Part shown: positions 1-64,000 of the stretch, piece by piece
Position numbering within the stretch: the stretch's first letter is position 1
Layout: each line of letters begins with the position of its first letter
DNA from: Nonomuraea sp. NEAU-A123
GTDB lineage: Bacteria; Actinomycetota; Actinomycetes; Streptosporangiales; Streptosporangiaceae
DNA length: 64,000 nt
Direction of reading: 5' to 3'
NCBI RefSeq assembly: GCF_018603905.1
Contig: NZ_JAHFZZ010000004.1
Coordinates: 62,001 to 126,000, forward strand
Made by a program: the position numbers and the translations under genes
Notes under the pieces: generated by a model
Database searches by the model: none
Seen by the model: only the letters and a program-made list of their open reading frames with translations
Told to the model about the DNA's origin: nothing

Positions 1-50
1 TCCCCTGACGAGCCGGACTCAGCGGCGACGCGCGCGACGCGGGGCGCGGC

Positions 51-1016
51 TCAGAGGCGGCGCAACGCGGGCAGCAGTTCCTTCTCGGCCCAGCCGAAGA
101 AGGGCTGCTGCTGGTCGTGGCCGATCTGTACGAGCGCGACGTGCGTGTAGCCGGCGTCGGTGTACTTCTTGACCGCCTCGACCACCGCGTCCACGTCGTC
201 GCCGCACGGCACGCTGGCGGCGACGTCCTCGGGCCGTACATAGTCGGCGTAGGCGGCGAAGTTGACCGGCCCCGGTAGCTCGGCCATGACCTTCCACCCG
301 GCCGCCGACCAGCGCCACAGCCGGTGGGCCCGCTCCTTGGCCGCCTCCGCGTCGGTGTCGTACGCGATGGCGAGCTGCCCGTACACCGGCTTGCCCGACC
401 CGCCGAGCGCGGTGAACTGATCCACCACCTCCGGCAGCGGCTCATTGATGATCAGCAGGTCGCCGAGCTCGGCGGCGAGGTCCGCCGACTGACCGCCGGA
501 GGCCGCGATGCCGATCGGCACCGGGCGCTCGGGCAGGTCGTAGAGCTTGGCCGAGTCCACGTTGTAGAACTCGCCCTGGTAGGTGACATAGTCGCCGGAG
601 AACAGCTCCTTGATGATCTGGACGGCCTCGCGGAACATCCGGTGCCGGGTGTTGACCGGGGGCCAGCCCTCGCCGATCACGTGCTCGTTCAGGTTCTCGC
701 CGGCGCCCAGCCCCAGCGTGAACCGGCCATCGCTGAGCACGCCCATCGTGGCGGCCTTCTGCGCGACCACGGCCGGGTGGTACCGCATGATCGGGCACGT
801 CACATAGGTCATGAAGGGCAGCCGCTCGGTGGCGTTCGCCACGGCGCCCAGGACCGACCAGGCGTAGGCCGCGTGCCCCTGCTCCTCGACCCAGGGGAAG
901 TAGTGGTCGGAGATGACCGCGTAGTCGAATCCGGTTCGCTCGGCCGCGGCCGCGTCGTCCACGAGTTGCCGGGCCGGAGTCTGCTCGCACATCAGGGTGT
1001 ATCCGATTTCTGCCAT
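51..1016 (-). CDS. LLM-class F420-dependent oxidoreductase
   Basis: This 321-aa protein has the fold and layout of luciferase-like monooxygenase (LLM) oxidoreductases that use coenzyme F420. The N-terminus (MAEIGYTLMCEQ) and the stretch SDHYFPWVEEQGHAAYAWSVL match the F420-dependent glucose-6-phosphate dehydrogenase-related family, and GLGAGENLNEHV is the usual loop near the cofactor. I chose the ATG at 1016 because the longer reading frame to 1055 adds residues with no family similarity. The substrate cannot be deduced. It is convergent with nothing and lies just downstream of the DoxX-like gene on the same strand. The family call is secure; the specificity is unknown. Confidence 0.88.
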   Translation of the reverse strand: MAEIGYTLMCEQTPARQLVDDAAAAERTGFDYAVISDHYFPWVEEQGHAAYAWSVLGAVANATERLPFMTYVTCPIMRYHPAVVAQKAATMGVLSDGRFTLGLGAGENLNEHVIGEGWPPVNTRHRMFREAVQIIKELFSGDYVTYQGEFYNVDSAKLYDLPERPVPIGIAASGGQSADLAAELGDLLIINEPLPEVVDQFTALGGSGKPVYGQLAIAYDTDAEAAKERAHRLWRWSAAGWKVMAELPGPVNFAAYADYVRPEDVAASVPCGDDVDAVVEAVKKYTDAGYTHVALVQIGHDQQQPFFGWAEKELLPALRRL

Positions 1017-1051
1017 GGTGTGCCGCCTACCCGGGTTCGCGGACGTTAACT

Positions 1052-1471
1052 TCAACGTTGGGTCAGCTCATCCACCACCAGGCCCAGCCCGATGCCCAGC
1101 AGCCAGATGTCCTTGGCGATGCCGATCCCCTGCTCCGAGGGGCGCAGACTGCCCTCTTCGCGCAGCCCCGGCATCTTGAGGTAGAAGCCGAGCAGCCCGC
1201 CGGCGAACGCGGTGAGCGCCGCCCCCGCGACCAGCGACGGCACCATCGGGATCAGCAGCGCGGCCCCCACGGCGATCTCCGCCTTCGAGAACAGCCCCAC
1301 GAACGTCTCGGGGTCGTGCTCGCCCAGGAACGGGAAGGCCGTGGCCGCCATGCCGTGCACGCCGGTCGCGGTCTCCCGATCGGCTTTGGCCTTGGACAGC
1401 CCGGAGTTCAGGATGTACACCCCTGCGGCCACGCGAGGCGGCCACTGATAGGCGCGGGCGAAGATCTTCAT
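1052..1471 (-). CDS. DoxX-family membrane protein
   Basis: A 139-aa integral membrane protein with four hydrophobic segments, including stretches around FVGLFSKAEIAVGAALLIP and AGAALTAFAGGLLGFYL. The pattern fits the DoxX/DoxD-like family of small four-helix membrane proteins, whose actinobacterial members have no firmly known role and are often linked to redox stress. The ATG at 1471 is preceded by GGAGG at good spacing, which favours it over the upstream start at 1630. Its stop lies 36 bp before the start of the F420 oxidoreductase, so the two are probably co-transcribed. Confidence 0.75.
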   Translation of the reverse strand: MKIFARAYQWPPRVAAGVYILNSGLSKAKADRETATGVHGMAATAFPFLGEHDPETFVGLFSKAEIAVGAALLIPMVPSLVAGAALTAFAGGLLGFYLKMPGLREEGSLRPSEQGIGIAKDIWLLGIGLGLVVDELTQR

Positions 1472-1599
1472 GATTCCTCCCGAAACCGAAGTCGCGTTCG
1501 GGTCTTGCCCCTTACCATCCATCACACGCGTCCGGTGACCGGCCTTGACCAAGACTTCAAGGGCCGCCCTCACGGCCGGACGCGCACTAGTGTGCTGCT

Positions 1600-4500
1600 G
1601 TGACAACTGGCGCATACCTGAGATATCCACATCTGCACGGTGACCTGGTCACCTTCGTCGCCGACGACGATGTCTGGCTGGCACCCGTCGCGGGCGGACG
1701 GGCATGGCGGTTCACCGCCGACCGCACGCCCGTGTCGTTCCCCAGGTTCTCGCCCGACGGCGCCCGCATCGCGTGGACCAGCCATCGTGAGGGACTGCCC
1801 GAAGTGTTCGCCGCCGAGCTCGACGGGGCCGAGGGCGAGCGGCTGACCCACTGGGGCAGCGCGACGACCGGCTCGCGCGGCTGGACCGCCGGTGGGGATG
1901 TGCTCGCGGTCAGCGCGGCGGGCGAGGGCGGGCGCACCAGGACCTGGGCGTACGCGGTGCCGCTCGACGGCGGCCAGGCGGTGCGCCTGCCGTACGGGTG
2001 GGTGAGCGACGCCGCCGTCAGCGGGGACCGGGTCGCGACCGTCTCCTCGATCTGGCGCGAGCCGTCACAGTGGAAGCGCTACCGGGGCGGTACGGCGGGC
2101 AAGCTCTGGGTCGACGCCGACGGGAGCGGTGAGTTCGCCCGGCTGTTCGCCGACAGCGACGCACAGCACTGGTCGGCCATGTGGGTGGGCGACCGCGTCG
2201 CCTTCCTGGCCGACGTCGACGGCACCGGCAACGTGTACTCGGCCCTGCCCGACGGGTCCGGCCTGCGCAAGCACACGGGGCACGACGAGTTCTACGCCCG
2301 CCACGCCTCGACCGACGGGGAGCGGGTGGTCTACAGCCATGCCGGCGATCTGTGGCTGCTGGACAGTCTCGACGGCGAGCCGTACAAGCTGGAGGTCAAG
2401 CTCGGCGGGCCGCGCCCGGCTCGCGCGCGGCGACCGGCGCCGGCTCGCGTCGGCGGGTTCTCGCCGGACGAGACCGGCCGGGCGAGCGCGGTCGAGATCC
2501 GCGGCACCGCCCACTGGGTGACCCACCGCGACGGGCCCGCGGGCGCGTTGCGGGTGGAGCCCGGGGTCCGGGTACGGCTGCCGCGCGTGCTCGACGCCGA
2601 CGGCCGGGCGGTCTGGGTGTCGGACGCCACCGGCGAGGACGGCCTGGAGATCGGCACGCCCGGCGGCGAGATCCGCACCCTGGCGGCAGGAGAGCTGGGC
2701 CGGGTGCTCCAGTTGGCCGCCTCGCCGGACGGCAAGCACGTGGCCGCCGCCACGCACGACGGGCGGCTGCTGGTCATCGACCTCGAATCCGGAAATGTCC
2801 GGGAATTGGATCGCACGACGCAGGGCGACGTCAGCGGGCTGACGTTCTCGCCGGACTCGTCCTGGCTGGCCTGGGTGCACCCGCACGACGAGCGGCTGTC
2901 GCAGATCAGGATGGGCCGCCTCGACGGGACCTCCGTCATCGACGTGACGCCGCTGCGGTTCGCCGACTATGACCCGGTGTTCACCAGGGACGGCAAGCAT
3001 CTGGCGTTCCTGTCGGTGCGGACGTTCGACCCGATCTACGACGCGCACGTGTTCGACCTGTCGTTCCCGGCCGGCTGCCGGCCGTACATCGTGCCCTTGC
3101 AGGCGACGACGCCCTCACCCTTCGACCCGAGCCTGCAGGGGCGCGGGTTCAACGGCGAGGACGACAAGCCCGCCTCGGCCTCGGCCTCGGAGGAGAAGAA
3201 GGGCTCGGAGAAGAAGGACGCCGAGCCGCCGCGTACCGAGGTGGACGCCGAGGGGCTGGCCTCGCGGGTGGTGCCCGTGCCTGTCCCGGCGGCGCACTAT
3301 CGCAACCTGCGTACCGCCAAGGACGCCCTGATCTGGCTGCGCCACCCCGTCGCCGGTCAGCTCGGCGACGGCACCGACGCGGCGGCCGAGACCGTCCTCG
3401 AACGCTACGACCTCAAGAAGCGCGCCAAGTCTGAGCTCGGCAAGGAGACGCGCGCCTTCGAGGTGAGCGGCGACGGCACCAGGCTCGTCCTCAACGGCAA
3501 GAACGGCCTGCAGACCCGCGCCAGCGGTGAGGGCGACGAGGTCGTCACCATCGACCTCGACCGGATCACGGTCCAGATCGACCCGATCGCCGAGTGGCGG
3601 CAGGGCTACGCCGAGGCCGGGCGGCTGATGCGCGACCACTTCTGGCGCGCCGACATGAACGGCGTCGACTGGCAGGGCGCGCTCGACCGCTACGCGCCGC
3701 TGGTCGAACGGATCGGCGCCTACTCCGAGCTCATCGACCTGCTCTGGGAGGTACAGGGCGAGCTGGGCACCTCGCACGCCTACGCCCGCGCCAGCGGCGG
3801 ATCCTACGACCCGCGCCGCCGCCAGGGCCTCCTCGGCGCCGACATCACCCGCGACCCGGAAGGCGTCTGGCGCGTCGAGCGGATCCTGCCCGGCGAGTCG
3901 TCCGACCACGACGCGCGCTCGCCGCTGCTCGCGCCGGGCGTCGCCGTGCGCGTGGGCGACGCGATCGTGGCGGTGGGCGGCCGGCCCGTCGATCCCGTAC
4001 GCGGTCCGCTGGCCGCCCTGTCCGGCACGGCCGGCCAGCCCATCGAGCTGACCGTACGACCGGCGTCGGGCGGCGAGACACGCCGGGTGGTGGTCACCCC
4101 GATCTCGGACGAGACGCAGCTGCGCTACCACGACTGGGTGGAGGGCCGCCGGGCCTACGTCAGGGAGGCGTCGGACGGCCGGCTCGGCTACCTGCACGTA
4201 CCCGACATGGTGGCCTCCGGGTGGGCGCAGTTCCACCGTGACCTGCGTACGGAGATGGCCCGCGAAGGGCTGGTCGTGGACGTACGCGAGAACGGCGGCG
4301 GGCACACCTCCGAGCTCGTCCTGGAGAAGCTGTCCCGCCGGGTCTCCGGCTGGGCGCACGCGCGCGGCTACGAGCCGATGCGCTACCCGGAGGACTCGCC
4401 GCGCGGCCCGATCGTGGCCGTCACCGACGAGTTCGCGGGCTCGGACGGCGACATCGTCAGCGCGGGCATCAAGAACCTGCGGATCGGTCCGCTGGTGGGC

Positions 4501-4776
4501 ACCCGGACGTGGGGCGGGGTGATCGGCATCGACTCGCGGTACTCGCTGGTGGACGGGACCCTGGTGACCCAGCCCCGCTACTCGTTCTGGCTGGCGGGTC
4601 AGGGCTGGGGCGTGGAGAACTACGGCGTCGACCCCGACATCGAGGTGATCATCACGCCGCAGGACCGGGTGGCCGGCCGCGATCCGCAATTGGAGAAGGC
4701 GGTCGAACTCGCGCTCGCCGCCCTGACCGAGAACCCCGCGGCCATGCCTCCCGACCTGCCGCCCCTCCCGGCCTGA
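1600..4776 (+). CDS. Tricorn protease homologue (S41 family)
   Basis: A 1058-aa cytosolic protease of the tricorn family, which degrades peptides released by larger proteases such as the proteasome. The first half is made of beta-propeller repeats (SPDGARIAW, SPDGKHVAAA, SPDSSWLAW motifs). A linker rich in Lys/Glu near residues 520-545 leads to a C1-type domain, a PDZ domain (around 790-850) and the S41 catalytic domain. The catalytic residues of Thermoplasma tricorn are all recognisable: Ser725-His726 in GTSHAYA, Ser948-Asp949 in AGSDGDIVS and Glu1006 in VENYGVDPD, with the expected spacing. The start is GTG at 1600. It is divergent from the DoxX-like gene. Confidence 0.95.
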   Translation: MTTGAYLRYPHLHGDLVTFVADDDVWLAPVAGGRAWRFTADRTPVSFPRFSPDGARIAWTSHREGLPEVFAAELDGAEGERLTHWGSATTGSRGWTAGGDVLAVSAAGEGGRTRTWAYAVPLDGGQAVRLPYGWVSDAAVSGDRVATVSSIWREPSQWKRYRGGTAGKLWVDADGSGEFARLFADSDAQHWSAMWVGDRVAFLADVDGTGNVYSALPDGSGLRKHTGHDEFYARHASTDGERVVYSHAGDLWLLDSLDGEPYKLEVKLGGPRPARARRPAPARVGGFSPDETGRASAVEIRGTAHWVTHRDGPAGALRVEPGVRVRLPRVLDADGRAVWVSDATGEDGLEIGTPGGEIRTLAAGELGRVLQLAASPDGKHVAAATHDGRLLVIDLESGNVRELDRTTQGDVSGLTFSPDSSWLAWVHPHDERLSQIRMGRLDGTSVIDVTPLRFADYDPVFTRDGKHLAFLSVRTFDPIYDAHVFDLSFPAGCRPYIVPLQATTPSPFDPSLQGRGFNGEDDKPASASASEEKKGSEKKDAEPPRTEVDAEGLASRVVPVPVPAAHYRNLRTAKDALIWLRHPVAGQLGDGTDAAAETVLERYDLKKRAKSELGKETRAFEVSGDGTRLVLNGKNGLQTRASGEGDEVVTIDLDRITVQIDPIAEWRQGYAEAGRLMRDHFWRADMNGVDWQGALDRYAPLVERIGAYSELIDLLWEVQGELGTSHAYARASGGSYDPRRRQGLLGADITRDPEGVWRVERILPGESSDHDARSPLLAPGVAVRVGDAIVAVGGRPVDPVRGPLAALSGTAGQPIELTVRPASGGETRRVVVTPISDETQLRYHDWVEGRRAYVREASDGRLGYLHVPDMVASGWAQFHRDLRTEMAREGLVVDVRENGGGHTSELVLEKLSRRVSGWAHARGYEPMRYPEDSPRGPIVAVTDEFAGSDGDIVSAGIKNLRIGPLVGTRTWGGVIGIDSRYSLVDGTLVTQPRYSFWLAGQGWGVENYGVDPDIEVIITPQDRVAGRDPQLEKAVELALAALTENPAAMPPDLPPLPA

Positions 4777-4786
4777 TCAGCACGTC

Positions 4787-4893
4787 GTGGTGGGTCCCGC
4801 GGGACCCACCGTGATCAAGGGAGACGTCGCCGAGGAGGTCGCCGCGCTCAAGGCCGAGGAGGGCGGCGACCTGCTGATCTACGGGCGCCATCG
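4787..4893 (+). pseudogene. C-terminal fragment of a DHFR/RibD-C-like reductase
   Basis: About 35 codons read as GPTVIKGDVAEEVAALKAEE followed by GGDLLIYGRHR. This matches the region before the C-terminal strand of the dihydrofolate-reductase-like RibD C-domain family (KGDVAEEVxxLK...GGDLLIYG). No start, no N-terminal half and no proper C-terminus remain, and the sequence runs out toward the stop of the aminotransferase. An N-terminal fragment of the same family occurs at 46379-46597. Confidence 0.6.
4789..4810. terminator. Perfect 22-bp palindrome, likely terminator
   Basis: GGTGGGTCCCG and its exact complement meet at 4799/4800 just after the tricorn stop codon. There is no T tract, as is common for high-GC actinomycete terminators. 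It lies inside a relic of a DHFR-like gene. Confidence 0.5.
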
Positions 4894-4900
4894 TCCTGGA

Positions 4901-6037
4901 CTACCGCCCCGCGGCCTGGCTTCCGCTGGTCTCCGCCTGTGCGATGCGGTCGAGGATCTCGGTCAGGATGGGCTCGGTGGTGGCGAAGTTCAGGCGTACG
5001 GAGTGCGCGCCGCCGGGCCCGAACGTGGCGCCGTCGCTCAGCATGACCTTGGCGTCGCGTTCGAGCATCTCCGGTACGCCTGGGCGGCCGTAGTCGAGCC
5101 AGGCCAGATAGGTGGCCTCTGGGATGCGGTACCCGACTCCCTCGGGGAGGCGGTCGGCGATCATCCTGCGGTTCCGGTCGAGCAGGGCACGGGTCTCCTG
5201 AAGCCAGGCGTCACCGTGCCGCCAGGCCGCCACCGTCGCCTCCACGCCGAACAGGTTGGCTGAGCCGTACAAGAAGGGCGGCTGCGCGCCGAGCACCTTA
5301 CGCAGCTCCGGCGAGCCGATGTGGGCGACCGAGCAGCGGATGCCGCCGAGGTTGAACGCCTTGGTCGCGGAGGTGAGCGTGACGGTCCGCTCGGGCAGGA
5401 TGGTGGCGAACGGGATGTGCTGGTGCGGGGCATACGTGAGGTCGGCGTGGATCTCGTCGGCGATGACCAGGAGATCGTGGCGTTCGGCATGCTCGGCCAG
5501 CTCGGTCAGCTCCTCGCGGGTGAAGACCCGGCCTGTGGGGTTGTGCGGATTGACCAGCAGCAGCACCTTGCACCTGGACAGATCAGGCACCTCGAACCGC
5601 CACGAATCCCCATCGGCGCTCAGCTGCAGCGGGTGCAGCGGCCGATCCATGCTCTCCAGCGTGCCGAGAAACGGGGGATAGGCCGGAGTGTGCACGGCCA
5701 CACCGTCGCCCGGGCGGGTCCATACGTGGAGGAGCACCTGGAGCGCCTGATTGATGTCGGTATAACTGCGCACATGCTCGAGATCCGGCCGCCAGCCGTA
5801 CCGGCTCTCCATCCGCTCCACGAACGCCTCGGCCAGGGGGCCGCTGTGGGGGCTGTCCAGCCAGGTGGGGTAGCCGAGGTCGCCGTGGGCTCGGCGCTGG
5901 AGGGCGTCGATGACCTCTGGGGCGGTGGGGAGGTCCATGTCGGCTATCCAGGCGGGGATGACGCCGGGGGCGGCTTTGGCCCACTTGAACCCGTCATGTG
6001 TTGCCTTGAGGTCTTCTGCCCGTTTTATGTCGGTCAC
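4901..6037 (-). CDS. MalY/PatB-type PLP-dependent aminotransferase (C-S lyase family)
   Basis: A 378-aa fold-type I pyridoxal-phosphate enzyme. The sequence PGVIPAWIADMDLPTAPEVI near the N-terminus is the signature of the MalY/PatB cystathionine beta-lyase branch. NPHNPTGRVFT, DEIHADL and the PLP-lysine motif SATKAFNLGGIRCSVAHI are all intact, so it should be active. It probably cleaves a C-S bond of cystathionine-like substrates or transaminates an amino acid; sequence alone does not decide. The start is GTG at 6037. The 5' end and upstream region are partly duplicated at 8060-8134. Confidence 0.88.
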   Translation of the reverse strand: MTDIKRAEDLKATHDGFKWAKAAPGVIPAWIADMDLPTAPEVIDALQRRAHGDLGYPTWLDSPHSGPLAEAFVERMESRYGWRPDLEHVRSYTDINQALQVLLHVWTRPGDGVAVHTPAYPPFLGTLESMDRPLHPLQLSADGDSWRFEVPDLSRCKVLLLVNPHNPTGRVFTREELTELAEHAERHDLLVIADEIHADLTYAPHQHIPFATILPERTVTLTSATKAFNLGGIRCSVAHIGSPELRKVLGAQPPFLYGSANLFGVEATVAAWRHGDAWLQETRALLDRNRRMIADRLPEGVGYRIPEATYLAWLDYGRPGVPEMLERDAKVMLSDGATFGPGGAHSVRLNFATTEPILTEILDRIAQAETSGSQAAGR

Positions 6038-6056
6038 GCGGTCATTCTAGAAACCC
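5981..6056. repeat. Direct repeat copy 1 (aminotransferase 5' end)
   Basis: About 75 bp covering the first codons and upstream region of the aminotransferase recur at 8060-8134 in the same orientation with few changes; CTTGAGGTCTTCTGCCCG and GGTCATTCTAGAAACC are shared exactly. The two copies bracket the radical SAM fragment and the methyltransferase. Confidence 0.85.
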
Positions 6057-6122
6057 CCTCAGTTCCTGCCCTCCCCTCACGAACGCTTTCAGGTGACCAA
6101 TGCCGTCCGTATGCTGCTGTAG

Positions 6123-6190
6123 GTGGCTTCAGCCGAGCAAGAAATCACCTTCCGCACCCTTGACGGCCTCCACCTTGCCGGAACAGTCGT
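6123..6190 (+). pseudogene. N-terminal relic of an alpha/beta hydrolase
   Basis: Starting at a GTG, the frame reads VASAEQEITFRTLDGLHLAG then TVVVG, which resembles the start of alpha/beta hydrolases (EITFRTLDGLxLAGTLV). Similarity ends near 6190, where a different frame enters the C-terminal half of a radical SAM protein. It looks like a gene cut by the insertion of the island. Confidence 0.45.
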
Positions 6191-6816
6191 CGTGGGAGCT
6201 GTACGCCAAGCCTCGCGTCACGCTGGCGACCAGCTACTACAGCGACGTGGCGGAGCTGCACGACAGGGTCACCCGTCAGCCCAGGTCCCACACGCGGACT
6301 CGGGCGGCGATCGTCAAGGCTTTGGAATGTGGCATCCCGCTCAAGGTCGCGATCGTTGAGACGTTCGAGGGCCAGCGCGCCTACGAGGCGCACGCCGAGA
6401 TGATGGCCCTCGGCGTCCCGAACCTCGCCCCGGTCGATCGGATGCGTGGCATCGGCCGAGCCACCGAGGGGACGGGCATCGAGGCGACCTGCGCCGAACT
6501 GTGCGGCCAGTGCGGCAACGGCCGCGCCGCCGTCAATCCGGACGGGGACGTCACCATGTGCGTCATGTCGCGGTTCCTGCCCCCGGCCGGGAACGTGCGC
6601 GACACCCCGCTCGGCGAGATCCTCAACGGCCCGGCCTGGAACGCTCTGCTCCCGCTGGTGCCCCGACTCGGCGACAAACCGCCCTGCGCGCCGATATCGG
6701 AGTGCCCGCCAGCGAACGACGGCAACGACTGCCCGCCCGCCTCTACAGAGTGCGAGGGCAACGCACTGCTCCTGCCCATCCCCGCCGTCAACCTCCGCAA
6801 GGCAGGAAACCAGTGA
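6187..6816 (+). pseudogene. C-terminal half of a radical SAM/SPASM protein
   Basis: An open frame (from an ATG at 6100) becomes family-like from about 6187: SWELYAKPRVTLATSYYSD, then HTRTRAAIVKALECGIPLKV, and a SPASM-type cysteine region (CAELCGQCGNGRAAVNPDG, MCVMSRFLPPAGNVRD). This is the half of a radical SAM/SPASM peptide-maturase that follows the iron-sulfur site. The CxxxCxxC motif and roughly the first 150-200 residues are missing, so it cannot be a working radical SAM enzyme. Its TGA overlaps the GTG of the methyltransferase, so the pair was once an operon. Its loss of the front half coincides with the hydrolase relic. Confidence 0.75.
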
Positions 6817-7988
6817 ACGACCCGAACCCGGCGAGTGAATACTTGCTCATGGACTCCTGGAAGGACCACGCCCGCCAGCTCGCCGCCGCGGTGGCCCCGC
6901 CCGGGTCGCGGTGGCGCGCCCTGGTCGCCAACACCCAACGTCACCCGTTCGTTCCCCGTTGGTGGGCGAAGACGCCCGAGGGCTGGAAAGTGCGCATCGG
7001 CGACGGCGACCACGATCGGTGGCTGGCCGCCGCATACCGCGATTGGACCCTCGTCACCCGAGTGGGCGACGTCCACGTTGACCACGCCAGGCCCGACGCT
7101 CTCCTGCAAGGGTCCCCGACGTCGTCGAGCACGCTGCCCGGCTTGCTCGTGCAGATGTTCCGGCACGCCTCGATCGACAACCGGTCCATCGTCCTGGACG
7201 TGGGCACCGGCACCGGCTACGGCACGGCTCTTCTGTGCGCTCGGCTCGGCCACCCGAGGGTCACGGCGATCGACGTGGACCCGTATCTCACCGCGGCCGC
7301 CGAGAAGCGGCTGGACGAGATCGGCTACCGGCCGCAACTCCTCACCGCGGACGCCACGGCGGGCCCGCTGCCCGGGGAGTGGGACCGGATCATCGCCACC
7401 GTGGCGGTCAAACCGATCCCGCACTGCTGGCTGGCCGTGTTGAAGCCGGGCGGCCGGCTGGTGACCACGATCACCGGCACGAGCCTGATCATCACGGCTG
7501 ACAAGCAGGAGGACGGAGGCGCAGCCGGCAGGGTCGAGTGGGACCGTGCCGGGTTCATGCGTGCCCGGCACGGCAACGACTATCCGGCCCGTAACTGGGA
7601 CTCCCTTGAGCACGCCCGCACCGAGGAGGGTGAGCAGGTCGAATCCAGCCCCTTCCCGGTGATGGACGTGGTCAACGCGTGGGATGTCAGTACGATGCTG
7701 GCACTCATCGCGCCCGGCATCGAGCACCGCTTCATCACCTGCGACGACAGCAGCGACCGCGTCGCGCTCATGGCTCATGAGGATGGGTCGTGGGCTCGCG
7801 CCGAGGAGCGAGACGGCAAGGTGACCGTCCACCAGGGCGGGAAGCGCCGCCTCTACGGCTTCCTGGACCAGGTGCGCGATCACTGGCTGACCTACGGGGA
7901 ACTGCCGATCCGCGGCGCGCAGGCGGCCATCAGCCCTGAGGGGGTGATCACGCTCACGCGCGGCCGGTGGACCGCCACCATCCGATAG
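6813..7988 (+). CDS. PCMT-type (isoaspartate-like) SAM methyltransferase
   Basis: A 391-aa SAM-dependent methyltransferase. SIVLDVGTGTGYGTALLCARL is motif I, AIDVDPYLTAAAEKRLDEIG motif II, and the TSSSTLPGLLVQMFRHASI stretch before motif I is typical of protein-L-isoaspartate methyltransferase relatives. Such enzymes sit in actinobacterial peptide-maturation loci, where they methylate Asp side chains. Start GTG 6813 overlaps the stop of the truncated radical SAM gene. About 90 extra N-terminal residues and a 150-aa C-terminal region are longer than housekeeping PCMT. The gene is intact but has lost its presumed partners; its substrate is unknown. Confidence 0.75.
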   Translation: MNDPNPASEYLLMDSWKDHARQLAAAVAPPGSRWRALVANTQRHPFVPRWWAKTPEGWKVRIGDGDHDRWLAAAYRDWTLVTRVGDVHVDHARPDALLQGSPTSSSTLPGLLVQMFRHASIDNRSIVLDVGTGTGYGTALLCARLGHPRVTAIDVDPYLTAAAEKRLDEIGYRPQLLTADATAGPLPGEWDRIIATVAVKPIPHCWLAVLKPGGRLVTTITGTSLIITADKQEDGGAAGRVEWDRAGFMRARHGNDYPARNWDSLEHARTEEGEQVESSPFPVMDVVNAWDVSTMLALIAPGIEHRFITCDDSSDRVALMAHEDGSWARAEERDGKVTVHQGGKRRLYGFLDQVRDHWLTYGELPIRGAQAAISPEGVITLTRGRWTATIR

Positions 7989-8000
7989 ACCCTTCCCCGA

Positions 8001-8031
8001 CTGCGGGCCAAGTCCCCGTGACGGCCCGCAG
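8001..8031 (+). terminator. Hairpin after the methyltransferase gene
   Basis: A 9-bp perfect stem, CTGCGGGCC pairing with GGCCCGCAG, begins 13 bp after the stop of the methyltransferase gene. No T run follows. Confidence 0.5.
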
Positions 8032-8059
8032 CCACCCGCCCCGGCAGGGCCCGGTTCGG

Positions 8060-8134
8060 CCACTTGATCCGTTGTGTGTTGCCTTGAGGTCTTCTGCCCG
8101 CTTTATGTCGGTCGCGCGGTCATTCTAGAAACCA
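8060..8134. repeat. Direct repeat copy 2 (dead aminotransferase 5' end)
   Basis: Second copy of the sequence at 5981-6056. In this copy the aminotransferase start codon GTG has become GCG and the coding similarity stops after about 14 codons, so it is a remnant. The 7989-8263 stretch otherwise holds only the hairpin at 8001-8031 and no gene. Confidence 0.8.
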
Positions 8135-8263
8135 CCTTTGGTTTTGCCAGCCCATCCCCGGGACGCCGGAGCTGGTAGGCGGGCGCGGGCCGGCCTTTGA
8201 GCGCGTTCCGCGAGTCTCAACCGCATGTCGGCGGTGATCACGGCGGCGGTCACGTGGGGACGG

Positions 8264-9037
8264 TCACGCGCGAGGGGCGATCGGGCCGAGGTAGGTGCCG
8301 CCCGAGGCGTCGATGGTCTGGCCGGTTATCCACCGGCCTTGCGGTCCCGCCAGGAAGCCGATGACGTCGGCGACGTCCTCGGGCTCGCCGAGCCGGCCGA
8401 GCGCGGTGATCGCCTCCAGCCCGGCGACCACCTCGGGGATGGAGGTGAAGCCCGCGGTCAGGTCGGTCCGCACCGCGCCGGGCGCGACCGTGTTCACCGT
8501 GATACCTCGCCCGCCGAGCTCGTTGGCCAGTGACGGAGCCATCGACTCCAGCGCCGCCTTGCTCACGGTGTAGCCGATCTGCGTGGAGACCGCGAACCGG
8601 CTGGCCGTCGAGCCCATGTTGATGATGCGGCCGCCGTCGTTCAGCAGCGGCAGCGCGCACTGGATCACGAAGAACGGTGTGGCGACGTTGATCGCGAGCA
8701 GCCTGCCGAACTCCTCCGGAGTGACCTGTGAGATCGGGTTGCCCGAGCCGATGCCCGCGTTGTTGACCAGGATGTCCAGCCCGCGTCCCGCCAGCCCCGC
8801 GGTCAAGCCCTCGAACAGCCGGTCCACCGCGCCCTCGTCACCGAACCGGGCCTGCACGGTGAACGCCCGGCCGCCTGCCTCCTCGATCCGCGCCACAGTC
8901 TCCTTGGCCGCCCCCTCGTCGCTGCCGTAGTGGACGGCGACCAGCGCGCCCTCGGCGGCCAGTCGCAGCGCCACCGCCCGGCCGATGCCACGCGAACCGC
9001 CCGTCACCAACGCCGTCTTGCCTGCCAGAACGTCCAT
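8264..9037 (-). CDS. SDR-family oxidoreductase
   Basis: A 257-aa classical short-chain dehydrogenase/reductase. TGGSRGIGRAVA is the NAD(P)-binding glycine motif, VNNAGIGS the NNAG motif, and Ser in MGSTASRF with YTVSK supply the catalytic Ser-Tyr-Lys. The C-terminus (ITGQTIDASGGTYLG) is typical of the 3-oxoacyl-ACP reductase-like branch. The substrate is not evident. The 200 bp upstream (9038-9241) carries no gene and no clear operator. Confidence 0.88.
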   Translation of the reverse strand: MDVLAGKTALVTGGSRGIGRAVALRLAAEGALVAVHYGSDEGAAKETVARIEEAGGRAFTVQARFGDEGAVDRLFEGLTAGLAGRGLDILVNNAGIGSGNPISQVTPEEFGRLLAINVATPFFVIQCALPLLNDGGRIINMGSTASRFAVSTQIGYTVSKAALESMAPSLANELGGRGITVNTVAPGAVRTDLTAGFTSIPEVVAGLEAITALGRLGEPEDVADVIGFLAGPQGRWITGQTIDASGGTYLGPIAPRA

Positions 9038-9241
9038 CTCTGCTCCTCGCTCAGTGGCCGGGCCCTCGGTGGACCCGGCGATGGCTCAACAGTGATGGCG
9101 GTGGCTCACCGTAGGCTCACCGACCGCTCACCGGCTGAGGAGTTCGCCAGTGTTCCCACTGCTGGTCTTGCTGGTAACTAGCAGCAGCGTTTGCCGGTCG
9201 TGGGCCGATCGGGCCGAGCAGTAGCACCACCCAGAGACTCG

Positions 9242-10732
9242 TTAGAGCCGCTTGAGGTAGCCCGGCAGCACGCCCGGAGTGTCGGCCATGAGTCCGATGT
9301 AGCCGTCGGGGCGGATCAGCACGGTCGTGCCCGTGCGCCCGCCGTACATGCGGTGCAGGTGCCCGGTCGTGTCGACCAGTCCGGCCCGGCCCGGGTGGAC
9401 GACGGTGTAGGCGCGGACCCGGGGATCGGCGAGGTCGGGGACGACGCCGAAGGTCAGGGCGGTGAAGTGCGGGCCGCGGAGCAACTCGGACAGGCGGTGT
9501 TCGCCCCCATCGAGCATGACGGGGGCGTCGGGGGCCACGTCTCCGGCCCGGACACGGCCGTGGCGGCCGGTGAGGTGCCGGGTCAGCGGGCCGGTGCGGT
9601 AGACGGGATGGTCGTTGCGAGTACGGCGCTGCTGGCGAGCCATGACGGACTTCAAGATCAGCCGTACCAGCGGGCGGACGACGCGCGGCGGGACCATGCC
9701 CTTCAGCCGGCGGTCGCTGTCGGCCAGGATCTCCCGGGCGACCGGCAGCCGCTCGGCCTCGTAGGTGTCCAGCAGCTCGGCTCTGGCCGCGCTCTGGATG
9801 ACCAGGGCGAGCTTCCAGCCGAGGTTGTAGGCGTCCTGGATGCCGGTGTTCATGCCGTGGCCGCCGAAGGGGCTGTGCACATGGGCGGCGTCTCCGGCAA
9901 GCAGTACCTGGCCCACCCGGTAGCGTTCGACCATCCGCAGGTTGTAGCGCCAGGTCGACAGCCAGGTCGGGTCGGACGCCTGGAGGTCGGCACGGCCGGT
10001 CCTGGTCGTGAGCGCGCGGCGCACGGTGTCGAGGTCGCCTTCATCACCGGGCTCCAGCGAAGTGACGACCTGCCAAGTGTCGGCATGCGGGATGGGTCGG
10101 GCGGCCAGCATGTGGCCGTCGGCGGTCACCCATAGGTGGGTGCCGCTGGCGCGGTCCAAGCCCTCGATGCGCAGGTCGGCGATGAGCGCGCGCATATCCT
10201 CGGTCGTGGAGCCGGAGAAGGGCAGGCCGAGGGTGTGCCGGACCAGGCTGCGACCGCCGTCGGCGGCGACCAGGTAGCGCGCCCGGACACGCTCGCCGTC
10301 CTCCAGCGTCGCGGTCACGCCTGCGTCGTCGGCGTCGAATTCGATCAGCCGCCGCCCGAACTCCACCTTGCCGCCGAGCTCGGCGAGCCGGTCGCGCAGG
10401 ATCGACTCCGTGCGCCACTGAGGCAGCGCCACGGTGTTCGGGTACGGGCGCGAGGGGTCGGCGGAGGCGGGCGGCAGGCGCAGGTCGAAGAGGTGGTCGG
10501 TGCCGAGGTGGAAGCGGAGCCAGCCGCGGGTGTCGCCCGCCGCCAGGATGCGGTCGGCGACGCCGAGATCGTCCAGCGCCTCCAGGGTGCGCGGCTTGAG
10601 GGTGAAGCCGCGTGAGCCAGCCGCGGGCGTCGTGGCTTGCTCGATGATGCGGCAGGCGACCCTTCGGCGGGCCAGGTCACAGGCGAGGGTCAGGCCGGTC
10701 GGTCCCGCACCCACGATCAGCACGTCCGTCAT
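9242..10732 (-). CDS. FAD-dependent aromatic hydroxylase (PheA/TfdB-like)
   Basis: A 496-aa group A flavin monooxygenase, which hydroxylates an aromatic ring using NAD(P)H and oxygen. The FAD motif VGAGPTGLTLACDLARR is at the N-terminus; LLAGDAAHVHSPFGGHGMNT is the second FAD motif, and a C-terminal thioredoxin-like part follows. In actinomycetes such genes serve antibiotic tailoring or drug inactivation, for example of rifamycins and tetracyclines; the actual substrate is unknown. The ATG at 10732 begins MTDVLIVGAGPTG; the frame upstream of it is not family-like. It is divergent from a PadR regulator, which probably controls it. Confidence 0.88.
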   Translation of the reverse strand: MTDVLIVGAGPTGLTLACDLARRRVACRIIEQATTPAAGSRGFTLKPRTLEALDDLGVADRILAAGDTRGWLRFHLGTDHLFDLRLPPASADPSRPYPNTVALPQWRTESILRDRLAELGGKVEFGRRLIEFDADDAGVTATLEDGERVRARYLVAADGGRSLVRHTLGLPFSGSTTEDMRALIADLRIEGLDRASGTHLWVTADGHMLAARPIPHADTWQVVTSLEPGDEGDLDTVRRALTTRTGRADLQASDPTWLSTWRYNLRMVERYRVGQVLLAGDAAHVHSPFGGHGMNTGIQDAYNLGWKLALVIQSAARAELLDTYEAERLPVAREILADSDRRLKGMVPPRVVRPLVRLILKSVMARQQRRTRNDHPVYRTGPLTRHLTGRHGRVRAGDVAPDAPVMLDGGEHRLSELLRGPHFTALTFGVVPDLADPRVRAYTVVHPGRAGLVDTTGHLHRMYGGRTGTTVLIRPDGYIGLMADTPGVLPGYLKRL

Positions 10733-10748
10733 GACGCCAACATTAGGA

Positions 10749-10776
10749 CCTATCCATCTGTACATGTCAAGATAGG
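10749..10776. promoter_or_regulatory. Inverted repeat, candidate PadR operator
   Basis: CCTATC at 10749 and GATAGG ending at 10776 form an inverted repeat around a TGTACA core in the 47-bp gap between the hydroxylase and the PadR gene. Position and shape fit an autoregulatory PadR site; this is inference. Confidence 0.4.
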
Positions 10777-10779
10777 GAT

Positions 10780-11304
10780 ATGTCACTGCGTTACGCCTTG
10801 CTCGGCTTGCTGGAGGACGGGCCCGCCAGCGGCTACGCCCTCAACGTCCGCTTCGAGCGCTCGCTGCAGCGCTACACCTGGACGGCACGACAGAGCCACA
10901 TCTACCCCGAACTCAAGCGCCTGGCGGAGGAGGGCCTCATCGCCATCGCCGAGGAGGGGGCCCGCGGCAGCCGTACCTATGCGATCACCGACGCGGGCCG
11001 CGAGGAGCTGCGCGCCTGGCTGCTGTCACCGCCCAAGCCGCGCGCCGTCCGCGACGAGCATGGGCTGCGCATGTGCCTGCTGTCCGCCCTGCATCCGCCG
11101 GAGGCGAGCGAGCTCGTGCGGGGACATCTGGAGGCGGCCGAGCAGATGGTGGCCGAGCTCAAAGCCGTCGCCAAGGCCGCCGACGCCGGTGAGCACCCGC
11201 GCGGCCGCCTGCGCTTCGGCCGGCTCGCGCTGCAGTACGGGATCTTCCAGTACGAGGCGCAGCGTGAGTGGGCCCGATGGGCTCTGGAGCAGTTGGAAAG
11301 CTGA
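10780..11304 (+). CDS. PadR-family transcriptional regulator
   Basis: A 174-aa winged-helix regulator. The N-terminal half (LRYALLGLLEDGPASGYALN, then SHIYPELKRLAEEGLI) is the PadR DNA-binding domain, and the C-terminal half is the helical dimerisation region of the Vir-like group. PadR proteins usually repress a nearby gene until a small aromatic or drug ligand binds. The divergent flavin hydroxylase is the natural target. The start ATG is preceded by GATAGGG. Confidence 0.87.
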   Translation: MSLRYALLGLLEDGPASGYALNVRFERSLQRYTWTARQSHIYPELKRLAEEGLIAIAEEGARGSRTYAITDAGREELRAWLLSPPKPRAVRDEHGLRMCLLSALHPPEASELVRGHLEAAEQMVAELKAVAKAADAGEHPRGRLRFGRLALQYGIFQYEAQREWARWALEQLES

Positions 11305-11385
11305 GGACCTGCTGGAGGTTGTGCTTGGAGATCGCACGTCGCGAGCTTCCCGGGGCGGAAGTTGCAGCCTCCTGACATAGACATA

Positions 11386-11420
11386 GGGCATGGCAGGAGT
11401 GTTGCTCTCCTGCCATGCCC
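11386..11420. terminator. Strong hairpin terminator after padR-like gene
   Basis: A perfect 14-bp stem (GGGCATGGCAGGAG with its complement) around a 7-base loop lies between the convergent PadR and lexA genes. It can serve both strands. Confidence 0.7.
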
Positions 11421-11444
11421 ACGGGACGTGCGTACGTTGCTGAC

Positions 11445-11478
11445 GGCGTATGGCAGGCCCGTCACCCTGCCGTACGCC
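11445..11478. terminator. Second hairpin, lexA side
   Basis: GGCGTATGGCAGG pairs with CCTGCCGTACGCC with one mismatch around an 8-base loop, 18 bp after the lexA stop codon. Together with the hairpin at 11386-11420 it forms a double bidirectional terminator. Confidence 0.55.
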
Positions 11479-11495
11479 CGAAATGTCCGCAGGTG

Positions 11496-12203
11496 CTAGA
11501 GGCGGCGGAGGACCGCCACGACCTTGCCCAGGACGCTGGCCTCGTCGCCGGGGATCGGGTCGTAGTTGGAGTTGTGCGGCACCAGCCAGACGTGGCCGTC
11601 CTTGCGCTTGAACGTCTTTACCGTGGCCTCGCCATCGATCATGGCGGCCACGATGTCGCCGCTCTCCGCGACCGGCTGCTGGCGAACGACGACCCAGTCG
11701 CCGTCGGCGATGGCGGCCTCGATCATCGAGTCACCCGCGACCTGCAGGAGGAAGAGGGTGCCTTCGCCCACCAGCTGCTTGGGCAGGGCGAAGACGTCTT
11801 CGACGCTCTCCTCGGCGAGGATCGGACCACCGGCGGCGATCCGGCCGACCAGTGGCACGTAGGCGGCCGTGGGCCTGTTCACCGGAGGGTCGGTCTCGCT
11901 GGCGTCGGGGTCGACCCAGAGCACCGGCTCGCCGGGCAGGCGCACCTCGAGCGCGCGCGGCCGGTGAGGGTCACGTCTCAGGTAGCCCTTGCGCTGCAAC
12001 GCCGTCAACTGGTGCGACACGCTGGACGTGCTGGTCAGTTGTACGGCCTCGCCGATTTCGCGCATGGACGGTGGGTATCCGCGCTGTTGGACCGAGTCGC
12101 GAATCACCTCGAGGATCTTGCGTTGCCTGGGCGTCAGGCCCAGAGAGTCACGCCGACGCACCGCGAGGTCACTGACCCCGTTGGCGTCATCCCGATCGCT
12201 CAT
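11496..12203 (-). CDS. lexA: LexA, SOS repressor and self-cleaving protease
   Basis: A 235-aa LexA. The N-terminal winged helix ([20 protein letters not shown] and the recognition helix near [20 protein letters not shown]) binds SOS boxes. The C-terminal domain is a serine protease of the S24 family: cleavage site Ala124-Gly125 (RIAAGGP), nucleophile Ser159 (AGDSMIEA) and general base Lys196 (TVKTF). On DNA damage RecA filaments trigger self-cleavage and derepression. Two SOS boxes upstream at 12303 and 12372 show it represses itself and probably the divergent LysM gene. Confidence 0.97.
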
Positions 12204-12302
12204 GATCTGCCTCCTCGCCCGGCGGCCCGCCTCACCGGCGAATCTCCCGGTCCGTGGTCTTCGTGTCGCACACAGCGACCGTATCGCTGTTGAAGATCAT
12301 CT

Positions 12303-12318
12303 TCAAACAATTGTTCGA
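12303..12318. promoter_or_regulatory. SOS box 1 (LexA site)
   Basis: TCAAAC-AATT-GTTCGA matches the actinobacterial LexA consensus TCGAAC-N4-GTTCGA at 11 of 12 defined positions. It lies 100 bp upstream of lexA and 125 bp upstream of the divergent LysM gene. Confidence 0.8.
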
Positions 12319-12371
12319 GTCTTCCTCGAAATTGTTGGCAGCGTGGTGTACAACATCGTACGGGAGTTCGA

Positions 12372-12387
12372 TCGACACCGTGTTCGA
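12372..12387. promoter_or_regulatory. SOS box 2 (weaker LexA site)
   Basis: TCGACA-CCGT-GTTCGA has a perfect right half and four of six matches on the left. It is 56 bp upstream of the LysM gene start, well placed to control that gene. Confidence 0.55.
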
Positions 12388-12702
12388 TTTGCCGATCTTT
12401 ATTGGGTCTTTTTTTCGGGCCGGGACGGCTGGGAGGTCAAACATGCGAGCGACCACCATCACAGATGCCACCAGCGAAGACGTCAAGCGCCTCACCCTCC
12501 TGGCAGACGCCACCCGGCGACCGGCGCCCCGGGCCGGAAACGCGGATGAGGAGCGGGGGGACGGCCGTCGGGGTGGCGATTCCGTTGACCGGCCGGGGTT
12601 CGAACGTACGAACGTCAATGACCACTCCAGCGATCGGGAGTCGGGGCCTGCCGGTCTTCGGTCCCCGGGTCGGGGATCCGCCGCAGGTGTGGGGCTGTCA
12701 GG

Positions 12703-13012
12703 TCCAGGGCCCACTAGTTCTGGGTCCGCCGGTGCGGCGCTGTCAGGTCTCGGGCCCACCAGTTCGGGACCCGCCAGTTCGGGACCCGCCAGTTCGGGGT
12801 CCGCTGGTTCGGGGTCCGTCGGTCCTGGGCCCGCTCGTCTGAGATCCGCTGGCCCGGAGTCGGCTGGCCCGGAGTCGGCTGGTCCGGGGTCCGCTGGCCT
12901 GGGGTCCGCTGGCCCGGGATCCGCAGGTCCGGGGTCCGCTGGCCTGGGGTCCGCTGGCCTGGGATCCGTCGGTCCAGGGTCTGCAGGTCTGAGAGCCGCT
13001 GGCCCGGGGGGT
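12703..13012 (+). repeat. 15-bp minisatellite inside the LysM gene
   Basis: About 20 imperfect copies of a 15-bp unit like GGTCCGCTGGCCTGG. In frame it encodes GSAGP/GSAGL-type pentapeptides. Copies grade into each other, as expected from slippage or unequal recombination. Confidence 0.8.
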
Positions 13013-13359
13013 GAAGGTCGGCTCGGGGGCGAGGGTGGTGCCCGTTCCGGGACTGGGGATGGGGGGCGTCTCCGGGGTGGGGGCGGGCGTCTTCGGGAGG
13101 GTGGAGACGGAGGTCGTTCCGGCAGAGAGGGCGGGGGACGCCCTGAACGTGGGGGCGGAGGTCATTCCGAATACGGCAGCGGAGGCCGTCCCAGGGGAGG
13201 CGGCGCGCGTGCCGGGGGCGGATCGGCCGGAGGCGGGCCTGTCCGCCCCCGGGCTGCGGCGCAGGGTAGGCCGCTCCTACGGCTCGTGCCCGCGCCGCGC
13301 CCTGACGCCGACGACACGCCACCGCCGGGCGAAGGTGTACGGCCTACGGGCGCAACCGA

Positions 13360-13503
13360 ACGCTCAGCGAATCCCGGGCATTCAGCGAATCCCGGGCATT
13401 CAGCGGATCCCGGGCATTCAGCGGATCCCGGGCGTTCGGCGGAACTTGGCCGTTCGGCGGAGCCTGGCCGTTCGGCAGGCCCCGGACGCTCAATGGGGGC
13501 TAG
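13360..13503 (+). repeat. 18-bp tandem repeat inside the LysM gene
   Basis: Seven to eight units of 18 bp (consensus GCATTCAGCGGATCCCGG) run from 13360. Units 2-4 are nearly identical, later ones diverged. It encodes the hexapeptide series HSANPG/HSADPG/RSAEPG. Confidence 0.85.
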
Positions 13504-14789
13504 GCGATCGGCGGAGGCCGGGAACTCGTCGCTTCGTGTGCGGGACAGCCATGCGGAGGCGCGGACGCGTGGAGGAGTGGAGGACCCGTCCCGTGGGGCG
13601 GCGGGCGGTTCCGAGGGGCGGTCGCGTGGGGCGAGCGGCCAGAACGATGCGCGGTCTCGGGGTGCTGGTGGGCGTGTCGGAGGTCGGAGTCGTGAAGGGG
13701 CCGGGCGTTCCGGTGGTCCCTTCGCCGGTGGTGGGGCCCGTGAGGTGCAGGGCTCGTACGGCCGCCGCCCCCGACGCAAGGGCGGCCTGCCCGCGGATCG
13801 GACCCGGCTGTCCAGGAGGCGGGCCGGTGTTCCGCGGCGAGGACGGCGCAATCCTCCCGTACGGCTCACGCGGCGGGGGCGGGCCGTGCTGGTGATGGCC
13901 ATGGCTCTGCTGTCCCTGGGCGGCTTCTGGCTCGGCACCCGCGCGGTCAGTCTGGCGAACGTGGCGCCCGCCGTACCGAGTCACGCGGGTTGCCCTGGGT
14001 GACCGTCCACGAGGGAGACACGCTCTGGACGATCGCCGACGCGGTGGCGCCCGATGAGAATGACCCCGGAGCGGTCGTGACTGAGATCAAGCGTCTGAAC
14101 GGCCTGCCCGACTCGCTCATCCGCCCCGGCACCCGCCTGTACGTCCCGAGCGACCGCGCCCTGCCATAAGCCGGGAAACGAGTGCTGAGCGACAAACACG
14201 GACCGAAGGCTACTTACCTGGGCAGAAGGCCGCTTCGGCTACCTGCCTGATGGGCGGGTCGACGGTGGACGGTCTGCGCGACCGCCACCGTGGTGGACAC
14301 GGTCAGCTGACGACGGCTGTCGGTGGAGGCGGACGTCGGGTCGAAGTCGGGGTTGCCGCCCCGCGATCGCCCGCGCCTTGGGCCCGCCGCCGCCCCGGGT
14401 AGTAGCCGCGACCTGAAATCGCTCGCTCTGCCAAGTCGGCGGGACACCATCCGCAAGGCCGTACACGATGACGTCTCCCGAGTGCTGCGTCCCCGCCGGC
14501 AGCGCACCCCCGAGGCACCGCGCCGTGCCGGCCCGAAATCGGTCCGTCCCCAACCGAAACCTCGGAGACGAGTGCGGACAGCTGTGCCGTACGAGATGCC
14601 TGTGAGCTGTGTTCACCCACGTGAGACCGGCGAACCAAGGTGACGCACGAGCCCAGGAACACGCCCTCCCAGCCCGGTGTTGACGACGACACGCCCGGAC
14701 CGGACTAAGGTGACTGCGCTGATCAGCGACTTCGGCGAGAAGGCCGCGCCCAACTTGCGTTCATGGTCGCTCGCTTCTACGGTTGGACC

Positions 14790-14836
14790 ACAACATCTAG
14801 TAGTTACACCGATGTAGTTCACCACAAATTGTGTTT
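14790..14836 (+). promoter_or_regulatory. Paired NrdR boxes upstream of nrdR-nrdJ
   Basis: Two 16-bp sites, 14790-14805 (ACAACATCTAGTAGTT) and 14821-14836 (ACCACAAATTGTGTTT), start exactly 31 bp apart, about three helical turns, the spacing known for NrdR boxes. They lie about 100 bp upstream of nrdR. The rest of the 14170-14933 stretch shows no gene or RNA that I can support. Confidence 0.6.
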
Positions 14837-14933
14837 CTGTGACCGCACCATGGCGAGCCGTGGTGCGTGCGCGAGCGTACGCGGACGAGTGCTTTACGCC
14901 TGTGGTGACCACGTGGTCGAGGAGGGCGAAAGC

Positions 14934-15389
14934 GTGCATTGTCCGTTCTGTCGTCATCCCGACACGAGGGTCATCGACAGCCGCTCGACAGAGGACGGCG
15001 CGGCCATTCGGCGCCGCCGTACCTGTCCGGAATGCGGGCGCCGATTCACCACGCAGGAGACCGTACTGCTGATGGTGAGCAAGCGCAGTGGAGTGACGGA
15101 GCCGTTCTCGCGCGACAAGGTCGTCGCGGGCGTGCGACGGGCCTGCCAGGGCAGGCCGGTGAGCGAAGATTCGCTGGCCCAGTTGGGGCAGCGTGTCGAG
15201 GAGGCCATCCGGGCCAAGGGTGCCGCCGAGCTCCCCTCCAACGAGGTGGGGCTGGCGATCCTGGGCCCGTTGCGGGAGTTGGACGAGGTGGCCTACCTAC
15301 GGTTCGCATCGGTATATCGCGGTTTCGAGAGCCTGGCGGACTTCGAGGCCGAGATCGAACAGTTGAAGGCGGAGAAGGGGGAGTCATGA
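14934..15389 (+). CDS. nrdR: NrdR, ribonucleotide reductase repressor
   Basis: A 151-aa NrdR. It begins [20 protein letters not shown] with a zinc ribbon (CPFC ... CPECGRRF), followed by the ATP-cone domain ([20 protein letters not shown]) that reads ATP/dATP levels. It represses ribonucleotide reductase genes when dATP is high. GTG 14934 with GGAGGG upstream is the family start; the frame extends further upstream but is not conserved. Its TGA overlaps the ATG of nrdJ, so both form an operon that NrdR controls through the boxes at 14790-14836. Confidence 0.95.
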
Positions 15390-18208
15390 CGGAGACGGCC
15401 AGCGGTTCAGTCACGCGCGGAGGTAAGCGTCCGCGCAAGGGGCTCAAGATGAAGCGGATCTTCACTAAGCCTGGTGTGCACCCATATGACGACATCAAGT
15501 GGGAGCGCCGCGACGTCGTCATGACCAATTGGCGCGACGGCTCGATCAACTTCGAGCAGCGGGGCGTCGAGTTCCCCGAGTTCTGGTCGGTCAACGCCGC
15601 CAACATCGTCACGACCAAATACTTCCGCGGCGCCGTGGGCACACCGCAGCGCGAGTGGAGCCTCAAGCAGCTGGTCGACCGGGTCGTCGGCGTCTACACG
15701 AAGACCGCGGTCGAGCACGGCTACTTCGCCACCGACGAGGACGCCGAGATCTTCGACCATGAGTTGAAGCACGCGCTGACGCACCAGGTGTTCGCGTTCA
15801 ACTCGCCGGTGTGGTTCAACGTGGGCACCGCGAGCCCGCAGCAAGTGAGCGCCTGCTTCATCTTGGCCGTGGACGACACGATGGAGTCGATCCTCGACTG
15901 GTACAAGGAAGAGGGTGTGATCTTCAAGGGCGGTTCGGGCTCGGGGGTCAACCTCTCCCGCATCCGCTCCTCGAAGGAGCTCCTCTCCAGCGGCGGCACT
16001 GCCAGCGGCCCGGTCTCGTTCATGCGCGGCGCCGACGCGAGCGCGGGCACCATCAAGTCCGGCGGCGCCACCCGCCGGGCGGCCAAGATGGTCGTGCTCG
16101 ACGTCGACCACCCCGACATCGTGGAGTTCGTGGAGACCAAGGCCCGCGAAGAGGACAAGGTCCGCGCGCTGCGCGACGCCGGGTTCGACATGGACCTGGG
16201 TGGCAAGGACATCGTCTCGGTCCAATACCAGAACGCCAACAACTCGGTGCGCGTCTCCGAGGAGTTCATGCACGCGGTGGAGAAGGGTGACGACTTCGCC
16301 CTGCGCGGCCGCCTGACCGGCGAGGTGATCGAGAAGATCGACGCGCGGGACCTGTTCCGCAAGATGGCCAAGGCCGCCTGGGAGTGCGCCGACCCCGGCG
16401 TCCAGTACGACGACACGATCAACGACTGGCACACCACCCCCGAGACCGGGCGCATCACCGCCAGCAACCCGTGCAGCGAGTACGTCCACCTCGACAACTC
16501 CTCCTGCAACCTGGCCAGCATCAACCTGCTGAAGTTCCTGAAGGACGATGACACCTTCGACGTCGCCAACTTCGTCAAGCTGACCGAGCTGATCATCACG
16601 GCCATGGACGTGTCGATCACGTTCGCCGACTTCCCGACCGAGAAGATCGGGGAGACCACCCGCGCCTACCGCCAGCTCGGCATCGGCTACGCGAACCTGG
16701 GCGCGCTGCTCATGGCCACCGGCCACGCGTACGACTCCGACGGCGGCCGCGCGGTCGCCGGGGCGATCACGTCGCTGATGACCGGTGTGTCCTACCGGCG
16801 CAGCGCCGAGCTGGCCGGGGTCGTCGGCCCGTACGACGGCTATGCCCGCAACGCCGAGCCGCACAAGCGGATCATGCGCAAGCACGCCGCCGCCAACGAC
16901 GACCTGCGCACGGTCGGCTCGACGGACGCCAAGATCCACGCCGAGGCGTCCCGCCAGTGGTCGGAGTGCCTCAAGCTCGGCGAGAAGTTCGGCTACCGCA
17001 ACGCCCAGGCCAGCCTGCTCGCGCCCACGGGCACCATCGGCCTGATGATGGACTGCGACACCACCGGCATCGAGCCGGACCTGGCGCTGGTCAAGTTCAA
17101 GAAGCTCGTCGGCGGCGGCTCCATGCAGATCGTCAACCAGACGATCCCGCGCGCGCTCCGGCAGCTCAACTACCAGCAGGAGCAGATCGAGGCCATCGTC
17201 GAGTACATCGCCGAGCACGGCCACGTCGTCGACGCCCCCGGCCTGCGCAGGGAGCACTACTCGGTGTTCGACTGCGCGATGGGCGAGCGGGCCATCGCCC
17301 CGATGGGCCACGTCCGCATGATGGCCGCCGCGCAGCCGTTCCTGTCGGGCGCGATCTCCAAGACGGTCAACCTGCCGGAGTCGGCCACGATCGACGACAT
17401 CGAGCAGGTCTACCTGGAGGGCTGGAAGCTCGGCCTCAAGGCGCTGGCGGTCTACCGCGACAACTGCAAGGTCGGCCAGCCGCTGTCCGCCGGCGGCAGC
17501 AAGAAGGACGCCGAGCGGATCGACAAGGCGGCCGAGGTCGCCGAGCCGGAGGTCCGGGTCATCGAGGTCAACCGGCCCACCAGGCGCCGGATGCCCAACC
17601 AGCGGCCGAGCATGACCACCCGCTTCACGGTCGGCGGCGCCAAGGGCTACATGACCGCCTCGTCCTACCCCGACGACGGGCTCGGCGAGGTCTTCCTGAA
17701 GATGTCCAAGCAGGGTTCGACGCTGGCGGGCGTCATGGACGCCTTCTCGGTGGCGATCTCGATAGGACTCCAGTACGGCGTGCCGCTCGAGACGTACATG
17801 AGCAAGTTCGTCAACATGCGCTTCGAGCCCGCCGGGATGACGGACGACCCCGACATCCGGATGGCCACCTCGGTGATGGACTACATCTTCCGCCGCCTGG
17901 CTCTCGACCACCTGCCCTACGACGAGCGGGCGGCGCTGGGCATCTTCTCGGCGGCTGAGCGCGCCGCGCAGCAGCGCGGCGAGGACCCGGCCGCGCAGCA
18001 GGAGACGGTCGACCGTGAGGCGCTGGCCCAGTCGGCGCCGATCGAGGCGAAGACCGAGCAGGAGCCGGTGAGTGAGCAGTTCACGCTGGAGAGCCACCAG
18101 CGCATCACCGCCGACGCGCCGCTCTGCATGACCTGCGGCACCAAGATGCGCCCGGCGGGCAGCTGCTACGTCTGTGAGGGCTGCGGCTCCACCAGCGGCT
18201 GCAGCTAG
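15386..18208 (+). CDS. nrdJ: NrdJ, cobalamin-dependent class II ribonucleotide reductase
   Basis: A 940-aa adenosylcobalamin-dependent ribonucleotide reductase, which makes deoxyribonucleotides with or without oxygen. Recognisable are the first catalytic Cys region ([19 protein letters not shown]), the active-site loop [20 protein letters not shown], and [20 protein letters not shown]. The C-terminal tail carries the cysteine pairs MTCGTK and [10 protein letters not shown] that shuttle electrons to the active site. The ATG overlaps the nrdR stop (ATGA) behind GGAGAAGGGGGAG. Length and layout match Streptomyces NrdJ. Confidence 0.96.
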
Positions 18209-18260
18209 TCCCAGGCTCCTCAAGGAATAGTTCCAGGCTCCTTGAGGGCGTGAAACAGCA

Positions 18261-18297
18261 GATCAGCGGCGGGAAGCCCGGCTTCCCGCCACTGATC
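18261..18297 (+). terminator. Hairpin terminator after nrdJ
   Basis: GATCAG-C-GGCGGGAAGCC pairs with GGCTTCCCGCC-A-CTGATC, a 17-bp stem with one mismatch and a one-base loop, 52 bp after the nrdJ stop. Confidence 0.75.
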
Positions 18298-18317
18298 CGT
18301 ACCCGACAGCCCTCAGT

Positions 18318-18815
18318 TCAAAAGAGAGCGGCCCCGATGGCGCCTCTTTCGAAGCTGAGAAGATGCTGCTTCGTCGCCAGGCCACCGCCGTACCCGGTGA
18401 GGTGGCCGGTGGAGCCGACGACGCGGTGGCAGGGAACGATGATGCCGATCGGATTCTTGCCGTTGGCCAGGCCCACGGCCCGGGCCGCCGTCGGCTGCCC
18501 GATCCGGTCGGCGAGCTGACCGTAGGTGATCGTCTCGCCGTAGGGGATGTCCCGCAGGGCCGCCCAGACCCGTTGCTGGAATGGGGTGCCGGCGAAGACC
18601 ATGGGCAGCTCGAAGACCGTTCGCCGGCCGTCGAAGTAGGCCTGGAGCTGGTTGGCGACCTCGGTGAAGGGCTCCGGGTCGGGTTCGCCGAAGGTCTCCT
18701 CTGGAGGTCGGTGCCGCTGGCGCCGCATGTAGAGGCCGGCGAGGGTTCCGTTGACCGCGACGAGGGTGAGCGGGCCGACAGGGCTGTCCACCACGGTGTG
18801 CGTCCTGTGGGTCAT
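18318..18815 (-). CDS. ogt: Methylated-DNA--protein-cysteine methyltransferase
   Basis: A 165-aa suicide repair protein that moves the methyl group from O6-methylguanine to its own cysteine. The active-site motif IIVPCHRVVGSTGHLTGYGG and the helix-turn-helix (ETITYGQLADRIGQPTAARA) are intact. The ATG at 18815 overlaps the stop of the Ada-AlkA gene by 4 bp, so the two repair genes are translated from one message. Confidence 0.94.
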   Translation of the reverse strand: MTHRTHTVVDSPVGPLTLVAVNGTLAGLYMRRQRHRPPEETFGEPDPEPFTEVANQLQAYFDGRRTVFELPMVFAGTPFQQRVWAALRDIPYGETITYGQLADRIGQPTAARAVGLANGKNPIGIIVPCHRVVGSTGHLTGYGGGLATKQHLLSFERGAIGAALF

Positions 18816-20302
18816 GGGGCGTTCTTTCGTGAGTCGGTGGGCAGGTGGTTGATGGGGTGGTCGCCGGTGGCCCACAGGTACTGGACGGCGTACGCGCGCC
18901 ACGGCCGCCAGGCCGCGGCTCGGCGGGTGAGAGCGGCGGGGGTGGCAGGGAGCCCGAGTTCGCGGGCGGCGGCGCGGATTCCGAGATCGGTGGGGATGAA
19001 GGCGTCAGGGTCGCCGAGGGCGCGCATCGCGATGGTCTCGACCGTCCAGGGCCCGAGTCCCGGCAAGGCCGCGAGCTGTGCCCGCGCTCGGTGCCAGTCG
19101 CCTCCGACGCTGAGGTCGATCTCGCCAGCGGCCAGAGCCGTGATCAGTCCGATGAGCGTGGTGCGACGGGCCTGGGGGAGAGCGAGCGCCGCCGGGTCCA
19201 GACAGGCCAGCGCGGACGGATCGGGGAAGAGGTGGGTGAGGCCTCCGGCGGGGTCTGTGATCGGCTCGCCGTGGGCGGTGACCAGCCGGGCGGCGTGGGT
19301 ACGGGCGGCCGCGGTGGACACCTGCTGCCCGAGCACCGCGCGTACCGCGAACTCGAACGCGTCGACGGTGCGCGGCACCCGGCGGCCGGGGTCCTTGTCC
19401 ACGACGGGAGCCAGCACCGGGTCACCGCGGAGCAGATCGTCGACGGCGATCGGGTCGGCGTCGAGATCGAGAAGGCGCCGGCACCGGCTGATCGCGGTGG
19501 ACAGGTCGCGCAGGTCGGTGAGGGACAACTGGCAGCCGATGTGGTCGGGTCGCGGGCGCAGGGTGGCGATGCCGTGGCCGTGGGGCAGGCGCAGGGTACG
19601 GCGATAGGCGCCGTCGCGCCACTCCTCCACCCCTGGTACGGCGGTGGCGGCGAGGTGGCCGAACAGGTTGCCGGGGCACAGCGGAGCCCGGAACGGCAGC
19701 CGCAGCGACAACACCCCCGGGGCGTCGGCCGGACGTCCACGGGCGACGCGATCACGTAGCCGGGTCGGCGTCAGGGCGAAGACCTCCCGGACGGTCTCGT
19801 TGAAGGTGCGGATACTGGCGAACCCGGCCGCGAAGGCGACATCGCCCATCGGCAGGGCCGTGGTCTCGATCAGCAGCCGGGCGGTCTGGGCCCGCTGCGC
19901 CCGCGCGAGTGCGAGCGGGCCCGCTCCGAGCTCGGCGAGCAGTTGCCGTTCGATCTGCCGGGTGCTGTAGCCGAGTTGTGCCGCCAGGCCGGGCACACCA
20001 TCGCGGTCGACGACCCCATCGGCGATCATGCGCATCGCCCGCGCCACCGCGTCGGCGCGCTGGTTCCACTCGGGGGAGCCCGGACTGGCGTCGGGCCGGC
20101 AGCGCTTGCACGCCCGGAACCCGGCCTGCTGCGCCGCGGCGGCGCTGGGATAGAAGCGCATGTTCTCGACCTTGGGCGGCACGACGGGGCAGCTCGGCCG
20201 GCAGTAGATCCCGGTGGTGATCACCGCCCCGAAGAACCAGCCGTCGAACCGGGCGTCCTTGGAACGGACCGCCCGAATGCACTGCTCCACGTCGTCATGC
20301 AC
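18812..20302 (-). CDS. Ada-AlkA fusion: methyl-sensing activator and DNA glycosylase
   Basis: A 496-aa fusion. The N-terminal Ada domain (ARFDGWFFGAVITTGIYCRP ... ACKRCRPD) holds four zinc cysteines, one of which takes methyl groups from phosphotriesters. An AraC-type DNA-binding region follows (GYSTRQIERQLLAELGAGPL, then GFASIRTFNETVREVFALTP). The C-terminal half is AlkA, 3-methyladenine glycosylase, with its helix-hairpin-helix (LAALPGLGPWTVETIAMRAL) and catalytic Asp in the following helix region. The GTG at 20302 gives the standard Ada N-terminus VHDDVEQCIRAVRSKDARFD. Together with ogt it forms an adaptive-response operon. Confidence 0.92.
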   Translation of the reverse strand: MHDDVEQCIRAVRSKDARFDGWFFGAVITTGIYCRPSCPVVPPKVENMRFYPSAAAAQQAGFRACKRCRPDASPGSPEWNQRADAVARAMRMIADGVVDRDGVPGLAAQLGYSTRQIERQLLAELGAGPLALARAQRAQTARLLIETTALPMGDVAFAAGFASIRTFNETVREVFALTPTRLRDRVARGRPADAPGVLSLRLPFRAPLCPGNLFGHLAATAVPGVEEWRDGAYRRTLRLPHGHGIATLRPRPDHIGCQLSLTDLRDLSTAISRCRRLLDLDADPIAVDDLLRGDPVLAPVVDKDPGRRVPRTVDAFEFAVRAVLGQQVSTAAARTHAARLVTAHGEPITDPAGGLTHLFPDPSALACLDPAALALPQARRTTLIGLITALAAGEIDLSVGGDWHRARAQLAALPGLGPWTVETIAMRALGDPDAFIPTDLGIRAAARELGLPATPAALTRRAAAWRPWRAYAVQYLWATGDHPINHLPTDSRKNAP

Positions 20303-20433
20303 TCCGCCAGCATCGCCTGTGGCAGGCCATCGGGGCTGGCGGAAATCCGACATGACCATGATGTCGGTCCAGCGCGCGGTGTCGTCGCAAACTCGCCAGA
20401 CCACGATGGCCGCCCGCTGCTGGACTGCTCGCC

Positions 20434-21831
20434 ATGACCATCTCCCGTTCGAAGGCGGAACCGCCGATCGGCGCCTGGCGGCCGCTCCCTCTGTTGCTGG
20501 CCTGCGGAGGTTCCTTCCTGGCGTTCCTCGATGTGACGATCACCAACCTCGCGGTGCCCGCCCTGGCGGTCGACTTCGGCGGAGTCGACCTGACGTCGCT
20601 GTCCTGGGTGGTGACCCTCTATACGATCCTTTTCGCCGCGCTGCTGGCCCCGGCCGGGCGGATGGCCGATGTGCTCGGGCGCCGCCGCCTGTTCGCCGTG
20701 GGGGTCGCGGTGTTCACGGTCGCGTCACTGCTGGCGGTGCTCGCGCCGACGTTCGGGCTGTTGCTGGTGGCGCGCGGAGCACAGGCCGTGGGGGCCGCGG
20801 CGCTGATGCCCGCGTCGCTGGCGTTCGTGCTGGCCGACACTCCCGTGGCGCGGCGGGCGAGCGCGATCGGCCTCTGGAGCGCCGCCGCCTCGGTCGCCGC
20901 GGCCCTGGGACCGGCGCTCGGGGGAGTGCTCGTGGACGCCTTCGGCTGGCGCTCGCTCTTCTTCGTCAACGTTCCCGCAGGGGTCGCCCTCTGGCTGCTC
21001 GCCCTGCGCATGCCCGCGGTCGCGACCACCCGTAGACGTCTGCCCGACGTGGTCGGCACCGTGCTGCTGGCCGGCGGGGTCGCCCTGCTGATCCTAGGCG
21101 TGACCCAGGGGCAGAGCTGGGGATGGACGCACGGCAGAACGCTGGCGTGCCTCCTCGGCGCCACGGCGGCGGTCGCCGCCTCACTCGTTCGCTCATCGCG
21201 GCATGCCGAGCCGGCGGTGCAGATCACCCTCTGGCGCACCCGTACCTTCGCCGGTGCGAACGTCGTCTCGGTGCTCTTCGGCGTCGCACTGTACGCGTCG
21301 CTGCTGCTGGGCGTGCTGTTCCTTACTGAGGTGTGGCACTACTCCGAGCTTCGGGCCGGTCTGGCCATGACCCCGGGCGCCGTCGCGTCGGCCGTCGTGG
21401 GACTCATCGTCGGCCGCATCGCGCGCCGGCCGTCACCGCGGACCCTGACGGTGATCGGCGCGCTCGGGCTCGCCGCCACCAGCGGGGCGCTCGCGCTGTG
21501 GCTGCCCGCGGAGCCGGACTTCCTCGGCGTCTGGCTTCCAGCGGGGCTGATCAGCGGTGCGGGGATGGGCGCGGTGAGCGTCGGTGTCTCCAGCGCGGCG
21601 GCCCTGTCGGTGCCGCCGCCGAGTTTCGCCGCGGGCACCGGCTTGAACATCGCGGCCCGCCAGGTGGGAGGCGCGCTTGGCGTCGCCGTTCTCGTGGCTC
21701 TGTTCGCCGGGCACGCGCCCGCCGACGGCGTGGCCGACTTCACCCACGTCTACCTCGTCTGCGCCGTTGCCGCCCTCGCCGCCGCAGCGGTCGGCACCCG
21801 CCTCACCCTCGTGACCAACTCAGGAGCCTGA
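20434..21831 (+). CDS. MFS multidrug exporter (DHA2, 14-TM type)
   Basis: A 465-aa major facilitator protein with many hydrophobic segments. TNLAVPALAVDFGG near the first helix and ARGAQAVGAAALMPASLAFV match the EmrB/QacA-like drug:H+ antiporter group. It is divergent from the Ada-AlkA gene and followed 2 bp later by an SGNH hydrolase gene. Substrate unknown. Confidence 0.85.
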   Translation: MTISRSKAEPPIGAWRPLPLLLACGGSFLAFLDVTITNLAVPALAVDFGGVDLTSLSWVVTLYTILFAALLAPAGRMADVLGRRRLFAVGVAVFTVASLLAVLAPTFGLLLVARGAQAVGAAALMPASLAFVLADTPVARRASAIGLWSAAASVAAALGPALGGVLVDAFGWRSLFFVNVPAGVALWLLALRMPAVATTRRRLPDVVGTVLLAGGVALLILGVTQGQSWGWTHGRTLACLLGATAAVAASLVRSSRHAEPAVQITLWRTRTFAGANVVSVLFGVALYASLLLGVLFLTEVWHYSELRAGLAMTPGAVASAVVGLIVGRIARRPSPRTLTVIGALGLAATSGALALWLPAEPDFLGVWLPAGLISGAGMGAVSVGVSSAAALSVPPPSFAAGTGLNIAARQVGGALGVAVLVALFAGHAPADGVADFTHVYLVCAVAALAAAAVGTRLTLVTNSGA

Positions 21832-21833
21832 TC

Positions 21834-22559
21834 ATGGAAGCCGACGTCGTGCACCTGCGCGAGACATCCGATCCGTACTGTCGCTGGCCGTCCGGATCGG
21901 CGACGCTGATGAGCTCCGCGCCCTGGAGACGCCTGGTCGTGCTGGGCGACAGCGTCGCCGCCGGCATCCGGGAGCCGCTGGACGGCTACCGCGATCTGGA
22001 TGCCGCGGCACGCGTTGCCGAGGCGCTCGCCGGGGCGCACCCGTCGTTCAGCTATCGCAATCTTGGGGAGCGGGATCTGCGCACGGCCGAGATCCGCGAA
22101 CGGCAACTGGGACCCGCACTCGATCTGCGACCTGATCTGGTGATCGTCGCGGCCGGGGGCAACGACGCTCTGCGACGGTCGTTCGACGAAGAACGCTTCA
22201 TCGACGAGCTGACCTCCATCGTCAGGCCGCTCGTCGCCCAGGGGGCGCAGCTCGTCACGATCGGGCTCTTCGACCTCGCGCGTTCCGGACTCGTACCGGA
22301 GCCCTATGCCGGCCCGATGGCGGAGCGTTTCGACCGGCTGGACGTGCTCACCGGCCGGATCGCGGCCGACCACGGTGGGGTTCATGTCGACAACCACAGC
22401 CATCCCCTTGCCGCCGACCCCGGCATCTTCGCCAGTGACCGTATTCACTGCAACGCGCGCGGCCACGCGATCGCGGCCGCGAACCTGGCCGGGGCCCTTG
22501 GCTCACTGCTGACCAGGAGAGTGTCCGAACCGCCGCCGAATACCGCACCTCTGGAATAG
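21834..22559 (+). CDS. SGNH-family hydrolase (GDSL lipase/esterase)
   Basis: A 241-aa protein with the SGNH blocks: VVLGDSVAAG (block I, nucleophile Ser), GGNDALRR (block III, Gly/Asn) and DRIHCNARGHAIAA (block V, Asp-x-x-His). No signal peptide is visible, so it is probably cytosolic. ATG 21834 follows CAGGAG and lies 2 bp after the MFS stop, so both are co-translated. The ester it cleaves is unknown. Confidence 0.85.
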   Translation: MEADVVHLRETSDPYCRWPSGSATLMSSAPWRRLVVLGDSVAAGIREPLDGYRDLDAAARVAEALAGAHPSFSYRNLGERDLRTAEIRERQLGPALDLRPDLVIVAAGGNDALRRSFDEERFIDELTSIVRPLVAQGAQLVTIGLFDLARSGLVPEPYAGPMAERFDRLDVLTGRIAADHGGVHVDNHSHPLAADPGIFASDRIHCNARGHAIAAANLAGALGSLLTRRVSEPPPNTAPLE

Positions 22560-22589
22560 GACTCACACGGACGACCTCGGATGAGGTTA

Positions 22590-22602
22590 CTACCGGTGGT
22601 AG
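22590..22602. promoter_or_regulatory. Inverted repeat, candidate antitoxin operator
   Basis: CTACC-GGT-GGTAG lies 9 bp before the antitoxin start, where toxin-antitoxin operons are usually autoregulated. Confidence 0.45.
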
Positions 22603-22611
22603 CATCGCTTT

Positions 22612-23040
22612 ATGAGCGCTGAGCCAGACCATGAGTTTGAACGCCGGCTACGAGACCTCATGAGTTCGTCCGCATCCATGAACGTCGCACCTGCGGATCT
22701 CGCGGCCATGCTGGCGTTTGTGCACGACGTGGGAAAGACATCTCCGATCTTTCAGGAGAGGGCGGCACGTCTCGAGGATGCCCTGGTCGCCCATGGTGAT
22801 CGCCCAGAGAGCTCGGCCAAGGCGCGCAAGATCAGTGTTTCCATGCCCGAGGATTTGACCGCGGCCGTGCAGCAGCGTGTGGGACGAGGTGAGTTCAGCC
22901 AATACGTGACCGCGGCTGTGGCGCGCCAACTAGAGCTGGATCTGCTGGCTGAGCTGTCTTCCCTGCTCGAAGCCGATCATGGAGCCATTCCTGAGGAGTT
23001 CGTGGCGGAGGCGGAGGCGGCGTGGCCGGACGCCGGGTAG
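22612..23040 (+). CDS. VapB-type antitoxin with N-terminal extension
   Basis: A 142-aa protein. The second half (ARKISVSMPEDLTAAVQQRV then GEFSQYVTAAVARQLELDLL) is a ribbon-helix-helix antitoxin common in actinobacteria, ending in an acidic tail that would bind the toxin. The first 70 residues are an unusual extra part without a recognised domain. It overlaps the PIN toxin gene by 19 bp, the classic layout. Confidence 0.8.
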   Translation: MSAEPDHEFERRLRDLMSSSASMNVAPADLAAMLAFVHDVGKTSPIFQERAARLEDALVAHGDRPESSAKARKISVSMPEDLTAAVQQRVGRGEFSQYVTAAVARQLELDLLAELSSLLEADHGAIPEEFVAEAEAAWPDAG

Positions 23041-23456
23041 CCACTGGCGGCACGCTGGTCCTCGACAGTGAAGGTCTGTCCAAGCTCGCGGTAGGTGATG
23101 CACGGGTACGGGCCTATCTGGAAGTCGCCCGGAGCAGAGGCGCCAGAGTCGCAGTCAGCGCGATCACTCTTGCCGAAGTGCTGCGTGGCGGGGCGCGTGA
23201 TGCTCTGGTCCACCGCGTGCTGACTCGAGTGACCAGAGTGCCGGTGACGGAAGAGATCGCTCGTCGTGCTGGTGAGCTGCAAGGCGAAACCGGATTGTCG
23301 GGTCACCGCTGCGCCATAGACGCCATAGTCGCCGCGACCACGCTGGCTCTGACTCGCCCGGCTGTGCTGCTGACCGGCGATCCTGATGATATGAGTCGTT
23401 TGGTGGAGGACCCTGGCAGTCCCAAGGAACGACGGATCGTCGTCGTGCATGTGTGA
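23022..23456 (+). CDS. VapC-type PIN-domain ribonuclease toxin
   Basis: A 144-aa PIN-domain protein. The acidic residues that hold Mg2+ are present: Asp in LVLDSEG, Glu in TLAEVLRGG, Asp in CAIDAIVAA and Asp in LLTGDPDDM. VapC toxins cut tRNA or rRNA when not bound by VapB. It starts at a GTG inside the antitoxin gene; translation is probably coupled. Confidence 0.87.
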   Translation: MAGRRVATGGTLVLDSEGLSKLAVGDARVRAYLEVARSRGARVAVSAITLAEVLRGGARDALVHRVLTRVTRVPVTEEIARRAGELQGETGLSGHRCAIDAIVAATTLALTRPAVLLTGDPDDMSRLVEDPGSPKERRIVVVHV

Positions 23457-23507
23457 CGGCTAAGGACCGGATCTCCGCGTCACCATTCAGATGAAGACAG
23501 GACAGCC

Positions 23508-23987
23508 ATGACCTATCCACCGCCGACCTACCACGGGGACACCGGCGAGCCAGGGGCGACGTACCGGCGCCCGGATGCGGTGCCCGAGCTGATCTACCCG
23601 AGTGGCAACACGGTGCACTACTTGGCGACCGGCGCGTCGACCAACGGACAGTTCGGGCTCTATCGCTGGGAAATGGGACCAGAGCCCAGCGGCCCCGCGG
23701 CGCACTTCCACCGGTCGATCTCTGAATCGTTCTACATCCTGTCCGGCAGCGTGCGCATCTACGACGGGCGGCGCTGGATCGACACGACGCCGGGTGACTT
23801 CGTGCACGTCCCGGAGGGTGGCGTACACGCGTTCCGTAACGAATCGGGCGCGCCGGCGTCGATGCTGCTGCACTTCGCGCCGGGCGCGCCACGAGAGGGA
23901 TACTTCGAGGGGCTGCTCACCCTGGCGGGCAAGAGCGAGGAGGAGAGGGCGGAGTTCTTCCGCGAGCACGACACGTACTGGCTGTGA
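23508..23987 (+). CDS. Cupin-domain protein
   Basis: A 159-aa single-domain cupin. AAHFHRSISESFYILSGSV is cupin motif 1 with the His-His-Glu metal ligands, and PGDFVHVPEGGVHAFRNES is motif 2 with the last His. It probably binds a metal; whether it is an enzyme or a sensor is unclear. Confidence 0.85.
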   Translation: MTYPPPTYHGDTGEPGATYRRPDAVPELIYPSGNTVHYLATGASTNGQFGLYRWEMGPEPSGPAAHFHRSISESFYILSGSVRIYDGRRWIDTTPGDFVHVPEGGVHAFRNESGAPASMLLHFAPGAPREGYFEGLLTLAGKSEEERAEFFREHDTYWL

Positions 23988-24019
23988 CCTACGGCGAACG
24001 TGATCGAGGGTAGAACCCG

Positions 24020-24382
24020 TCAGAACATGCCGTGCGGCACCTCCTCCGGTTCGGGGACCGGCTGGACCACATCCCAGTGCTCCGCGATCAGCCCGTCCTC
24101 GAGCCGCCAGAAGTCCACGACCGCCAGGCCGCGCCCGCCCTCTTGCGGGATCAGGTGATAGTGCATCACCACGAGATCGCCTTCCGCGACGACCCGCTTG
24201 AGCTCAAGGCGCGAGCTGGCCAGGGGAGAGTTCTTGATGAAGTCGATGAAGGCCCGCCTGCCCGACGGGTTGCCCGGGCTGTGCTCGATGAAGTCCTCCC
24301 GCAGGAGCGTCTCAAGGACCTCGATGTTGCCGGCGGCGAACTCCGCGAAGCCGGACATGATGCGTTCTTTGCTGCTCGTCAT
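24020..24382 (-). CDS. SnoaL-like (NTF2-fold) protein
   Basis: A 120-aa protein of the SnoaL-like polyketide-cyclase/NTF2 superfamily (FIEHSPGNPSGRRAFIDFIK, VVDFWRLEDGLIAEHWDVVQ). Members range from cyclases and hydrolases to non-catalytic binders; nothing decides here. It lies downstream of the large LuxR regulator on the same strand. Confidence 0.8.
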   Translation of the reverse strand: MTSSKERIMSGFAEFAAGNIEVLETLLREDFIEHSPGNPSGRRAFIDFIKNSPLASSRLELKRVVAEGDLVVMHYHLIPQEGGRGLAVVDFWRLEDGLIAEHWDVVQPVPEPEEVPHGMF

Positions 24383-24442
24383 GAGAGAACGCTGGCACCG
24401 GCCGATAGGCGGTGTCGATTACATGCCATGTAATGGCGGGGG

Positions 24443-27127
24443 CTAGTTGGGCCGGATTCGGCAGGCATCACCCCGGAGGAGCTGGGGCTCCTCGCCGTCC
24501 GGCTGGCCCAGCACCTGCGCGAGGGCGTCGCGCCCGGACACCCCGAGCTTGGCGTACACCCGGCCCAGATGGTTGTTGACGGTTCGGAGCGAGAGGCCGA
24601 GGCGGTCGGCGACGGCGCGACCGGGCAATCCCGCCGCGGTCAGTTTCGCCACCTGGAGCTCTCGAGGAGTCAGCGACACCTCGCTCCCCGTCAGGTCCGT
24701 CAGCGGCGTGCGTGCGCCGTCGCACTGGGTCAGCAGCTCACGGGCGAACACGAGCGCGGCCTTGGCCGCCGTACGCCGACGCGCCCCGGCATGCAGCCGG
24801 TGGGCTGTCGCGGCCGCCTCCGCGGCGGGCAGCAGATGGCCGAGGCGATGAAGCCTCTCGGCCGCCTCCGCGAGCAGGTGGGCGTCGTCCGTGGCGAGCG
24901 CGGTGGCCATCGTGGCGAAGGCCGCCGTCGCAGGTGCGCCGGTGTCCCTGGCGACCTGGTGCAGCCTGTCGCACACCTCGTTCGCGGCGCCGAATCGCGC
25001 GGCGTCGAACAACGCCAGGGCCTCGAGCATCGGCGCTCCGGCCTTGCCCGCGGTCTTCGCGGCCCTGAGGGCGTGGCCGGCGGCGCTGGGGAGATCGAGC
25101 GCCGCGGCGGCGACCCAGGCGCGGTCGCGCTCGATCCAGGCGTCGAAGAGCGCACCCCGTGGTGGTGGGCAGGCGTCCATCCGGCTGAGCCACGCATCCG
25201 CCTGGACGGTGTCCCCTGCCATCGCGTGCGCGCCGGCCAGCTCGGCCAGGTAGACACCCCGCAGTCGCAGCGGGTCGTGCTCGCTGAGTAATACGACCGC
25301 CTCGCGCAGCGCCTGCTGTGCCGGCTTCACCCGTCCCTGAGCCTTCGCCACCAGGCCACGCACGATCGCCCACACGCCGACCATGGGTGCCGCCAACTGC
25401 GTCTCGACGGCCTCTCGATAGGCGATCTCCACGGCCTTGGCCGCGGTGGTGAGAGCGCCCGCCAGCAGGAGGGCGAGGCACCTGGCGGCGCCGACCTGTG
25501 CCTGGGTCCAAGGCGAGGCGATCCGGTGCGCCGAGGCGACCTCCAGACCGGTGGCGCTCGCTCGTTCCACGAGGCGGATGTCTCCCATGAGACCCGCGGC
25601 GATCACGACCGCCGTGGCCGCCCGCGCCGTCGCCTCCACCGGCAGCCGCGGTCCCGGCCGGGTGAGCAGTGCCGTACCGATGGAGAGGGATCCCGCGACA
25701 TGTCCCTCGATCAGCATCGTCCAGGCTCGCACCGCCTCCGCCGCCCGTTCGCCGGTCGGATTCCCCTGAGCCGGTGCGGTTTCATGCTGCCAGTACTCGA
25801 TCTTCTCCCTGAGTATCGCCCGCCGGTCGGCGCGTTCTTCGTTGTCGCATTCCTCTGGAGCCGGGAGTACGTCGGCCGCGTCGACGAAGCGGCCCTGCAA
25901 CGCCATCACCTCGGCCAGGGTCAGCTTCGCGTCCACCCCGCCGTCGGCGGCACCGGACGCGGTCGCCAGCCGCTCGGCGACCTCGAGCTCCAACCGTTCG
26001 GCGGCGCGTTCCGCGGCGGCCAGCAGTTCCGGCCCGGAGGAGTCGCGGCCCGCGGTGAGCCGCCACGTGACCAGCTCGAGTGCGTCGTCCGCGCGCCGGC
26101 GTGGCGATGCGGCGAGGGACTCGGCCAGCCGCGCCCAGATCGCGTGCGCTCGGGCGCGTGGCATGCGCGCGCGGATGACCTCCCCGTACGCGGGTATCGT
26201 CAGTCGCGTCTGGTGTCGCGCTCCGGAGGGCTCGACCATCACCAGCCCCTGCCGTTCGGCCTGCACCACGGCGGAGTGCCCGGCGAGGTCCTCGAGCACG
26301 GGCTGGCCGAGCGGCTCCTTGCAGGCGAGCACCTCGAGTACGGCCAGCACGGCCGGATCGTCGACCTGCATCTGCGCCTCGATCAGATCACCGAGCCGGC
26401 CGGTGATCTGCAGGTGACCGCCCAGGTGCCAGAGGCCGTCGAGCCGCAGCAGCGCGGATCCCTCCAATGCGGACTGTGCGAGCTCGCGCAGCACGAGCGG
26501 GTTGCCGGCGGACAGGCGGCGGAACGTGTGTCGCGTGACGGCGTCCAGCGGACTGCCCAGGCCGCGTTCCAGCAGCGTGTCCATCTCGCTGTCGCTCAGC
26601 GGCCGCAGTTCGACGCGGCGGGCCACCCCTTCCTTCCACAACGCCGTCATCACGTCGGGCGCCGTCTGCCCCTGCCGTACCGTGAGCAGCACGAAGGTCC
26701 TGGTATGCACGGCGAGCTGGTAGACGAGCGCAGCCGAGACGTTGTCGAGCAGATGGGTGTCGTCCACGACGAATACGGGCCGCTTCCCGGTGGGAGCGCT
26801 GAACCGTTCCACGATCTGGCCGAAGATGTGCCCCGTGACGGGGCCCGCGACATCGTGTGGGGGCGCGAGGTGCAGCAATGAGCCCAAGGGGATCGCCCCG
26901 GCGGCACGGGTCCCGGTCGCCCAGGCCGTCGGGTGGCCCGCCGCGGCGAGCCGCGTGACCGCCTCCTTGGCCAGGCGCGTCCTGCCCACACCCGGTGGTC
27001 CTACGATCATCACACCGCCGACGTCCGCCTGCGTCGCCGCGTCCATGACCGTGCGCAGCGCCGCGGCGCGCCCGACGAGTGGCCATAAGTTCCCGGGGCG
27101 TGCGTCGTGCGAATGGCTGTCTGCCAT
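24443..27127 (-). CDS. LAL-type LuxR regulator with ATPase domain
   Basis: An 894-aa large ATP-binding LuxR-family regulator. The N-terminal AAA/STAND ATPase has Walker B (PVFVVDDTHLLDN) and a Walker A in which the invariant Lys is replaced by Arg (GPPGVGRTRLAKE). A long helical TPR-like middle leads to the C-terminal LuxR helix-turn-helix (LTPRELQVAKLTAAGLPGRA, then LGLSLRTVNNHLGRVYAKLG). The ATG at 27127 has GGAAGGA upstream. LALs often activate natural product clusters. It lies 260 bp downstream of the GAF gene and may belong to the peptide cluster. The 27128-27386 gap shows no gene. Confidence 0.85.
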   Translation of the reverse strand: MADSHSHDARPGNLWPLVGRAAALRTVMDAATQADVGGVMIVGPPGVGRTRLAKEAVTRLAAAGHPTAWATGTRAAGAIPLGSLLHLAPPHDVAGPVTGHIFGQIVERFSAPTGKRPVFVVDDTHLLDNVSAALVYQLAVHTRTFVLLTVRQGQTAPDVMTALWKEGVARRVELRPLSDSEMDTLLERGLGSPLDAVTRHTFRRLSAGNPLVLRELAQSALEGSALLRLDGLWHLGGHLQITGRLGDLIEAQMQVDDPAVLAVLEVLACKEPLGQPVLEDLAGHSAVVQAERQGLVMVEPSGARHQTRLTIPAYGEVIRARMPRARAHAIWARLAESLAASPRRRADDALELVTWRLTAGRDSSGPELLAAAERAAERLELEVAERLATASGAADGGVDAKLTLAEVMALQGRFVDAADVLPAPEECDNEERADRRAILREKIEYWQHETAPAQGNPTGERAAEAVRAWTMLIEGHVAGSLSIGTALLTRPGPRLPVEATARAATAVVIAAGLMGDIRLVERASATGLEVASAHRIASPWTQAQVGAARCLALLLAGALTTAAKAVEIAYREAVETQLAAPMVGVWAIVRGLVAKAQGRVKPAQQALREAVVLLSEHDPLRLRGVYLAELAGAHAMAGDTVQADAWLSRMDACPPPRGALFDAWIERDRAWVAAAALDLPSAAGHALRAAKTAGKAGAPMLEALALFDAARFGAANEVCDRLHQVARDTGAPATAAFATMATALATDDAHLLAEAAERLHRLGHLLPAAEAAATAHRLHAGARRRTAAKAALVFARELLTQCDGARTPLTDLTGSEVSLTPRELQVAKLTAAGLPGRAVADRLGLSLRTVNNHLGRVYAKLGVSGRDALAQVLGQPDGEEPQLLRGDACRIRPN

Positions 27128-27386
27128 GGCGTTCCTTCCGGATGTCGTCACACTGCGACGTCGTGCCCTGACCGGAGATGAGTCGAGCGGCGATCCTCGT
27201 GCCGCGTCCCTCCACCTGAAACTCAAGCAGGTCCTTGATCTTCTACATGTGAAGGGTTCTCCCCTTTGCCGCCCTTCAAACAGGCGTGTCCGGAAGGGGA
27301 CGTGGCAGCGGCCAACCGCGCCAATAGCCCCCGCTCAAGGGGGGTCAATCCTGGCCGCGGAAGAGATCAACGCGCCGAGCGGTCCG

Positions 27387-28007
27387 TTACGGTGCGAGGA
27401 GGTCGTCGGCGATGGCGAGCAGGCGTACGGCCGCCGCCTCCGACGACCGGGTCTTCCCCTGCAGCCGCTCGCCGATCCGCCGCAGGAGCGCGTGCGGGTC
27501 GCCGTCCGGCTCCCGGCCATCGCTCTGTCGTACGCGGAGCAGGAGTTCCAGGGCGCAGGCGGCCTGCGTGGCGAACATGCCCAGGAGCTCCACGTCGTCC
27601 AGATCGCTGCGGGAGGCCGTGCGATCCAGCACCTCCAGGACGCCCACGCATTCCTCGAACCGGATGAGCGGTGCGGCCATGATGGTCCGCGGGACGTAAC
27701 CGGTGGATTCCGCGGCGTCCTGGGCGAACTGCGTCACGGCCGACACGTCGTCCGCGACCATCGGCTGCCCGCTCGCCGCGACCCAGCCGGCGATCCCGGT
27801 GCCGGCCGGAAAGTGGCTCCCGACCAGCTCTTTCTCGCCCGCGCCCGACACGGCTTCGAAGACCAGGTCACCGGTGTCCGGATCCACGAGGAAGATGGAC
27901 GCGGCGGCGGCGCCGAACATGTGGCGGGCCACCTCGACGATGGACTGCAGCAGCCGGTGTTCGGTGCCGTCGAGGGAGTCGGGAGAGTCAGGGAAGTCAG
28001 GGGACAT
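27387..28007 (-). CDS. GAF-domain protein
   Basis: A 206-aa protein built around one GAF domain (residues about 20-170: SIFLVDPDTGDLVFEAVSGA, then GIAGWVAASGQPMVADDV). GAF domains bind cyclic nucleotides or other small ligands. No output domain is attached. It overlaps the subtilase gene by 11 bp and ends the operon that begins with the leader-like protein at 32080. With a nucleotide cyclase in the same operon, cyclic-nucleotide sensing is a plausible but untested role. Confidence 0.8.
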   Translation of the reverse strand: MSPDFPDSPDSLDGTEHRLLQSIVEVARHMFGAAAASIFLVDPDTGDLVFEAVSGAGEKELVGSHFPAGTGIAGWVAASGQPMVADDVSAVTQFAQDAAESTGYVPRTIMAAPLIRFEECVGVLEVLDRTASRSDLDDVELLGMFATQAACALELLLRVRQSDGREPDGDPHALLRRIGERLQGKTRSSEAAAVRLLAIADDLLAP

Positions 28008-28869
28008 GGGCCTCTCCGTTCTGCGTCATGGTGTTGTCCGCGGCCAGGTAGAGGACCGTCTTGAGCTGGAACGGCGTCAGCCACGGATGCTTGCCCAGGA
28101 TGAGCGCGCAGATGCCGGTGATGTGCGGTGCCGCGAAGCTGTTGCCGGTGCTGCGGACCTCCCGGCCGCCGGGCCAGGCGACCGGCACCCTGACCCCGCG
28201 CGCGAGGAACTCCGCCGGCGGCGCCGGGTTGTAGTAGTACGTCATCGGGTCCGCCTCGTCGTGGCTGGCCACCGAGACGACCGAGGAGAACGTCCACGGG
28301 AAGCTGAGCACCGGCATGTTGTGCGCCGCGGCGACCAGGAGACAACGCCGGAAGTACGCGCGGTCGGCGAGCTCGTGCAGGGATTCGCGCAGGGCCGACT
28401 TCGTGCTGGAGAGGCTGAGGTTGACCAGGTCGAACCCCTCGTCGATGGCCCAGCGCAGCCCGGTCACGAGGGCGTCGCCGGTGCCGGACTTTCCGTCGGT
28501 GAGCGCGCGGACGGAGGTGATCGCCGCTCCGGGGGCGACCGACCTGATCACTCCGGCGCAGGCCGTGCCGTGCCCCGCGGGGTCGACGGGGGCGCACTCG
28601 GCGACGCTCAGCCCGCCCTCGTCCCCGCGAACGACCTCGACCGACCGGTCAAGGCCGCCGATCTTCGGATGGTCTCCCGCCACGCCCGTGTCGACGACGC
28701 ACACGCGTACCCCCGTGCCGTCGGACCCGCCCCATGCCCACTCTCTGGTCACCTCCGCCAGGGGGCTGACCTGGAAGGACTCCGGGGCCTGCCGGGTGGT
28801 GGCCAGCCCCCACGCGGGCACCCCGGGGAAGTGAGCCCGCTGGTGCCGGCGCCAGGGCGGCGTGCTCAT
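27997..28869 (-). CDS. Cytosolic subtilase (S8), candidate leader peptidase
   Basis: A 290-aa subtilisin-type serine protease. Catalytic Asp60 (VCVVDTGVAGDHP), His100 (DPAGHGTACAG) and Ser244 (STGNSFAAPH) and the oxyanion Asn184 are all present. There is no signal peptide and no real prodomain, so it should act inside the cell. It overlaps the cyclase-ATPase gene by 4 bp and sits in an operon divergent from the RiPP precursor. S8 proteases remove leader peptides in several RiPP pathways, which is the likeliest job here; the alternative is a regulatory protease for the operon. Confidence 0.88.
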   Translation of the reverse strand: MSTPPWRRHQRAHFPGVPAWGLATTRQAPESFQVSPLAEVTREWAWGGSDGTGVRVCVVDTGVAGDHPKIGGLDRSVEVVRGDEGGLSVAECAPVDPAGHGTACAGVIRSVAPGAAITSVRALTDGKSGTGDALVTGLRWAIDEGFDLVNLSLSSTKSALRESLHELADRAYFRRCLLVAAAHNMPVLSFPWTFSSVVSVASHDEADPMTYYYNPAPPAEFLARGVRVPVAWPGGREVRSTGNSFAAPHITGICALILGKHPWLTPFQLKTVLYLAADNTMTQNGEAHVP

Positions 28870-31800
28870 GACAGCCCCTTCATCCAGTCACGGACTCGCC
28901 GCGCCGGCAGGCTCGCGCCCTTGCTCAGGTACGCGTCGAGCGCGCGCCGGGCGGCTTCGGCCGGGTCGCGTCCGGCGGCCCGCTGGATCCGGGCGATCTC
29001 CACCAGGACGTCCCCTCGGAGGCAAGGGTCATCGGTCGATTCGAGCAGCGCGGTCGCGTGTTCCGCGGCGCTCACCGCGTCCGCGTGCGCACCGTTGACC
29101 GATGCGATCGTGCCTCTCATCGTGATGGCCGTGAGCTCGCCGCGGAGCTGAGGCACCCCCGCCTCGCTCCGCGCCAGCTCCTCTGCCGCCTGCCGGACGT
29201 CTCCCTGCCGGAGGGTCTCCCGCGCCGCGTAGACCTCCAGGGTGGCGGCGGACCCCCCGTGCCCCGCCGTACGGAGCGCGGTGGCGGCCCGCCTGAACAG
29301 GCCCCTCGCGGCCTCGTGGTTCCCGTCCAGGGATTCCACCAGCCCCCGCACCTGGACGACGGCGATCGCCGAGAGGCCGAGGTGCAGATCCGCCGCGTAG
29401 TGGTCGGCCGTGTCGAGCGACTCGCGGGCGCCGCCGAGGTCGCCGGAGAGCGCGAGCAGGCGGGCCCTGGTGACGAGAACCGGCACCAGCAGGGCGCGAT
29501 CGCCGGCGAACCGGGCCAGCAGGTCGGCGCAGAGCGCGAGCCCTTCCGGCACCGGGGTGGAGGACCATTGCACCAGCTCGCACAGCCCGCCGAGCAGCCG
29601 GTCCTCTTCGTAGCGGTCGCCCATCGGCCGGGCCCGCTCGAGCCCGTCACGAAGCGCCCGGTCGGCGGCGCCGAAGCGGCCGTCCTCGATGTGGATCAGG
29701 GCTTGGAGCTGGTGGAACCGGCACCAGCTCAGGTCGTCTCGGGGGTCGAGGGCCAGCCGCCCGCGAAGGGAGTCAAGTTCCGGCGCGCGGGCGCCCGAGC
29801 GGAGGGCGAGGACCTCCCGCTGGATCACGCAGGTGAGCTGGTTCCGCGGGTCTTCCGGCAGCAGTTCTTCCGCGCGGTCCAGGGCCGCGGCCGCCGCGAC
29901 GGCCTCCCCCCGGGCCAGCTCCGCGTCGCTGATGCGAACGGCCAGCGATCGATGCTCGTCCCTGCCCGAGGGCAGCATCTCCCGTCCCCGCTCAAGCAGC
30001 GCGATCGCCGCGGGCAGGTCTCTGCGGTGCAATGCCTGACCGCCGTCCCTGATGAGCCGGTCCGCGGCCCGGTCGGTCAGCTCGGGCAACAGGGGATCGC
30101 CGGGGCGTACCTGCCGGGTGAGGCGGCAGGCCGCCAGCAGGTGCCGGCTGACGTCTCCGGATGCCGATCCGGCGAAGGGGGCGTCGTCCGAGGCGTCGGC
30201 GGCCCGGCCGCCGAACCAGTCGGCCAGCCTTCGGTGCCAGTCCGCACGCACCTCCTTGCTCGTCAGCGCGTACACGGTCTCCCGGGTGAGGGTCTGGGTG
30301 AACTCGTACGATCCCGGGAGCGCGCCACGCCGGATCAGGCGGTCGCGCTGTAACCGCCGCAACGGAGTCGCCGTCATGGGAGGCCCGCCGTCGAAGAGGG
30401 ACTCCAACTGCTCCACCGTGAAGGACTGCCCGATGGTCGCGGCCCTTTCGAGCGTGTGGCGCTCCGCCGCGCCCAGCCGATCCAGCCGGGCCCCGAGCAG
30501 CGCCTGGATGGTGGGCGGGAGGGCGACGGCGCCCTCGGCGAGGGTCTCCAGCATCAGCTCGGCGAAGAGCGGGTTGCCGTCCGAACCGTGTATCACCCGC
30601 TGATACGTGCCGTCGTCGTCGTGGGCGACGACGTCCGCCCGCTCGGCGCGGAGCTCGGCGACCAGCCGGGTCATATGCGGCGGGCTCATCGGGCCGAGCT
30701 CCAGCGACATGGCGCAGGTCATGCCTCCTCCCCAGGAGGGGCGGGCCTCGTAGAGCTCGGGCCGGGCGACGCAGACGAGCAGCACGGGCACGTCGGCGAG
30801 CCACGCCGCGCAGTCCTCGATCAGGTCGAGGAGGGTCGGCTCGGCCCACTGCAGGTTGTCCAGCACCACCACCAGCGGCCGGTCCTGCGCGAGAACCTCG
30901 AACAGCGACCGTACGGCCTGCGCGATCTCCGCGACGCCGGGAGTGTCCTCGTAGTCCGCGTCACCGAGGCAGGCGAGCCCGCGCAACGCCCGCGCGCCTT
31001 CCGTGCCCACGGCCTCGGCGATGGCGGGCCACTCCCCGTTGAGGGCCTCGAGCATCTCCGTGATGGGCCGGTACGTGGCGCCGATGCCATAGGACGGGCA
31101 CCGGCCGGTGAGCACGGTCACGTCCTCGGACAGGCTCGTCAGGAACTCCCTGACGAGCCGGGACTTGCCGATGCCCGGAACGCCGAGCAGGGTCGCCATG
31201 CAGCACTGCCGATCGCGTGCGGAGCGGTCATAGAACCGCGTCAACTGGTGCAGTTCCTCGGTCCGGCCGATCAACGGGATCGTGTCGGTCTCCGGACCGC
31301 CGCGATCGGGCTCCACGGCGATGAGCCGCCACGCCCGTACCGGATCTCTCTTGCCCTTGAGCGTGAGCGGGGGGACGCCGTCCAGCAGCGCGTGCTGCCT
31401 GACCAGGCGGGCCACCTCGTCCCCCAGGAGGATCTCGCCGGCTCCCGCTGCGGACTGCAGCCGGCTCGCGGTGTTGACCGCGTCACCGATCACCCGCACG
31501 TTCGAGCCGGATCCGTCGGCGACCATCACCTCGCCGAAGGCGATGCCGCAATGGGCGTCCAGCCGGACTCCGTGGGTGGGGGCCAGCTCGGCACTGAGCC
31601 GGCGCACGGCCGACATCGCCGCGTCCGCGGCGAGGACCGCCCGGAGCGCGTCGTCCTCCCGGCTGACCGGGACGCCGAACACCGCCATGATCGCGTCGCC
31701 TATGTACTTCTCCACCGCGCCGCCGTGCTCGAAGATCTCTGTCCGGCAGGCGGCGTAGTAGCGATCGAGGATCCGCAGGAGCAGTTCGGGGTCGAGACGC

Positions 31801-31883
31801 TCGGCGAGCTCCGTCGACCCGACGATGTCGATGAACAGGACCACGATGTGACGACGGGTGGGTCGCGGGTCCCTGTCGCTCAT
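28866..31883 (-). CDS. Class III nucleotide cyclase fused to AAA ATPase and helical repeats
   Basis: A 1005-aa signalling protein. Residues 12-190 are a class III adenylyl/guanylyl cyclase domain with the metal and substrate residues in place (LFIDIVGST, VEKYIGDAIMAVFG, VIGDAVNTASRLQ). Residues about 215-480 form an AAA/STAND ATPase (Walker A GVPGIGKSRLVREF, Walker B LVVVLDNLQWAEPT). The rest is TPR-like helices. No DNA-binding domain is seen, unlike LAL regulators. It starts by ATGA overlap with the leader-like small gene and is followed by the subtilase and GAF genes, so it is likely the signal-input part of the cluster. Confidence 0.86.
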   Translation of the reverse strand: MSDRDPRPTRRHIVVLFIDIVGSTELAERLDPELLLRILDRYYAACRTEIFEHGGAVEKYIGDAIMAVFGVPVSREDDALRAVLAADAAMSAVRRLSAELAPTHGVRLDAHCGIAFGEVMVADGSGSNVRVIGDAVNTASRLQSAAGAGEILLGDEVARLVRQHALLDGVPPLTLKGKRDPVRAWRLIAVEPDRGGPETDTIPLIGRTEELHQLTRFYDRSARDRQCCMATLLGVPGIGKSRLVREFLTSLSEDVTVLTGRCPSYGIGATYRPITEMLEALNGEWPAIAEAVGTEGARALRGLACLGDADYEDTPGVAEIAQAVRSLFEVLAQDRPLVVVLDNLQWAEPTLLDLIEDCAAWLADVPVLLVCVARPELYEARPSWGGGMTCAMSLELGPMSPPHMTRLVAELRAERADVVAHDDDGTYQRVIHGSDGNPLFAELMLETLAEGAVALPPTIQALLGARLDRLGAAERHTLERAATIGQSFTVEQLESLFDGGPPMTATPLRRLQRDRLIRRGALPGSYEFTQTLTRETVYALTSKEVRADWHRRLADWFGGRAADASDDAPFAGSASGDVSRHLLAACRLTRQVRPGDPLLPELTDRAADRLIRDGGQALHRRDLPAAIALLERGREMLPSGRDEHRSLAVRISDAELARGEAVAAAAALDRAEELLPEDPRNQLTCVIQREVLALRSGARAPELDSLRGRLALDPRDDLSWCRFHQLQALIHIEDGRFGAADRALRDGLERARPMGDRYEEDRLLGGLCELVQWSSTPVPEGLALCADLLARFAGDRALLVPVLVTRARLLALSGDLGGARESLDTADHYAADLHLGLSAIAVVQVRGLVESLDGNHEAARGLFRRAATALRTAGHGGSAATLEVYAARETLRQGDVRQAAEELARSEAGVPQLRGELTAITMRGTIASVNGAHADAVSAAEHATALLESTDDPCLRGDVLVEIARIQRAAGRDPAEAARRALDAYLSKGASLPARRVRDWMKGLS

Positions 31884-32080
31884 ACGAGCTTGAGCTCCTG
31901 TCCTTCCACCTCGCCGGCGTGGTCGTCCAGACGCTTCTTGATCGAGTTCAGTACGGCGACCTCGGTCGCCGTGAGCTCGGCGAACACCCTTCGCTGCCGC
32001 TCATCGAGCAGGTCGATGGGATGCCCGGCCGCCCGCAGCGTGGCCAGTGCGTCGAACCCGCCCGATCCGGTTCCGTTCAT
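31880..32080 (-). CDS. 66-aa leader-peptide-like protein without core
   Basis: Begins MNGTGSGGFDALATLRAAGH and ends GEVEGQELKLV. The middle part FAELTATEVAVLNSIKKRL lines up with FATLTKEETDLLISLKGKL of the RiPP precursor (both preceded by a Pro-Ile pair), so the two are homologous in the leader region. It has no cysteine and no C-terminal core. I recall similar actinobacterial proteins carrying the automatic label 'aroma-sacti cluster domain', which I cannot check here. It may be a decoy leader, a partner of the maturation enzymes or a sensor ligand. A TTG at 32089 is an alternative start. It overlaps the cyclase gene (ATGA). Confidence 0.7.
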   Translation of the reverse strand: MNGTGSGGFDALATLRAAGHPIDLLDERQRRVFAELTATEVAVLNSIKKRLDDHAGEVEGQELKLV

Positions 32081-32129
32081 GAACCACAAGCCTGAAACGG
32101 CTCATCGGCGTTCGCAAGAGATCAGGACA

Positions 32130-32188
32130 CCCACATTCGTGTGGTCGGCGCTCTGCCAGGTGAAAGCCGGTGAGCCCACGTTTGTGGG
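32130..32188 (+). promoter_or_regulatory. Two operator-like inverted repeats before the precursor gene
   Basis: CCACA-TTCG-TGTGG at 32131-32144 and CCCAC-GTTT-GTGGG at 32175-32188 are two similar inverted repeats with centres 44 bp apart, about four helical turns, so both face the same side of the DNA. The second abuts the likely -35 box (TTGTGT at 32190) of the precursor promoter. Confidence 0.6.
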
Positions 32189-32236
32189 GTTGTGTCACCT
32201 CCGCATCGCCAGCCGATACTCGACCTGCAACGCATC
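32173..32236 (+). promoter_or_regulatory. Shared 64-bp promoter module, precursor copy
   Basis: This segment matches the reverse complement of 43177-43240 without gaps at 56 of 64 positions; the first 28 bp (32173-32200) are identical. It contains CCCAC-N4-GTGGG, a TTGTGT -35-like and a GATACT -10-like element (32215-32220), and ends 24 bp before the precursor start. It is clearly a co-regulated promoter. Confidence 0.8.
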
Positions 32237-32260
32237 CCCCTAAGACGGAGAGGTGAAGGC

Positions 32261-32542
32261 ATGGCCTTCGATCCGAAGGAAGCTCTGCGTGAAGCCGGCG
32301 TCCTGAACGACCCGATCGCCGCGGAAGTCGAGGCGGCGTTCGCCACCCTGACCAAAGAGGAAACCGACCTGCTCATCTCGCTCAAGGGCAAGCTGCCCGC
32401 CGCGCTGCCGCTGGTGATGGCGGGTGGGCAGTGGGAGCGGCCCGAGGTTGAGGTGCACAACGAGGGCGAGGCCGAGGCGTCGTGCCTGTGCGGAGCCTGG
32501 TCCGGGTCCGGGTCCGGCGGGCCGTCCAAGCCGGCCTCCTAG
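32261..32542 (+). CDS. RiPP precursor peptide with Cys-Leu-Cys...Trp core
   Basis: A 93-aa peptide. Residues 1 to about 65 form an acidic, helical leader (DPKEALREAGVLNDPIAAEV, FATLTKEETDLLISLKGKL) like leaders bound by PqqD-type domains. The end, SCLCGAWSGSGSGGPSKPAS from residue 74, is the likely core with two Cys (75 and 77), one Trp (80) and a Ser/Gly tail. ATG 32261 follows GAGAGG. It is the first gene of the operon with the radical SAM, PqqD-like and flavoprotein genes and lies behind the shared promoter module. The cleavage site is not certain; EGEAEA just before the core is a candidate. Confidence 0.75.
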   Translation: MAFDPKEALREAGVLNDPIAAEVEAAFATLTKEETDLLISLKGKLPAALPLVMAGGQWERPEVEVHNEGEAEASCLCGAWSGSGSGGPSKPAS

Positions 32543-32559
32543 TCCGACGGCTCACGGGT

Positions 32560-32599
32560 GCGGCCCCGGTCGCATGTCGCCGGACAGGGCCGGGGTCGC
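32560..32599 (+). terminator. Hairpin between precursor and radical SAM gene (attenuator)
   Basis: GCGGCCCCGG pairs with CCGGGGTCGC (one G-T pair) around a 20-base loop. It lies in the 87-bp gap between precursor and maturase. A partial terminator here would give more precursor than enzyme, as in many RiPP operons. Confidence 0.5.
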
Positions 32600-32629
32600 G
32601 CCTGCCGCAGAGAGCGTGAAGGGAAATGG

Positions 32630-34072
32630 ATGTCTGGGAAGCTGGCCCGGAACCACTCGCTGTTCGACGTACCAGAAGACCTCACCTATTTCATGCACGA
32701 CGGGGCCTACCTGGTCGTCAACCCGCATTCCGGCGGTCGGTGTGTCCTCGATTCGCGTGAGTTCGGTGTCCTGCAGACCTTGGCCCGACCCTACGCTCGG
32801 CTCGAAGAGACCGATGAGACCGATCGGGTCCTCGCCAAACTCATTCTGGCGTGGATCGTCTACTACAACGGGAACCGTCCGCGGATCACGCTGAAAGAGC
32901 CGCCGCTCCGCATGGCTTACTACGCCATCACCGACGGGTGCAACCTTCGCTGCCCCTACTGCTACGCCTCCTCGGAGAAGTGCCTGCCGGGTGAGCTCAA
33001 CACCGAGGAGTCGCTCGGCCTGGTCTCTCAGATCGCCGATTTCGGCGCCTCGACCGTGGTCTTCACCGGCGGCGAGCCCATGCTCAGAAAAGACCTGTTC
33101 CAGATCGTGGAGCATGCCAATCAGAGCGGCCTGAGGTCGAACATCATCACCAACGCCACCATGATCAGGACTCCGGCGATCGCGCAGCGGTTCGCCGAGC
33201 TGTTCAACGCGGTCACGGTGAGCGTCGACGGCGGCACGGCCGAAACGCACGACCGCACCCGCGGCGAAGGCTCCTTCGCCAAGACCCACCGAGCCCTGCG
33301 GCTGCTCAACGACGTGGGCGTCACGCCGATGATCAACCACATCGTCACCTCGGAGAACGTCGATGAGCTCGAGGACTTCGCCTCGTTCATGGAGGGGATC
33401 GAGGTCGACAGCATCCGGCTGATGTACCACAACAACCTGGGCCGGGGAGAGAGCGACGAGTACGAGTTCGGCTGGGCGGACCATCTGAAGATCCAGCAGC
33501 TCACCTGGACCTCACCCGTCGCCGGCAAGCTGCTGCCGGACGGGCCCAAGACGCTGAAGCTGTGCTCCGTGAAGGCCAACTGCGGGATGGGCGGGAACGA
33601 GATCTACATCAACTCGCTGGGCGACGTCTACCCGTGCAAGCTCGTCACGGGACGCTCGCACCTCGCGGGCAACGTGCGACGGCAATCCCTGGCGGAGATC
33701 TTCGGCAGCCCGGTCCTGTACGACATGCGGACGAGCTCCGTGTTCGGCGGCGACTACCACGCCGACTGCGCGAGGTGCTACATCAAGTCCTCCTGCGGCG
33801 GGGGCTGCCGCGCCGCGCACATGGCCGAGTCCAAGGACCTGCGGCGCAACAGCCGCCATCAGTGCAGGATCCTGCGGCACGGCATCGTCACGCAGCTCTG
33901 GCTGGAATCCGGCGTCGATCCCGCGGAGCTCGCCGAGGACGCCGGGATGCAGACGCCCCGCCTGCTCGCCAACGACGACATCCATCCGGTCTTCGACGAC
34001 TGGAAGACCTACGTTCTCCCCTCGGCCGACGCGGTCAAGGTCGGCGAGCTGCTTCCCATAACACCGGTATAG
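32630..34072 (+). CDS. Radical SAM/SPASM peptide maturase with N-terminal RRE-like domain
   Basis: A 480-aa enzyme. Residues about 12-85 look like a PqqD/RRE winged helix (FDVPEDLTYFMHDGAYLVVN). The radical SAM core has Cys104, Cys108 and Cys111 (CNLRCPYCYA) for the 4Fe-4S cluster and the GGEP motif (FTGGEPMLRKD). The C-terminal SPASM domain holds further cysteines (CGMGGNEIYINSLGDVYPC, CARCYIKSSCGGGC) for auxiliary clusters. Such enzymes form thioether or C-C links in peptides. The Cys and Trp of the neighbouring precursor are likely targets. Start ATG 32630 is behind GAAGGGA. Confidence 0.9.
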   Translation: MSGKLARNHSLFDVPEDLTYFMHDGAYLVVNPHSGGRCVLDSREFGVLQTLARPYARLEETDETDRVLAKLILAWIVYYNGNRPRITLKEPPLRMAYYAITDGCNLRCPYCYASSEKCLPGELNTEESLGLVSQIADFGASTVVFTGGEPMLRKDLFQIVEHANQSGLRSNIITNATMIRTPAIAQRFAELFNAVTVSVDGGTAETHDRTRGEGSFAKTHRALRLLNDVGVTPMINHIVTSENVDELEDFASFMEGIEVDSIRLMYHNNLGRGESDEYEFGWADHLKIQQLTWTSPVAGKLLPDGPKTLKLCSVKANCGMGGNEIYINSLGDVYPCKLVTGRSHLAGNVRRQSLAEIFGSPVLYDMRTSSVFGGDYHADCARCYIKSSCGGGCRAAHMAESKDLRRNSRHQCRILRHGIVTQLWLESGVDPAELAEDAGMQTPRLLANDDIHPVFDDWKTYVLPSADAVKVGELLPITPV

Positions 34073-34084
34073 AGGAGGTGGAGT

Positions 34085-34363
34085 GTGTCACTCCAGATCA
34101 GTGACGCTGTGATATGGCAGGAGACCTCGGGCGGCATCTCGCTCTACCACGCCGAAACCGGGGATTTCCGCACCTTGAACGAGACAGGTTCCCGGATATG
34201 GGCGCTCGTCGCGAGCGACGGGGAGCGGGAGCCGATCGTCTCGAAGCTGTCGCATGAGTTCGCCGGGGACAACATCGCAGTGAGCGTACGCATCCTGAAG
34301 GACGTACAGGAGTTCCTCGGCAGCATGATCGAACAGGGTCTGATCGAAGAGCGTCCGGCGTGA
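34085..34363 (+). CDS. PqqD-like RiPP recognition element protein
   Basis: A 92-aa stand-alone PqqD-family protein (ISLYHAETGDFRTLNETGSR, then IWALVASDGEREPIVSKLSH). This small winged-helix fold binds the precursor leader and presents it to the tailoring enzymes. The GTG start lies behind GGAGG, 12 bp after the radical SAM stop; the FAD gene follows 7 bp later. Confidence 0.88.
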   Translation: MSLQISDAVIWQETSGGISLYHAETGDFRTLNETGSRIWALVASDGEREPIVSKLSHEFAGDNIAVSVRILKDVQEFLGSMIEQGLIEERPA

Positions 34364-34370
34364 GGCCTGC

Positions 34371-35768
34371 ATGACCAGAGCGGTCGTCCTCGGCGGGGGC
34401 TTCGCGGGTGTGCTGGCCGCCGCCGTGCTCGCCAGGCACGTGGACGACGTGATCGTGATCGAGAACGATCATTATCCGGCCGATCTCCGTGCTCGGCGGG
34501 GGCTGCCCCAGTCACGGCACAGCCACGTCCTCGTGGCCGGTGGCGCGCGGGCGCTGCAGGAGTTGCTTCCGGGGACTTTGGAGGCGCTCTTCGCCCGCGG
34601 CGCGCATCGCCGGCGCCTTCCCGGCGACGCGCTGATCCTCGCCGCGGCGGGGTGGTTCCGGCGGCTGGACACCGAGGCGTACCTCATCTCGTGCAGCCGG
34701 GGACTCCTGGACCAGGTGGTGCGCCGGCGGGCGCTGGGCGCCGTCTCGACCTGGACGGGCACGCAGGCGCTTGGCCTGGTGGGAGACGCGAGCCGGGTCA
34801 CCGGGGTCTCGGTCAGGCGCGAGGGTGCTCCGTCGGAGACCATCGAGGCGGATCTTGTCGTCGACGCGACCGGGCGGAGATCGAAGGCGCCACGGTGGCT
34901 GGCCGAGATCGGCGTGGCGGAGATCGAGGAGGTGACCGTCTCCTCCGGGTTGGCCTACTCCACCCGGGTCTATCAGGCGCCTCCCGAACTTGCTTGTGAG
35001 ACTCCGGCCATCATGATCCACCCGCGTCCGGCGAGCGGGCGGCCTGGCCAGGGGGCGACGTTGTTCCCGATCGAGGGCGACCGGTGGATCATCACCCTGA
35101 CGGGCACCCGGGGCGGTGAGCCGCCCGTGGACGAGCAGGGCTTCGCGGACTTCGCGCGCTCGCTGCGCGACCCGATCGTGGCGGAGCTCATGGCGGCGGC
35201 CACGCCGCTCGGCGGCATCCGGCCGTATCGCGACACGTCGAACCGGCGGAGGTTCTTCGAACGCGTACGCCTGCCCGCCGGCTTCGTCGCGATCGGCGAC
35301 GCGGTCGTCGCGGTGAACCCCGTCCACTCGCACGGGATGTCGGTCGCCGCGCTGAGCGCGCTCAGGCTGGACAGGGAGCTGACGCGGCGCGGGATCGGTC
35401 CGTCCGCCTTCCCCGGGTTGCAGGCGGCGATGACGGCGCAGGCGGATGTGTCATGGCGGATGGCGGTCGCGCAGGACCGGGGACCGGCCGGGCGGGAAGC
35501 GACCGCGTTCGAGCGCGAGATCCTCGCCCGCAGGACTCGGGCCTTGCTGAGCAGCCCGCAGCTCGCCGCCGAATTCTTCGGTGCGCAGACCTTGACGTCC
35601 ACGCGGGCCGTGAAAGACGGTTCGGCGGTGGTACGGGCGCTGACGGGGGAGCCGGATCCCCTTCTCACCACGGAGGAGGCCGTCAAGCAGCACCCCATGC
35701 TGTACGCATGGTGGAATGCGCGCTCGGCTACCCGTGTTCGCGCCGGCGGTGCGCCGAGCCGACGGTGA
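34371..35768 (+). CDS. FAD-dependent monooxygenase/epoxidase-like protein
   Basis: A 465-aa flavoprotein. The N-terminal FAD motif is VVLGGGFAGVLAAAVLARHV; GLPQSRHSHVLVAGG follows, as in the LasC/MonCI-type epoxidases and related hydroxylases; AIGDAVVAVNPVHSHGMSVA is the second FAD motif. It could hydroxylate the core Trp or another side chain; halogenation is less likely since I see no WxWxIP motif. It is the fourth gene of the precursor operon and its 3' end overlaps the convergent LuxR gene by 41 bp. Confidence 0.85.
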   Translation: MTRAVVLGGGFAGVLAAAVLARHVDDVIVIENDHYPADLRARRGLPQSRHSHVLVAGGARALQELLPGTLEALFARGAHRRRLPGDALILAAAGWFRRLDTEAYLISCSRGLLDQVVRRRALGAVSTWTGTQALGLVGDASRVTGVSVRREGAPSETIEADLVVDATGRRSKAPRWLAEIGVAEIEEVTVSSGLAYSTRVYQAPPELACETPAIMIHPRPASGRPGQGATLFPIEGDRWIITLTGTRGGEPPVDEQGFADFARSLRDPIVAELMAAATPLGGIRPYRDTSNRRRFFERVRLPAGFVAIGDAVVAVNPVHSHGMSVAALSALRLDRELTRRGIGPSAFPGLQAAMTAQADVSWRMAVAQDRGPAGREATAFEREILARRTRALLSSPQLAAEFFGAQTLTSTRAVKDGSAVVRALTGEPDPLLTTEEAVKQHPMLYAWWNARSATRVRAGGAPSRR

Positions 35769-36435
35769 TGAAGCCGGATTCGTACGCGATGCCGACCGCG
35801 TGCGCCCGGTTCACCGCCGAGAGCTTGGTGAGGATGCGAGCCAGGTGCGAACGGACCGTTCCGGTGCCGATGCCGAGCTTCTCGGCGATGCCGGCGTTCG
35901 ACAGGCCGGCCGCGACGAGAGCCAGCACCTCGGCCTCGCGGCGGGTGAGCTCCGCGAGCCGGTGATCGACCCCGGTGGTCGCCGCGGCGATGCGATCACG
36001 TAGCCGCGTGATCATCGAGCAGGAGATGAACGTGTGTCCGGCGGCGACCAGCCGGATCGCGGGCACGATCTCCTCGAACAGCGACGCCCGGTGCACAAAA
36101 CCGCCCGCGCCCCCGAGTAACGCGCGCCCGAGCAGCTCCTCGTCCAGCGTTTCCGAGACCACCACCACGCGCATCCGGTTCCTCGCCTGCGCCGCGACGA
36201 TACGGGTGAATTCCACGACGTCGGCCTGCCGCAGCGCCGCGTTCACGACCGCCACCCTCGGCCGGTGCCGGACGACCAGATCGCCCAGCCGGTCGGCGGC
36301 GCCGGCCTCGCCCACCACGTAGATGCCATTGCCCATGTGGAGCACGCTTCTGAGCTTGGCGCGCACCATCCGGTCCGGCTCGCCCACGACGACCCGCAGA
36401 GCGGGCATGGCCTCGCCCGCGGGGGTGGACTCCAT
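35728..36435 (-). CDS. NarL/LuxR-type regulator with degenerate receiver
   Basis: A receiver-like domain followed by a LuxR helix-turn-helix (LTRREAEVLALVAAGLSNAG, then LGIGTGTVRSHLARILTKL). The receiver starts normally (RVVVGEPDRMVR) but the phosphorylated Asp is replaced: RVAVVNAALRQ has Asn where Asp is expected. It may therefore work without phosphorylation. The frame stays open to 36612; I prefer the ATG at 36435 (or 36408). It is the last gene after the methyltransferase of the - strand operon and is the likely pathway regulator beside the SARP. Confidence 0.8.
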   Translation of the reverse strand: MESTPAGEAMPALRVVVGEPDRMVRAKLRSVLHMGNGIYVVGEAGAADRLGDLVVRHRPRVAVVNAALRQADVVEFTRIVAAQARNRMRVVVVSETLDEELLGRALLGGAGGFVHRASLFEEIVPAIRLVAAGHTFISCSMITRLRDRIAAATTGVDHRLAELTRREAEVLALVAAGLSNAGIAEKLGIGTGTVRSHLARILTKLSAVNRAHAVGIAYESGFITVGSAHRRREHG

Positions 36436-36612
36436 CGGTTGTGCCACCTGACCACCCGAGTTTGAGCGCGGTTGCTCTTCCGGCACACTATGCGCGTCCG
36501 CCCTGCCGACAGCCAGAGCAGCGGGGTTACTCAAGCCCGCCACCCGCATGTGAGAGGTACCCATGACTGCCTGTGGCCGCGGTTGTCGGAACGGCGACCG
36601 CGCGATCGGCAC

Positions 36613-37629
36613 TCAGGACGGATCCGCGACGAGGATCCGGATCGCCGAACCCCGTAGCGGCGGCGTGACGTCGGTCAGGTCGAACCCGCCGGCCGCGAGC
36701 AGGTCGTGGAACTCGGCTCTGCTGCGTTCCCAGCCGCCGGTGTAGATGAGCATGGCGATGTCGCTCATGACGACGCCGGCCGCCTCCGGCGTGTCGAGCC
36801 TGGACGGCAGCACCGGTTCCAGGATCAGCAGGCGTCCGCCCGTCGCGATCGAAGCGCGGCAGTTCCGCAGCAGCGCGGTGCACCGCTGGTCGTCCCAATC
36901 ATGCAGGACGCCTTTCAGCAGCATGAGATCGCCTTCGGGCACGGCCTCGAAGAAGTCGCCCACTTCGACGGAACACCGATCGGACAGCCCCGCCTGCTGG
37001 AAGGTCCCGGCAGCGGCGGCCACGCCGTCGGCGGTGTCGTACAGGATGCCCTGGGCGCTGGGCGTGGCCGCCAGTATCGCGGCGAGCAGCGTGCCGTTTC
37101 CGCCCCCGATGTCGACCACGGTGCGGGCACCGGTGAAGTCGTAGGCCCTGGCGGCCTCGAGCGCGACGCGCTCGGTGCCCTCGCACATGGCCGTGTTGAA
37201 GATCCTCGAAAGATCATGATGGCCGGCGAGGTAGTCGAAGAGCGGCTGGTCGTGCACGTGATCGAAGGCGGCCTCACCCGTTCGTACGCTGTGGGTCAAC
37301 GCCCCCCACGCCTGCCAGGTCGCGGGGTCGCCGAGCAGCAGCACGCTGGAGCGCATCGACCATGGATGGTCGGCACGCAGCGGCTGACCCAGCGCGGCCA
37401 GCGCGAGGTGTCCCGGCGCCACCTCATCGACCACTCCCAGGACCACCAGTGCCCGCGACAGCCGCTCCAGCGCCCGCGGGTCGGCCCCGATGGAGCGCGC
37501 CAGTTCGTCGATCGGCATGGCTCCGGCGGCAAGGGCGTCGGGAACGCCCAAGCGGACGGCTGTGTACAGGATTTGCGAGGTGGCGTAGCCGAACGCCATC
37601 CGGGACAGCTCCGCGTACCCGTTGATCAT
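36613..37629 (-). CDS. SAM-dependent O-methyltransferase (family 2)
   Basis: A 338-aa methyltransferase like DnrK and other small-molecule O-methyltransferases. The N-terminal winged-helix dimerisation domain (YAELSRMAFGYATSQILYTA) precedes the SAM site (RTVVDIGGGNGTLLAAIL), with LLKGVLHDWDDQRC as the catalytic region. These enzymes methylate phenol or enol hydroxyls, so a hydroxyl made by the P450 or flavoenzyme is the natural substrate. The ATG overlaps the P450 stop by 4 bp, so the order P450-methyltransferase is translationally coupled. Confidence 0.9.
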   Translation of the reverse strand: MINGYAELSRMAFGYATSQILYTAVRLGVPDALAAGAMPIDELARSIGADPRALERLSRALVVLGVVDEVAPGHLALAALGQPLRADHPWSMRSSVLLLGDPATWQAWGALTHSVRTGEAAFDHVHDQPLFDYLAGHHDLSRIFNTAMCEGTERVALEAARAYDFTGARTVVDIGGGNGTLLAAILAATPSAQGILYDTADGVAAAAGTFQQAGLSDRCSVEVGDFFEAVPEGDLMLLKGVLHDWDDQRCTALLRNCRASIATGGRLLILEPVLPSRLDTPEAAGVVMSDIAMLIYTGGWERSRAEFHDLLAAGGFDLTDVTPPLRGSAIRILVADPS

Positions 37630-38849
37630 AGGCTGGCACCCTTCCCCAGCAGCAGTGGCAGGCGGCGTACACCATGCAGGAACAGGTCCGGCGTCCATTC
37701 CAGGCCGGCGGGGTCGACGGCCAGGGCCAGGCCGGGGAAACGGCGCACCAGCGCGCCGATGGCCGCCCGGGCCTGCAGCCGGGCCAGCGCCGCACCGAGA
37801 CAGAAGTGGATTCCGTGTCCGAAGCCCAGGTGCCGGTTCGGGGTGCGGCCGATGTCGAAGACATCCGGCTGGTGGAACACCGCCGGGTCGCGGTTGGCGG
37901 CCAGCAGCACCGGCACGACGATGTCACCGCGGGGGATCACGGTTTCCCCGATGTCCAGGTCGGTCAGCGCGTACAGCGGCCGGGAGTGCCCGACCGGGCC
38001 GTTGAACCGCAGCACCTCCTCCACCGCGGAGTCGATCAGCCGGGGCCGGGCGCGCAGGCGCTGGAGCTGATCGGGGTGGCGCAGGAGTTCCAGCACTCCG
38101 TTGCCGATGAGGTTGACCGTCGTCTCGTCTCCGGCCAGCAGCAACTGGAACACGCTGGACACCAGCTCGGCGTGGCTGATCTCCGTCGACCGGACGAGCT
38201 GGGACAGCAGGTCTTCACCCGGCTGGGCCCGCCGCTCATCGAGCTTCTCGTTGACGTAGGCGACGAACCCGATTCCGGCGCGGCGCACCAGTGCCGCGTC
38301 CCGGCTGCGCAGCATGTCGTCGCTCCACCCGCGGAGCCGGGCCCGGTCGTCGATCGGGAAGCCGACCAGCTCGGCGACGATCAGGATCGGCAGCGGCAGC
38401 GCCAGCGCCTCGATCAGGTCGACGCCGTCTCCAGCGGCCGCCACGCCGTCGACCAGCTCGCCGACGACCTGATGCACGCGCCGCTCGAGCGCCGCCACCG
38501 TCCGAGGGCCGAACGCGGGCGCCATCAGCCGCCGCAGCCGGGTGTGGTCGGGCGGATCGAGGTTGAACATGTTCCGCCGCACCATCGCCAGTGGGTCGTT
38601 CTCCCATCGGCGGTGAACGGCGGCGAGCTCGTCGGGCAGCCGGTCGAGTTGACGCCCCAGGCCCGGGTCGTGGAGGGCGCGCTGCACGTCGGCGTACCGG
38701 GTCAGGTACCAGGACGCGTGACCGGCCGCCGGGCTCGCCTGGCGGTAGACCGGCGCCCGCTCGCGCATGCGGTGGAAGAGCGGGTGCGGGTCCCGGCGAT
38801 GCGCCGAGCCGGTCGGGTCGAACGACCGCTCAAGCCCGGTCGCGCTCAT
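37626..38849 (-). CDS. Cytochrome P450
   Basis: A 407-aa soluble actinobacterial P450. The I-helix motif LLLAGDETTVNLI, the ExxR motif (EEVLRFNGP) and the haem loop FGHGIHFCLGAALARLQ with its Cys ligand are all present. P450s hydroxylate or cross-link aromatic residues in several RiPP pathways. ATG 38849 overlaps the TfuA stop and its own stop overlaps the methyltransferase start, placing it firmly in the operon. No dedicated ferredoxin is seen nearby. Confidence 0.93.
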   Translation of the reverse strand: MSATGLERSFDPTGSAHRRDPHPLFHRMRERAPVYRQASPAAGHASWYLTRYADVQRALHDPGLGRQLDRLPDELAAVHRRWENDPLAMVRRNMFNLDPPDHTRLRRLMAPAFGPRTVAALERRVHQVVGELVDGVAAAGDGVDLIEALALPLPILIVAELVGFPIDDRARLRGWSDDMLRSRDAALVRRAGIGFVAYVNEKLDERRAQPGEDLLSQLVRSTEISHAELVSSVFQLLLAGDETTVNLIGNGVLELLRHPDQLQRLRARPRLIDSAVEEVLRFNGPVGHSRPLYALTDLDIGETVIPRGDIVVPVLLAANRDPAVFHQPDVFDIGRTPNRHLGFGHGIHFCLGAALARLQARAAIGALVRRFPGLALAVDPAGLEWTPDLFLHGVRRLPLLLGKGASL

Positions 38850-40159
38850 CACCCCTTGGCCTTCTGCACATCCAGTGCGAAGAACCTGCTGACGGTCTGT
38901 CCGAGATCCGCCATGCTGAGGAACCCGCGCCGCGCCAGCTCGACCTCCGCTGACGTTCCGGGTCCGTTCCAGTGGCGGGAGAAGATCCGTCCGCAGATCG
39001 CCGGTGCCGGGACGACCAGCCGGCCGCGCGTCTGTTCCGCGGTCTCGTCGGCACGGGCGACGAGATCGGACCACTCGGGCCAGTGGCTCGATGCCCGGAT
39101 CCGTTCCAGGACGATCGGCCGCCAATCCTCCGACTGCCAGACCGGCCACACCCGCACCATGATCAATCGGAGCTGCTCGGCGGCGGGCAGGGTGGCCCGC
39201 TCGGTCTCGGAGAGCCACGACGCAAGGCTGGGCGGTACGTCGGCACGGTCATCGACCCCGAGCCTGGCCCGCGTGTACGCCTCCAGCCCCAGGCCCCGCG
39301 CGCCGGCGAAGTCCCTCAGGAGGCCGGTCAGCACCTGCTCGTGCAGCCGCGGGTAGTCCTGGCCGAACAGCCGCGCCGCGTCCAGGACATCGAGATCGGA
39401 CATCCACCTGCCCGGCGCGTACTCCCGCATCGACCGCCAGGCCAGCGCCTCGTAGTGGGTGATCCCCGTCAGGGCCACGTCGGCCGCCCACGCGCTGGGC
39501 GCTTCGGCGCGGTGCCCGCCGACGGCGCTCAGGGCCGCCACCGCGTCCAGCCGCTTCAGATCCCACTCGCCCGTCCCGATCATCCGCTCGAGCGTGCTCA
39601 GGGCGTCGCCGGCCTCCGGGCCCAGGGCCTCTTCCAGCTCGTGCCAGGTCCGGTGGACGAAGGGCCTGGTCTTCGCCGCATCGACGATCCGCTCGCCCGC
39701 CGCCGCCGGAACCAGGCCGGTCCTGGCTCCCTCCTGGCAGCCGTAGCGGATGTTGACCATGGCCACCGTGCCGGTGGGGTATCCCCTTTCCGCGGGCCCG
39801 TGCAGGACCGCCACCTCGTCATCCCCATCGACCTCGCCGGTCGCGTACATGCGGAAGACGGACCCGACGCCACGCATGCCGTACGGGCTCAGCTCCGCCG
39901 CCCGGAGCGCCCCCATGCTCGCCGCGCCGATGACGTTCACGCCTTCGTTGAGCAGCCAGAGAATCTCCTTGTGGCCCACGGACAGCCGCTCCCGGTAGTA
40001 CCCGTCGATGATGACGGCGGTGTCGTCCCGGTCCCACTCCTCCCTGAGGAGATCGCCCCGGGCCACGGGCGGCCGCGTCCGCGCCTCCGGAAGCACGGCG
40101 AGGACCTCCTCGTGAGAGATCGTCGGCCCGGCGTAGACGACTGTCTTCTGGCTGCTCAC
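38849..40159 (-). CDS. TfuA-domain protein with long C-terminal extension
   Basis: A 436-aa protein. The first 215 residues are a TfuA domain (YAGPTISHEEVLAVLP, VIIDGYYRERLSVGHKEILW, IGAASMGALRAAELSPYGM). TfuA partners YcaO enzymes in thioamide formation (thioviridamide-type peptides, methyl-coenzyme M reductase). A further 200 residues without recognised domain follow, rich in Trp and Arg, longer than typical TfuA. The GTG start overlaps the YcaO stop by one base. The close coupling supports a joint TfuA-YcaO complex. Confidence 0.88.
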   Translation of the reverse strand: MSSQKTVVYAGPTISHEEVLAVLPEARTRPPVARGDLLREEWDRDDTAVIIDGYYRERLSVGHKEILWLLNEGVNVIGAASMGALRAAELSPYGMRGVGSVFRMYATGEVDGDDEVAVLHGPAERGYPTGTVAMVNIRYGCQEGARTGLVPAAAGERIVDAAKTRPFVHRTWHELEEALGPEAGDALSTLERMIGTGEWDLKRLDAVAALSAVGGHRAEAPSAWAADVALTGITHYEALAWRSMREYAPGRWMSDLDVLDAARLFGQDYPRLHEQVLTGLLRDFAGARGLGLEAYTRARLGVDDRADVPPSLASWLSETERATLPAAEQLRLIMVRVWPVWQSEDWRPIVLERIRASSHWPEWSDLVARADETAEQTRGRLVVPAPAICGRIFSRHWNGPGTSAEVELARRGFLSMADLGQTVSRFFALDVQKAKG

Positions 40160-41322
40160 TAGAACACCTCCGGGGTGACACGGCTGCCCGGCGCCACCAC
40201 TCTGACCACGGGGACCCCGATCTCGTCCCTCGTCAGATCGATGACGAGAGGGGCGGCGGAGAACGCGACCGCGGCCCGCTCGACCACGTCCTCCAGATCA
40301 TCGACCAGGCTCTGGTGAGCCGTCTGTCTCGGGATCGCCTCGCCGGTGTCCGCTGCGGGCACGGGCCGGCGCCTCGCGCCCGGGCCGTTGGGGACGCCCG
40401 CCTCGAGGTCGTCTCTCGCGCCTGAGATGTAGCCGAGCCTGGCCTGCGCGGCCTCGGTGACGGCACGGGTGAGCGCTATCTCCGAGCCGAGGTGGCAGCC
40501 GAATCCCATGAACGCCGGTGGATAGTCGGCGCAGGAGATCCGAGCCAGGAAGCACGGCAACCCGGTGGGCGACGGCACGGACCTGACCTCGAGAGTGACC
40601 CGGGCCCGCGCCATCGTCTCGCACAACTCGTCGACGACCGGCGACCCCAGAGTCCCCGGGTCGACGAGGACCCCCTTGTCGCCGGCGGCCATCGCCGTGG
40701 TCACGGCGTCCCTCTCGATCACCTCGTACAGCGCGTGCAGGACGGCCTCGGCCGCCGTGTTCCCGCTGGCCAGGCCGTTCGTCGACTCGAAGAACACCGG
40801 TGGGTTCCAGCCGGTCTTCCGTACGAGGGAGAATCCCACCGAATCCTTGGGAACCAGCCTCTCGGAGCCGTCGGTCAGCGACCTGCCGGCGACCCAGTCC
40901 AGCGGCAGCCCGTCGTGCAGCACGGTCGGCGGGGAGAGCGGGAGATCGCGGACGTCATAGCCCAGGTGCCCGATGACGTCGCGAGGGGGCGCCGTCGTCA
41001 CCGTCGTTATGGGCTGCTCGGCGTGCCAGAGCTCAACGGCTTCCATCATCGCGGACAGCCGCGCCAGCTCGGGGGTGATTCCTTTCCCCTGAGACACGGC
41101 GAGCGTCCGGGCAGTCGGCCGGATTGCCTGAAATGTTGGGATTCCGATGGTGTCCAGCCGGGTGATGTCCGCGACCCTGGTGATCCCGACCATCCGGGCC
41201 GCCCGGTCGGCCATCGCCCGCGTGGCCGTCGGGTCGTGGGCTCTGTCCGTGCCCGGTAAGCGGACCTTGGACCGGTCGGACTGCGAGAGGAGCCACGAGA
41301 GAGGGGAGTTGTCTGTCCGCAT
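40159..41322 (-). CDS. YcaO-domain protein
   Basis: A 387-aa YcaO enzyme, which uses ATP to activate a peptide backbone amide. ATP-binding residues are visible in VSQGKGITPELARLSAMMEA (Gly-Lys-Gly, then Glu) and in SGNTAAEAVLHALYEVIERD. It ends RVTPEVF and lacks the PxPxP tail of azoline cyclodehydratases, and there is no E1/ThiF partner or dehydrogenase, which together with TfuA favours thioamidation over azole formation. It lies between the ABC permease and TfuA genes. Confidence 0.92.
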   Translation of the reverse strand: MRTDNSPLSWLLSQSDRSKVRLPGTDRAHDPTATRAMADRAARMVGITRVADITRLDTIGIPTFQAIRPTARTLAVSQGKGITPELARLSAMMEAVELWHAEQPITTVTTAPPRDVIGHLGYDVRDLPLSPPTVLHDGLPLDWVAGRSLTDGSERLVPKDSVGFSLVRKTGWNPPVFFESTNGLASGNTAAEAVLHALYEVIERDAVTTAMAAGDKGVLVDPGTLGSPVVDELCETMARARVTLEVRSVPSPTGLPCFLARISCADYPPAFMGFGCHLGSEIALTRAVTEAAQARLGYISGARDDLEAGVPNGPGARRRPVPAADTGEAIPRQTAHQSLVDDLEDVVERAAVAFSAAPLVIDLTRDEIGVPVVRVVAPGSRVTPEVF

Positions 41323-41343
41323 CGTCCCTTGTCCTTGACGAGA

Positions 41344-42156
41344 TCAGATGTTGCGAGCGCGGTTGATCAAGGCGCGGCCGCCCACGGCGTAGCTGATGGC
41401 CGCCAGGACGGCCAGCACCAGGAGGTCCTGCCACGCGTCGGCGAAACCGAAGAACGCGGCGTCCCGCATACCGTCGATCGCGTACGTCAGCGGGTTGATC
41501 ACCGATACCCACTGCAGCACGGTGGGCATGCTGTCGACCGGGTAGAGCGACGGGGCGCTGAAGACGAGAACGGGGATCGACACGTTCGACAGCAGCATGA
41601 AGACCTGGTAGTCGGTGATCAGGATCGCCGTCGCCAGATACAGTCCGTTGAAGGCAAGGGCGGCCACCGTGAGCACCGACAGCAGGCCGGCCCAGGCTTG
41701 CAGGTCGAAGGGCAACTCGAAGACGAACACCGCCACGCCCAGGGCGAGCAGGGCCTGTCCCAGCACGAGCGAGACGCCCGCGATCACCTTGCCGAGCAGG
41801 AACCGCGACCTGCGCAACGGGTAGGACCACAGTTGTGTGGCCGCGCCGCTCATCTCCTCCTGGAACACCGCCATGCCGGAGGTTCCCGCCGCGCTGACGA
41901 CCGACATCGCCAGCGTCATGGGCAGCAGGAAGATCGCGAACGGCACCTGGATGCCCTTGTAGTCGACGACCTTGAGGAGGTTGCCCAGCGAGGTGTTCAC
42001 GAGCAGCAGGTAGATCAGCATCGGGGCCAGTCCGAGGACGAGATACACCCGGTTGCGGGCGAGCAGCGCGTACTCGCGGTAGAGCACCGCGGACAGGTCG
42101 GCCGCCTTCGGGGTCCCGGTCGGAGGAGTGTTGTTGAATGTCAGCTTGGCGGCCAC
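41344..42156 (-). CDS. ABC-2 type transporter permease
   Basis: A 270-aa membrane protein with six hydrophobic segments, of the DrrB-like ABC-2 family. It pairs with the ATPase gene 13 bp upstream to make an exporter; the mature peptide is the likely cargo. The start is GTG at 42156. Confidence 0.88.
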   Translation of the reverse strand: MAAKLTFNNTPPTGTPKAADLSAVLYREYALLARNRVYLVLGLAPMLIYLLLVNTSLGNLLKVVDYKGIQVPFAIFLLPMTLAMSVVSAAGTSGMAVFQEEMSGAATQLWSYPLRRSRFLLGKVIAGVSLVLGQALLALGVAVFVFELPFDLQAWAGLLSVLTVAALAFNGLYLATAILITDYQVFMLLSNVSIPVLVFSAPSLYPVDSMPTVLQWVSVINPLTYAIDGMRDAAFFGFADAWQDLLVLAVLAAISYAVGGRALINRARNI

Positions 42157-42169
42157 ATTTATCCCCTTG

Positions 42170-43141
42170 TCAGTCCTCGGCCTCCGTCATCCGGAGGAAC
42201 ACCTGCTCCAGCGAGTCCGAGACGGTCGAGACACCGGAGATCGCGACGTCGTGCTCCAGGCAGTGCCGCGACAGCTCCGGCAGCACCTCCTGTGCCCGCG
42301 CACCGTGGATCCGTACGTCGGAGTCCTCGGCCGTGGCCGTGAGCCCGGCCGCCTCCGCCCAGGCCAGCACCACCAGGCCGGCCGCGGGATCATCGAGGGC
42401 CACCAGCAAGTGGGTGGTGCCGAACTCCTCGACCAGTTCGCGCGGTTTGGCGAAGCGCAGCACCCGTCCCTTGTCGATGACCAGGACACGCTGGCTGTTG
42501 CGTTCCAGTTCGTCGATGTGGTGGCTGGTCCACAGCACGGTCACGCCGTGCTCCTCGCGTAGCCAGGTCACGAAGCGCTCGATGTGGCGCCGTCCCACCA
42601 CGTCCAGTCCCGCGGAAGGCTCGTCGAGGACCAGCAGCCGCGGAATGGTGAGCAGCGCCCGCACGAGTTGCAACCGCTGCCGCTGACCGCCCGAAAGCTG
42701 GAAGCAGAATCGCGGCAGGGCCTCCGTCAAGCTGAGGAACTCCGCCAGTTCGAGCGCCCACGGCCGCACGGCACGCCACTTCAGACCGCGGAAGCGGGCC
42801 GCGATCCGCAGGTTGTCGAGCGCCGGCAGCATCATGTCGAACGGGCCTGACTGGTGCATCGCCCCGATGTCGCTCTTGGCGGCGACGGGCTGACGCACCG
42901 GATCGGCGTCGAAGACACGGACCTGGCCGGAGGTGGGGGTGGTGACCCCGCAGATCATCTTGATCAGGGTCGTCTTCCCGGCGCCGTTGGGCCCGAGGAG
43001 CCCGATGGTCTCTCCCCGCGCGATCTCGAACGAGACATTGTCCACCGCCGGTCTCTGGCTGCGCCGATAGCGCTTGGTCAGCCCTACGGCCGTCACCACG
43101 TCGCTCGACACGGCACCACCCTTCACCTCGACTCGCTCCAC
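42170..43141 (-). CDS. ABC transporter ATP-binding protein (DrrA-like)
   Basis: A 323-aa ATPase with Walker A (LLGPNGAGKTTLIKM), signature (LSGGQRQRL), Walker B (LLVLDEPSAGLD) and H-loop (TSHHIDE), and the C-terminal extension usual for DrrA-type exporters. First gene of the - strand operon behind the shared promoter module. GTG 43141 is the outermost sensible start; GTG 43111, giving VSSDVVTAVGLTKRY behind GAGGTGAAGGGTGG, is an equally good choice. Confidence 0.92.
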   Translation of the reverse strand: MERVEVKGGAVSSDVVTAVGLTKRYRRSQRPAVDNVSFEIARGETIGLLGPNGAGKTTLIKMICGVTTPTSGQVRVFDADPVRQPVAAKSDIGAMHQSGPFDMMLPALDNLRIAARFRGLKWRAVRPWALELAEFLSLTEALPRFCFQLSGGQRQRLQLVRALLTIPRLLVLDEPSAGLDVVGRRHIERFVTWLREEHGVTVLWTSHHIDELERNSQRVLVIDKGRVLRFAKPRELVEEFGTTHLLVALDDPAAGLVVLAWAEAAGLTATAEDSDVRIHGARAQEVLPELSRHCLEHDVAISGVSTVSDSLEQVFLRMTEAED

Positions 43142-43176
43142 CGAACGTGCAGGCGGCGGTTTCTGCTGGCGCTGGA

Positions 43177-43240
43177 GATGTGTTGCAGGTTGAGTATGGA
43201 CCGGCGATCAGCAGGTGACACAACCCCACAAACGTGGGCT
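43177..43240 (-). promoter_or_regulatory. Shared 64-bp promoter module, transporter/YcaO copy
   Basis: Reverse complement of this stretch matches 32173-32236 at 56 of 64 positions, with 28 bp identical (43213-43240). It includes the inverted repeat CCCAC-N4-GTGGG at 43225-43238 and a CATACT -10-like element. It drives the ATPase-permease-YcaO-TfuA-P450-methyltransferase operon and lies 71 bp upstream of the divergent SARP gene. Confidence 0.8.
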
Positions 43241-43310
43241 AGCCGGGACGGTATGCCGAACGACAGAGGGCGCGTTGTGCGACCACGCAGAGTGTGATCA
43301 TCATCGGCAC

Positions 43311-45188
43311 ATGGACCGGTTCAGTCGCGCATTTCGTAGTCGAGTGAACGCCAAGCCACATGATCCGTACACGCTGCGCATGCCTACCGGCAGTCCCGGC
43401 GTGACCTGGCAGCTCCCGGAGGAGAGCGACCCCGCGACCGCCCTGCCGTGCGTGGTCCTCGTGGATCGTGCGGGGCTCGCCGAGTTCGCGGTGCTCCAGC
43501 GCGGGCTGCGCACGCTCGGCGTGCCGAGCGTGCGGGTCGACGCCGGGTCGATCAGCGGCCTGCGGATCATCACCCAGCTCGACGACGGCTCGCTGACACT
43601 GAACGGGCGCCGCATCATCCCCACCGTCACCTGGGTACGGCACTTCTCGCCGCGGGCCGTGCAGGGAGGGAACGGCTCGGCGCCGTCCCTGTTCCGGGCC
43701 GACTCGTGGGGCGCTTTCATCGACCAGTTGTCGTCGCTGTCAGCCGCCCGGCTGCCCGGCGGCCGTGACCTGGGGCGGCTGGTTCAATTGGACGGCGCGG
43801 CACAGGCAGGGGTCCGTACCCCACGAACGATCGCCACGACCGACGTGGGGGCGGCGAGCGCGGCGCTGGCCAGCGACCGGATCATCGTCAAGGCCCTCGA
43901 CCGGCATTTCGTCGAGACCGAACCGGGCACCCTGCACGGGGTCTTCCCGGAGATCGTGGACGGCGTCGTGGCCAGCAGCCTGCCTGCGCGCGACGCGCCC
44001 ATGATCGTCCAGGAATACGTCGACCACTGGGCGGAGCTGCGCGTCTACTTCGTGGACGGCGAGATCCGGGCCTTCCGCGTCGGCAAGCCATCGCCCGAGG
44101 CGATCTGGTGCGACGCGGCGTCGGTCACGGTCTCTCCGGTGGCGGCGCCGGAGGCCGTGGTGGAGGCGGTGCACCGGCTCGCCGGGATCTGGGGTCTGCG
44201 CTACGGCGCCTTCGACTTCCTGCTGACCAGGCAAGGACCGGTCTTCCTCGAAGTCAATCGCGACGGCGACTGGCGGTGGTTCGAAGCGAAGGCCGGCGTC
44301 GACGACGTCTCCATCGCGACGCTTTCCACGGTGCGTACGCTCCACCGCCAGGTGGCCAAGGCGGGTTCGGCGACGATCGATCTGGCCGGATTCCTGGCGC
44401 TGGGCACCGACCGGATCGAGCGGGCGAAAGTCGTGACCCCGCGCTTGGACGCCCGCGTGCTCGGCGCGCTCGAGGTGCGGGTGGACGGCACGATCGTGCA
44501 CGTCAGCGCCAGGAAGGCCCGGCTTCTGGCCGCGATCCTGCTCTCCCGCCCGAATCAGGTGGTCCCGACGGACCAGTTGATCGATTCCTTGTGGGGAGAA
44601 CGACCACCCCCCTCGGCACGCAAGAACCTCCAGGTCTACGTCTCGGTGCTGCGGAGGAGGTTCGGAGATCGGATCTCCTACCAAGGCTGGGGATACCGTC
44701 TCGACGCCGGGCCGGACGAACTCGATCTCCTCGAGTTCCGGCGGCTGGCCGGCGCCGGCCGGGACATGCGGCGCAGAGGCGACGCCGATGCCGCGTTGAC
44801 CGTGCTCGATGACGCCCTGCGCCTGTGGGGTGGTCAGCCGCTCGCGGAGTTCTCGGGGGTCGCCCTGGTCGATGAGGCGGTCGGCAGATTCACCGACCTG
44901 TACCTCACGGTCAATGAGGACTGGGCGGAACTCGCGATCGAGCGGGGCAGCCACATCGAGGTGCTGAACAGGCTCGACGACCTGGTGCCCTTCTTCCCCG
45001 CGCGTGAGCGGCTCGTGGCGGCGAGGATGACCGCTCTCGCCGGTTGCGGCCGTGCGCCGGAGGCGCTCTCGCAGTTCGAGACCGTACGCCGGCATCTCGT
45101 GGCCGAACTCGGCATGGACCCCAGCCCCGTACTCAGGAACCTCTACGAGGAGATTTTCCACGGGCAGCTCGCCAGGGCCGATCCATAA
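43311..45188 (+). CDS. ATP-grasp (graspetide-synthetase-like) domain fused to SARP regulator
   Basis: A 625-aa fusion. Residues about 25-365 form an ATP-grasp protein of the MvdD/TgmB type: a pre-domain with TVTWVRHFSPRAV (family WYRRP-like motif), nucleotide-binding RIIVKALDRHFVE, MIVQEYVDHWAELRVYFVDG, and the metal site VFLEVNRDGDWRW with Glu and Asn kept. Residues about 380-625 are a SARP: an OmpR-like DNA-binding domain (LGALEVRVDGTIVHVSARKA, then LLSRPNQVVPTDQLIDSLWG) and a BTAD domain. SARPs activate antibiotic clusters. The frame opens at 43215 inside the operator; ATG 43311 is preferred. It is divergent from the ABC operon and is the likely activator of both module-bearing promoters. 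Confidence 0.85.
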   Translation: MDRFSRAFRSRVNAKPHDPYTLRMPTGSPGVTWQLPEESDPATALPCVVLVDRAGLAEFAVLQRGLRTLGVPSVRVDAGSISGLRIITQLDDGSLTLNGRRIIPTVTWVRHFSPRAVQGGNGSAPSLFRADSWGAFIDQLSSLSAARLPGGRDLGRLVQLDGAAQAGVRTPRTIATTDVGAASAALASDRIIVKALDRHFVETEPGTLHGVFPEIVDGVVASSLPARDAPMIVQEYVDHWAELRVYFVDGEIRAFRVGKPSPEAIWCDAASVTVSPVAAPEAVVEAVHRLAGIWGLRYGAFDFLLTRQGPVFLEVNRDGDWRWFEAKAGVDDVSIATLSTVRTLHRQVAKAGSATIDLAGFLALGTDRIERAKVVTPRLDARVLGALEVRVDGTIVHVSARKARLLAAILLSRPNQVVPTDQLIDSLWGERPPPSARKNLQVYVSVLRRRFGDRISYQGWGYRLDAGPDELDLLEFRRLAGAGRDMRRRGDADAALTVLDDALRLWGGQPLAEFSGVALVDEAVGRFTDLYLTVNEDWAELAIERGSHIEVLNRLDDLVPFFPARERLVAARMTALAGCGRAPEALSQFETVRRHLVAELGMDPSPVLRNLYEEIFHGQLARADP

Positions 45189-45194
45189 CCGGTC

Positions 45195-45213
45195 GTATGG
45201 TCCGGCCATACCG
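45195..45213 (+). terminator. Weak hairpin after the ATP-grasp-SARP gene
   Basis: GTATGG-TCCGG-CCATAC lies 10 bp after the stop codon of the fusion gene; modest stem, no T run. Confidence 0.35.
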
Positions 45214-45299
45214 CTGATTAAGCAGACGCTTCTAGCTTGCACACAGAGGCGCTTCCACCAGGGGCGCCTCCGCCAAGGCGATCCGAACCGGGACTTGCT

Positions 45300-45551
45300 A
45301 TGGATCTTGTTTCCGACGATCTGACAAATGATCGCGACACGTGGCTGATCATCCTGCTGGCCAGGGGACATACGACGACAAGAATCGCCCGCGAGATGAA
45401 CCTCAGCAGATACACGGTGGCAGAGCGGATCAGCAAGCTCCTCGACCGATTCGCCTGCAGCAACCGGAGCCAGCTCGTGGCCTACTCCTACGCCCACAAG
45501 CTCCTGGACGTCGGCATCTGGCCGCCCGGCGCCTCCGACACCGCCGGCTGA
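45300..45551 (+). CDS. Small LuxR-type helix-turn-helix protein
   Basis: An 83-aa protein that is little more than a LuxR/GerE DNA-binding domain (LARGHTTTRIAREMNLSRYT, then VAERISKLLDRFACSNRSQL). It has no sensor or receiver part. The ATG at 45300 gives this form; a start at 45237 would add 21 residues. It lies 110 bp behind the ATP-grasp-SARP gene and marks the probable edge of the peptide cluster. Confidence 0.75.
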   Translation: MDLVSDDLTNDRDTWLIILLARGHTTTRIAREMNLSRYTVAERISKLLDRFACSNRSQLVAYSYAHKLLDVGIWPPGASDTAG

Positions 45552-45599
45552 CTTCCACTCGCCTCGGCGATTGCACGAGTTCTTTGCTAAACCTGCCAT

Positions 45600-46379
45600 A
45601 TGCACATGGATCAGCCGGTCGGGGAGTCGCTGCGGGACTGGCGGCAGCGGCGCGGGCTCAGCCAGCTTGCCCTGGCCCTCCAGGCCGACGTGTCCGCGCG
45701 GCACGTCAGCTTCGTCGAGACCGGGCGGACGATTCCCAGCCGGTCCATGGTGCTGCGGCTGGCCGAGCAGCTCGACGTCCCGCTGCGGGCACGCAACCGG
45801 CTGCTGATCGCGGCCGGGTACGCACCCATCTATCCCGAACGCCCGCTTGACGCTCCCGACCTGGGTAAGGCGTACGAGGCGCTCCAGCAGATCCTGCGCG
45901 GGCACGAGCCGTATCCGGCGCTGGCCCTGGACCGCCACTGGAACCTGTTGCTGGCCAACGACGCCATGAACGTCTTCCTCGACGACGTGGACCCGGCCCT
46001 GCTGGAGCCGCCGGTGAACATGATGCGGCTGGGGCTGCATCCGGACGGGTTCGCGCCGCGGGTTCAGAACCTGGCGCAGGTCCGCGCGTTCTTGCTGCCA
46101 CGCCTCGCCAGGCAGGTCGCCGCTACGGGGGATCCGGAGCTGAGCGCGCTCTACGAGGAACTGCTGGCCTATGGAGACGATGAGGAGGCGCCGCTGCCCG
46201 ACCCCGCCGACATCGCGCTGCCCGTACGGATCACGCACCGCGGGGACGAGCTCTGCTTCTTCAGCACGATCACGACGTTCGGCGCGGCGTTCGACATCAC
46301 GCTCGAAGGGGTCGCCGTCGAGGCGTACTTCCCGGCCGACGAGGAGACCACGCGGCTGGTCGGGGATCTTCGCCGCTGA
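45600..46379 (+). CDS. XRE-family regulator with MmyB-like ligand domain
   Basis: A 259-aa regulator. The N-terminal helix-turn-helix (LRDWRQRRGLSQLALALQAD, then VSARHVSFVETGRTIPSRS) is XRE-type; the C-terminal part (ALALDRHWNLLLANDAMNVF) is the MmyB-like ligand-binding domain common in actinomycetes. It ends by overlapping the DHFR-like fragment by one base. A second ATG at 45606 is possible. Confidence 0.85.
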   Translation: MHMDQPVGESLRDWRQRRGLSQLALALQADVSARHVSFVETGRTIPSRSMVLRLAEQLDVPLRARNRLLIAAGYAPIYPERPLDAPDLGKAYEALQQILRGHEPYPALALDRHWNLLLANDAMNVFLDDVDPALLEPPVNMMRLGLHPDGFAPRVQNLAQVRAFLLPRLARQVAATGDPELSALYEELLAYGDDEEAPLPDPADIALPVRITHRGDELCFFSTITTFGAAFDITLEGVAVEAYFPADEETTRLVGDLRR

Positions 46380-46597
46380 TGCCGCAGGTCCTGCTCGGAC
46401 GCAAGAACTATGAGGGATTCGGCGGCTTCTGGCCGTCGGTCGCCAAGGACGACGCGGCCGACCCCCGGGACCGGTCCTTCTCCGAGTGGCTCAACGCGGT
46501 GGAGAAGGTGGTGTTCTCCTCGACGCTCAAGGAGGCGCCATGGGAGAACAGCCGCATCGTCGACGCCGCCCTGTTCTACGACCGGATCCGCGTCTGA
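46379..46597 (+). pseudogene. N-terminal fragment of a DHFR/RibD-C-like reductase
   Basis: A 72-aa open frame: VLLGRKNYEGFGGFWPSVAK, FSEWLNAVEKVVFSSTLKEA, PWENSRIV. This is the central part of the dihydrofolate-reductase-like family. Both the usual first strand and the C-terminal half (KGDVAEEV...GGDLLIYG) are missing. A C-terminal fragment of the same family is at 4787-4893. Confidence 0.6.
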
Positions 46598-46599
46598 CG

Positions 46600-47241
46600 T
46601 CAGTACGCGGCGGTGAACCTGACCCGGTGATGCCTGGGCCGTTCCGCCTCGTCCAGCAGCACCACCGCGAGGTCCTCCATGGAGATCGCCGAGTGCCCGT
46701 CGGCGTCCACGAGCAGCTCGTCGGTGCCCAGCCGGTAGGCGCCGGTACGCCCGCCCGGCGCCAGCAGCGCGGCCGGGCTCAGGTACGCCCAGTCCACGCC
46801 GGCCTCCGCACGGCAGGCTTCGAGCTGGCCGTTGCAGGCCAGCGCGATGGCGCGGTAGGCGTCGGACATGAAGCGCGGATCGTCGAGCACGGTACGGCCG
46901 CCGGAGCCGGGAACGGTCAGGCCGGCCGCCCCGCCGACGAGCAGCAGCCGGACGCCGGTCCCCGCGAGCCCGGCCAGCAGCGCCTTGGCGGTCGTGACGA
47001 GGTCGTGCTCGCGGCCGGTGGCCGGGCGGGTCGCGCTGATCACGAGGTCCTGACCGGTGCTGAGCCTGGTCACGTCCTCGACCTGCGCGGCGTCGCCGAC
47101 CTGGGGACGGGCGCCGGGGTGCAGCGAAGGGACACGGGCCGGGTCGCGGACGACGGCGGTGACCTCGTGGCCGCGGGACAGCGCCTCGGCGACCACCCTA
47201 GCGCCGACGCTGCCCGCCGCTCCGAACACGGTGATGCGCAT
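46600..47241 (-). CDS. NAD(P)-binding NmrA/YwnB-like oxidoreductase
   Basis: A 213-aa atypical SDR. MRITVFGAAGSVGARVVAEA is the nucleotide-binding start with the GxxGxxG spacing of the NmrA/NAD(P)H-binding family. The role is unknown. It lies 25 bp downstream of the EamA transporter gene on the same strand. Confidence 0.83.
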   Translation of the reverse strand: MRITVFGAAGSVGARVVAEALSRGHEVTAVVRDPARVPSLHPGARPQVGDAAQVEDVTRLSTGQDLVISATRPATGREHDLVTTAKALLAGLAGTGVRLLLVGGAAGLTVPGSGGRTVLDDPRFMSDAYRAIALACNGQLEACRAEAGVDWAYLSPAALLAPGGRTGAYRLGTDELLVDADGHSAISMEDLAVVLLDEAERPRHHRVRFTAAY

Positions 47242-47266
47242 GGTTTCTCCTTGAGGGTCAGAGGGA

Positions 47267-48157
47267 TCAGTGCTGGTCAGCGGGGATCAGGCGGTCAGCG
47301 AGCGGGCGCGACTGCTTGGCCGGGCGGCGGCGCTGGGTCTGGGCCGTGATCAGGGCCGCCACGACGACGAGCCCGCCGACGACCTGGGCCACGCTGAGCG
47401 ACTGACCGAGGGCGAGCCAGCCCAGCGTGGTGGCGACCAGCGGGCTGAGCAGGCCGAGGAAGGTGACGTGCGTGGGGGACAGGGCGCGGATGCCGCGGAA
47501 CCACAGGGCATAGGCGACGGCCGAGCCGATGATGGCGAGGTAGGCGTACCCGGTCAGGTTCGCCGAGGTCAGTGTGGCGGGCGGCGGTCCCTCGACGAGG
47601 AGCGCCACCGGGAGCAGCAGCAGGCCACCGGCCACCAACTGCCAGCCGGTGGTCGCGAGCAGGGGCGCGGGTGAGGTCCACCGCTTGCTCAGGACCACTC
47701 CGGTGGCCATGACGACCGCGCCCCCGGCGGCGGCGGCGACGCCGATGGCGTCCAGCCGGGCGTCGGCCCGCAGGACCAGCAGGCTGACCCCGGCCACACC
47801 CGCCACGGCGGCGATCGCCGTACGCGCGGAGAAGCGCTCGCCGAGCAGGCCGGCGGACAGACCGGCGACCAGGAGGGGCTGCACCGCGCCGATGGTCGCG
47901 GCGACCCCGCCGGGCAGCCGGTAGGCGCCGATGAACAGCAACGCGAAGAACACCCCGATGTTGAGCGCGCCGAGCACCAGGGCGCGCCACCACCACACCC
48001 CCTTCGGCAGCCGCCGGGTGAGCACGACGAGCAGCAGCCCGGCGGGGAGGGCGCGGACGACCGCCGCCAGGAGAGGGCGGCCGGGTGGCAGCAGTTCGGT
48101 GGTGACGAGGTAGGTGGTCCCCCAGATGGCCGGGGCCAGCGCGGTCACCATGATCAT
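47267..48157 (-). CDS. EamA-family (DMT) transporter
   Basis: A 296-aa membrane protein with about ten hydrophobic segments and two repeated EamA halves, of the drug/metabolite transporter superfamily. ATG 48157 (MIMVTALAPAIWGTTYLVTT) is chosen; the frame runs on to 48196 without family similarity. Divergent MarR gene is the likely regulator. Confidence 0.86.
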   Translation of the reverse strand: MIMVTALAPAIWGTTYLVTTELLPPGRPLLAAVVRALPAGLLLVVLTRRLPKGVWWWRALVLGALNIGVFFALLFIGAYRLPGGVAATIGAVQPLLVAGLSAGLLGERFSARTAIAAVAGVAGVSLLVLRADARLDAIGVAAAAGGAVVMATGVVLSKRWTSPAPLLATTGWQLVAGGLLLLPVALLVEGPPPATLTSANLTGYAYLAIIGSAVAYALWFRGIRALSPTHVTFLGLLSPLVATTLGWLALGQSLSVAQVVGGLVVVAALITAQTQRRRPAKQSRPLADRLIPADQH

Positions 48158-48170
48158 GGCACGTCGATTT

Positions 48171-48223
48171 CTTAGCACTAAGACAATGTATCTCATCGCT
48201 AAGGTATTTGTCTCACCGCTAAG
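48171..48223. promoter_or_regulatory. Repeated CTAAG sites between EamA and MarR genes
   Basis: CTTAG-CA-CTAAG at 48171-48182, and two direct copies TCTCA(T/C)CGCTAAG at 48191-48203 and 48211-48223, exactly 20 bp apart. They fill the divergent promoter and fit MarR operators. Confidence 0.55.
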
Positions 48224-48231
48224 ATGAATGG

Positions 48232-48729
48232 GTGGCAGATCATGTTGACCGCGTGCTGGAGCAGTGGGCCGCGCAGCGCCCTGACGTCGAGGTGTCGCCG
48301 ATGGCGGTGATCGGGCGGTTGTCCCGCCTGTCGCGGCTGATCGGCCTGGAGCTGGGCCGTACGTTCAGCGCCCACGGGCTCGACTCGGCGTCGTTCGACG
48401 TGCTCGCCACGTTGCGGCGCAATGGACGGTCCTTGACCCCGGCCGAGCTCATGAAGTCGGCCATGGTCACCTCGGGGGCCATCACCCAGCGCCTGGACCG
48501 CCTCCAGGCCCGCGGCCTGGTGTCCCGTACACCCAGCGAGAAGGACGGGCGCGTCGTGCACGTCGCCCTCACCGACGAAGGGCGGGAACTGATCGACCGG
48601 GTGCTGCCCGACCACGTCGAGACCGAGCGCCGACTGCTCGCCGCACTCTCCGAGACCCGGCAGGCCGCCCTGGCCGCCGAACTCCGGGAGCTCCTGGAGT
48701 CGCTGGGCGACAGCGTGGAACCTACCTGA
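48232..48729 (+). CDS. MarR-family transcriptional regulator
   Basis: A 165-aa winged-helix regulator (SPMAVIGRLSRLSRLIGLEL, MVTSGAITQRLDRLQARGLV, PSEKDGRVVHVALTDEGREL). The GTG start lies right behind the repeated CTAAG sites. It probably represses itself and the divergent EamA transporter. Confidence 0.9.
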   Translation: MADHVDRVLEQWAAQRPDVEVSPMAVIGRLSRLSRLIGLELGRTFSAHGLDSASFDVLATLRRNGRSLTPAELMKSAMVTSGAITQRLDRLQARGLVSRTPSEKDGRVVHVALTDEGRELIDRVLPDHVETERRLLAALSETRQAALAAELRELLESLGDSVEPT

Positions 48730-48740
48730 TCGAAGATCGG

Positions 48741-49565
48741 TCAGACGGGCGGGACGAGGGTGAAGTAACGGTCGAGCACGGCCCGGTCGCCACGCACGTC
48801 CATCCGCTCGGGCGGGACACGCTGCCAGAGGAACAGCATGAGGTCCGACGCGGTCCCGGCCACCTCGACGTCGCAGTCGCCGGTCCCCGCGCCGGCCACC
48901 TCGGCGTCGCGGCCGTCCTCCTCGTTCTCCTGGGTCACCTTCACGGCCGGTCCGTCGAAGCGGACCGTCCACCGTGCCGGGCCGTCGGTCTGCCGGAAGC
49001 CGTACGACTCGCCCGCTCCGGGCGGCGCCGCGGTCCAGGCACGCCGGGCCGGGGCCATCACCTCGAACGTCTGCCCCACCGCGTCGGCCGCCAGCTCGGC
49101 GTCCATCGGCCCGGCGGTCCCCGCTACGCCCTCGGCGTCCCAGCGGTGGACGGCCGCCTCGATGCTCTGCATGCGCACCCAGAACCGGACACGCTGCTCG
49201 CCGGACCACGTCCACACCGGCATGTTCGGATCGGTGGTGGCGAACAGGGACTCCAACCTGGCGGCCCCCTCCGCGAACCAGTCGGCCAGACCGGCCGGCA
49301 GCGGCCCGGTCGCCGGTGCGTGCGCCGGATCCGGCCAGCCTGCTGACTCGGCTGGCAGCCCGAGGAAGGACAGGTCCGAGGGGTCCGGCTGTTCGGTGAG
49401 ACGGTCGCCGATGACCCACGCGAGGTAGCGGTGCACACCGCCCAGATGCATGACGAGATCGGGCACGCCCCAGCCCGGGCAGGACGGCACCAGACCGGAT
49501 CCCGCGGCCCGGACCGCCGCCTCGAACGCGCGGATCTCGCGGCCGAAGTGGGAGAGATGATCCAT
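48741..49565 (-). CDS. Maleylpyruvate isomerase-family (DinB-like) protein
   Basis: A 274-aa protein of the actinobacterial mycothiol-dependent maleylpyruvate isomerase-like family: LVPSCPGWGVPDLVMHLGGV at the N-terminus and EAAVHRWDAEG with metal-ligand His residues. The true substrate is unknown in most members. ATG 49565 is chosen over the longer frame. Confidence 0.82.
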   Translation of the reverse strand: MDHLSHFGREIRAFEAAVRAAGSGLVPSCPGWGVPDLVMHLGGVHRYLAWVIGDRLTEQPDPSDLSFLGLPAESAGWPDPAHAPATGPLPAGLADWFAEGAARLESLFATTDPNMPVWTWSGEQRVRFWVRMQSIEAAVHRWDAEGVAGTAGPMDAELAADAVGQTFEVMAPARRAWTAAPPGAGESYGFRQTDGPARWTVRFDGPAVKVTQENEEDGRDAEVAGAGTGDCDVEVAGTASDLMLFLWQRVPPERMDVRGDRAVLDRYFTLVPPV

Positions 49566-49625
49566 GCCCTCACTCTGCCAGCCCCGCTCGGCGTCCGCCG
49601 GTTCTGAGGGCCTAGCCTGGTCAGA

Positions 49626-51038
49626 ATGAGATTCGGCGGGACGCTGGCGGTGCTTCTGTCGGCGTGGTTCATGGCCCAGTTCGACTTCTTCGTGGTCAAC
49701 GTGGCGGCCCCGTCGTTCGAACGCGAACTGCACGCGAGCCCCGCGGCACTGGAGCTCATCGTGGGCGGTTACGCCTTCACCTACGCGGCGGGCATGATCA
49801 CCGGCGGGCGGCTCGGCGACCGGTACGGCTACCGGCGGATGTTCATCGGCGGCGTGATCGCGTTCACGATCGCGTCGTTACTCTGCGGGATCGCGCTGAA
49901 CCCGGCCCAGCTCGTGGCCGCCCGGCTGCTGCAGGGGCTGGCCGGCGCGGCGATGGTGCCACAGGTGCTCGCCATGATCTCCGCGGCCTTCCCGCCGGAC
50001 GAGCGGCGCCGCGCCGTGGGCTGGTACGGCGCGGCCGGCGGGCTCGGCTCGATCGCCGGGCAGGTGCTGGGCGGGCTGCTGCTGTCGGCCGACCTGTTCG
50101 GGCTCGGCTGGCGAGTGATCTTCCTGATCAACCTGCCCGTCGGCCTGGTCGTGGTCCCGCTGGCCGCCTGGCTGCTGCCCAGGGTCGAGCCGGCTAGGCG
50201 GTCGCGACTGGACCTGCTCGGCGCCGCCGGTCTGGCGGCCGGTCTGGCGCTGATCCTGGTGCCGCTGGGCCTCGGCAACAGCGCGGGCTGGCCCGCGTGG
50301 ACGTGGATCTGCATGGGCGCGAGCGTGCCCGTCCTCGTTCTGACCGGTCGCTGGCAGTACGTGCTCGGCAGGCGCGGCGGGCAGCCGGTGCTGGACCTGG
50401 CTCTGCTGAAGGTGCACTCCTATCTGGCGGGCGTCGGCGCGATCACCGCGTTCATGGCGTACTTCGCGTCGTTCATGTTCACGCTCACGCTGCTGCTCCA
50501 GGGCGGACTGCGGCTCACCGCGTTCCAGGCCGGGCTGGCGTTCGCGCCGATGGGCGTGCTGTTCACGATCAGCTCGCTGCTGGGCACCCGCCTGGTCAGG
50601 AGGTACGGCCTGAAGGTCGTCATGATCGGTGGAGCCGTGACCGCGTCGGGCCTGACGCTGCTGCTGTGCACGGCACCGGCCGGGCTGCCGTGGATCATGG
50701 CCTCGCTCGTGCTCGTGGGACTCGGCAACGGCCTGGTGATCCCGCAGCTCATCGGGGCGGCCCTGGTGGAGGTCGCGCCGCACCAGGCGGGCATCGGCTC
50801 GGGGTTCCTCAGTACGGCCCAGCAGTTCGGGGGCTCGGGCGGGGTCGCCGTGATCGGCGCGGTCTACTTCGCGGCCGCGGCGGCCGGCGACCATATCGGC
50901 GCGATCCGCTCGTCGGCCGCCATCGACCTGGCGCTCATCCTCGCCGTGGTCGCGGTGGTCGACTACAACAGGCGGCGCGCTATCCGGCGGAGGGAGCAGG
51001 CAGCGACGTCCCGTACAGCCGCGACACCCGGAGCCTGA
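49626..51038 (+). CDS. MFS transporter (DHA2-like)
   Basis: A 470-aa major facilitator protein with about 14 hydrophobic segments (FFVVNVAAPSFERELHAS, ARLLQGLAGAAMVPQVLAMI). Probably a drug exporter. Its last 59 bp overlap the convergent PPOX gene. Confidence 0.86.
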   Translation: MRFGGTLAVLLSAWFMAQFDFFVVNVAAPSFERELHASPAALELIVGGYAFTYAAGMITGGRLGDRYGYRRMFIGGVIAFTIASLLCGIALNPAQLVAARLLQGLAGAAMVPQVLAMISAAFPPDERRRAVGWYGAAGGLGSIAGQVLGGLLLSADLFGLGWRVIFLINLPVGLVVVPLAAWLLPRVEPARRSRLDLLGAAGLAAGLALILVPLGLGNSAGWPAWTWICMGASVPVLVLTGRWQYVLGRRGGQPVLDLALLKVHSYLAGVGAITAFMAYFASFMFTLTLLLQGGLRLTAFQAGLAFAPMGVLFTISSLLGTRLVRRYGLKVVMIGGAVTASGLTLLLCTAPAGLPWIMASLVLVGLGNGLVIPQLIGAALVEVAPHQAGIGSGFLSTAQQFGGSGGVAVIGAVYFAAAAAGDHIGAIRSSAAIDLALILAVVAVVDYNRRRAIRRREQAATSRTAATPGA

Positions 51039-51474
51039 TCACCAGCCGCTTGTCCGCGACCACCTGCCCCAGGAACGCGGCCTGGGCGCCCGGGTCGGCG
51101 TAGCCCCCCGACTGCATGGCCAGCAGTTCCCGGCCGACCTCGTCGCCGGGTTCGACGCTCACCGGTGACAGCTCGGCCAGGCCCTCGGCCACGGCGTACG
51201 ACCAGAAGTCGTCGCTGGCCACGTACAGTGCGGCTCGTGGGTCCTTGTGCAGTTGGCGCACCTTCGGCCGGCCGTCGACCGTTGCGACGCGCACCACCCG
51301 CTGGGCGGGGTCCCAGGCGTACACGACGGTGGACACATGCGGGTGGCCGTTGCCGCCCCGCGTCGCCAGCGCGCCGAAGCGTTGCCTGCTGAGCAGGTGT
51401 GACAGGTCCTCGTCCGGCAGGCCGCTGGGGCCGAGCCCCGCGCCGGGACCGTAGGCGGCCTGGTCCTCGGCCAA
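50980..51474 (-). CDS. PPOX-class F420/FMN-binding protein
   Basis: A 164-aa split-barrel flavin/deazaflavin-binding protein (FGALATRGGNGHPHVSTVVY, PKVRQLHKDPRAALYV) of the family that includes F420-dependent reductases of actinomycetes. The cofactor is not certain. Confidence 0.83.
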   Translation of the reverse strand: MAEDQAAYGPGAGLGPSGLPDEDLSHLLSRQRFGALATRGGNGHPHVSTVVYAWDPAQRVVRVATVDGRPKVRQLHKDPRAALYVASDDFWSYAVAEGLAELSPVSVEPGDEVGRELLAMQSGGYADPGAQAAFLGQVVADKRLVIRLRVSRLYGTSLPAPSAG

Positions 51475-51580
51475 TTCATTCTCCTTTGCCCTGTTGTCGG
51501 AACCTTACCGAAGGGAAGGGAGAGGAGCGAAGCGCCGTGTCCGCCCTATGCCGAAATATCATCCAATGTAGGTTGCTGAC

Positions 51581-52777
51581 ATGAATCTTGCGATCACCAG
51601 CGGATATGTCGTCCCGGTCGACGGCGATCCCATCGATGGCGGCACCGTGCTGATCCAGGATGGGAAGATCGCCGCGGTCGGCCGCGATATCGAGATACCC
51701 CCGGGAACCCCCGTCGTCGACGCGGCCGGCGGCTGGGTGCTGCCGGGCTTCGTCGAGGCCCACGGCCACCTGGGCGTGCACGAGGAGGCTGAGGGCTGGG
51801 CCGGCCAGGACACCAACGAGATGACCGACCCCAACGGGGCCCGTCTGCGCGCCCTCGACGCCATCAACCCCGCCGACCTGGGCTTCGCCGACGCGCTGTC
51901 CGGCGGCGTCACCACCGCGGTGATCAAGCCGGGATCCGGCAATCCCATCGGCGGGCAGACGGTGGCGGTCAAGTGCTGGGGCCGGACTGTCGACGAGATG
52001 CTGATCCGCGAGCCGGTGAGCGTGAAGAGCGCACTCGGCGAGAACCCCAAGCGCGTCTACGGCGACCAGAAGAAGCTGCCGTCCACCCGCCAGGGCGTGG
52101 CGGCGGTGATCCGCGACGCGTTTATGAAGGCACAGGACTACAAGGCCAGGCGGTCCGTCGCCTACGACGAGGGCAAGCCGTTCGATCGCGACCCCACGCA
52201 GGAGATCCTCGTCCGCGTGCTCGACGGGGAGCTGCCCTGGTGCCAGCACACGCACCGGGCCGACGACATCGCGACCGCGCTGCGGCTGGCGGACGAGTTC
52301 GGCTACCGGGTGGTGATCAACCATGGCACGGAGGGGCACCTGATCGCCGACGTGCTGGCCGAGCGCGGTGTCCCGGTCATCATCGGGCCGCTGTTCACCA
52401 GCCGTTCCAAGGTCGAGCTCCGGCACCGCTCGCTGCGCAATCCGGGCATCCTCGCGCGTGCCGGGGTCGAGTTGGCGATCACCACCGACCACCCCGTGGT
52501 GCCGATCCACTTCCTGGTCCACCAGGCGACGCTGGCGGTCAAGGAGGGGCTGGACCGGGACGTGGCGCTGCGGTCCATCACCGTCAACCCGGCCCACATC
52601 ATGGGCCTCGACGACCGCGTGGGCGCGCTGCGTCCGGGGCTCGACGGCGACGTGGTGATCTGGTCCGGCGACCCGCTGGACATCATGAGCCGGGCGCTGC
52701 GGGTCTTCGTCGACGGCCGCGAGGTGTACTCGTACGAGGGCGGGGTCGCCGATCCCTATTATCGGGAAGCGAGTTGA
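51581..52777 (+). CDS. Amidohydrolase (imidazolonepropionase-like)
   Basis: A 398-aa metal-dependent hydrolase. VLPGFVEAHGHLGVHEEAEG holds the first His ligands, THRADDIATAL and INHGTEGHLI later His ligands, and ITTDHPVVPIH the catalytic Asp. It resembles the actinobacterial imidazolonepropionase-related amidohydrolases; the substrate is unknown and no signal peptide is seen. Confidence 0.87.
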   Translation: MNLAITSGYVVPVDGDPIDGGTVLIQDGKIAAVGRDIEIPPGTPVVDAAGGWVLPGFVEAHGHLGVHEEAEGWAGQDTNEMTDPNGARLRALDAINPADLGFADALSGGVTTAVIKPGSGNPIGGQTVAVKCWGRTVDEMLIREPVSVKSALGENPKRVYGDQKKLPSTRQGVAAVIRDAFMKAQDYKARRSVAYDEGKPFDRDPTQEILVRVLDGELPWCQHTHRADDIATALRLADEFGYRVVINHGTEGHLIADVLAERGVPVIIGPLFTSRSKVELRHRSLRNPGILARAGVELAITTDHPVVPIHFLVHQATLAVKEGLDRDVALRSITVNPAHIMGLDDRVGALRPGLDGDVVIWSGDPLDIMSRALRVFVDGREVYSYEGGVADPYYREAS

Positions 52778-52851
52778 TCAAGGTCATTAAGTAATCGTCA
52801 AGCGTCTGTCGACGGGTCCGCTCCATAGTGGGACTCTGTCCGAAAAGAGGT

Positions 52852-53952
52852 ATGGCGATGACCGTACGGACCCGGCCTCCCTCGCTCCCGCAGCGACCCA
52901 GCAAGGCACTCCTGATCGGCCTGGTGATCTCGAGCGTCCTCGCGGTGATCGTGCTGGTCGGCATGCTGCTGAAGGGCGGTCCGCTCGGTTTCGGCCTGTC
53001 CATGCTGCTGGCGGTGGCGCCCCTGCCGCTGCTGCTCGCGGCGGTCCTCTCGCTCGACCGGCTGGAGCCCGAGCCCCGGCTGCACCTGGGCTTCGCGTTC
53101 GCGTGGGGCGCCGGCGTGGCGATCGTGCTGGGCGTCGTGCTGACCATTGCCGGCCAGGCCATGTTCGCCAGGGCCGGCTACGGCACGCAGACCGTCAAGG
53201 AGGTGGGGACGGTCTACCTGGCCCCGGTGATCGAGGAGGCGCTCAAGGGCTCGGCGCTGCTGCTGCTCCTGATCAGAAGGCGGGAGATCGACGGGCTCAC
53301 CGACGGCATCGTGTACGGCTCGATGGCCGGGCTGGGCTTCGCGGTCGTGGAGAACGTCGGCTACTACCTGAGCGCCTTCACCGAGGACGGCGTGGGCGGG
53401 GCCGTACAACTGTTCGTGATCAGAGGGCTGATCGACCCGCTCGGCCACCCCGTGTACACCGCGATGACCGGGCTCGGCGTCGCGTACGCGCTCACCCGCC
53501 GCGGCCCCGCGAGGTTCGCCGCCATCCCGCTCGGCTACTTCGGCGCGGTCCTGCTGCACGGGCTCTGGAACGGCGCCGCCTTGCTCCGGTCGATCGGCTG
53601 GCTGGGTGCGGCCTACCTGGTGATCATGGGGGCGCTCGTCGGGCTCGTTCTGGTGACCGTACGCGAGCGCCGGCAACTGATCGCCAAGATGGGCGGCTAC
53701 CTGCCCGCCTACCAGGCCACCGGGCACGTCACCCCGCCGGACATCACCATGCTGAGCACGCTGTCCGGCCGCCGGGCCGCGCGCAAGTGGGCCAAGGGCG
53801 TGGGGCTCGGACGGGAGATGGGCGACTACCAGCAGGCGGCGACCGAGCTGACCATGCTGCACCTGCGGGCCGAACGCGAAGGCGCGGACCCGGCCTTCGC
53901 CGCCGAACGCGACGCGCTGCTCGACGTCATGGCCCAGGCCCGGCGCTGGTAG
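52852..53952 (+). CDS. PrsW-family intramembrane protease
   Basis: A 366-aa membrane protein. The PrsW motifs are clear: VIEEALKGSALLL (Glu-Glu), FAVVENVGYYLSAF (Glu), LGHPVYTAMTGLG (His) and HGLWNGAALL (His), on separate helices. PrsW proteases cut anti-sigma factors in Bacillus; the target here is unknown. ATG 52852 sits behind AAAGAGG. Confidence 0.9.
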   Translation: MAMTVRTRPPSLPQRPSKALLIGLVISSVLAVIVLVGMLLKGGPLGFGLSMLLAVAPLPLLLAAVLSLDRLEPEPRLHLGFAFAWGAGVAIVLGVVLTIAGQAMFARAGYGTQTVKEVGTVYLAPVIEEALKGSALLLLLIRRREIDGLTDGIVYGSMAGLGFAVVENVGYYLSAFTEDGVGGAVQLFVIRGLIDPLGHPVYTAMTGLGVAYALTRRGPARFAAIPLGYFGAVLLHGLWNGAALLRSIGWLGAAYLVIMGALVGLVLVTVRERRQLIAKMGGYLPAYQATGHVTPPDITMLSTLSGRRAARKWAKGVGLGREMGDYQQAATELTMLHLRAEREGADPAFAAERDALLDVMAQARRW

Positions 53953-54031
53953 GTCACTACAGCCTGCTGTACCCCGATCGGTTGACAGGTGGGATTCCGG
54001 CTGGTCAGGGTGGTTTTCTAGCGTTACCCCC

Positions 54032-54208
54032 ATGAACAACACGCTGTTGAGAGGGCTCCTCTGGGTCCTGTTCGTCTTGGGCGTCGCGGGCAACGCGGTC
54101 TCTTCCTTAGCCGGGCTCAGCCTGGCGATCAACCTCCCCTGCGGAATCGTGGCCTTGCTCGTCGGCGCAGCGCTGATCACCATGTACGTGCGGCGGCGCC
54201 GGTCATGA
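54032..54208 (+). CDS. 58-aa two-helix membrane protein
   Basis: Begins MNNTLLRGLLWVLFVLGVAG, has two membrane segments (about residues 8-30 and 33-52) and a basic end YVRRRRS. Its stop overlaps the start of the truncated ABC ATPase gene (ATGA), so it is part of that former operon. A TTGACA lies upstream at 53982. Function unknown. Confidence 0.65.
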   Translation: MNNTLLRGLLWVLFVLGVAGNAVSSLAGLSLAINLPCGIVALLVGAALITMYVRRRRS

Positions 54209-54440
54209 GCGTCGTCACGCTGAGCGGCGTCACCAAGAGATACGGCGAGCTCGTGGCACTCGACGACGTGTCGCTGGAGTTCGAGCGGGGCCGGTTCCTG
54301 GCCGTGATGGGGCCGTCCGGGTCCGGCAAGAGCACGCTGCTGCACTGCGCCGCCGGTCTGGACACGCCCACGTCGGGGACGGTCACCATCGGCGGCGTGG
54401 ACGTGAGCCGCCTGAACGAGACCCGCCGCACCGCACTACC
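54205..54440 (+). pseudogene. Truncated ABC transporter ATPase (MacB/LolD type)
   Basis: The first 75 residues are a normal FtsE/LolD-type ATPase with Walker A (MGPSGSGKSTLLHCAAGL) up to VDVSRLNETRRTA. Then similarity stops: Q-loop, signature and Walker B are missing and the frame runs antisense into the hydrolase gene. Sequence 54435-54517 in another frame could be the tail of a lost partner gene. A deletion fused the two ends. Confidence 0.75.
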
Positions 54441-54506
54441 GCCGCCTGCTCAGCCGGACCTGGGCCACCCGCGCCGCCCACCCCGTCAGCCGCGCGCCCG
54501 CCAGGG

Positions 54507-55358
54507 TCAGCCGGGTGTGAGGAAGTCGCACAGGTGTGACAGCACGATGTCCGGGCGTTCCTCGGCCAGGAAGTGGCCGCAGTCCGGGATCTCCGCACCC
54601 CGCACGTCACGGGCGTACTCGCGCCAGATGTCGAGCACCGGCACCCGGCTCGGCAGCCCGGCCGACCCCCACAGGGTCAGTACCGGCATCTCCAGGCGCT
54701 TGCCCGCGTCCCAGTCGGCGTCGTCGTGGGCGGCGTCGTGCGGGAAGGAGGCCCGGTAGTCGTCGAACCCGGCCCGCAGCGCTCCGGGCTGGGAGAAGGC
54801 CCGTACGTACTCGTCCACCTCCAGCTCCGCCCGCCGTACTGTCCATTTCTCGAAGAAGTAGCCCAGATAGGCCGCCACGTTCGACCCCGCGAGCAGCTCC
54901 GGCAGGTCGGGCTGCAGGTGGAAGGTCCAGTGCCAGGTGCCCAGCGCCATCCCCGACCGCATGTCGAAGCGGCGCCACATCTCCCTGGTGGGGATGATGT
55001 CCATGACGATCAGCCGCTCGACCTCGCCGGGGTGGTCCAGCGCGTAGCGGTGCGCGACCCGCGCCCCTCGGTCGTGGCCGGCCAGCGTCAATGTCGAGTG
55101 GCCGAGCGAGCGGGCCAGAGCGCGGATGTCGGCGGCCATGGTCCGCTTGTCGAAGCCGGCGGTCGGCTTGTCCGTCCGGCCGTATCCCCGCAGGTCGGGC
55201 GCGACCACCGTGTAGCGCTCGGCCAGCTCGGGCATGATCCGCCGCCAGCAGTGGCCGGTCTGGGGCCAGCCGTGCAGCAGGACGAGCAGCGGCCCGTCGC
55301 CTTCGATCAGGTAGTGCATCCGGAGCCCGTCGAGCTCGGCCATCCTTGATTCAGCCAT
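54507..55358 (-). CDS. Alpha/beta hydrolase (fluoroacetate dehalogenase/epoxide hydrolase-like)
   Basis: A 283-aa hydrolase. The nucleophile is Asp in LAGHDRGARVAHR, the oxyanion motif is LHGWPQTGHCW, and the catalytic His is in IPDCGHFLAEE. An Asp nucleophile marks the dehalogenase/epoxide hydrolase branch. I chose ATG 55358, seven bases after GGAG; the first in-frame ATG at 55370 lies inside the large operator palindrome. Confidence 0.87.
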   Translation of the reverse strand: MAESRMAELDGLRMHYLIEGDGPLLVLLHGWPQTGHCWRRIMPELAERYTVVAPDLRGYGRTDKPTAGFDKRTMAADIRALARSLGHSTLTLAGHDRGARVAHRYALDHPGEVERLIVMDIIPTREMWRRFDMRSGMALGTWHWTFHLQPDLPELLAGSNVAAYLGYFFEKWTVRRAELEVDEYVRAFSQPGALRAGFDDYRASFPHDAAHDDADWDAGKRLEMPVLTLWGSAGLPSRVPVLDIWREYARDVRGAEIPDCGHFLAEERPDIVLSHLCDFLTPG

Positions 55359-55360
55359 TG

Positions 55361-55404
55361 CTAACTCCATGATGAGGTTACCGGTAACCTCATCATATAG
55401 TTAG
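55361..55404. promoter_or_regulatory. 44-bp interrupted palindrome, CGNR regulator operator
   Basis: A perfect 24-bp palindrome (55371-55394, GATGAGGTTACC and complement) is flanked by CTAACT (55361) and AGTTAG (ending 55404), also inverted. It fills the whole space between the hydrolase and CGNR genes, so it must control both. Confidence 0.8.
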
Positions 55405-55407
55405 GGC

Positions 55408-55959
55408 ATGGACTGGGTGTGGGACGGGGGCCGGTCGAGTCTCGATCTGATCAACACGTACCGCGACAGGAAGACCGGCGGCCGGGAGATGCTGCGCGAG
55501 CCCGCCGACCTGGCCGCCTGGCTCGACGTGGCGGGCTACGCGGGTGTGCGGGCGGACGAGGCGCTGCTGCGCCAGGCCCGCGATCTGCGGGACGCGATCA
55601 GCCGCTGCGTGGATGCCGTCCTCGCGGGCTCCGCCGGCGTGGATCCGGTCGATCTGGAGGTGGTCAACGCCTGGGCCGCGCGGCGCCGGGCGCCGGTGGT
55701 GCGGCTCGCTCCCGACCTCTCTCTCGTACGGGTGGCGCCCCCCGATCCGGCGGGCGCGGCGCTGGCCGACATCGCGTACGACGCCGTGACGCTGCTCGGC
55801 GGCGACGACCGGCACCACATCCGGGTGTGCGCCAGCCCCACGTGCGGCCTGCGCTTCACCGACCGGTCCAACGCGGGCAAGCGTCAGTGGTGCTCCATGC
55901 GCAGATGCGGCAACCGCGAAAAGGTCCGCCTCCACCGCACCCGCCTCAAGGACGGCTGA
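55408..55959 (+). CDS. CGNR zinc-finger (ABATE-domain) regulator
   Basis: A 183-aa protein. The N-terminal ABATE domain (SSLDLINTYRDRK) is a presumed ligand sensor; the C-terminal zinc finger (VCASPTCGLRFTDRSNAGKR, QWCSMRRCGNREK) binds DNA. It probably represses itself and the divergent hydrolase through the 44-bp palindrome. Confidence 0.9.
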   Translation: MDWVWDGGRSSLDLINTYRDRKTGGREMLREPADLAAWLDVAGYAGVRADEALLRQARDLRDAISRCVDAVLAGSAGVDPVDLEVVNAWAARRRAPVVRLAPDLSLVRVAPPDPAGAALADIAYDAVTLLGGDDRHHIRVCASPTCGLRFTDRSNAGKRQWCSMRRCGNREKVRLHRTRLKDG

Positions 55960-56041
55960 CGGGCACCGCTCGGCGACAGGTGCCGACCACCGCTCAGCGC
56001 CGACTGACGGCCGCGCCTCAGCGCCGACCGACAGCCACGGT

Positions 56042-57394
56042 TCAGCGGCGGGTGACGAGGGCGGCCACGGCCGTGACCCCCGTCAGTGCGATGCAGGCCG
56101 CCACCGCGATCACCACCCCCTGCTGCGCCCCGAACCCCCCGATGACCCCCGCCACCCCGGCCGCCCCCAGCGAGCTGCCCACATAGCGGGCGGTGTTGTT
56201 CGCCCCCGACCCCATGCTGACCCGGTGCGCCGGCACGCTCTCGATCGCCAGGTGCGTGATCGAGGAGTTGATCAGCCCGGCCCCGGCCCCGCTCACCGCC
56301 AGCCCGCCGACCACGAGAACGGGCACGAACGTCCCGCCCAGACCCAGCAGTCCGCCGAAGCCCAGCGCGGTCAGCGCCAGCCCGAGCGCCAGCCGCGCCG
56401 CCGTGGCCAGCCGCAGATGCCGGGACAGCAGCGCGGCCAGGAACGACAGCCCGGACCACAGCATGAACAGCAGCGCGGTCGCGAGCGGCGTCAGACCATG
56501 CGCCGTCTGCAGCACGGTCGGCAGATAACTCATCAACCCGACCACCGCCGCCCCGACCACCAGCGCCCCACCCGTAGCCACCAGAAACGCCGGCCGCCGG
56601 AACAGCTCCAAGTCGATCAACGGCTCCTCCCGCCCCCGCTCCACCAGCACGAAGGCCGCCACCAGCACCACCGCCGCCGCGAACGCCACCAGCACCACCG
56701 GCCGCGACCAGCCGAGACGCCCCTCGGTCACGCCGGCGAGCAGCGCGGCGACACCCAGGCTGAGCAGCACCACACCGGGTACGTCGAACCGCCGGGGCAC
56801 GGCCGAGCGCGACTCCTCCAGCGTGCGCGCCGACACCACGGCAAGGGCAAGCGCGCACGCCGCCATCAGCCAGTACGCCGCCCGCCAGCCGGTCACCTCC
56901 GCCAGCACCCCGGACAGCAGCGGCCCCACGGCGGTGCCCAGCCCGATCATCGCGCCGTAACGACCGGTGGCCCGCACCCGCTCGATCCCGGAGGGGAAGG
57001 CATGGCCCACGATGCCCAGGCTCGCCGCCAGCATCGCCGCGCTCGCGCCGCCCTGCACCAGCCGGGCCGCCACGAACACCACCACGACCGGGCTCAACGC
57101 GGCCACCACGCTGGCGATCGCGAGCACGGCCGTGCCCGCCACCAGCACCCGCTTGCGCCCGTAGTCGTCGGCCAGCCCGCCGGAGACCAGCAGCAGTGCC
57201 GACAGGCCGAGCGCGATCGAGCCCAGAATCCACACCGGCCCGGTCGGGCCCGCGCCGAGCTCCCGCGCTGTCTGGGGCAGCGTGACCATCGGCACCGTGT
57301 AGTTCGTCAGCACGAGCAGGGGCGCCGACGACGCCACGGCGAGCGTTCGACTACCGGGCACGAGCACCCGAGTAGGTTCAGTGATTGAACTCAT
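56042..57394 (-). CDS. MFS transporter
   Basis: A 450-aa major facilitator protein (LTNYTVPMVTLPQTARELGA, ARLVQGGASAAMLAASLGIV). Probably a drug exporter repressed by the divergent HxlR regulator. ATG 57394 is chosen; the frame extends to 57454 without similarity. Confidence 0.86.
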   Translation of the reverse strand: MSSITEPTRVLVPGSRTLAVASSAPLLVLTNYTVPMVTLPQTARELGAGPTGPVWILGSIALGLSALLLVSGGLADDYGRKRVLVAGTAVLAIASVVAALSPVVVVFVAARLVQGGASAAMLAASLGIVGHAFPSGIERVRATGRYGAMIGLGTAVGPLLSGVLAEVTGWRAAYWLMAACALALAVVSARTLEESRSAVPRRFDVPGVVLLSLGVAALLAGVTEGRLGWSRPVVLVAFAAAVVLVAAFVLVERGREEPLIDLELFRRPAFLVATGGALVVGAAVVGLMSYLPTVLQTAHGLTPLATALLFMLWSGLSFLAALLSRHLRLATAARLALGLALTALGFGGLLGLGGTFVPVLVVGGLAVSGAGAGLINSSITHLAIESVPAHRVSMGSGANNTARYVGSSLGAAGVAGVIGGFGAQQGVVIAVAACIALTGVTAVAALVTRR

Positions 57395-57409
57395 GTCGGG
57401 CAAGCTACC

Positions 57410-57427
57410 ATGGTTCAATGAATGAAC
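57410..57427. promoter_or_regulatory. Inverted repeat, candidate HxlR operator
   Basis: GGTTCA-ATGAA-TGAACC lies between the MFS and HxlR genes, 14 bp before the HxlR start. A related TTCA-GTGAT-TGAA occurs at the MFS start. Confidence 0.5.
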
Positions 57428-57440
57428 CCAAAGGGGTGGC

Positions 57441-57959
57441 ATGGCGCTAGGCAAGAACTACGACGCCCAGGACTGCTCGCTGGCCAAGGCTCTGGAGGTG
57501 ATCGGCGAGCGCTGGACGCTGCTTGTCGTGCGCGATGCGATGTACGGCGTACGGCGCTACGGCGACTTCCTCGCCCACCTCGACATCCCCCGGGCGGTGC
57601 TCTCACAGCGGCTGGCCGCGCTCGTCGAGGCGGGGGTCCTCGACAAGCGGCGCTACCGCGATTCGCCGCCGCGCGACGAGTACATCCTGACCCCGATGGG
57701 CCATGAGCTCTGGCTGCCGGTCCTGGCCCTGGCCGAATGGGGCGGGCGGCATCTGACCAGCACCGGACCGCGCCGCGTCTTCCACCACCTGACCTGCGGC
57801 ACCCGCATCGACGGCGCCGCCCGTTGTGCCACCTGCGGTGTGCAGGTCCCGATCGAGGAGGCGGAGGTACGGCCTGGTCCGGGTTTGGCGGGCACCAGGG
57901 ACGATCCGGTCAGCGAGGCATTGCGAACCCCTCATCGGATGCTCCACCCGATTCCCTGA
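57441..57959 (+). CDS. HxlR-family regulator
   Basis: A 172-aa winged-helix regulator (CSLAKALEVIGERWTLLVVR, GDFLAHLDIPRAVLSQRLAA) with a zinc-ribbon-like Cys pair toward the end (LTCGTR, RCATCGVQV). Likely controls the divergent MFS gene. Confidence 0.9.
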   Translation: MALGKNYDAQDCSLAKALEVIGERWTLLVVRDAMYGVRRYGDFLAHLDIPRAVLSQRLAALVEAGVLDKRRYRDSPPRDEYILTPMGHELWLPVLALAEWGGRHLTSTGPRRVFHHLTCGTRIDGAARCATCGVQVPIEEAEVRPGPGLAGTRDDPVSEALRTPHRMLHPIP

Positions 57960-57992
57960 CAGAATTACGCGTAACCCCCGGAAGGAGACAGC

Positions 57993-58613
57993 ATGGGCTG
58001 GGCGGAGATCGGCTCGGAGGCAGAACTACGCGAACTACTGGGTGAGGTAATGCCGCGAGCGGTCACCAAGGACCGGCCGCGGCTGCACGAGCGCGACCGG
58101 GAATGGCTGGCGAACTCGCCGTTCTGCCTGATCGCCACCTCCGACGCCGACGGCAACTGCGACGTCTCGCCCAAGGGTGACCCGGCCGGCTTCACGTACG
58201 TCATCGACGACGCCACGATCGCCATCCCCGACCGGCCGGGCAACCGCCGGGCGGACGGCTTCCGCAATATCCTGACAAATCCGCATGTGGGGTTGATCTA
58301 CTTGATCCCCGGCCGGAACGAGACCCTCAGGCTCAACGGCCGCGCCCGGCTGATCCGCGAGGCGCCGTTCTTCGACGACATGATCGTCAAGGGCCACCGC
58401 CCGCAGTTGGCGCTCGTCGTGGAGATCGAGCAGATCTTCTTCCACTGCGCCAAGGCTTTCCTGCGTTCGGCGCTCTGGAAGCCCGACCGCTGGGCCGCCG
58501 ATTCGCTGCCGTCGCACGCGACCCTGGTCAAGGACGTACAGAAGGTGGAAGAGACCATCGAGCAGCTCGAGAACTACTACGGCGAGACCTACGCCAAGAA
58601 GCTCTACGGCTGA
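57993..58613 (+). CDS. MSMEG_1061-family PPOX flavoprotein
   Basis: A 206-aa FMN/F420-binding split-barrel protein. SPFCLIATSDADGNCDVSPK and GFRNILTNPHVGLIYLIPGR are hallmark stretches of this pyridoxamine-phosphate-oxidase-related family. Its reaction is unknown. Confidence 0.86.
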   Translation: MGWAEIGSEAELRELLGEVMPRAVTKDRPRLHERDREWLANSPFCLIATSDADGNCDVSPKGDPAGFTYVIDDATIAIPDRPGNRRADGFRNILTNPHVGLIYLIPGRNETLRLNGRARLIREAPFFDDMIVKGHRPQLALVVEIEQIFFHCAKAFLRSALWKPDRWAADSLPSHATLVKDVQKVEETIEQLENYYGETYAKKLYG

Positions 58614-58624
58614 CCCGCGGGCGA

Positions 58625-58801
58625 TCAGGCGGCGGGGGTGGGGCCTCCGGGGAACCGGATCACGTTACGGCCGCTGTAGGCTCGGAGATCGACGACCTTG
58701 GGGTCGTGATCGTGCACGACCGGCCTGCGGCGGTCCCCCGACCGGATATCGCGGATCTTGTGCCGGGCGACTTGTGGCGGCACCACCACTAGTCTCTTCA
58801 T
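58625..58801 (-). CDS. 58-aa basic protein of unknown function
   Basis: Begins MKRLVVVPPQVARHKIRDIR and ends RFPGGPTPAA. Codons favour G/C in third position, and GGGGGG lies before the ATG. No domain is recognised. It may be a genuine small gene in the 58614-59136 stretch. Confidence 0.4.
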   Translation of the reverse strand: MKRLVVVPPQVARHKIRDIRSGDRRRPVVHDHDPKVVDLRAYSGRNVIRFPGGPTPAA

Positions 58802-58875
58802 CGTGAGCCCCCCGTGACGTTCTTGTTACCTATGTTATCTACAGGTACCCCGGTAAGTTCGATGTAAGTATCGTT

Positions 58876-58974
58876 TCAGTAAGGTAGCCGACGGCCCGAT
58901 GGGGTACGCAGGTCCAGGCCCGTGTTCTGGTCCTGTCGCCGCTTCGCCGACTTGACGATCCGCACGCGTCTCAT
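58876..58974 (-). CDS. 32-aa basic peptide of unknown function
   Basis: Begins MRRVRIVKSAKRRQDQNTGL and ends SGRRLPY. A very good ribosome-binding site (GAGAGGGGG, eight bases before ATG) is the main evidence. It lies upstream of the 58-aa gene on the same strand. Function unknown. Confidence 0.35.
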   Translation of the reverse strand: MRRVRIVKSAKRRQDQNTGLDLRTPSGRRLPY

Positions 58975-59189
58975 GGTCTGCCCCCTCTCGTGCGCTCGTA
59001 CCTGTACTGTGCGCGCCGCCGCTTGCCAGCGGCTTGGCGGGCGGTTGCAGCCGCCATGTGCCACAACCTAACCGGAGGACGTCCGGTCGTTCCATGCATT
59101 TCTACCGGGGGAGCGACCTCCCTTCGGTAGAAATACTCAGCCGCGCGTGGCCTCCCGCCAGGCGGCCACGGACCAGAGCCGCTGAGGCA

Positions 59190-59775
59190 TGGGAATTTCC
59201 ACCGTGTTCGCCGCGACAAGGCGAGGACGGGGCAGGGCGCCGACGTGCGACACAGCGGGCAGGGTGTCGTCCACGAGGCGTACGACACCGAAGGCGACCG
59301 GGTGGCGATCAAGGTGGTTCACCGGGGGCGACCCGCATCGGTCGGCCACGGTCGTCGTGACCGCGATCCACGACGCGGGCGTCATCCGCCGCGCCCTCAA
59401 GCCCGACAACGTGCTGCTCGGCCCCGCCCGCCCGCGAGTGATCGACCTCGGCATCGCCCGTACGCTCGACATGCCGCTGACCAAGACCGTCGAGGTGGCG
59501 GGGAAGCCCCATGGCGCCCGAGGTGTTCACGGGGCGGCGGGCCGGGCCGGGCGCCGAGGTGTTCATGGGGCGGCGGGCCGGGTCGCCTGCCAAGGTGTCC
59601 ACGGGGCAGCAGGCCGGGCCGACCGCCGAGGTGTTCATGGGGTAGCGGGTCGGGTCGGCCGCTGAGGTGTTCGCGTGGGGCGCGGTCTGCCGGCGTGCCG
59701 GACGCGCGCTCTCCGTCGCGGAGCGGGACGCCGCTTTCAAGGACGTCCCGTATCTCGACGTCCACCCGAGGTAGC
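59190..59775 (+). pseudogene. Relic of a Ser/Thr protein kinase
   Basis: Pieces of a Hanks-type kinase occur in different frames: GQGVVHEAYDTEGDRVAIKV (ATP-lysine region), then HDAGVIRRALKPDNVLLGP (catalytic loop with Asp changed to Ala) and RVIDLGIARTLDMPLTKTVE (DFG-like region), then an APE region broken by tandem repeats and a stop. Frameshifts and the lost catalytic Asp show it is dead. Confidence 0.75.
59520..59680 (+). repeat. 36-bp tandem repeat in the kinase relic
   Basis: Four 36-bp units start at 59520, 59556, 59592 and 59628, plus a partial fifth at 59664. Each encodes a version of EVFTGRRAGPGA, the segment after the kinase APE motif. Confidence 0.85.
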
Positions 59776-59836
59776 CGCCCGGCCCGCAGGCCCGGCCCGT
59801 CCACGCGGGTGCTCCGGTCGGGCGGCCTGGGCGGGG

Positions 59837-60322
59837 TCAGCCGGCGCAGTTGCCCCAGGTGTTGCGGCCGCCGCCGGCCTCGACGTGGCCGCTGGGATCG
59901 CGGGTCCAGCCCCAGAACTTCACGCACTTCCAACTGCCGTTGACGTGCCCGGTCTCGGCGTAGAAGCGGTACTTCTGTACGTCCTCCGACCGGCCGCCGC
60001 CCCGCACCACGATGCTGGCGCCCGTGGTGGTCTTGGTGCCGAGGTAGGCCGTCTTGATCGCGGCCACGCAGTTCTTGCCGGAGCGCTTGTTGTACATCAG
60101 GTACACGTGCCCGAACACCGCGCCCTCGCGCGTCCTCATCGCCCGGTGACCGTCCGTGACCCTGCGGAAGCCGGGTCCGCAGACCCGCTCCGGCGTGTAG
60201 GGCGCGGCCGTCACGGACGAGGCGGCGGAAGTTGCGGTGGTGGGGGTGGCAGTGGCGGCGGCGGGGGTGGCGGCGATCCCGGCGGCGGCCAAGCTGGCCG
60301 CGATGACCGTTCGCGTGAGCAC
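59837..60322 (-). CDS. Secreted SapA-like (spore-associated) protein
   Basis: A 161-aa secreted protein. An N-terminal signal peptide (VLTRTVIAASLAAAGIAATP) precedes a domain with YTPERVCGPGFRRVTDGHRA and the paired cysteines seen in spore-associated protein A homologues of Streptomyces. GTG 60322 behind GAAGGGA fits. Function in the family is poorly known. Confidence 0.75.
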   Translation of the reverse strand: MLTRTVIAASLAAAGIAATPAAATATPTTATSAASSVTAAPYTPERVCGPGFRRVTDGHRAMRTREGAVFGHVYLMYNKRSGKNCVAAIKTAYLGTKTTTGASIVVRGGGRSEDVQKYRFYAETGHVNGSWKCVKFWGWTRDPSGHVEAGGGRNTWGNCAG

Positions 60323-60402
60323 GTGAATCCCTTCGATTGGGGATATTAAGGACATTAAAGATCTTTACCGTGCATAACCGTAATGCATGGCAAGGGGGGC
60401 TG

Positions 60403-61509
60403 GTGGGGGAACGCGGCATACCGCTCATCGCGGTCAGCGCGGCCTGGGGCGGGTTCTGGGGCTCGTGGTCGGCGCTGCTGCCGGCGATCAAGGAGCAGCT
60501 CGGCGCGTCCCCCGCTGAGCTGGGGCTGGCGCTGAGCGCGGTGCCGGTGGGGGCGATTCCGGCGATGGCGGTGGCCGGGCGGCTGGCCGGGGGCAGGGAA
60601 CGCACGGCGTTGATCGCGGTCACCGTGGTCTTCGCGCTGAGCGTCGTGGCCATCGCGCCCGTCGGCTCGCCGATGGCGCTCGGGCTGACGCTGCTCCTGG
60701 TCGGCATGACCAGCGGCGCGCTCGACGTCGCGCTGAACATGGCCACCGGGCGCGCCGAGCGGGAGCACGGGCGCAGGCTGTTCCAGCAGGTGCACGCCGC
60801 CTTCCCGCTCGCCGTGATCGTCGCGGCCCCCGCCACCGGGCTGGCCCGCTCGCTCGGCCTGGGCACCGGCACGGTGCTGGTGGTGGCCGCGGCCTTCGTG
60901 CTCGCCTCGTCGGCGTCGCTGCCGGCCCTGCGTCTGGGCCGAGGCCTGCCCGCCACCGGGGGAGCGGGCGGCAGGCGGCGCTGGACGGTCGCGATCGTGC
61001 TCGGTGCGCTGACCGCGTGCGCGCTGATCATCGAGAACTCGATCGAACAGTGGTCGGTGCTGCTCCTCGAAGATCACCGCGGGGCCTCGGCGCTGGTGTC
61101 GAGCGCGGCCCCGGCCGTCTACATGGCGGCGCTCACGGTGGGGCGGATCGCCGCGCAGGCGCTGCCCCGGTTCACGCTGCGGACGTTCTACCTGGTGGGT
61201 GGGGTGGGCGGACTCGCGGGGATGGCGCTGGCGGGGCTCGGCGGCTCGGTTCTGGCGTCGATGGCGGGGTTCGCGGTGACCGGGCTGGCGCTCGGGCCGC
61301 TGGTGCCCGCCGTGCTCAGCCGCGCGGCGGCCGACGACGCGAGCGGGGTGCTGGTGTCCACGGTCTCCGCGATCTCCTACACGGGCTTCGTCATCAGCCC
61401 GCTGCTCGTGGCCGCCCTGACGGGCTGGCTCGGCCTGCCGGGCGCACTGGCCGCCCTGGGGCTCCTGGCCGTACCCCTGGTGGGCCGCTATCTCGCCGAG
61501 CGACCCTGA
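60403..61509 (+). CDS. MFS transporter
   Basis: A 368-aa major facilitator with about 12 hydrophobic segments (GIPLIAVSAAWGGFWGSWSA, LLLVGMTSGALDVALNMATG), like actinobacterial sugar/drug permeases. GTG 60403 behind AAGGGGGG is preferred over the TTG at 60337. Its 3' end is part of a threefold tandem repeat. Confidence 0.82.
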   Translation: MGERGIPLIAVSAAWGGFWGSWSALLPAIKEQLGASPAELGLALSAVPVGAIPAMAVAGRLAGGRERTALIAVTVVFALSVVAIAPVGSPMALGLTLLLVGMTSGALDVALNMATGRAEREHGRRLFQQVHAAFPLAVIVAAPATGLARSLGLGTGTVLVVAAAFVLASSASLPALRLGRGLPATGGAGGRRRWTVAIVLGALTACALIIENSIEQWSVLLLEDHRGASALVSSAAPAVYMAALTVGRIAAQALPRFTLRTFYLVGGVGGLAGMALAGLGGSVLASMAGFAVTGLALGPLVPAVLSRAAADDASGVLVSTVSAISYTGFVISPLLVAALTGWLGLPGALAALGLLAVPLVGRYLAERP

Positions 61510-61652
61510 CCGGACTGAGCCGGGTTCCCAATCCCCTGGTCGGCCGCTATCTCGCGGAGCGGCCCTGAACGGAGTGAGCCGGGTTTCCGTACCCCTGGTG
61601 GGCCGCTATCTCGCGGAACGGCCCTGACTAGACTGAGCCGGGTTTCCAGCTG
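61476..61652 (+). repeat. Three 59-bp tandem copies of the MFS 3' end
   Basis: Units begin at 61476, 61535 and 61594. Each contains the last codons of the transporter (LVGRYLAERP-stop) and about 25 bp after it. Only the first is translated. It fills the space up to the SDR gene. Confidence 0.9.
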
Positions 61653-61664
61653 AGGGGGCAGGGC

Positions 61665-62417
61665 GTGAAATTCCTTGATCAGGTGGTCTTGGTGACCGGG
61701 GGCGGATCCGGGATCGGGCGGGCGACCGCGCGGGCGTTCGCCCGCGAGGGAGCCGTCGTCGTGGTCGCGGGCCGCGGCGCGGAGCCGCTGGCCGAGACCG
61801 TGAAGCTGATCGAGGCCGACGGTGGTGTGGCCGCCCCGGTGACGGCCGACGTCACCGACGAAGGTGACGCCGCCCGGATGGTGGCCGAGGTCGTGGAGCG
61901 GTACGGCCGGCTCGACGTGGCCTTCAACAACGCGGGCATGGTGAGCGCCGGCAAGGTGGCCGACCTCGACCGCGAGATCTGGGACGGTGTCCTGGCCGTC
62001 AACCTGACCGGCGTCTGGCTGTCCATGAAGTACGAGATCGCCCAGATGCGCGAGCAGGGCGGCGGCGTGATCATCAACACCTCCTCCAACCTCGGCGCCC
62101 ACCGCCGCCAGCCAGGACTGGGCGCCTATGTCGCCTCCAAGGCCGCCGTCAGCGCCCTGACCAGGACGGCCGCGCTCGAATACATCGGTGAGGGCATCCG
62201 GATCAACGCCATCAGCCCGGGGCCGTCCGACACCCCGAGGTCGATGCGTCCCGGCGAGACCGAGGCCGACCGTACCGAGCGGCTGAAGACCACCAACCCG
62301 AGCGGCCGCGTGGGCACCCTCGACGAGATCGCCGCCGCCGTCCTCTACCTGGCCTCACCCGAGGCGGGGTACGCGGTCGGCACCGACCTCGTGGTCGACG
62401 GAGGCGCCTCCGCCTGA
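61665..62417 (+). CDS. SDR-family oxidoreductase
   Basis: A 250-aa classical SDR: VTGGGSGIGRATARAFAREG (nucleotide motif), FNNAGMVS (NNAG), Ser in NTSSNLGA and YVASKAAV (YxxxK). C-terminal GTDLVVDGGASA is typical. GTG start at 61665 behind GAGGGGGCAGGG. Substrate unknown. Confidence 0.9.
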   Translation: MKFLDQVVLVTGGGSGIGRATARAFAREGAVVVVAGRGAEPLAETVKLIEADGGVAAPVTADVTDEGDAARMVAEVVERYGRLDVAFNNAGMVSAGKVADLDREIWDGVLAVNLTGVWLSMKYEIAQMREQGGGVIINTSSNLGAHRRQPGLGAYVASKAAVSALTRTAALEYIGEGIRINAISPGPSDTPRSMRPGETEADRTERLKTTNPSGRVGTLDEIAAAVLYLASPEAGYAVGTDLVVDGGASA

Positions 62418-62483
62418 CGGATTTTCATCGGAAATAGCCGTCCCATGAGACAACGAGGACCGGCATCCGGGTATCCCCGGGCC

Positions 62484-62735
62484 ATGGCCGTCTGCGAAGC
62501 GTGTGGCAACGATTACGACATGTCCTTCGAGGTGCATGCCCAGGGCGCGGTGCACACGTTCGACTCTTTCCAGTGCGCGATCCAGTCCATGGCGCCGATC
62601 TGCGAGCACTGCGGCACCAAGGTGATCGGGCACGGCGTCCAGTCGGGCGAGCACTGGTACTGCTGTGCCCACTGCGCCCGCCAAGAGGGCAACCAGGGAA
62701 TCGTCGATCGTGTCATGGCGGGGATGTCCGGATAG
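62484..62735 (+). CDS. Small zinc-ribbon protein
   Basis: An 83-aa protein with three Cys-x-x-Cys pairs (VCEACGND, CEHCGTK, CCAHCARQ), which should bind zinc. No enzyme domain. An alternative start at 62445 adds 13 residues. Confidence 0.7.
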   Translation: MAVCEACGNDYDMSFEVHAQGAVHTFDSFQCAIQSMAPICEHCGTKVIGHGVQSGEHWYCCAHCARQEGNQGIVDRVMAGMSG

Positions 62736-62750
62736 GTGGACACTTGATGT

Positions 62751-62885
62751 GTGGCCGATTTTGACGTTGTTGTCGTAGGTTCAGGACCCGACGGGCAGAA
62801 GGCGGCCATCATGGCCGCGCAGCCCGGCAGCCGGGTCGCCGTTCTCGCGCGCCCTCACCTGATGGGCGGCGGCACTCATGTATGA
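62751..62885 (+). pseudogene. Partial duplicate of the sthA N-terminus
   Basis: A 44-codon frame, VADFDVVVVGSGPDGQKAAI then MAAQPGSRVAVL, copies the first FAD-binding segment of SthA just downstream ([20 protein letters not shown]) and ends at a stop overlapping the sthA start codon. Confidence 0.75.
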
Positions 62886-64000
62886 CTTCGATGTCCTCGT
62901 GCTCGGCAGCGGCCCCGGCGGGCAGAAGGCCGCGATCGCCGCGGCGAAACTCGGCCGGCGGGTCGCTGTCGTGGAGAAGACCCACATGCTCGGCGGCGTG
63001 TGCATCAACACAGGGACGATCCCCTCCAAGACGCTGCGCGAGGCGGTCCTCTATCTCACGGGCCTCAACCAGCGGGAGCTGTACGGGGCGAGCTACCGGG
63101 TGAAGGAAGAGATCACGGTCGCCGACCTCGGCATGCGCACCCAGCACGTGATCGGCCGCGAGATCCAGGTGATCCGCAGCCAGCTCGGCCGCAACCACGT
63201 GACGGTCCTGCAGGGAACCGGGCGCTTCCTGGACCCGCACACCATCGGGATCGCCAGCGACGAGGAGAAGGAGGAGAAGAAGGTCACGGCCGAGAAGATC
63301 GTGATCGCCACGGGCACCTCGCCGGCCCGCCCGTCCACGGTCGAATTCGACGACAAGACGGTCATCGACTCCGACGCGATCCTCCACCTCGACCAGGTGC
63401 CCGAGACGCTCGTCGTCGTCGGCGCCGGGGTCATCGGCATCGAGTACGCCTCGATGTTCGCGGCGCTGGGCACCAAGGTCACCGTGGTCGAGCGGCGCGA
63501 CCGGATGCTGGAGTTCTGTGATCTGGAGATCGTGGAGGCGCTGAAGTACCACCTGCGGGACCTCGCCGTCACCTTCAGGTTCGGCGAGAACGTCGCCGCG
63601 GTCGAGCGGCGGCCCCGCGGGGCGCTGACCGTGCTGGAGAGCGGGAAGAAGATCCCCGCCGACTGCGTCATGTACTCGGCCGGACGTCAGGGAAAGACGA
63701 ACGAGCTGTGCCTGGAAGCGGCCGGGCTCGCCGCCGACGACCGAGGCCGAATCGCGGTGGACGAGAACTACGCCACGCCCGTCCCGCACATCTACGCCGT
63801 CGGCGACGTGATCGGCTTCCCCGCGCTGGCCGCCACCTCGATGGAGCAGGGCCGGCTGGCCGCGCAGCACGCCTGCGGCGAACCGGTCGCGGAGATGAAG
63901 GGACTGCCGCCGATCGGCATCTACACCATCCCGGAGATCAGCTTCGTCGGTAAGTCCGAGGACGATCTGACCCGCGACAAGATCCCGTTCGAGGTGGGCA
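62878..64000 (+). CDS. sthA: Si-specific NAD(P)+ transhydrogenase, cut by the window end
   Basis: The first 374 residues of soluble transhydrogenase SthA, which moves hydride between NADPH and NAD+. FAD motif [35 protein letters not shown] (only one of the two redox cysteines of lipoamide dehydrogenase is kept, as in SthA), second nucleotide motif [20 protein letters not shown], and the FAD motif [19 protein letters not shown]. The frame is open to the window end. Confidence 0.93.

Follow-up and report, generated by a model that had tools for sequence, protein, structure and literature searches.

The window, which is the whole 64,000-nucleotide stretch of DNA analysed here from the soil actinomycete Nonomuraea sp. 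NEAU-A123, probably encodes one RiPP pathway by which a single precursor becomes a thioamidated, tryptophan-oxidised sactipeptide. All of the genes named in an earlier note on this DNA are present, with profile scores far above chance. An operon running from an O-methyltransferase to an ABC ATPase gene (minus strand) faces the precursor, radical SAM, PqqD and FAD enzyme genes (plus strand), and the conserved neighbourhood extends left of 32080 into a minus-strand run of four further genes. The relevant features, in window coordinates, are:

27387..28007, minus strand: GAF-domain protein, in the same run as the subtilase and cyclase (PF01590, 70.2 bits)
27997..28869, minus strand: S8 subtilase (PF00082, 95.1 bits)
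28866..31883, minus strand: class III cyclase/AAA protein (Guanylate_cyc 60.6, AAA_16 84.8 bits; TOMM_kin_cyc 143 bits, below its cut-off of 705.75)
31880..32080, minus strand: core-less leader homologue (NF045560, 76.5 bits)
32261..32542, plus strand: StsA-type precursor, 93 aa (NF045559, 132.7 bits, cut-off 75; NF045560, 59.6 bits, cut-off 30)
32630..34072, plus strand: StsB-family radical SAM/SPASM enzyme (NF045574, 895.1 bits, cut-off 625)
34085..34363, plus strand: stand-alone PqqD/RRE protein (PF05402, 45.9 bits)
34371..35768, plus strand: FAD enzyme of the MonCI/Lsd18 epoxidase family (profile search and Foldseek)
35728..36612 (longest ORF; ATG near 36435), minus strand: LuxR-type response-regulator protein (GerE, 61 bits; Response_reg)
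36613..37629, minus strand: O-methyltransferase, Methyltransf_2 (PF00891, 157.8 bits, cut-off 22.3)
37626..38849, minus strand: cytochrome P450 (PF00067, 101 bits, cut-off 22.8)
38849..40159, minus strand: TfuA protein (PF07812, 140 bits, cut-off 30)
40159..41322, minus strand: YcaO, the sole YcaO match in the genome (PF02624, 232 bits, cut-off 25.7)
41344..42156, minus strand: ABC-2 permease of a predicted exporter (PF01061, 89 bits)
42170..~43141 (start codon uncertain), minus strand: ABC ATPase of a predicted exporter (ABC_tran, 105 bits; DrrA-like profile 221.6 bits, below its cut-off of 312)
43311..45188, plus strand: graspetide-type ATP-grasp domain fused to a SARP/BTAD regulator (BTAD, 114 bits; TIGR04187 84.6 bits, below its cut-off of 350)
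45237..45551, plus strand: small LuxR-HTH regulator (GerE, 28.7 bits)

The precursor comprises an N-terminal aroma-sacti domain, a WxxP recognition motif and, downstream, a CxC-bearing core (approximately ASCLCGAWSGSGSGGPSKPAS) that the earlier note had placed well, at about residues 70–93. We compared 35 StsA/StsB loci with the FAD enzyme (FAD-type loci; nine genera, the window included) with 8 StsB loci without it. All 35 FAD-type precursors carry the core motif CxC[GSA]xWSG[SA]G, in which Trp is the only conserved aromatic residue, and WxxP occurs in 35/35 FAD-type precursors as well as in 8/8 relatives without the FAD enzyme. The window core has two Cys. Cores of the FAD-less relatives contain three (CxCxC) but lack Trp, a difference that would suit the exchange of one thioether for a Trp-based modification.

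A second leader-like protein, divergent from the precursor, has the aroma-sacti domain and a conserved tail (EVEGQELKLV) with no core; its gene runs into the cyclase gene through an ATGA stop/start overlap. Among the 34 other FAD-type loci, orthologues at at least 40% identity were found in 19, and the cyclase/AAA protein, S8 subtilase and GAF-domain protein in 25, 22 and 22, respectively. The LuxR-type response regulator, the ATP-grasp/SARP fusion (nearest solved relatives: AMdnB and CdnC) and the small LuxR-HTH gene were absent from the earlier list; homologues of the first and third occur in 16/34 and 14/34 other FAD-type loci, several of which end before the position of the third.

The FAD enzyme, previously called simply a flavin monooxygenase, is no generic member of that group: profile searches (E 9.2e-127 to Lsd18, 2.7e-116 to MonCI) and Foldseek on a predicted model (pLDDT 89.9) place it in the MonCI/Lsd18 polyether-epoxidase family, with Lsd18 and MonCI as top structural matches (query TM 0.84–0.88, 37–42% identity) and the next family at E 1.6e-20. 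MonCI and Lsd18 act on polyene alkenes of polyketides, not on peptides. The core Trp is present in 35/35 loci with the FAD enzyme and 0/8 StsB loci without it, and we propose from this co-conservation that the enzyme oxidises the invariant Trp. The association tracks two StsB clades, so that shared ancestry could explain the pairing. It is also conceivable, though we think it somewhat unlikely, that the flavoenzyme oxygenates a thioether or thioamide sulfur, or acts on a dehydro residue, and that Trp is kept for hairpin folding. Sulfur would be the most readily oxidised group of the predicted product, and CxC cores of the FAD-less relatives manage without Trp; yet those relatives keep the CxC cysteines while lacking both flavoenzyme and Trp, a pattern that fits better with Trp as the substrate.

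For the radical SAM enzyme, CNLRCPYC and the SPASM-region cysteines are invariant across 19 aligned proteins, and a PqqD match adjoins StsB in 38/38 scanned loci. Precord et al. are said to have found in 2023 that StsB forms sactionines. The enzyme is a proposed sactionine (S-Calpha thioether) synthase: its StsB-family assignment points to bonds from Cys to alpha-carbons rather than to a Trp cross-link made by radical SAM chemistry, such that of the two options previously raised (a Cys or a Trp cross-link) the former is favoured over the latter. Its identity to the Streptomyces sparsogenes enzyme is only 58%, and the window core has two Cys instead of three, so another type of bond may be formed. 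In S. sparsogenes, co-purification shows that the RRE protein StsC binds WxxP of StsA (PMC12710340), and by analogy the PqqD-like protein is a proposed leader-binding partner of StsB.

The main-text passages of Malit et al. (2021; PMC8120280) describe two TfuA-YcaO/radical SAM/PqqD/P450/O-methyltransferase cluster families from Sphaerisporangium, Microbispora and Herbidospora, with no product, that are very probably of the same cluster type as the window; antiSMASH labelled them ranthipeptide on account of their SPASM domain and free-standing PqqD. A ranthipeptide, in which Cys would be bonded to beta or gamma carbons, is unlikely despite this published annotation: the radical SAM enzyme, tested on PapB for a PapB/QhpD-like type, scores 83.5 bits (NF047865, cut-off 340) vs. 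895 for StsB (cut-off 625), and the window core has no Asp or Glu after CxC as acceptor.

Both YcaO and TfuA find their best NCBIfam equivalog matches among McrA-type families, for YcaO the McrA-glycine thioamidation family TIGR03266 (212 bits, below the cut-off of 365), and for TfuA likewise below its cut-off; TfuA also has a solved relative in the TfuA domain 6xp8 (E 1.2e-29). No FAD-type locus has YcaO unaccompanied by TfuA. The PxPxP end, a mark of cyclodehydratase YcaOs, was found in 0/33 YcaOs compared, and profile searches found no cyclodehydratase partner among the cluster genes scanned; these two counts speak against an azol(in)e peptide (TOMM/LAP). The YcaO box ExxExWHAE varies in 5/33. 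The YcaO is a proposed backbone thioamide synthetase with TfuA as its sulfur-delivery partner, and the earlier suggestion of thioamidation stays the best reading of the McrA-type match and missing PxPxP ends. YcaO proteins catalyse azoline, amidine and thioamide formation alike, and Cys and Ser occur in the core; an azoline or amidine is nevertheless improbable here, given the constant presence of TfuA, the best match to the McrA thioamidation type, and the two counts above.

The link between the two halves comes from other genomes. In 34/35 FAD-type loci the contig also carries YcaO and TfuA, in five gene orders; in the proteobacterium Celeribacter, precursor, StsB, PqqD, FAD enzyme, YcaO and TfuA are six consecutive genes on one strand. 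No YcaO/TfuA was found nearby in the 8 StsB loci without the FAD enzyme, although TfuA genes occur on other contigs in 3/6 such genomes searched whole, making action in trans possible there. In a reverse search, a TfuA homologue of at least 67% identity was present in 9/146 genomes (the window's own included), 8 of which have StsB above cut-off. One genome (G027) keeps the precursor, StsB, PqqD, FAD enzyme and P450, with no YcaO/TfuA within the 30 kb read and no close TfuA elsewhere in the genome; another (G046) keeps YcaO/TfuA, with StsB absent. The earlier note had read the locus as one composite pathway and held that precursor homologues never found with the YcaO/TfuA half would mean two unrelated clusters; the opposite was found. 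That a sactipeptide operon merely neighbours a thioamide operon with its own overlooked precursor is very improbable: the two halves are convergent in the window and each can persist alone (as in G027 and G046), but they are kept together across all five arrangements, YcaO/TfuA is not near FAD-less StsB, and no second core-bearing precursor was noticed adjoining the window YcaO.

The P450 (PikC-like) occurs in 29/35 FAD-type loci and the O-methyltransferase (closest solved relative CalO6) in 23/35, never without the P450 (window counted in both); Celeribacter and Streptomyces loci have neither. From these distributions we propose that both are optional decorations; they had been listed as pathway members, and are present but not fixed.

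From the gene families, their co-conservation and the core and leader motifs, which are computed observations, we infer each chemical step, the sequence of steps, which residues serve as acceptors, which peptidase cuts off the leader, and any bioactivity. The PqqD-like protein would bind WxxP of the StsA-type precursor and present the core (approximately ASCLCGAWSGSGSG...) to StsB, which would form hairpin thioethers between both CxC thiols and residue alpha-carbons within WSGSG. YcaO, with sulfur from TfuA, would convert one backbone amide to a thioamide, for which either of the two invariant glycines is the likeliest site, and the flavoenzyme would oxidise Trp by indole 2,3-epoxidation or hydroxylation. 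In this strain the P450 may hydroxylate further, and the O-methyltransferase cap that hydroxyl. A peptidase (S8 subtilase here, S9 peptidase in some relatives) would remove the leader, and the ABC pair export the product. A more specific version, in which the recruited polyether-type epoxidase epoxidises the indole 2,3-bond and a neighbouring nucleophile opens the epoxide to a tryptathionine-like bridge or hydroxypyrroloindoline, is speculative and rather doubtful; equally doubtful is its corollary that either the C-G-x-W Cys or a backbone amide acts as the nucleophile, in a peptide also bearing thioether and thioamide.

If the proposed pathway is correct, one short core (CxCGxWSGSG) receives radical thioether, thioamide and flavin-oxidation chemistry, a MonCI-type epoxidase has a peptide substrate, the sactipeptide and thioamide fields are connected, and the published ranthipeptide label is corrected. 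The Celeribacter six-gene set would be a natural minimal form that could be transferred to E. coli, and genomes that naturally lack part of the set (YcaO/TfuA in G027; P450/O-methyltransferase in Celeribacter and Streptomyces) make the steps separately testable.

The earlier note knew of no characterised pathway with all these families; the combination is already in print, without a product in the passages of Malit et al. (2021; PMC8120280), whose families share gene combination and genera with the window. Those main-text passages do not mention the FAD epoxidase, StsA/StsB families, Celeribacter form or core-less leader homologue. The cluster type was thus known before; new here are the sactipeptide assignment, the epoxidase-Trp pairing, the minimal form, the partial-loss genomes, and the core-less leader homologue that adjoins a module of cyclase and protease genes. 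The S. sparsogenes StsA/StsB/StsC system (NF045559/NF045574) shares with the window a homologous radical SAM enzyme, PqqD-like RRE, WxxP, CxC and an ABC exporter. Eight Sts-type loci differ in their short precursors (35–45 aa by chosen starts), CxCxC and absence of core Trp, and gave no match to the window precursor as query and no tblastn match to its FAD enzyme, YcaO or TfuA. Thiovarsolin, thioamitide and McrA systems likewise have adjacent YcaO and TfuA, and the window pair has McrA-type best matches; unlike theirs, it is coupled to a radical SAM sactipeptide precursor, and its scores fall below the McrA equivalog cut-offs. In quinohemoprotein amine dehydrogenase maturation, the thioether radical SAM enzyme QhpD and the flavin monooxygenase QhpG act on one peptide. 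The window similarly joins a putative thioether radical SAM enzyme to a flavoenzyme, but one nearer MonCI/Lsd18 than QhpG (QhpG profile 32.6 bits, cut-off 240); with the polyether epoxidases it has sequence family and fold in common, its gene being part of a peptide pathway.

The 93-residue precursor in the window scored 132.7 bits against the NCBIfam family 'StsA-related sactipeptide RiPP' (cut-off 75), and the radical SAM protein 895.1 bits against 'StsB family sactipeptide maturase' (cut-off 625). Formation of sactionines by StsB was reportedly proven by Precord et al. in 2023. Every gene that the earlier note named for the cluster is present at its assigned position and in its assigned family; the genes discussed here are as follows.

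27387-28007, - strand: GAF protein
27997-28869, - strand: S8 subtilase
28866-31883, - strand: cyclase/AAA protein
31880-32080, - strand: core-less leader homologue
32261-32542, + strand: precursor (StsA)
32630-34072, + strand: StsB
34085-34363, + strand: PqqD protein
34371-35768, + strand: FAD enzyme
36613-37629, - strand: O-methyltransferase (OMT)
37626-38849, - strand: P450
38849-40159, - strand: TfuA
40159-41322, - strand: YcaO
to about 43141, - strand: ABC pair
43311-45188, + strand: SARP regulator fused to a graspetide-type ATP-grasp domain

With the start codons as read, the YcaO and P450 genes each share one base with TfuA, and P450 shares four with OMT. The YcaO is the sole YcaO match in the whole genome (12.7 Mb, 82 contigs), and the closest named homologue of the StsB belongs to Nonomuraea aurantiaca (92%).

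Searching genome_contigs with StsB yielded 38 loci, a set that is conditioned on StsB. Their neighbours were surveyed by tblastn with 16 window genes, more sequence being taken in wherever a flank was initially too short, and two genomes (G025 and G027) were added. A single recount at >=40% identity gave 35 distinct loci, window included, that carry the flavoenzyme (FAD-type loci); these represent nine genera, and because many are closely related they do not amount to 35 independent events. Six loci identical in precursor to another (L040=L006, L041=L025, L043=L003, L044=L002, L045=L038, L048=L013) were treated as the same species as their twins and the first of each pair was left out of the counts, L051 (268 bits) was excluded as below the StsB cut-off, and neighbour counts are given without the StsB matches L147-L150 and without Streptantibioticus matches.

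The StsB locus of Streptomyces sparsogenes (L033) contains a 45-aa ORF, the residues of which agree with positions treated in excerpts of PMC12710340; from this locus and that source we infer that Sts is the system of S. sparsogenes. There, according to the same excerpts, the WxxP motif of StsA is bound by StsC, a PqqD-like RRE (PMC12710340). The motif lies upstream of CxC in all 35 FAD-type precursors and in all eight precursors from loci without the flavoenzyme (FAD-less), and reads QWERPE in the window precursor. By analogy with the WxxP-to-core spacing of the Sts system, the window core would start near ASCLCGAWSGSGSG.

Pfam alone assigns the flavoenzyme to the generic FAD_binding_3 family. 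When a profile built from 21 orthologues was compared with solved structures, it matched Lsd18 (E 9.2e-127) and MonCI (2.7e-116), with the next family at E 3.8e-11. The AlphaFold2 model (pLDDT 89.9) likewise retrieved Lsd18 and MonCI in Foldseek (query TM 0.84-0.88, 37-42% identity; next match E 1.6e-20), and a PDB title among these matches names monoepoxidised farnesyl acetate. By profile and modelled fold, the enzyme is of MonCI/Lsd18 type. MonCI and Lsd18 are olefin epoxidases of polyether pathways. Weak NCBIfam matches had prompted a CTQ-like reading, which pairs a Trp hydroxylase of QhpG/LodB type (the FAD enzyme) with a QhpD-like radical SAM protein; it was dropped because of this assignment.

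All 35 FAD-type loci share the core CxC[GSA]xWSG[SA]G, in which the Trp is the only conserved aromatic residue. The eight FAD-less precursors have Phe, Leu, Asn or Gly at this position, Trp in none, and FAD-less cores (L033-L037, L039, L049, L050) contain three Cys (CxCxC) vs. two in FAD-type cores. Within the sample, Trp and the flavoenzyme are associated without exception, but the boundary falls on a single clade split of StsB, which makes shared ancestry a possible explanation.

The earlier note had considered that the StsB side and the YcaO/TfuA side might be two unrelated clusters lying next to each other, in which case homologues of the precursor would never accompany YcaO and TfuA. YcaO and TfuA share a contig with the StsB locus in 34 of the 35 FAD-type loci, and the two halves therefore belong together. 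They do so in five layouts.

Layouts of the two halves among FAD-type loci
Facing operons: the window
Co-directional, upstream: L015, L029, L030, G025
Reversed, upstream: L031
Separated by about 10 kb that hold the cyclase/protease module: four Streptomyces
Six consecutive genes of the same orientation: Celeribacter

That the Streptomyces lack the YcaO/TfuA half (none within 10 kb in L022, L023, L024 and L027) was dropped after a wider look: whole-genome TfuA searches and larger fetches located YcaO and TfuA on the StsB contig of all four, ~15 kb away. The YcaO of L008 also lay beyond the first fetch and was recovered in a larger one. For eight FAD-less StsB loci (L033-L037, L039, G065, G032), no YcaO/TfuA was found within ~7-10 kb on each side; TfuA occurs elsewhere, on other contigs, in three of the six FAD-less genomes searched whole.

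Two natural partial losses are known. In G027, the exception among the FAD-type loci, YcaO/TfuA are missing from the locus and the P450 directly follows the ABC permease. The second, G046, emerged from a TfuA search of 146 genomes (at most 11 candidates scored per genome), nine of which, the window's own included, encode a TfuA at least 67% identical to that of the window; eight of the nine have StsB above cut-off, and G046 is the ninth. It retains the genes flanking the cluster in the window, and from the cluster itself only TfuA (92%; reading frame without internal stop), YcaO (91%), a LuxR gene, the small HTH gene and a residual piece of the ATP-grasp gene (L142, L143). This locus is a deletion remnant. 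Distance correlations of the cluster proteins were 0.91-0.96 among enzymes and 0.76-0.83 with the cyclase, to which we give little weight as species phylogeny was uncontrolled.

The best NCBIfam equivalog matches of YcaO and TfuA are to the McrA-glycine thioamidation family (212 bits, below the cut-off of 365) and to the family partnered with it (169 bits against a cut-off of 235), respectively. The YcaOs of 33 of the 34 loci were compared, that of L010 being omitted because the locus ends within the gene. Two putative ATP-site boxes, motifs that we take to mark the ATP site, are retained in 33/33 and a third in 28/33. The PxPxP C-terminal end, a criterion for reading YcaO type, is found in none of the 33. 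In excerpts of PMC13063428, TfuA is a hydrolase that aids sulfide delivery. Here, the pair would thioamidate one of the invariant glycines of the core.

P450 and OMT are encoded in 29/35 and 23/35 FAD-type loci (window included), and OMT never without P450, consistent with a methylation that comes after a hydroxylation. Both genes are missing from Celeribacter, G025 and the four Streptomyces. The proteobacterial Celeribacter persicus (L032) encodes a minimal six-gene version, in which FAD/YcaO and YcaO/TfuA overlap, given the first possible starts; tblastn of its surroundings gave no further cluster gene apart from a 29% ABC ATPase match. Among 295 genomes drawn from its family, StsB was found in Celeribacter alone, which suggests horizontal transfer of the entire gene set. 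In the window's class, StsB is above cut-off in 5 of 394 genomes drawn, its own counted. A phage origin was rejected, as one scan found no relative on viral contigs, and so was a plasmid origin, with plasmid matches limited to two Streptantibioticus cattleyicolor records (55% identity).

The core-less leader homologue corresponds to the precursor's N-terminal domain (NF045560, 76.5 bits), is divergent in orientation from the precursor, and has a conserved tail, EVEGQELKLV; the stop codon of this gene and the start of the cyclase/AAA gene overlap, and the S8 subtilase and GAF protein follow. Of 34 other FAD-type loci, 19 keep this homologue at >=40% identity, 25 the cyclase gene, and 22 the S8 and GAF genes, some loci ending sooner. 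The leader homologue may function in leader sensing or compete for leader-binding proteins, and the S8 subtilase is a candidate leader peptidase. Ten loci (the four Streptomyces L022-L024 and L027, L015, L029-L031, and G025 and G027 [L140, L146]) have a Peptidase_S9 gene directly after the FAD gene (tblastn; Pfam family checked in 2/10), which could encode the leader peptidase there. Neither peptidase gene was found in the six Microbispora loci or Celeribacter.

The core-less leader and cyclase pair also occurs in genomes without StsB above cut-off. Seven loci of such genomes (L099, L102, L108, L110, L113, L114, L118) encode a homologue of the same cyclase, together with aroma-sacti-domain proteins with short aromatic tails (GAGLW, GGALF, GAALF, GGWCW, GGLLF) that might serve as precursors for a different class of peptide.

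The ATP-grasp domain, which may act as an enzyme or as a sensor, is encoded by a separate gene in Streptomyces (StrTBY4) and G027. In L011, L012 and L014 (Microbispora) and L031, the small HTH gene comes after the ABC ATPase gene, no ATP-grasp match lying between them; the remaining Microbispora loci end before this position. A role as graspetide cross-linker of the StsA peptide was rejected, the window core after CxC having no Asp or Glu.

Among the matches listed, the literature offers no characterised product of this cluster type. Excerpts of PMC11002830 and PMC9231227 make no mention of one, the thiogochangamides are thioviridamide-type in an excerpt of PMC13185837, and the RiPPER main text, as excerpted, contains neither 'rSAM' nor 'P450', its two mentions of radical SAM concerning other matters (PMC6511847). 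Excerpts of Malit et al. (2021; PMC8120280) describe two families of gene clusters, found in Sphaerisporangium, Microbispora and Herbidospora, that combine YcaO/TfuA, radical SAM/SPASM, a stand-alone PqqD, P450 and OMT; both are labelled ranthipeptide and come with no product. The chemistry of the cluster given here is all inferred, whilst the cluster type itself is already known from genome mining through these published families.
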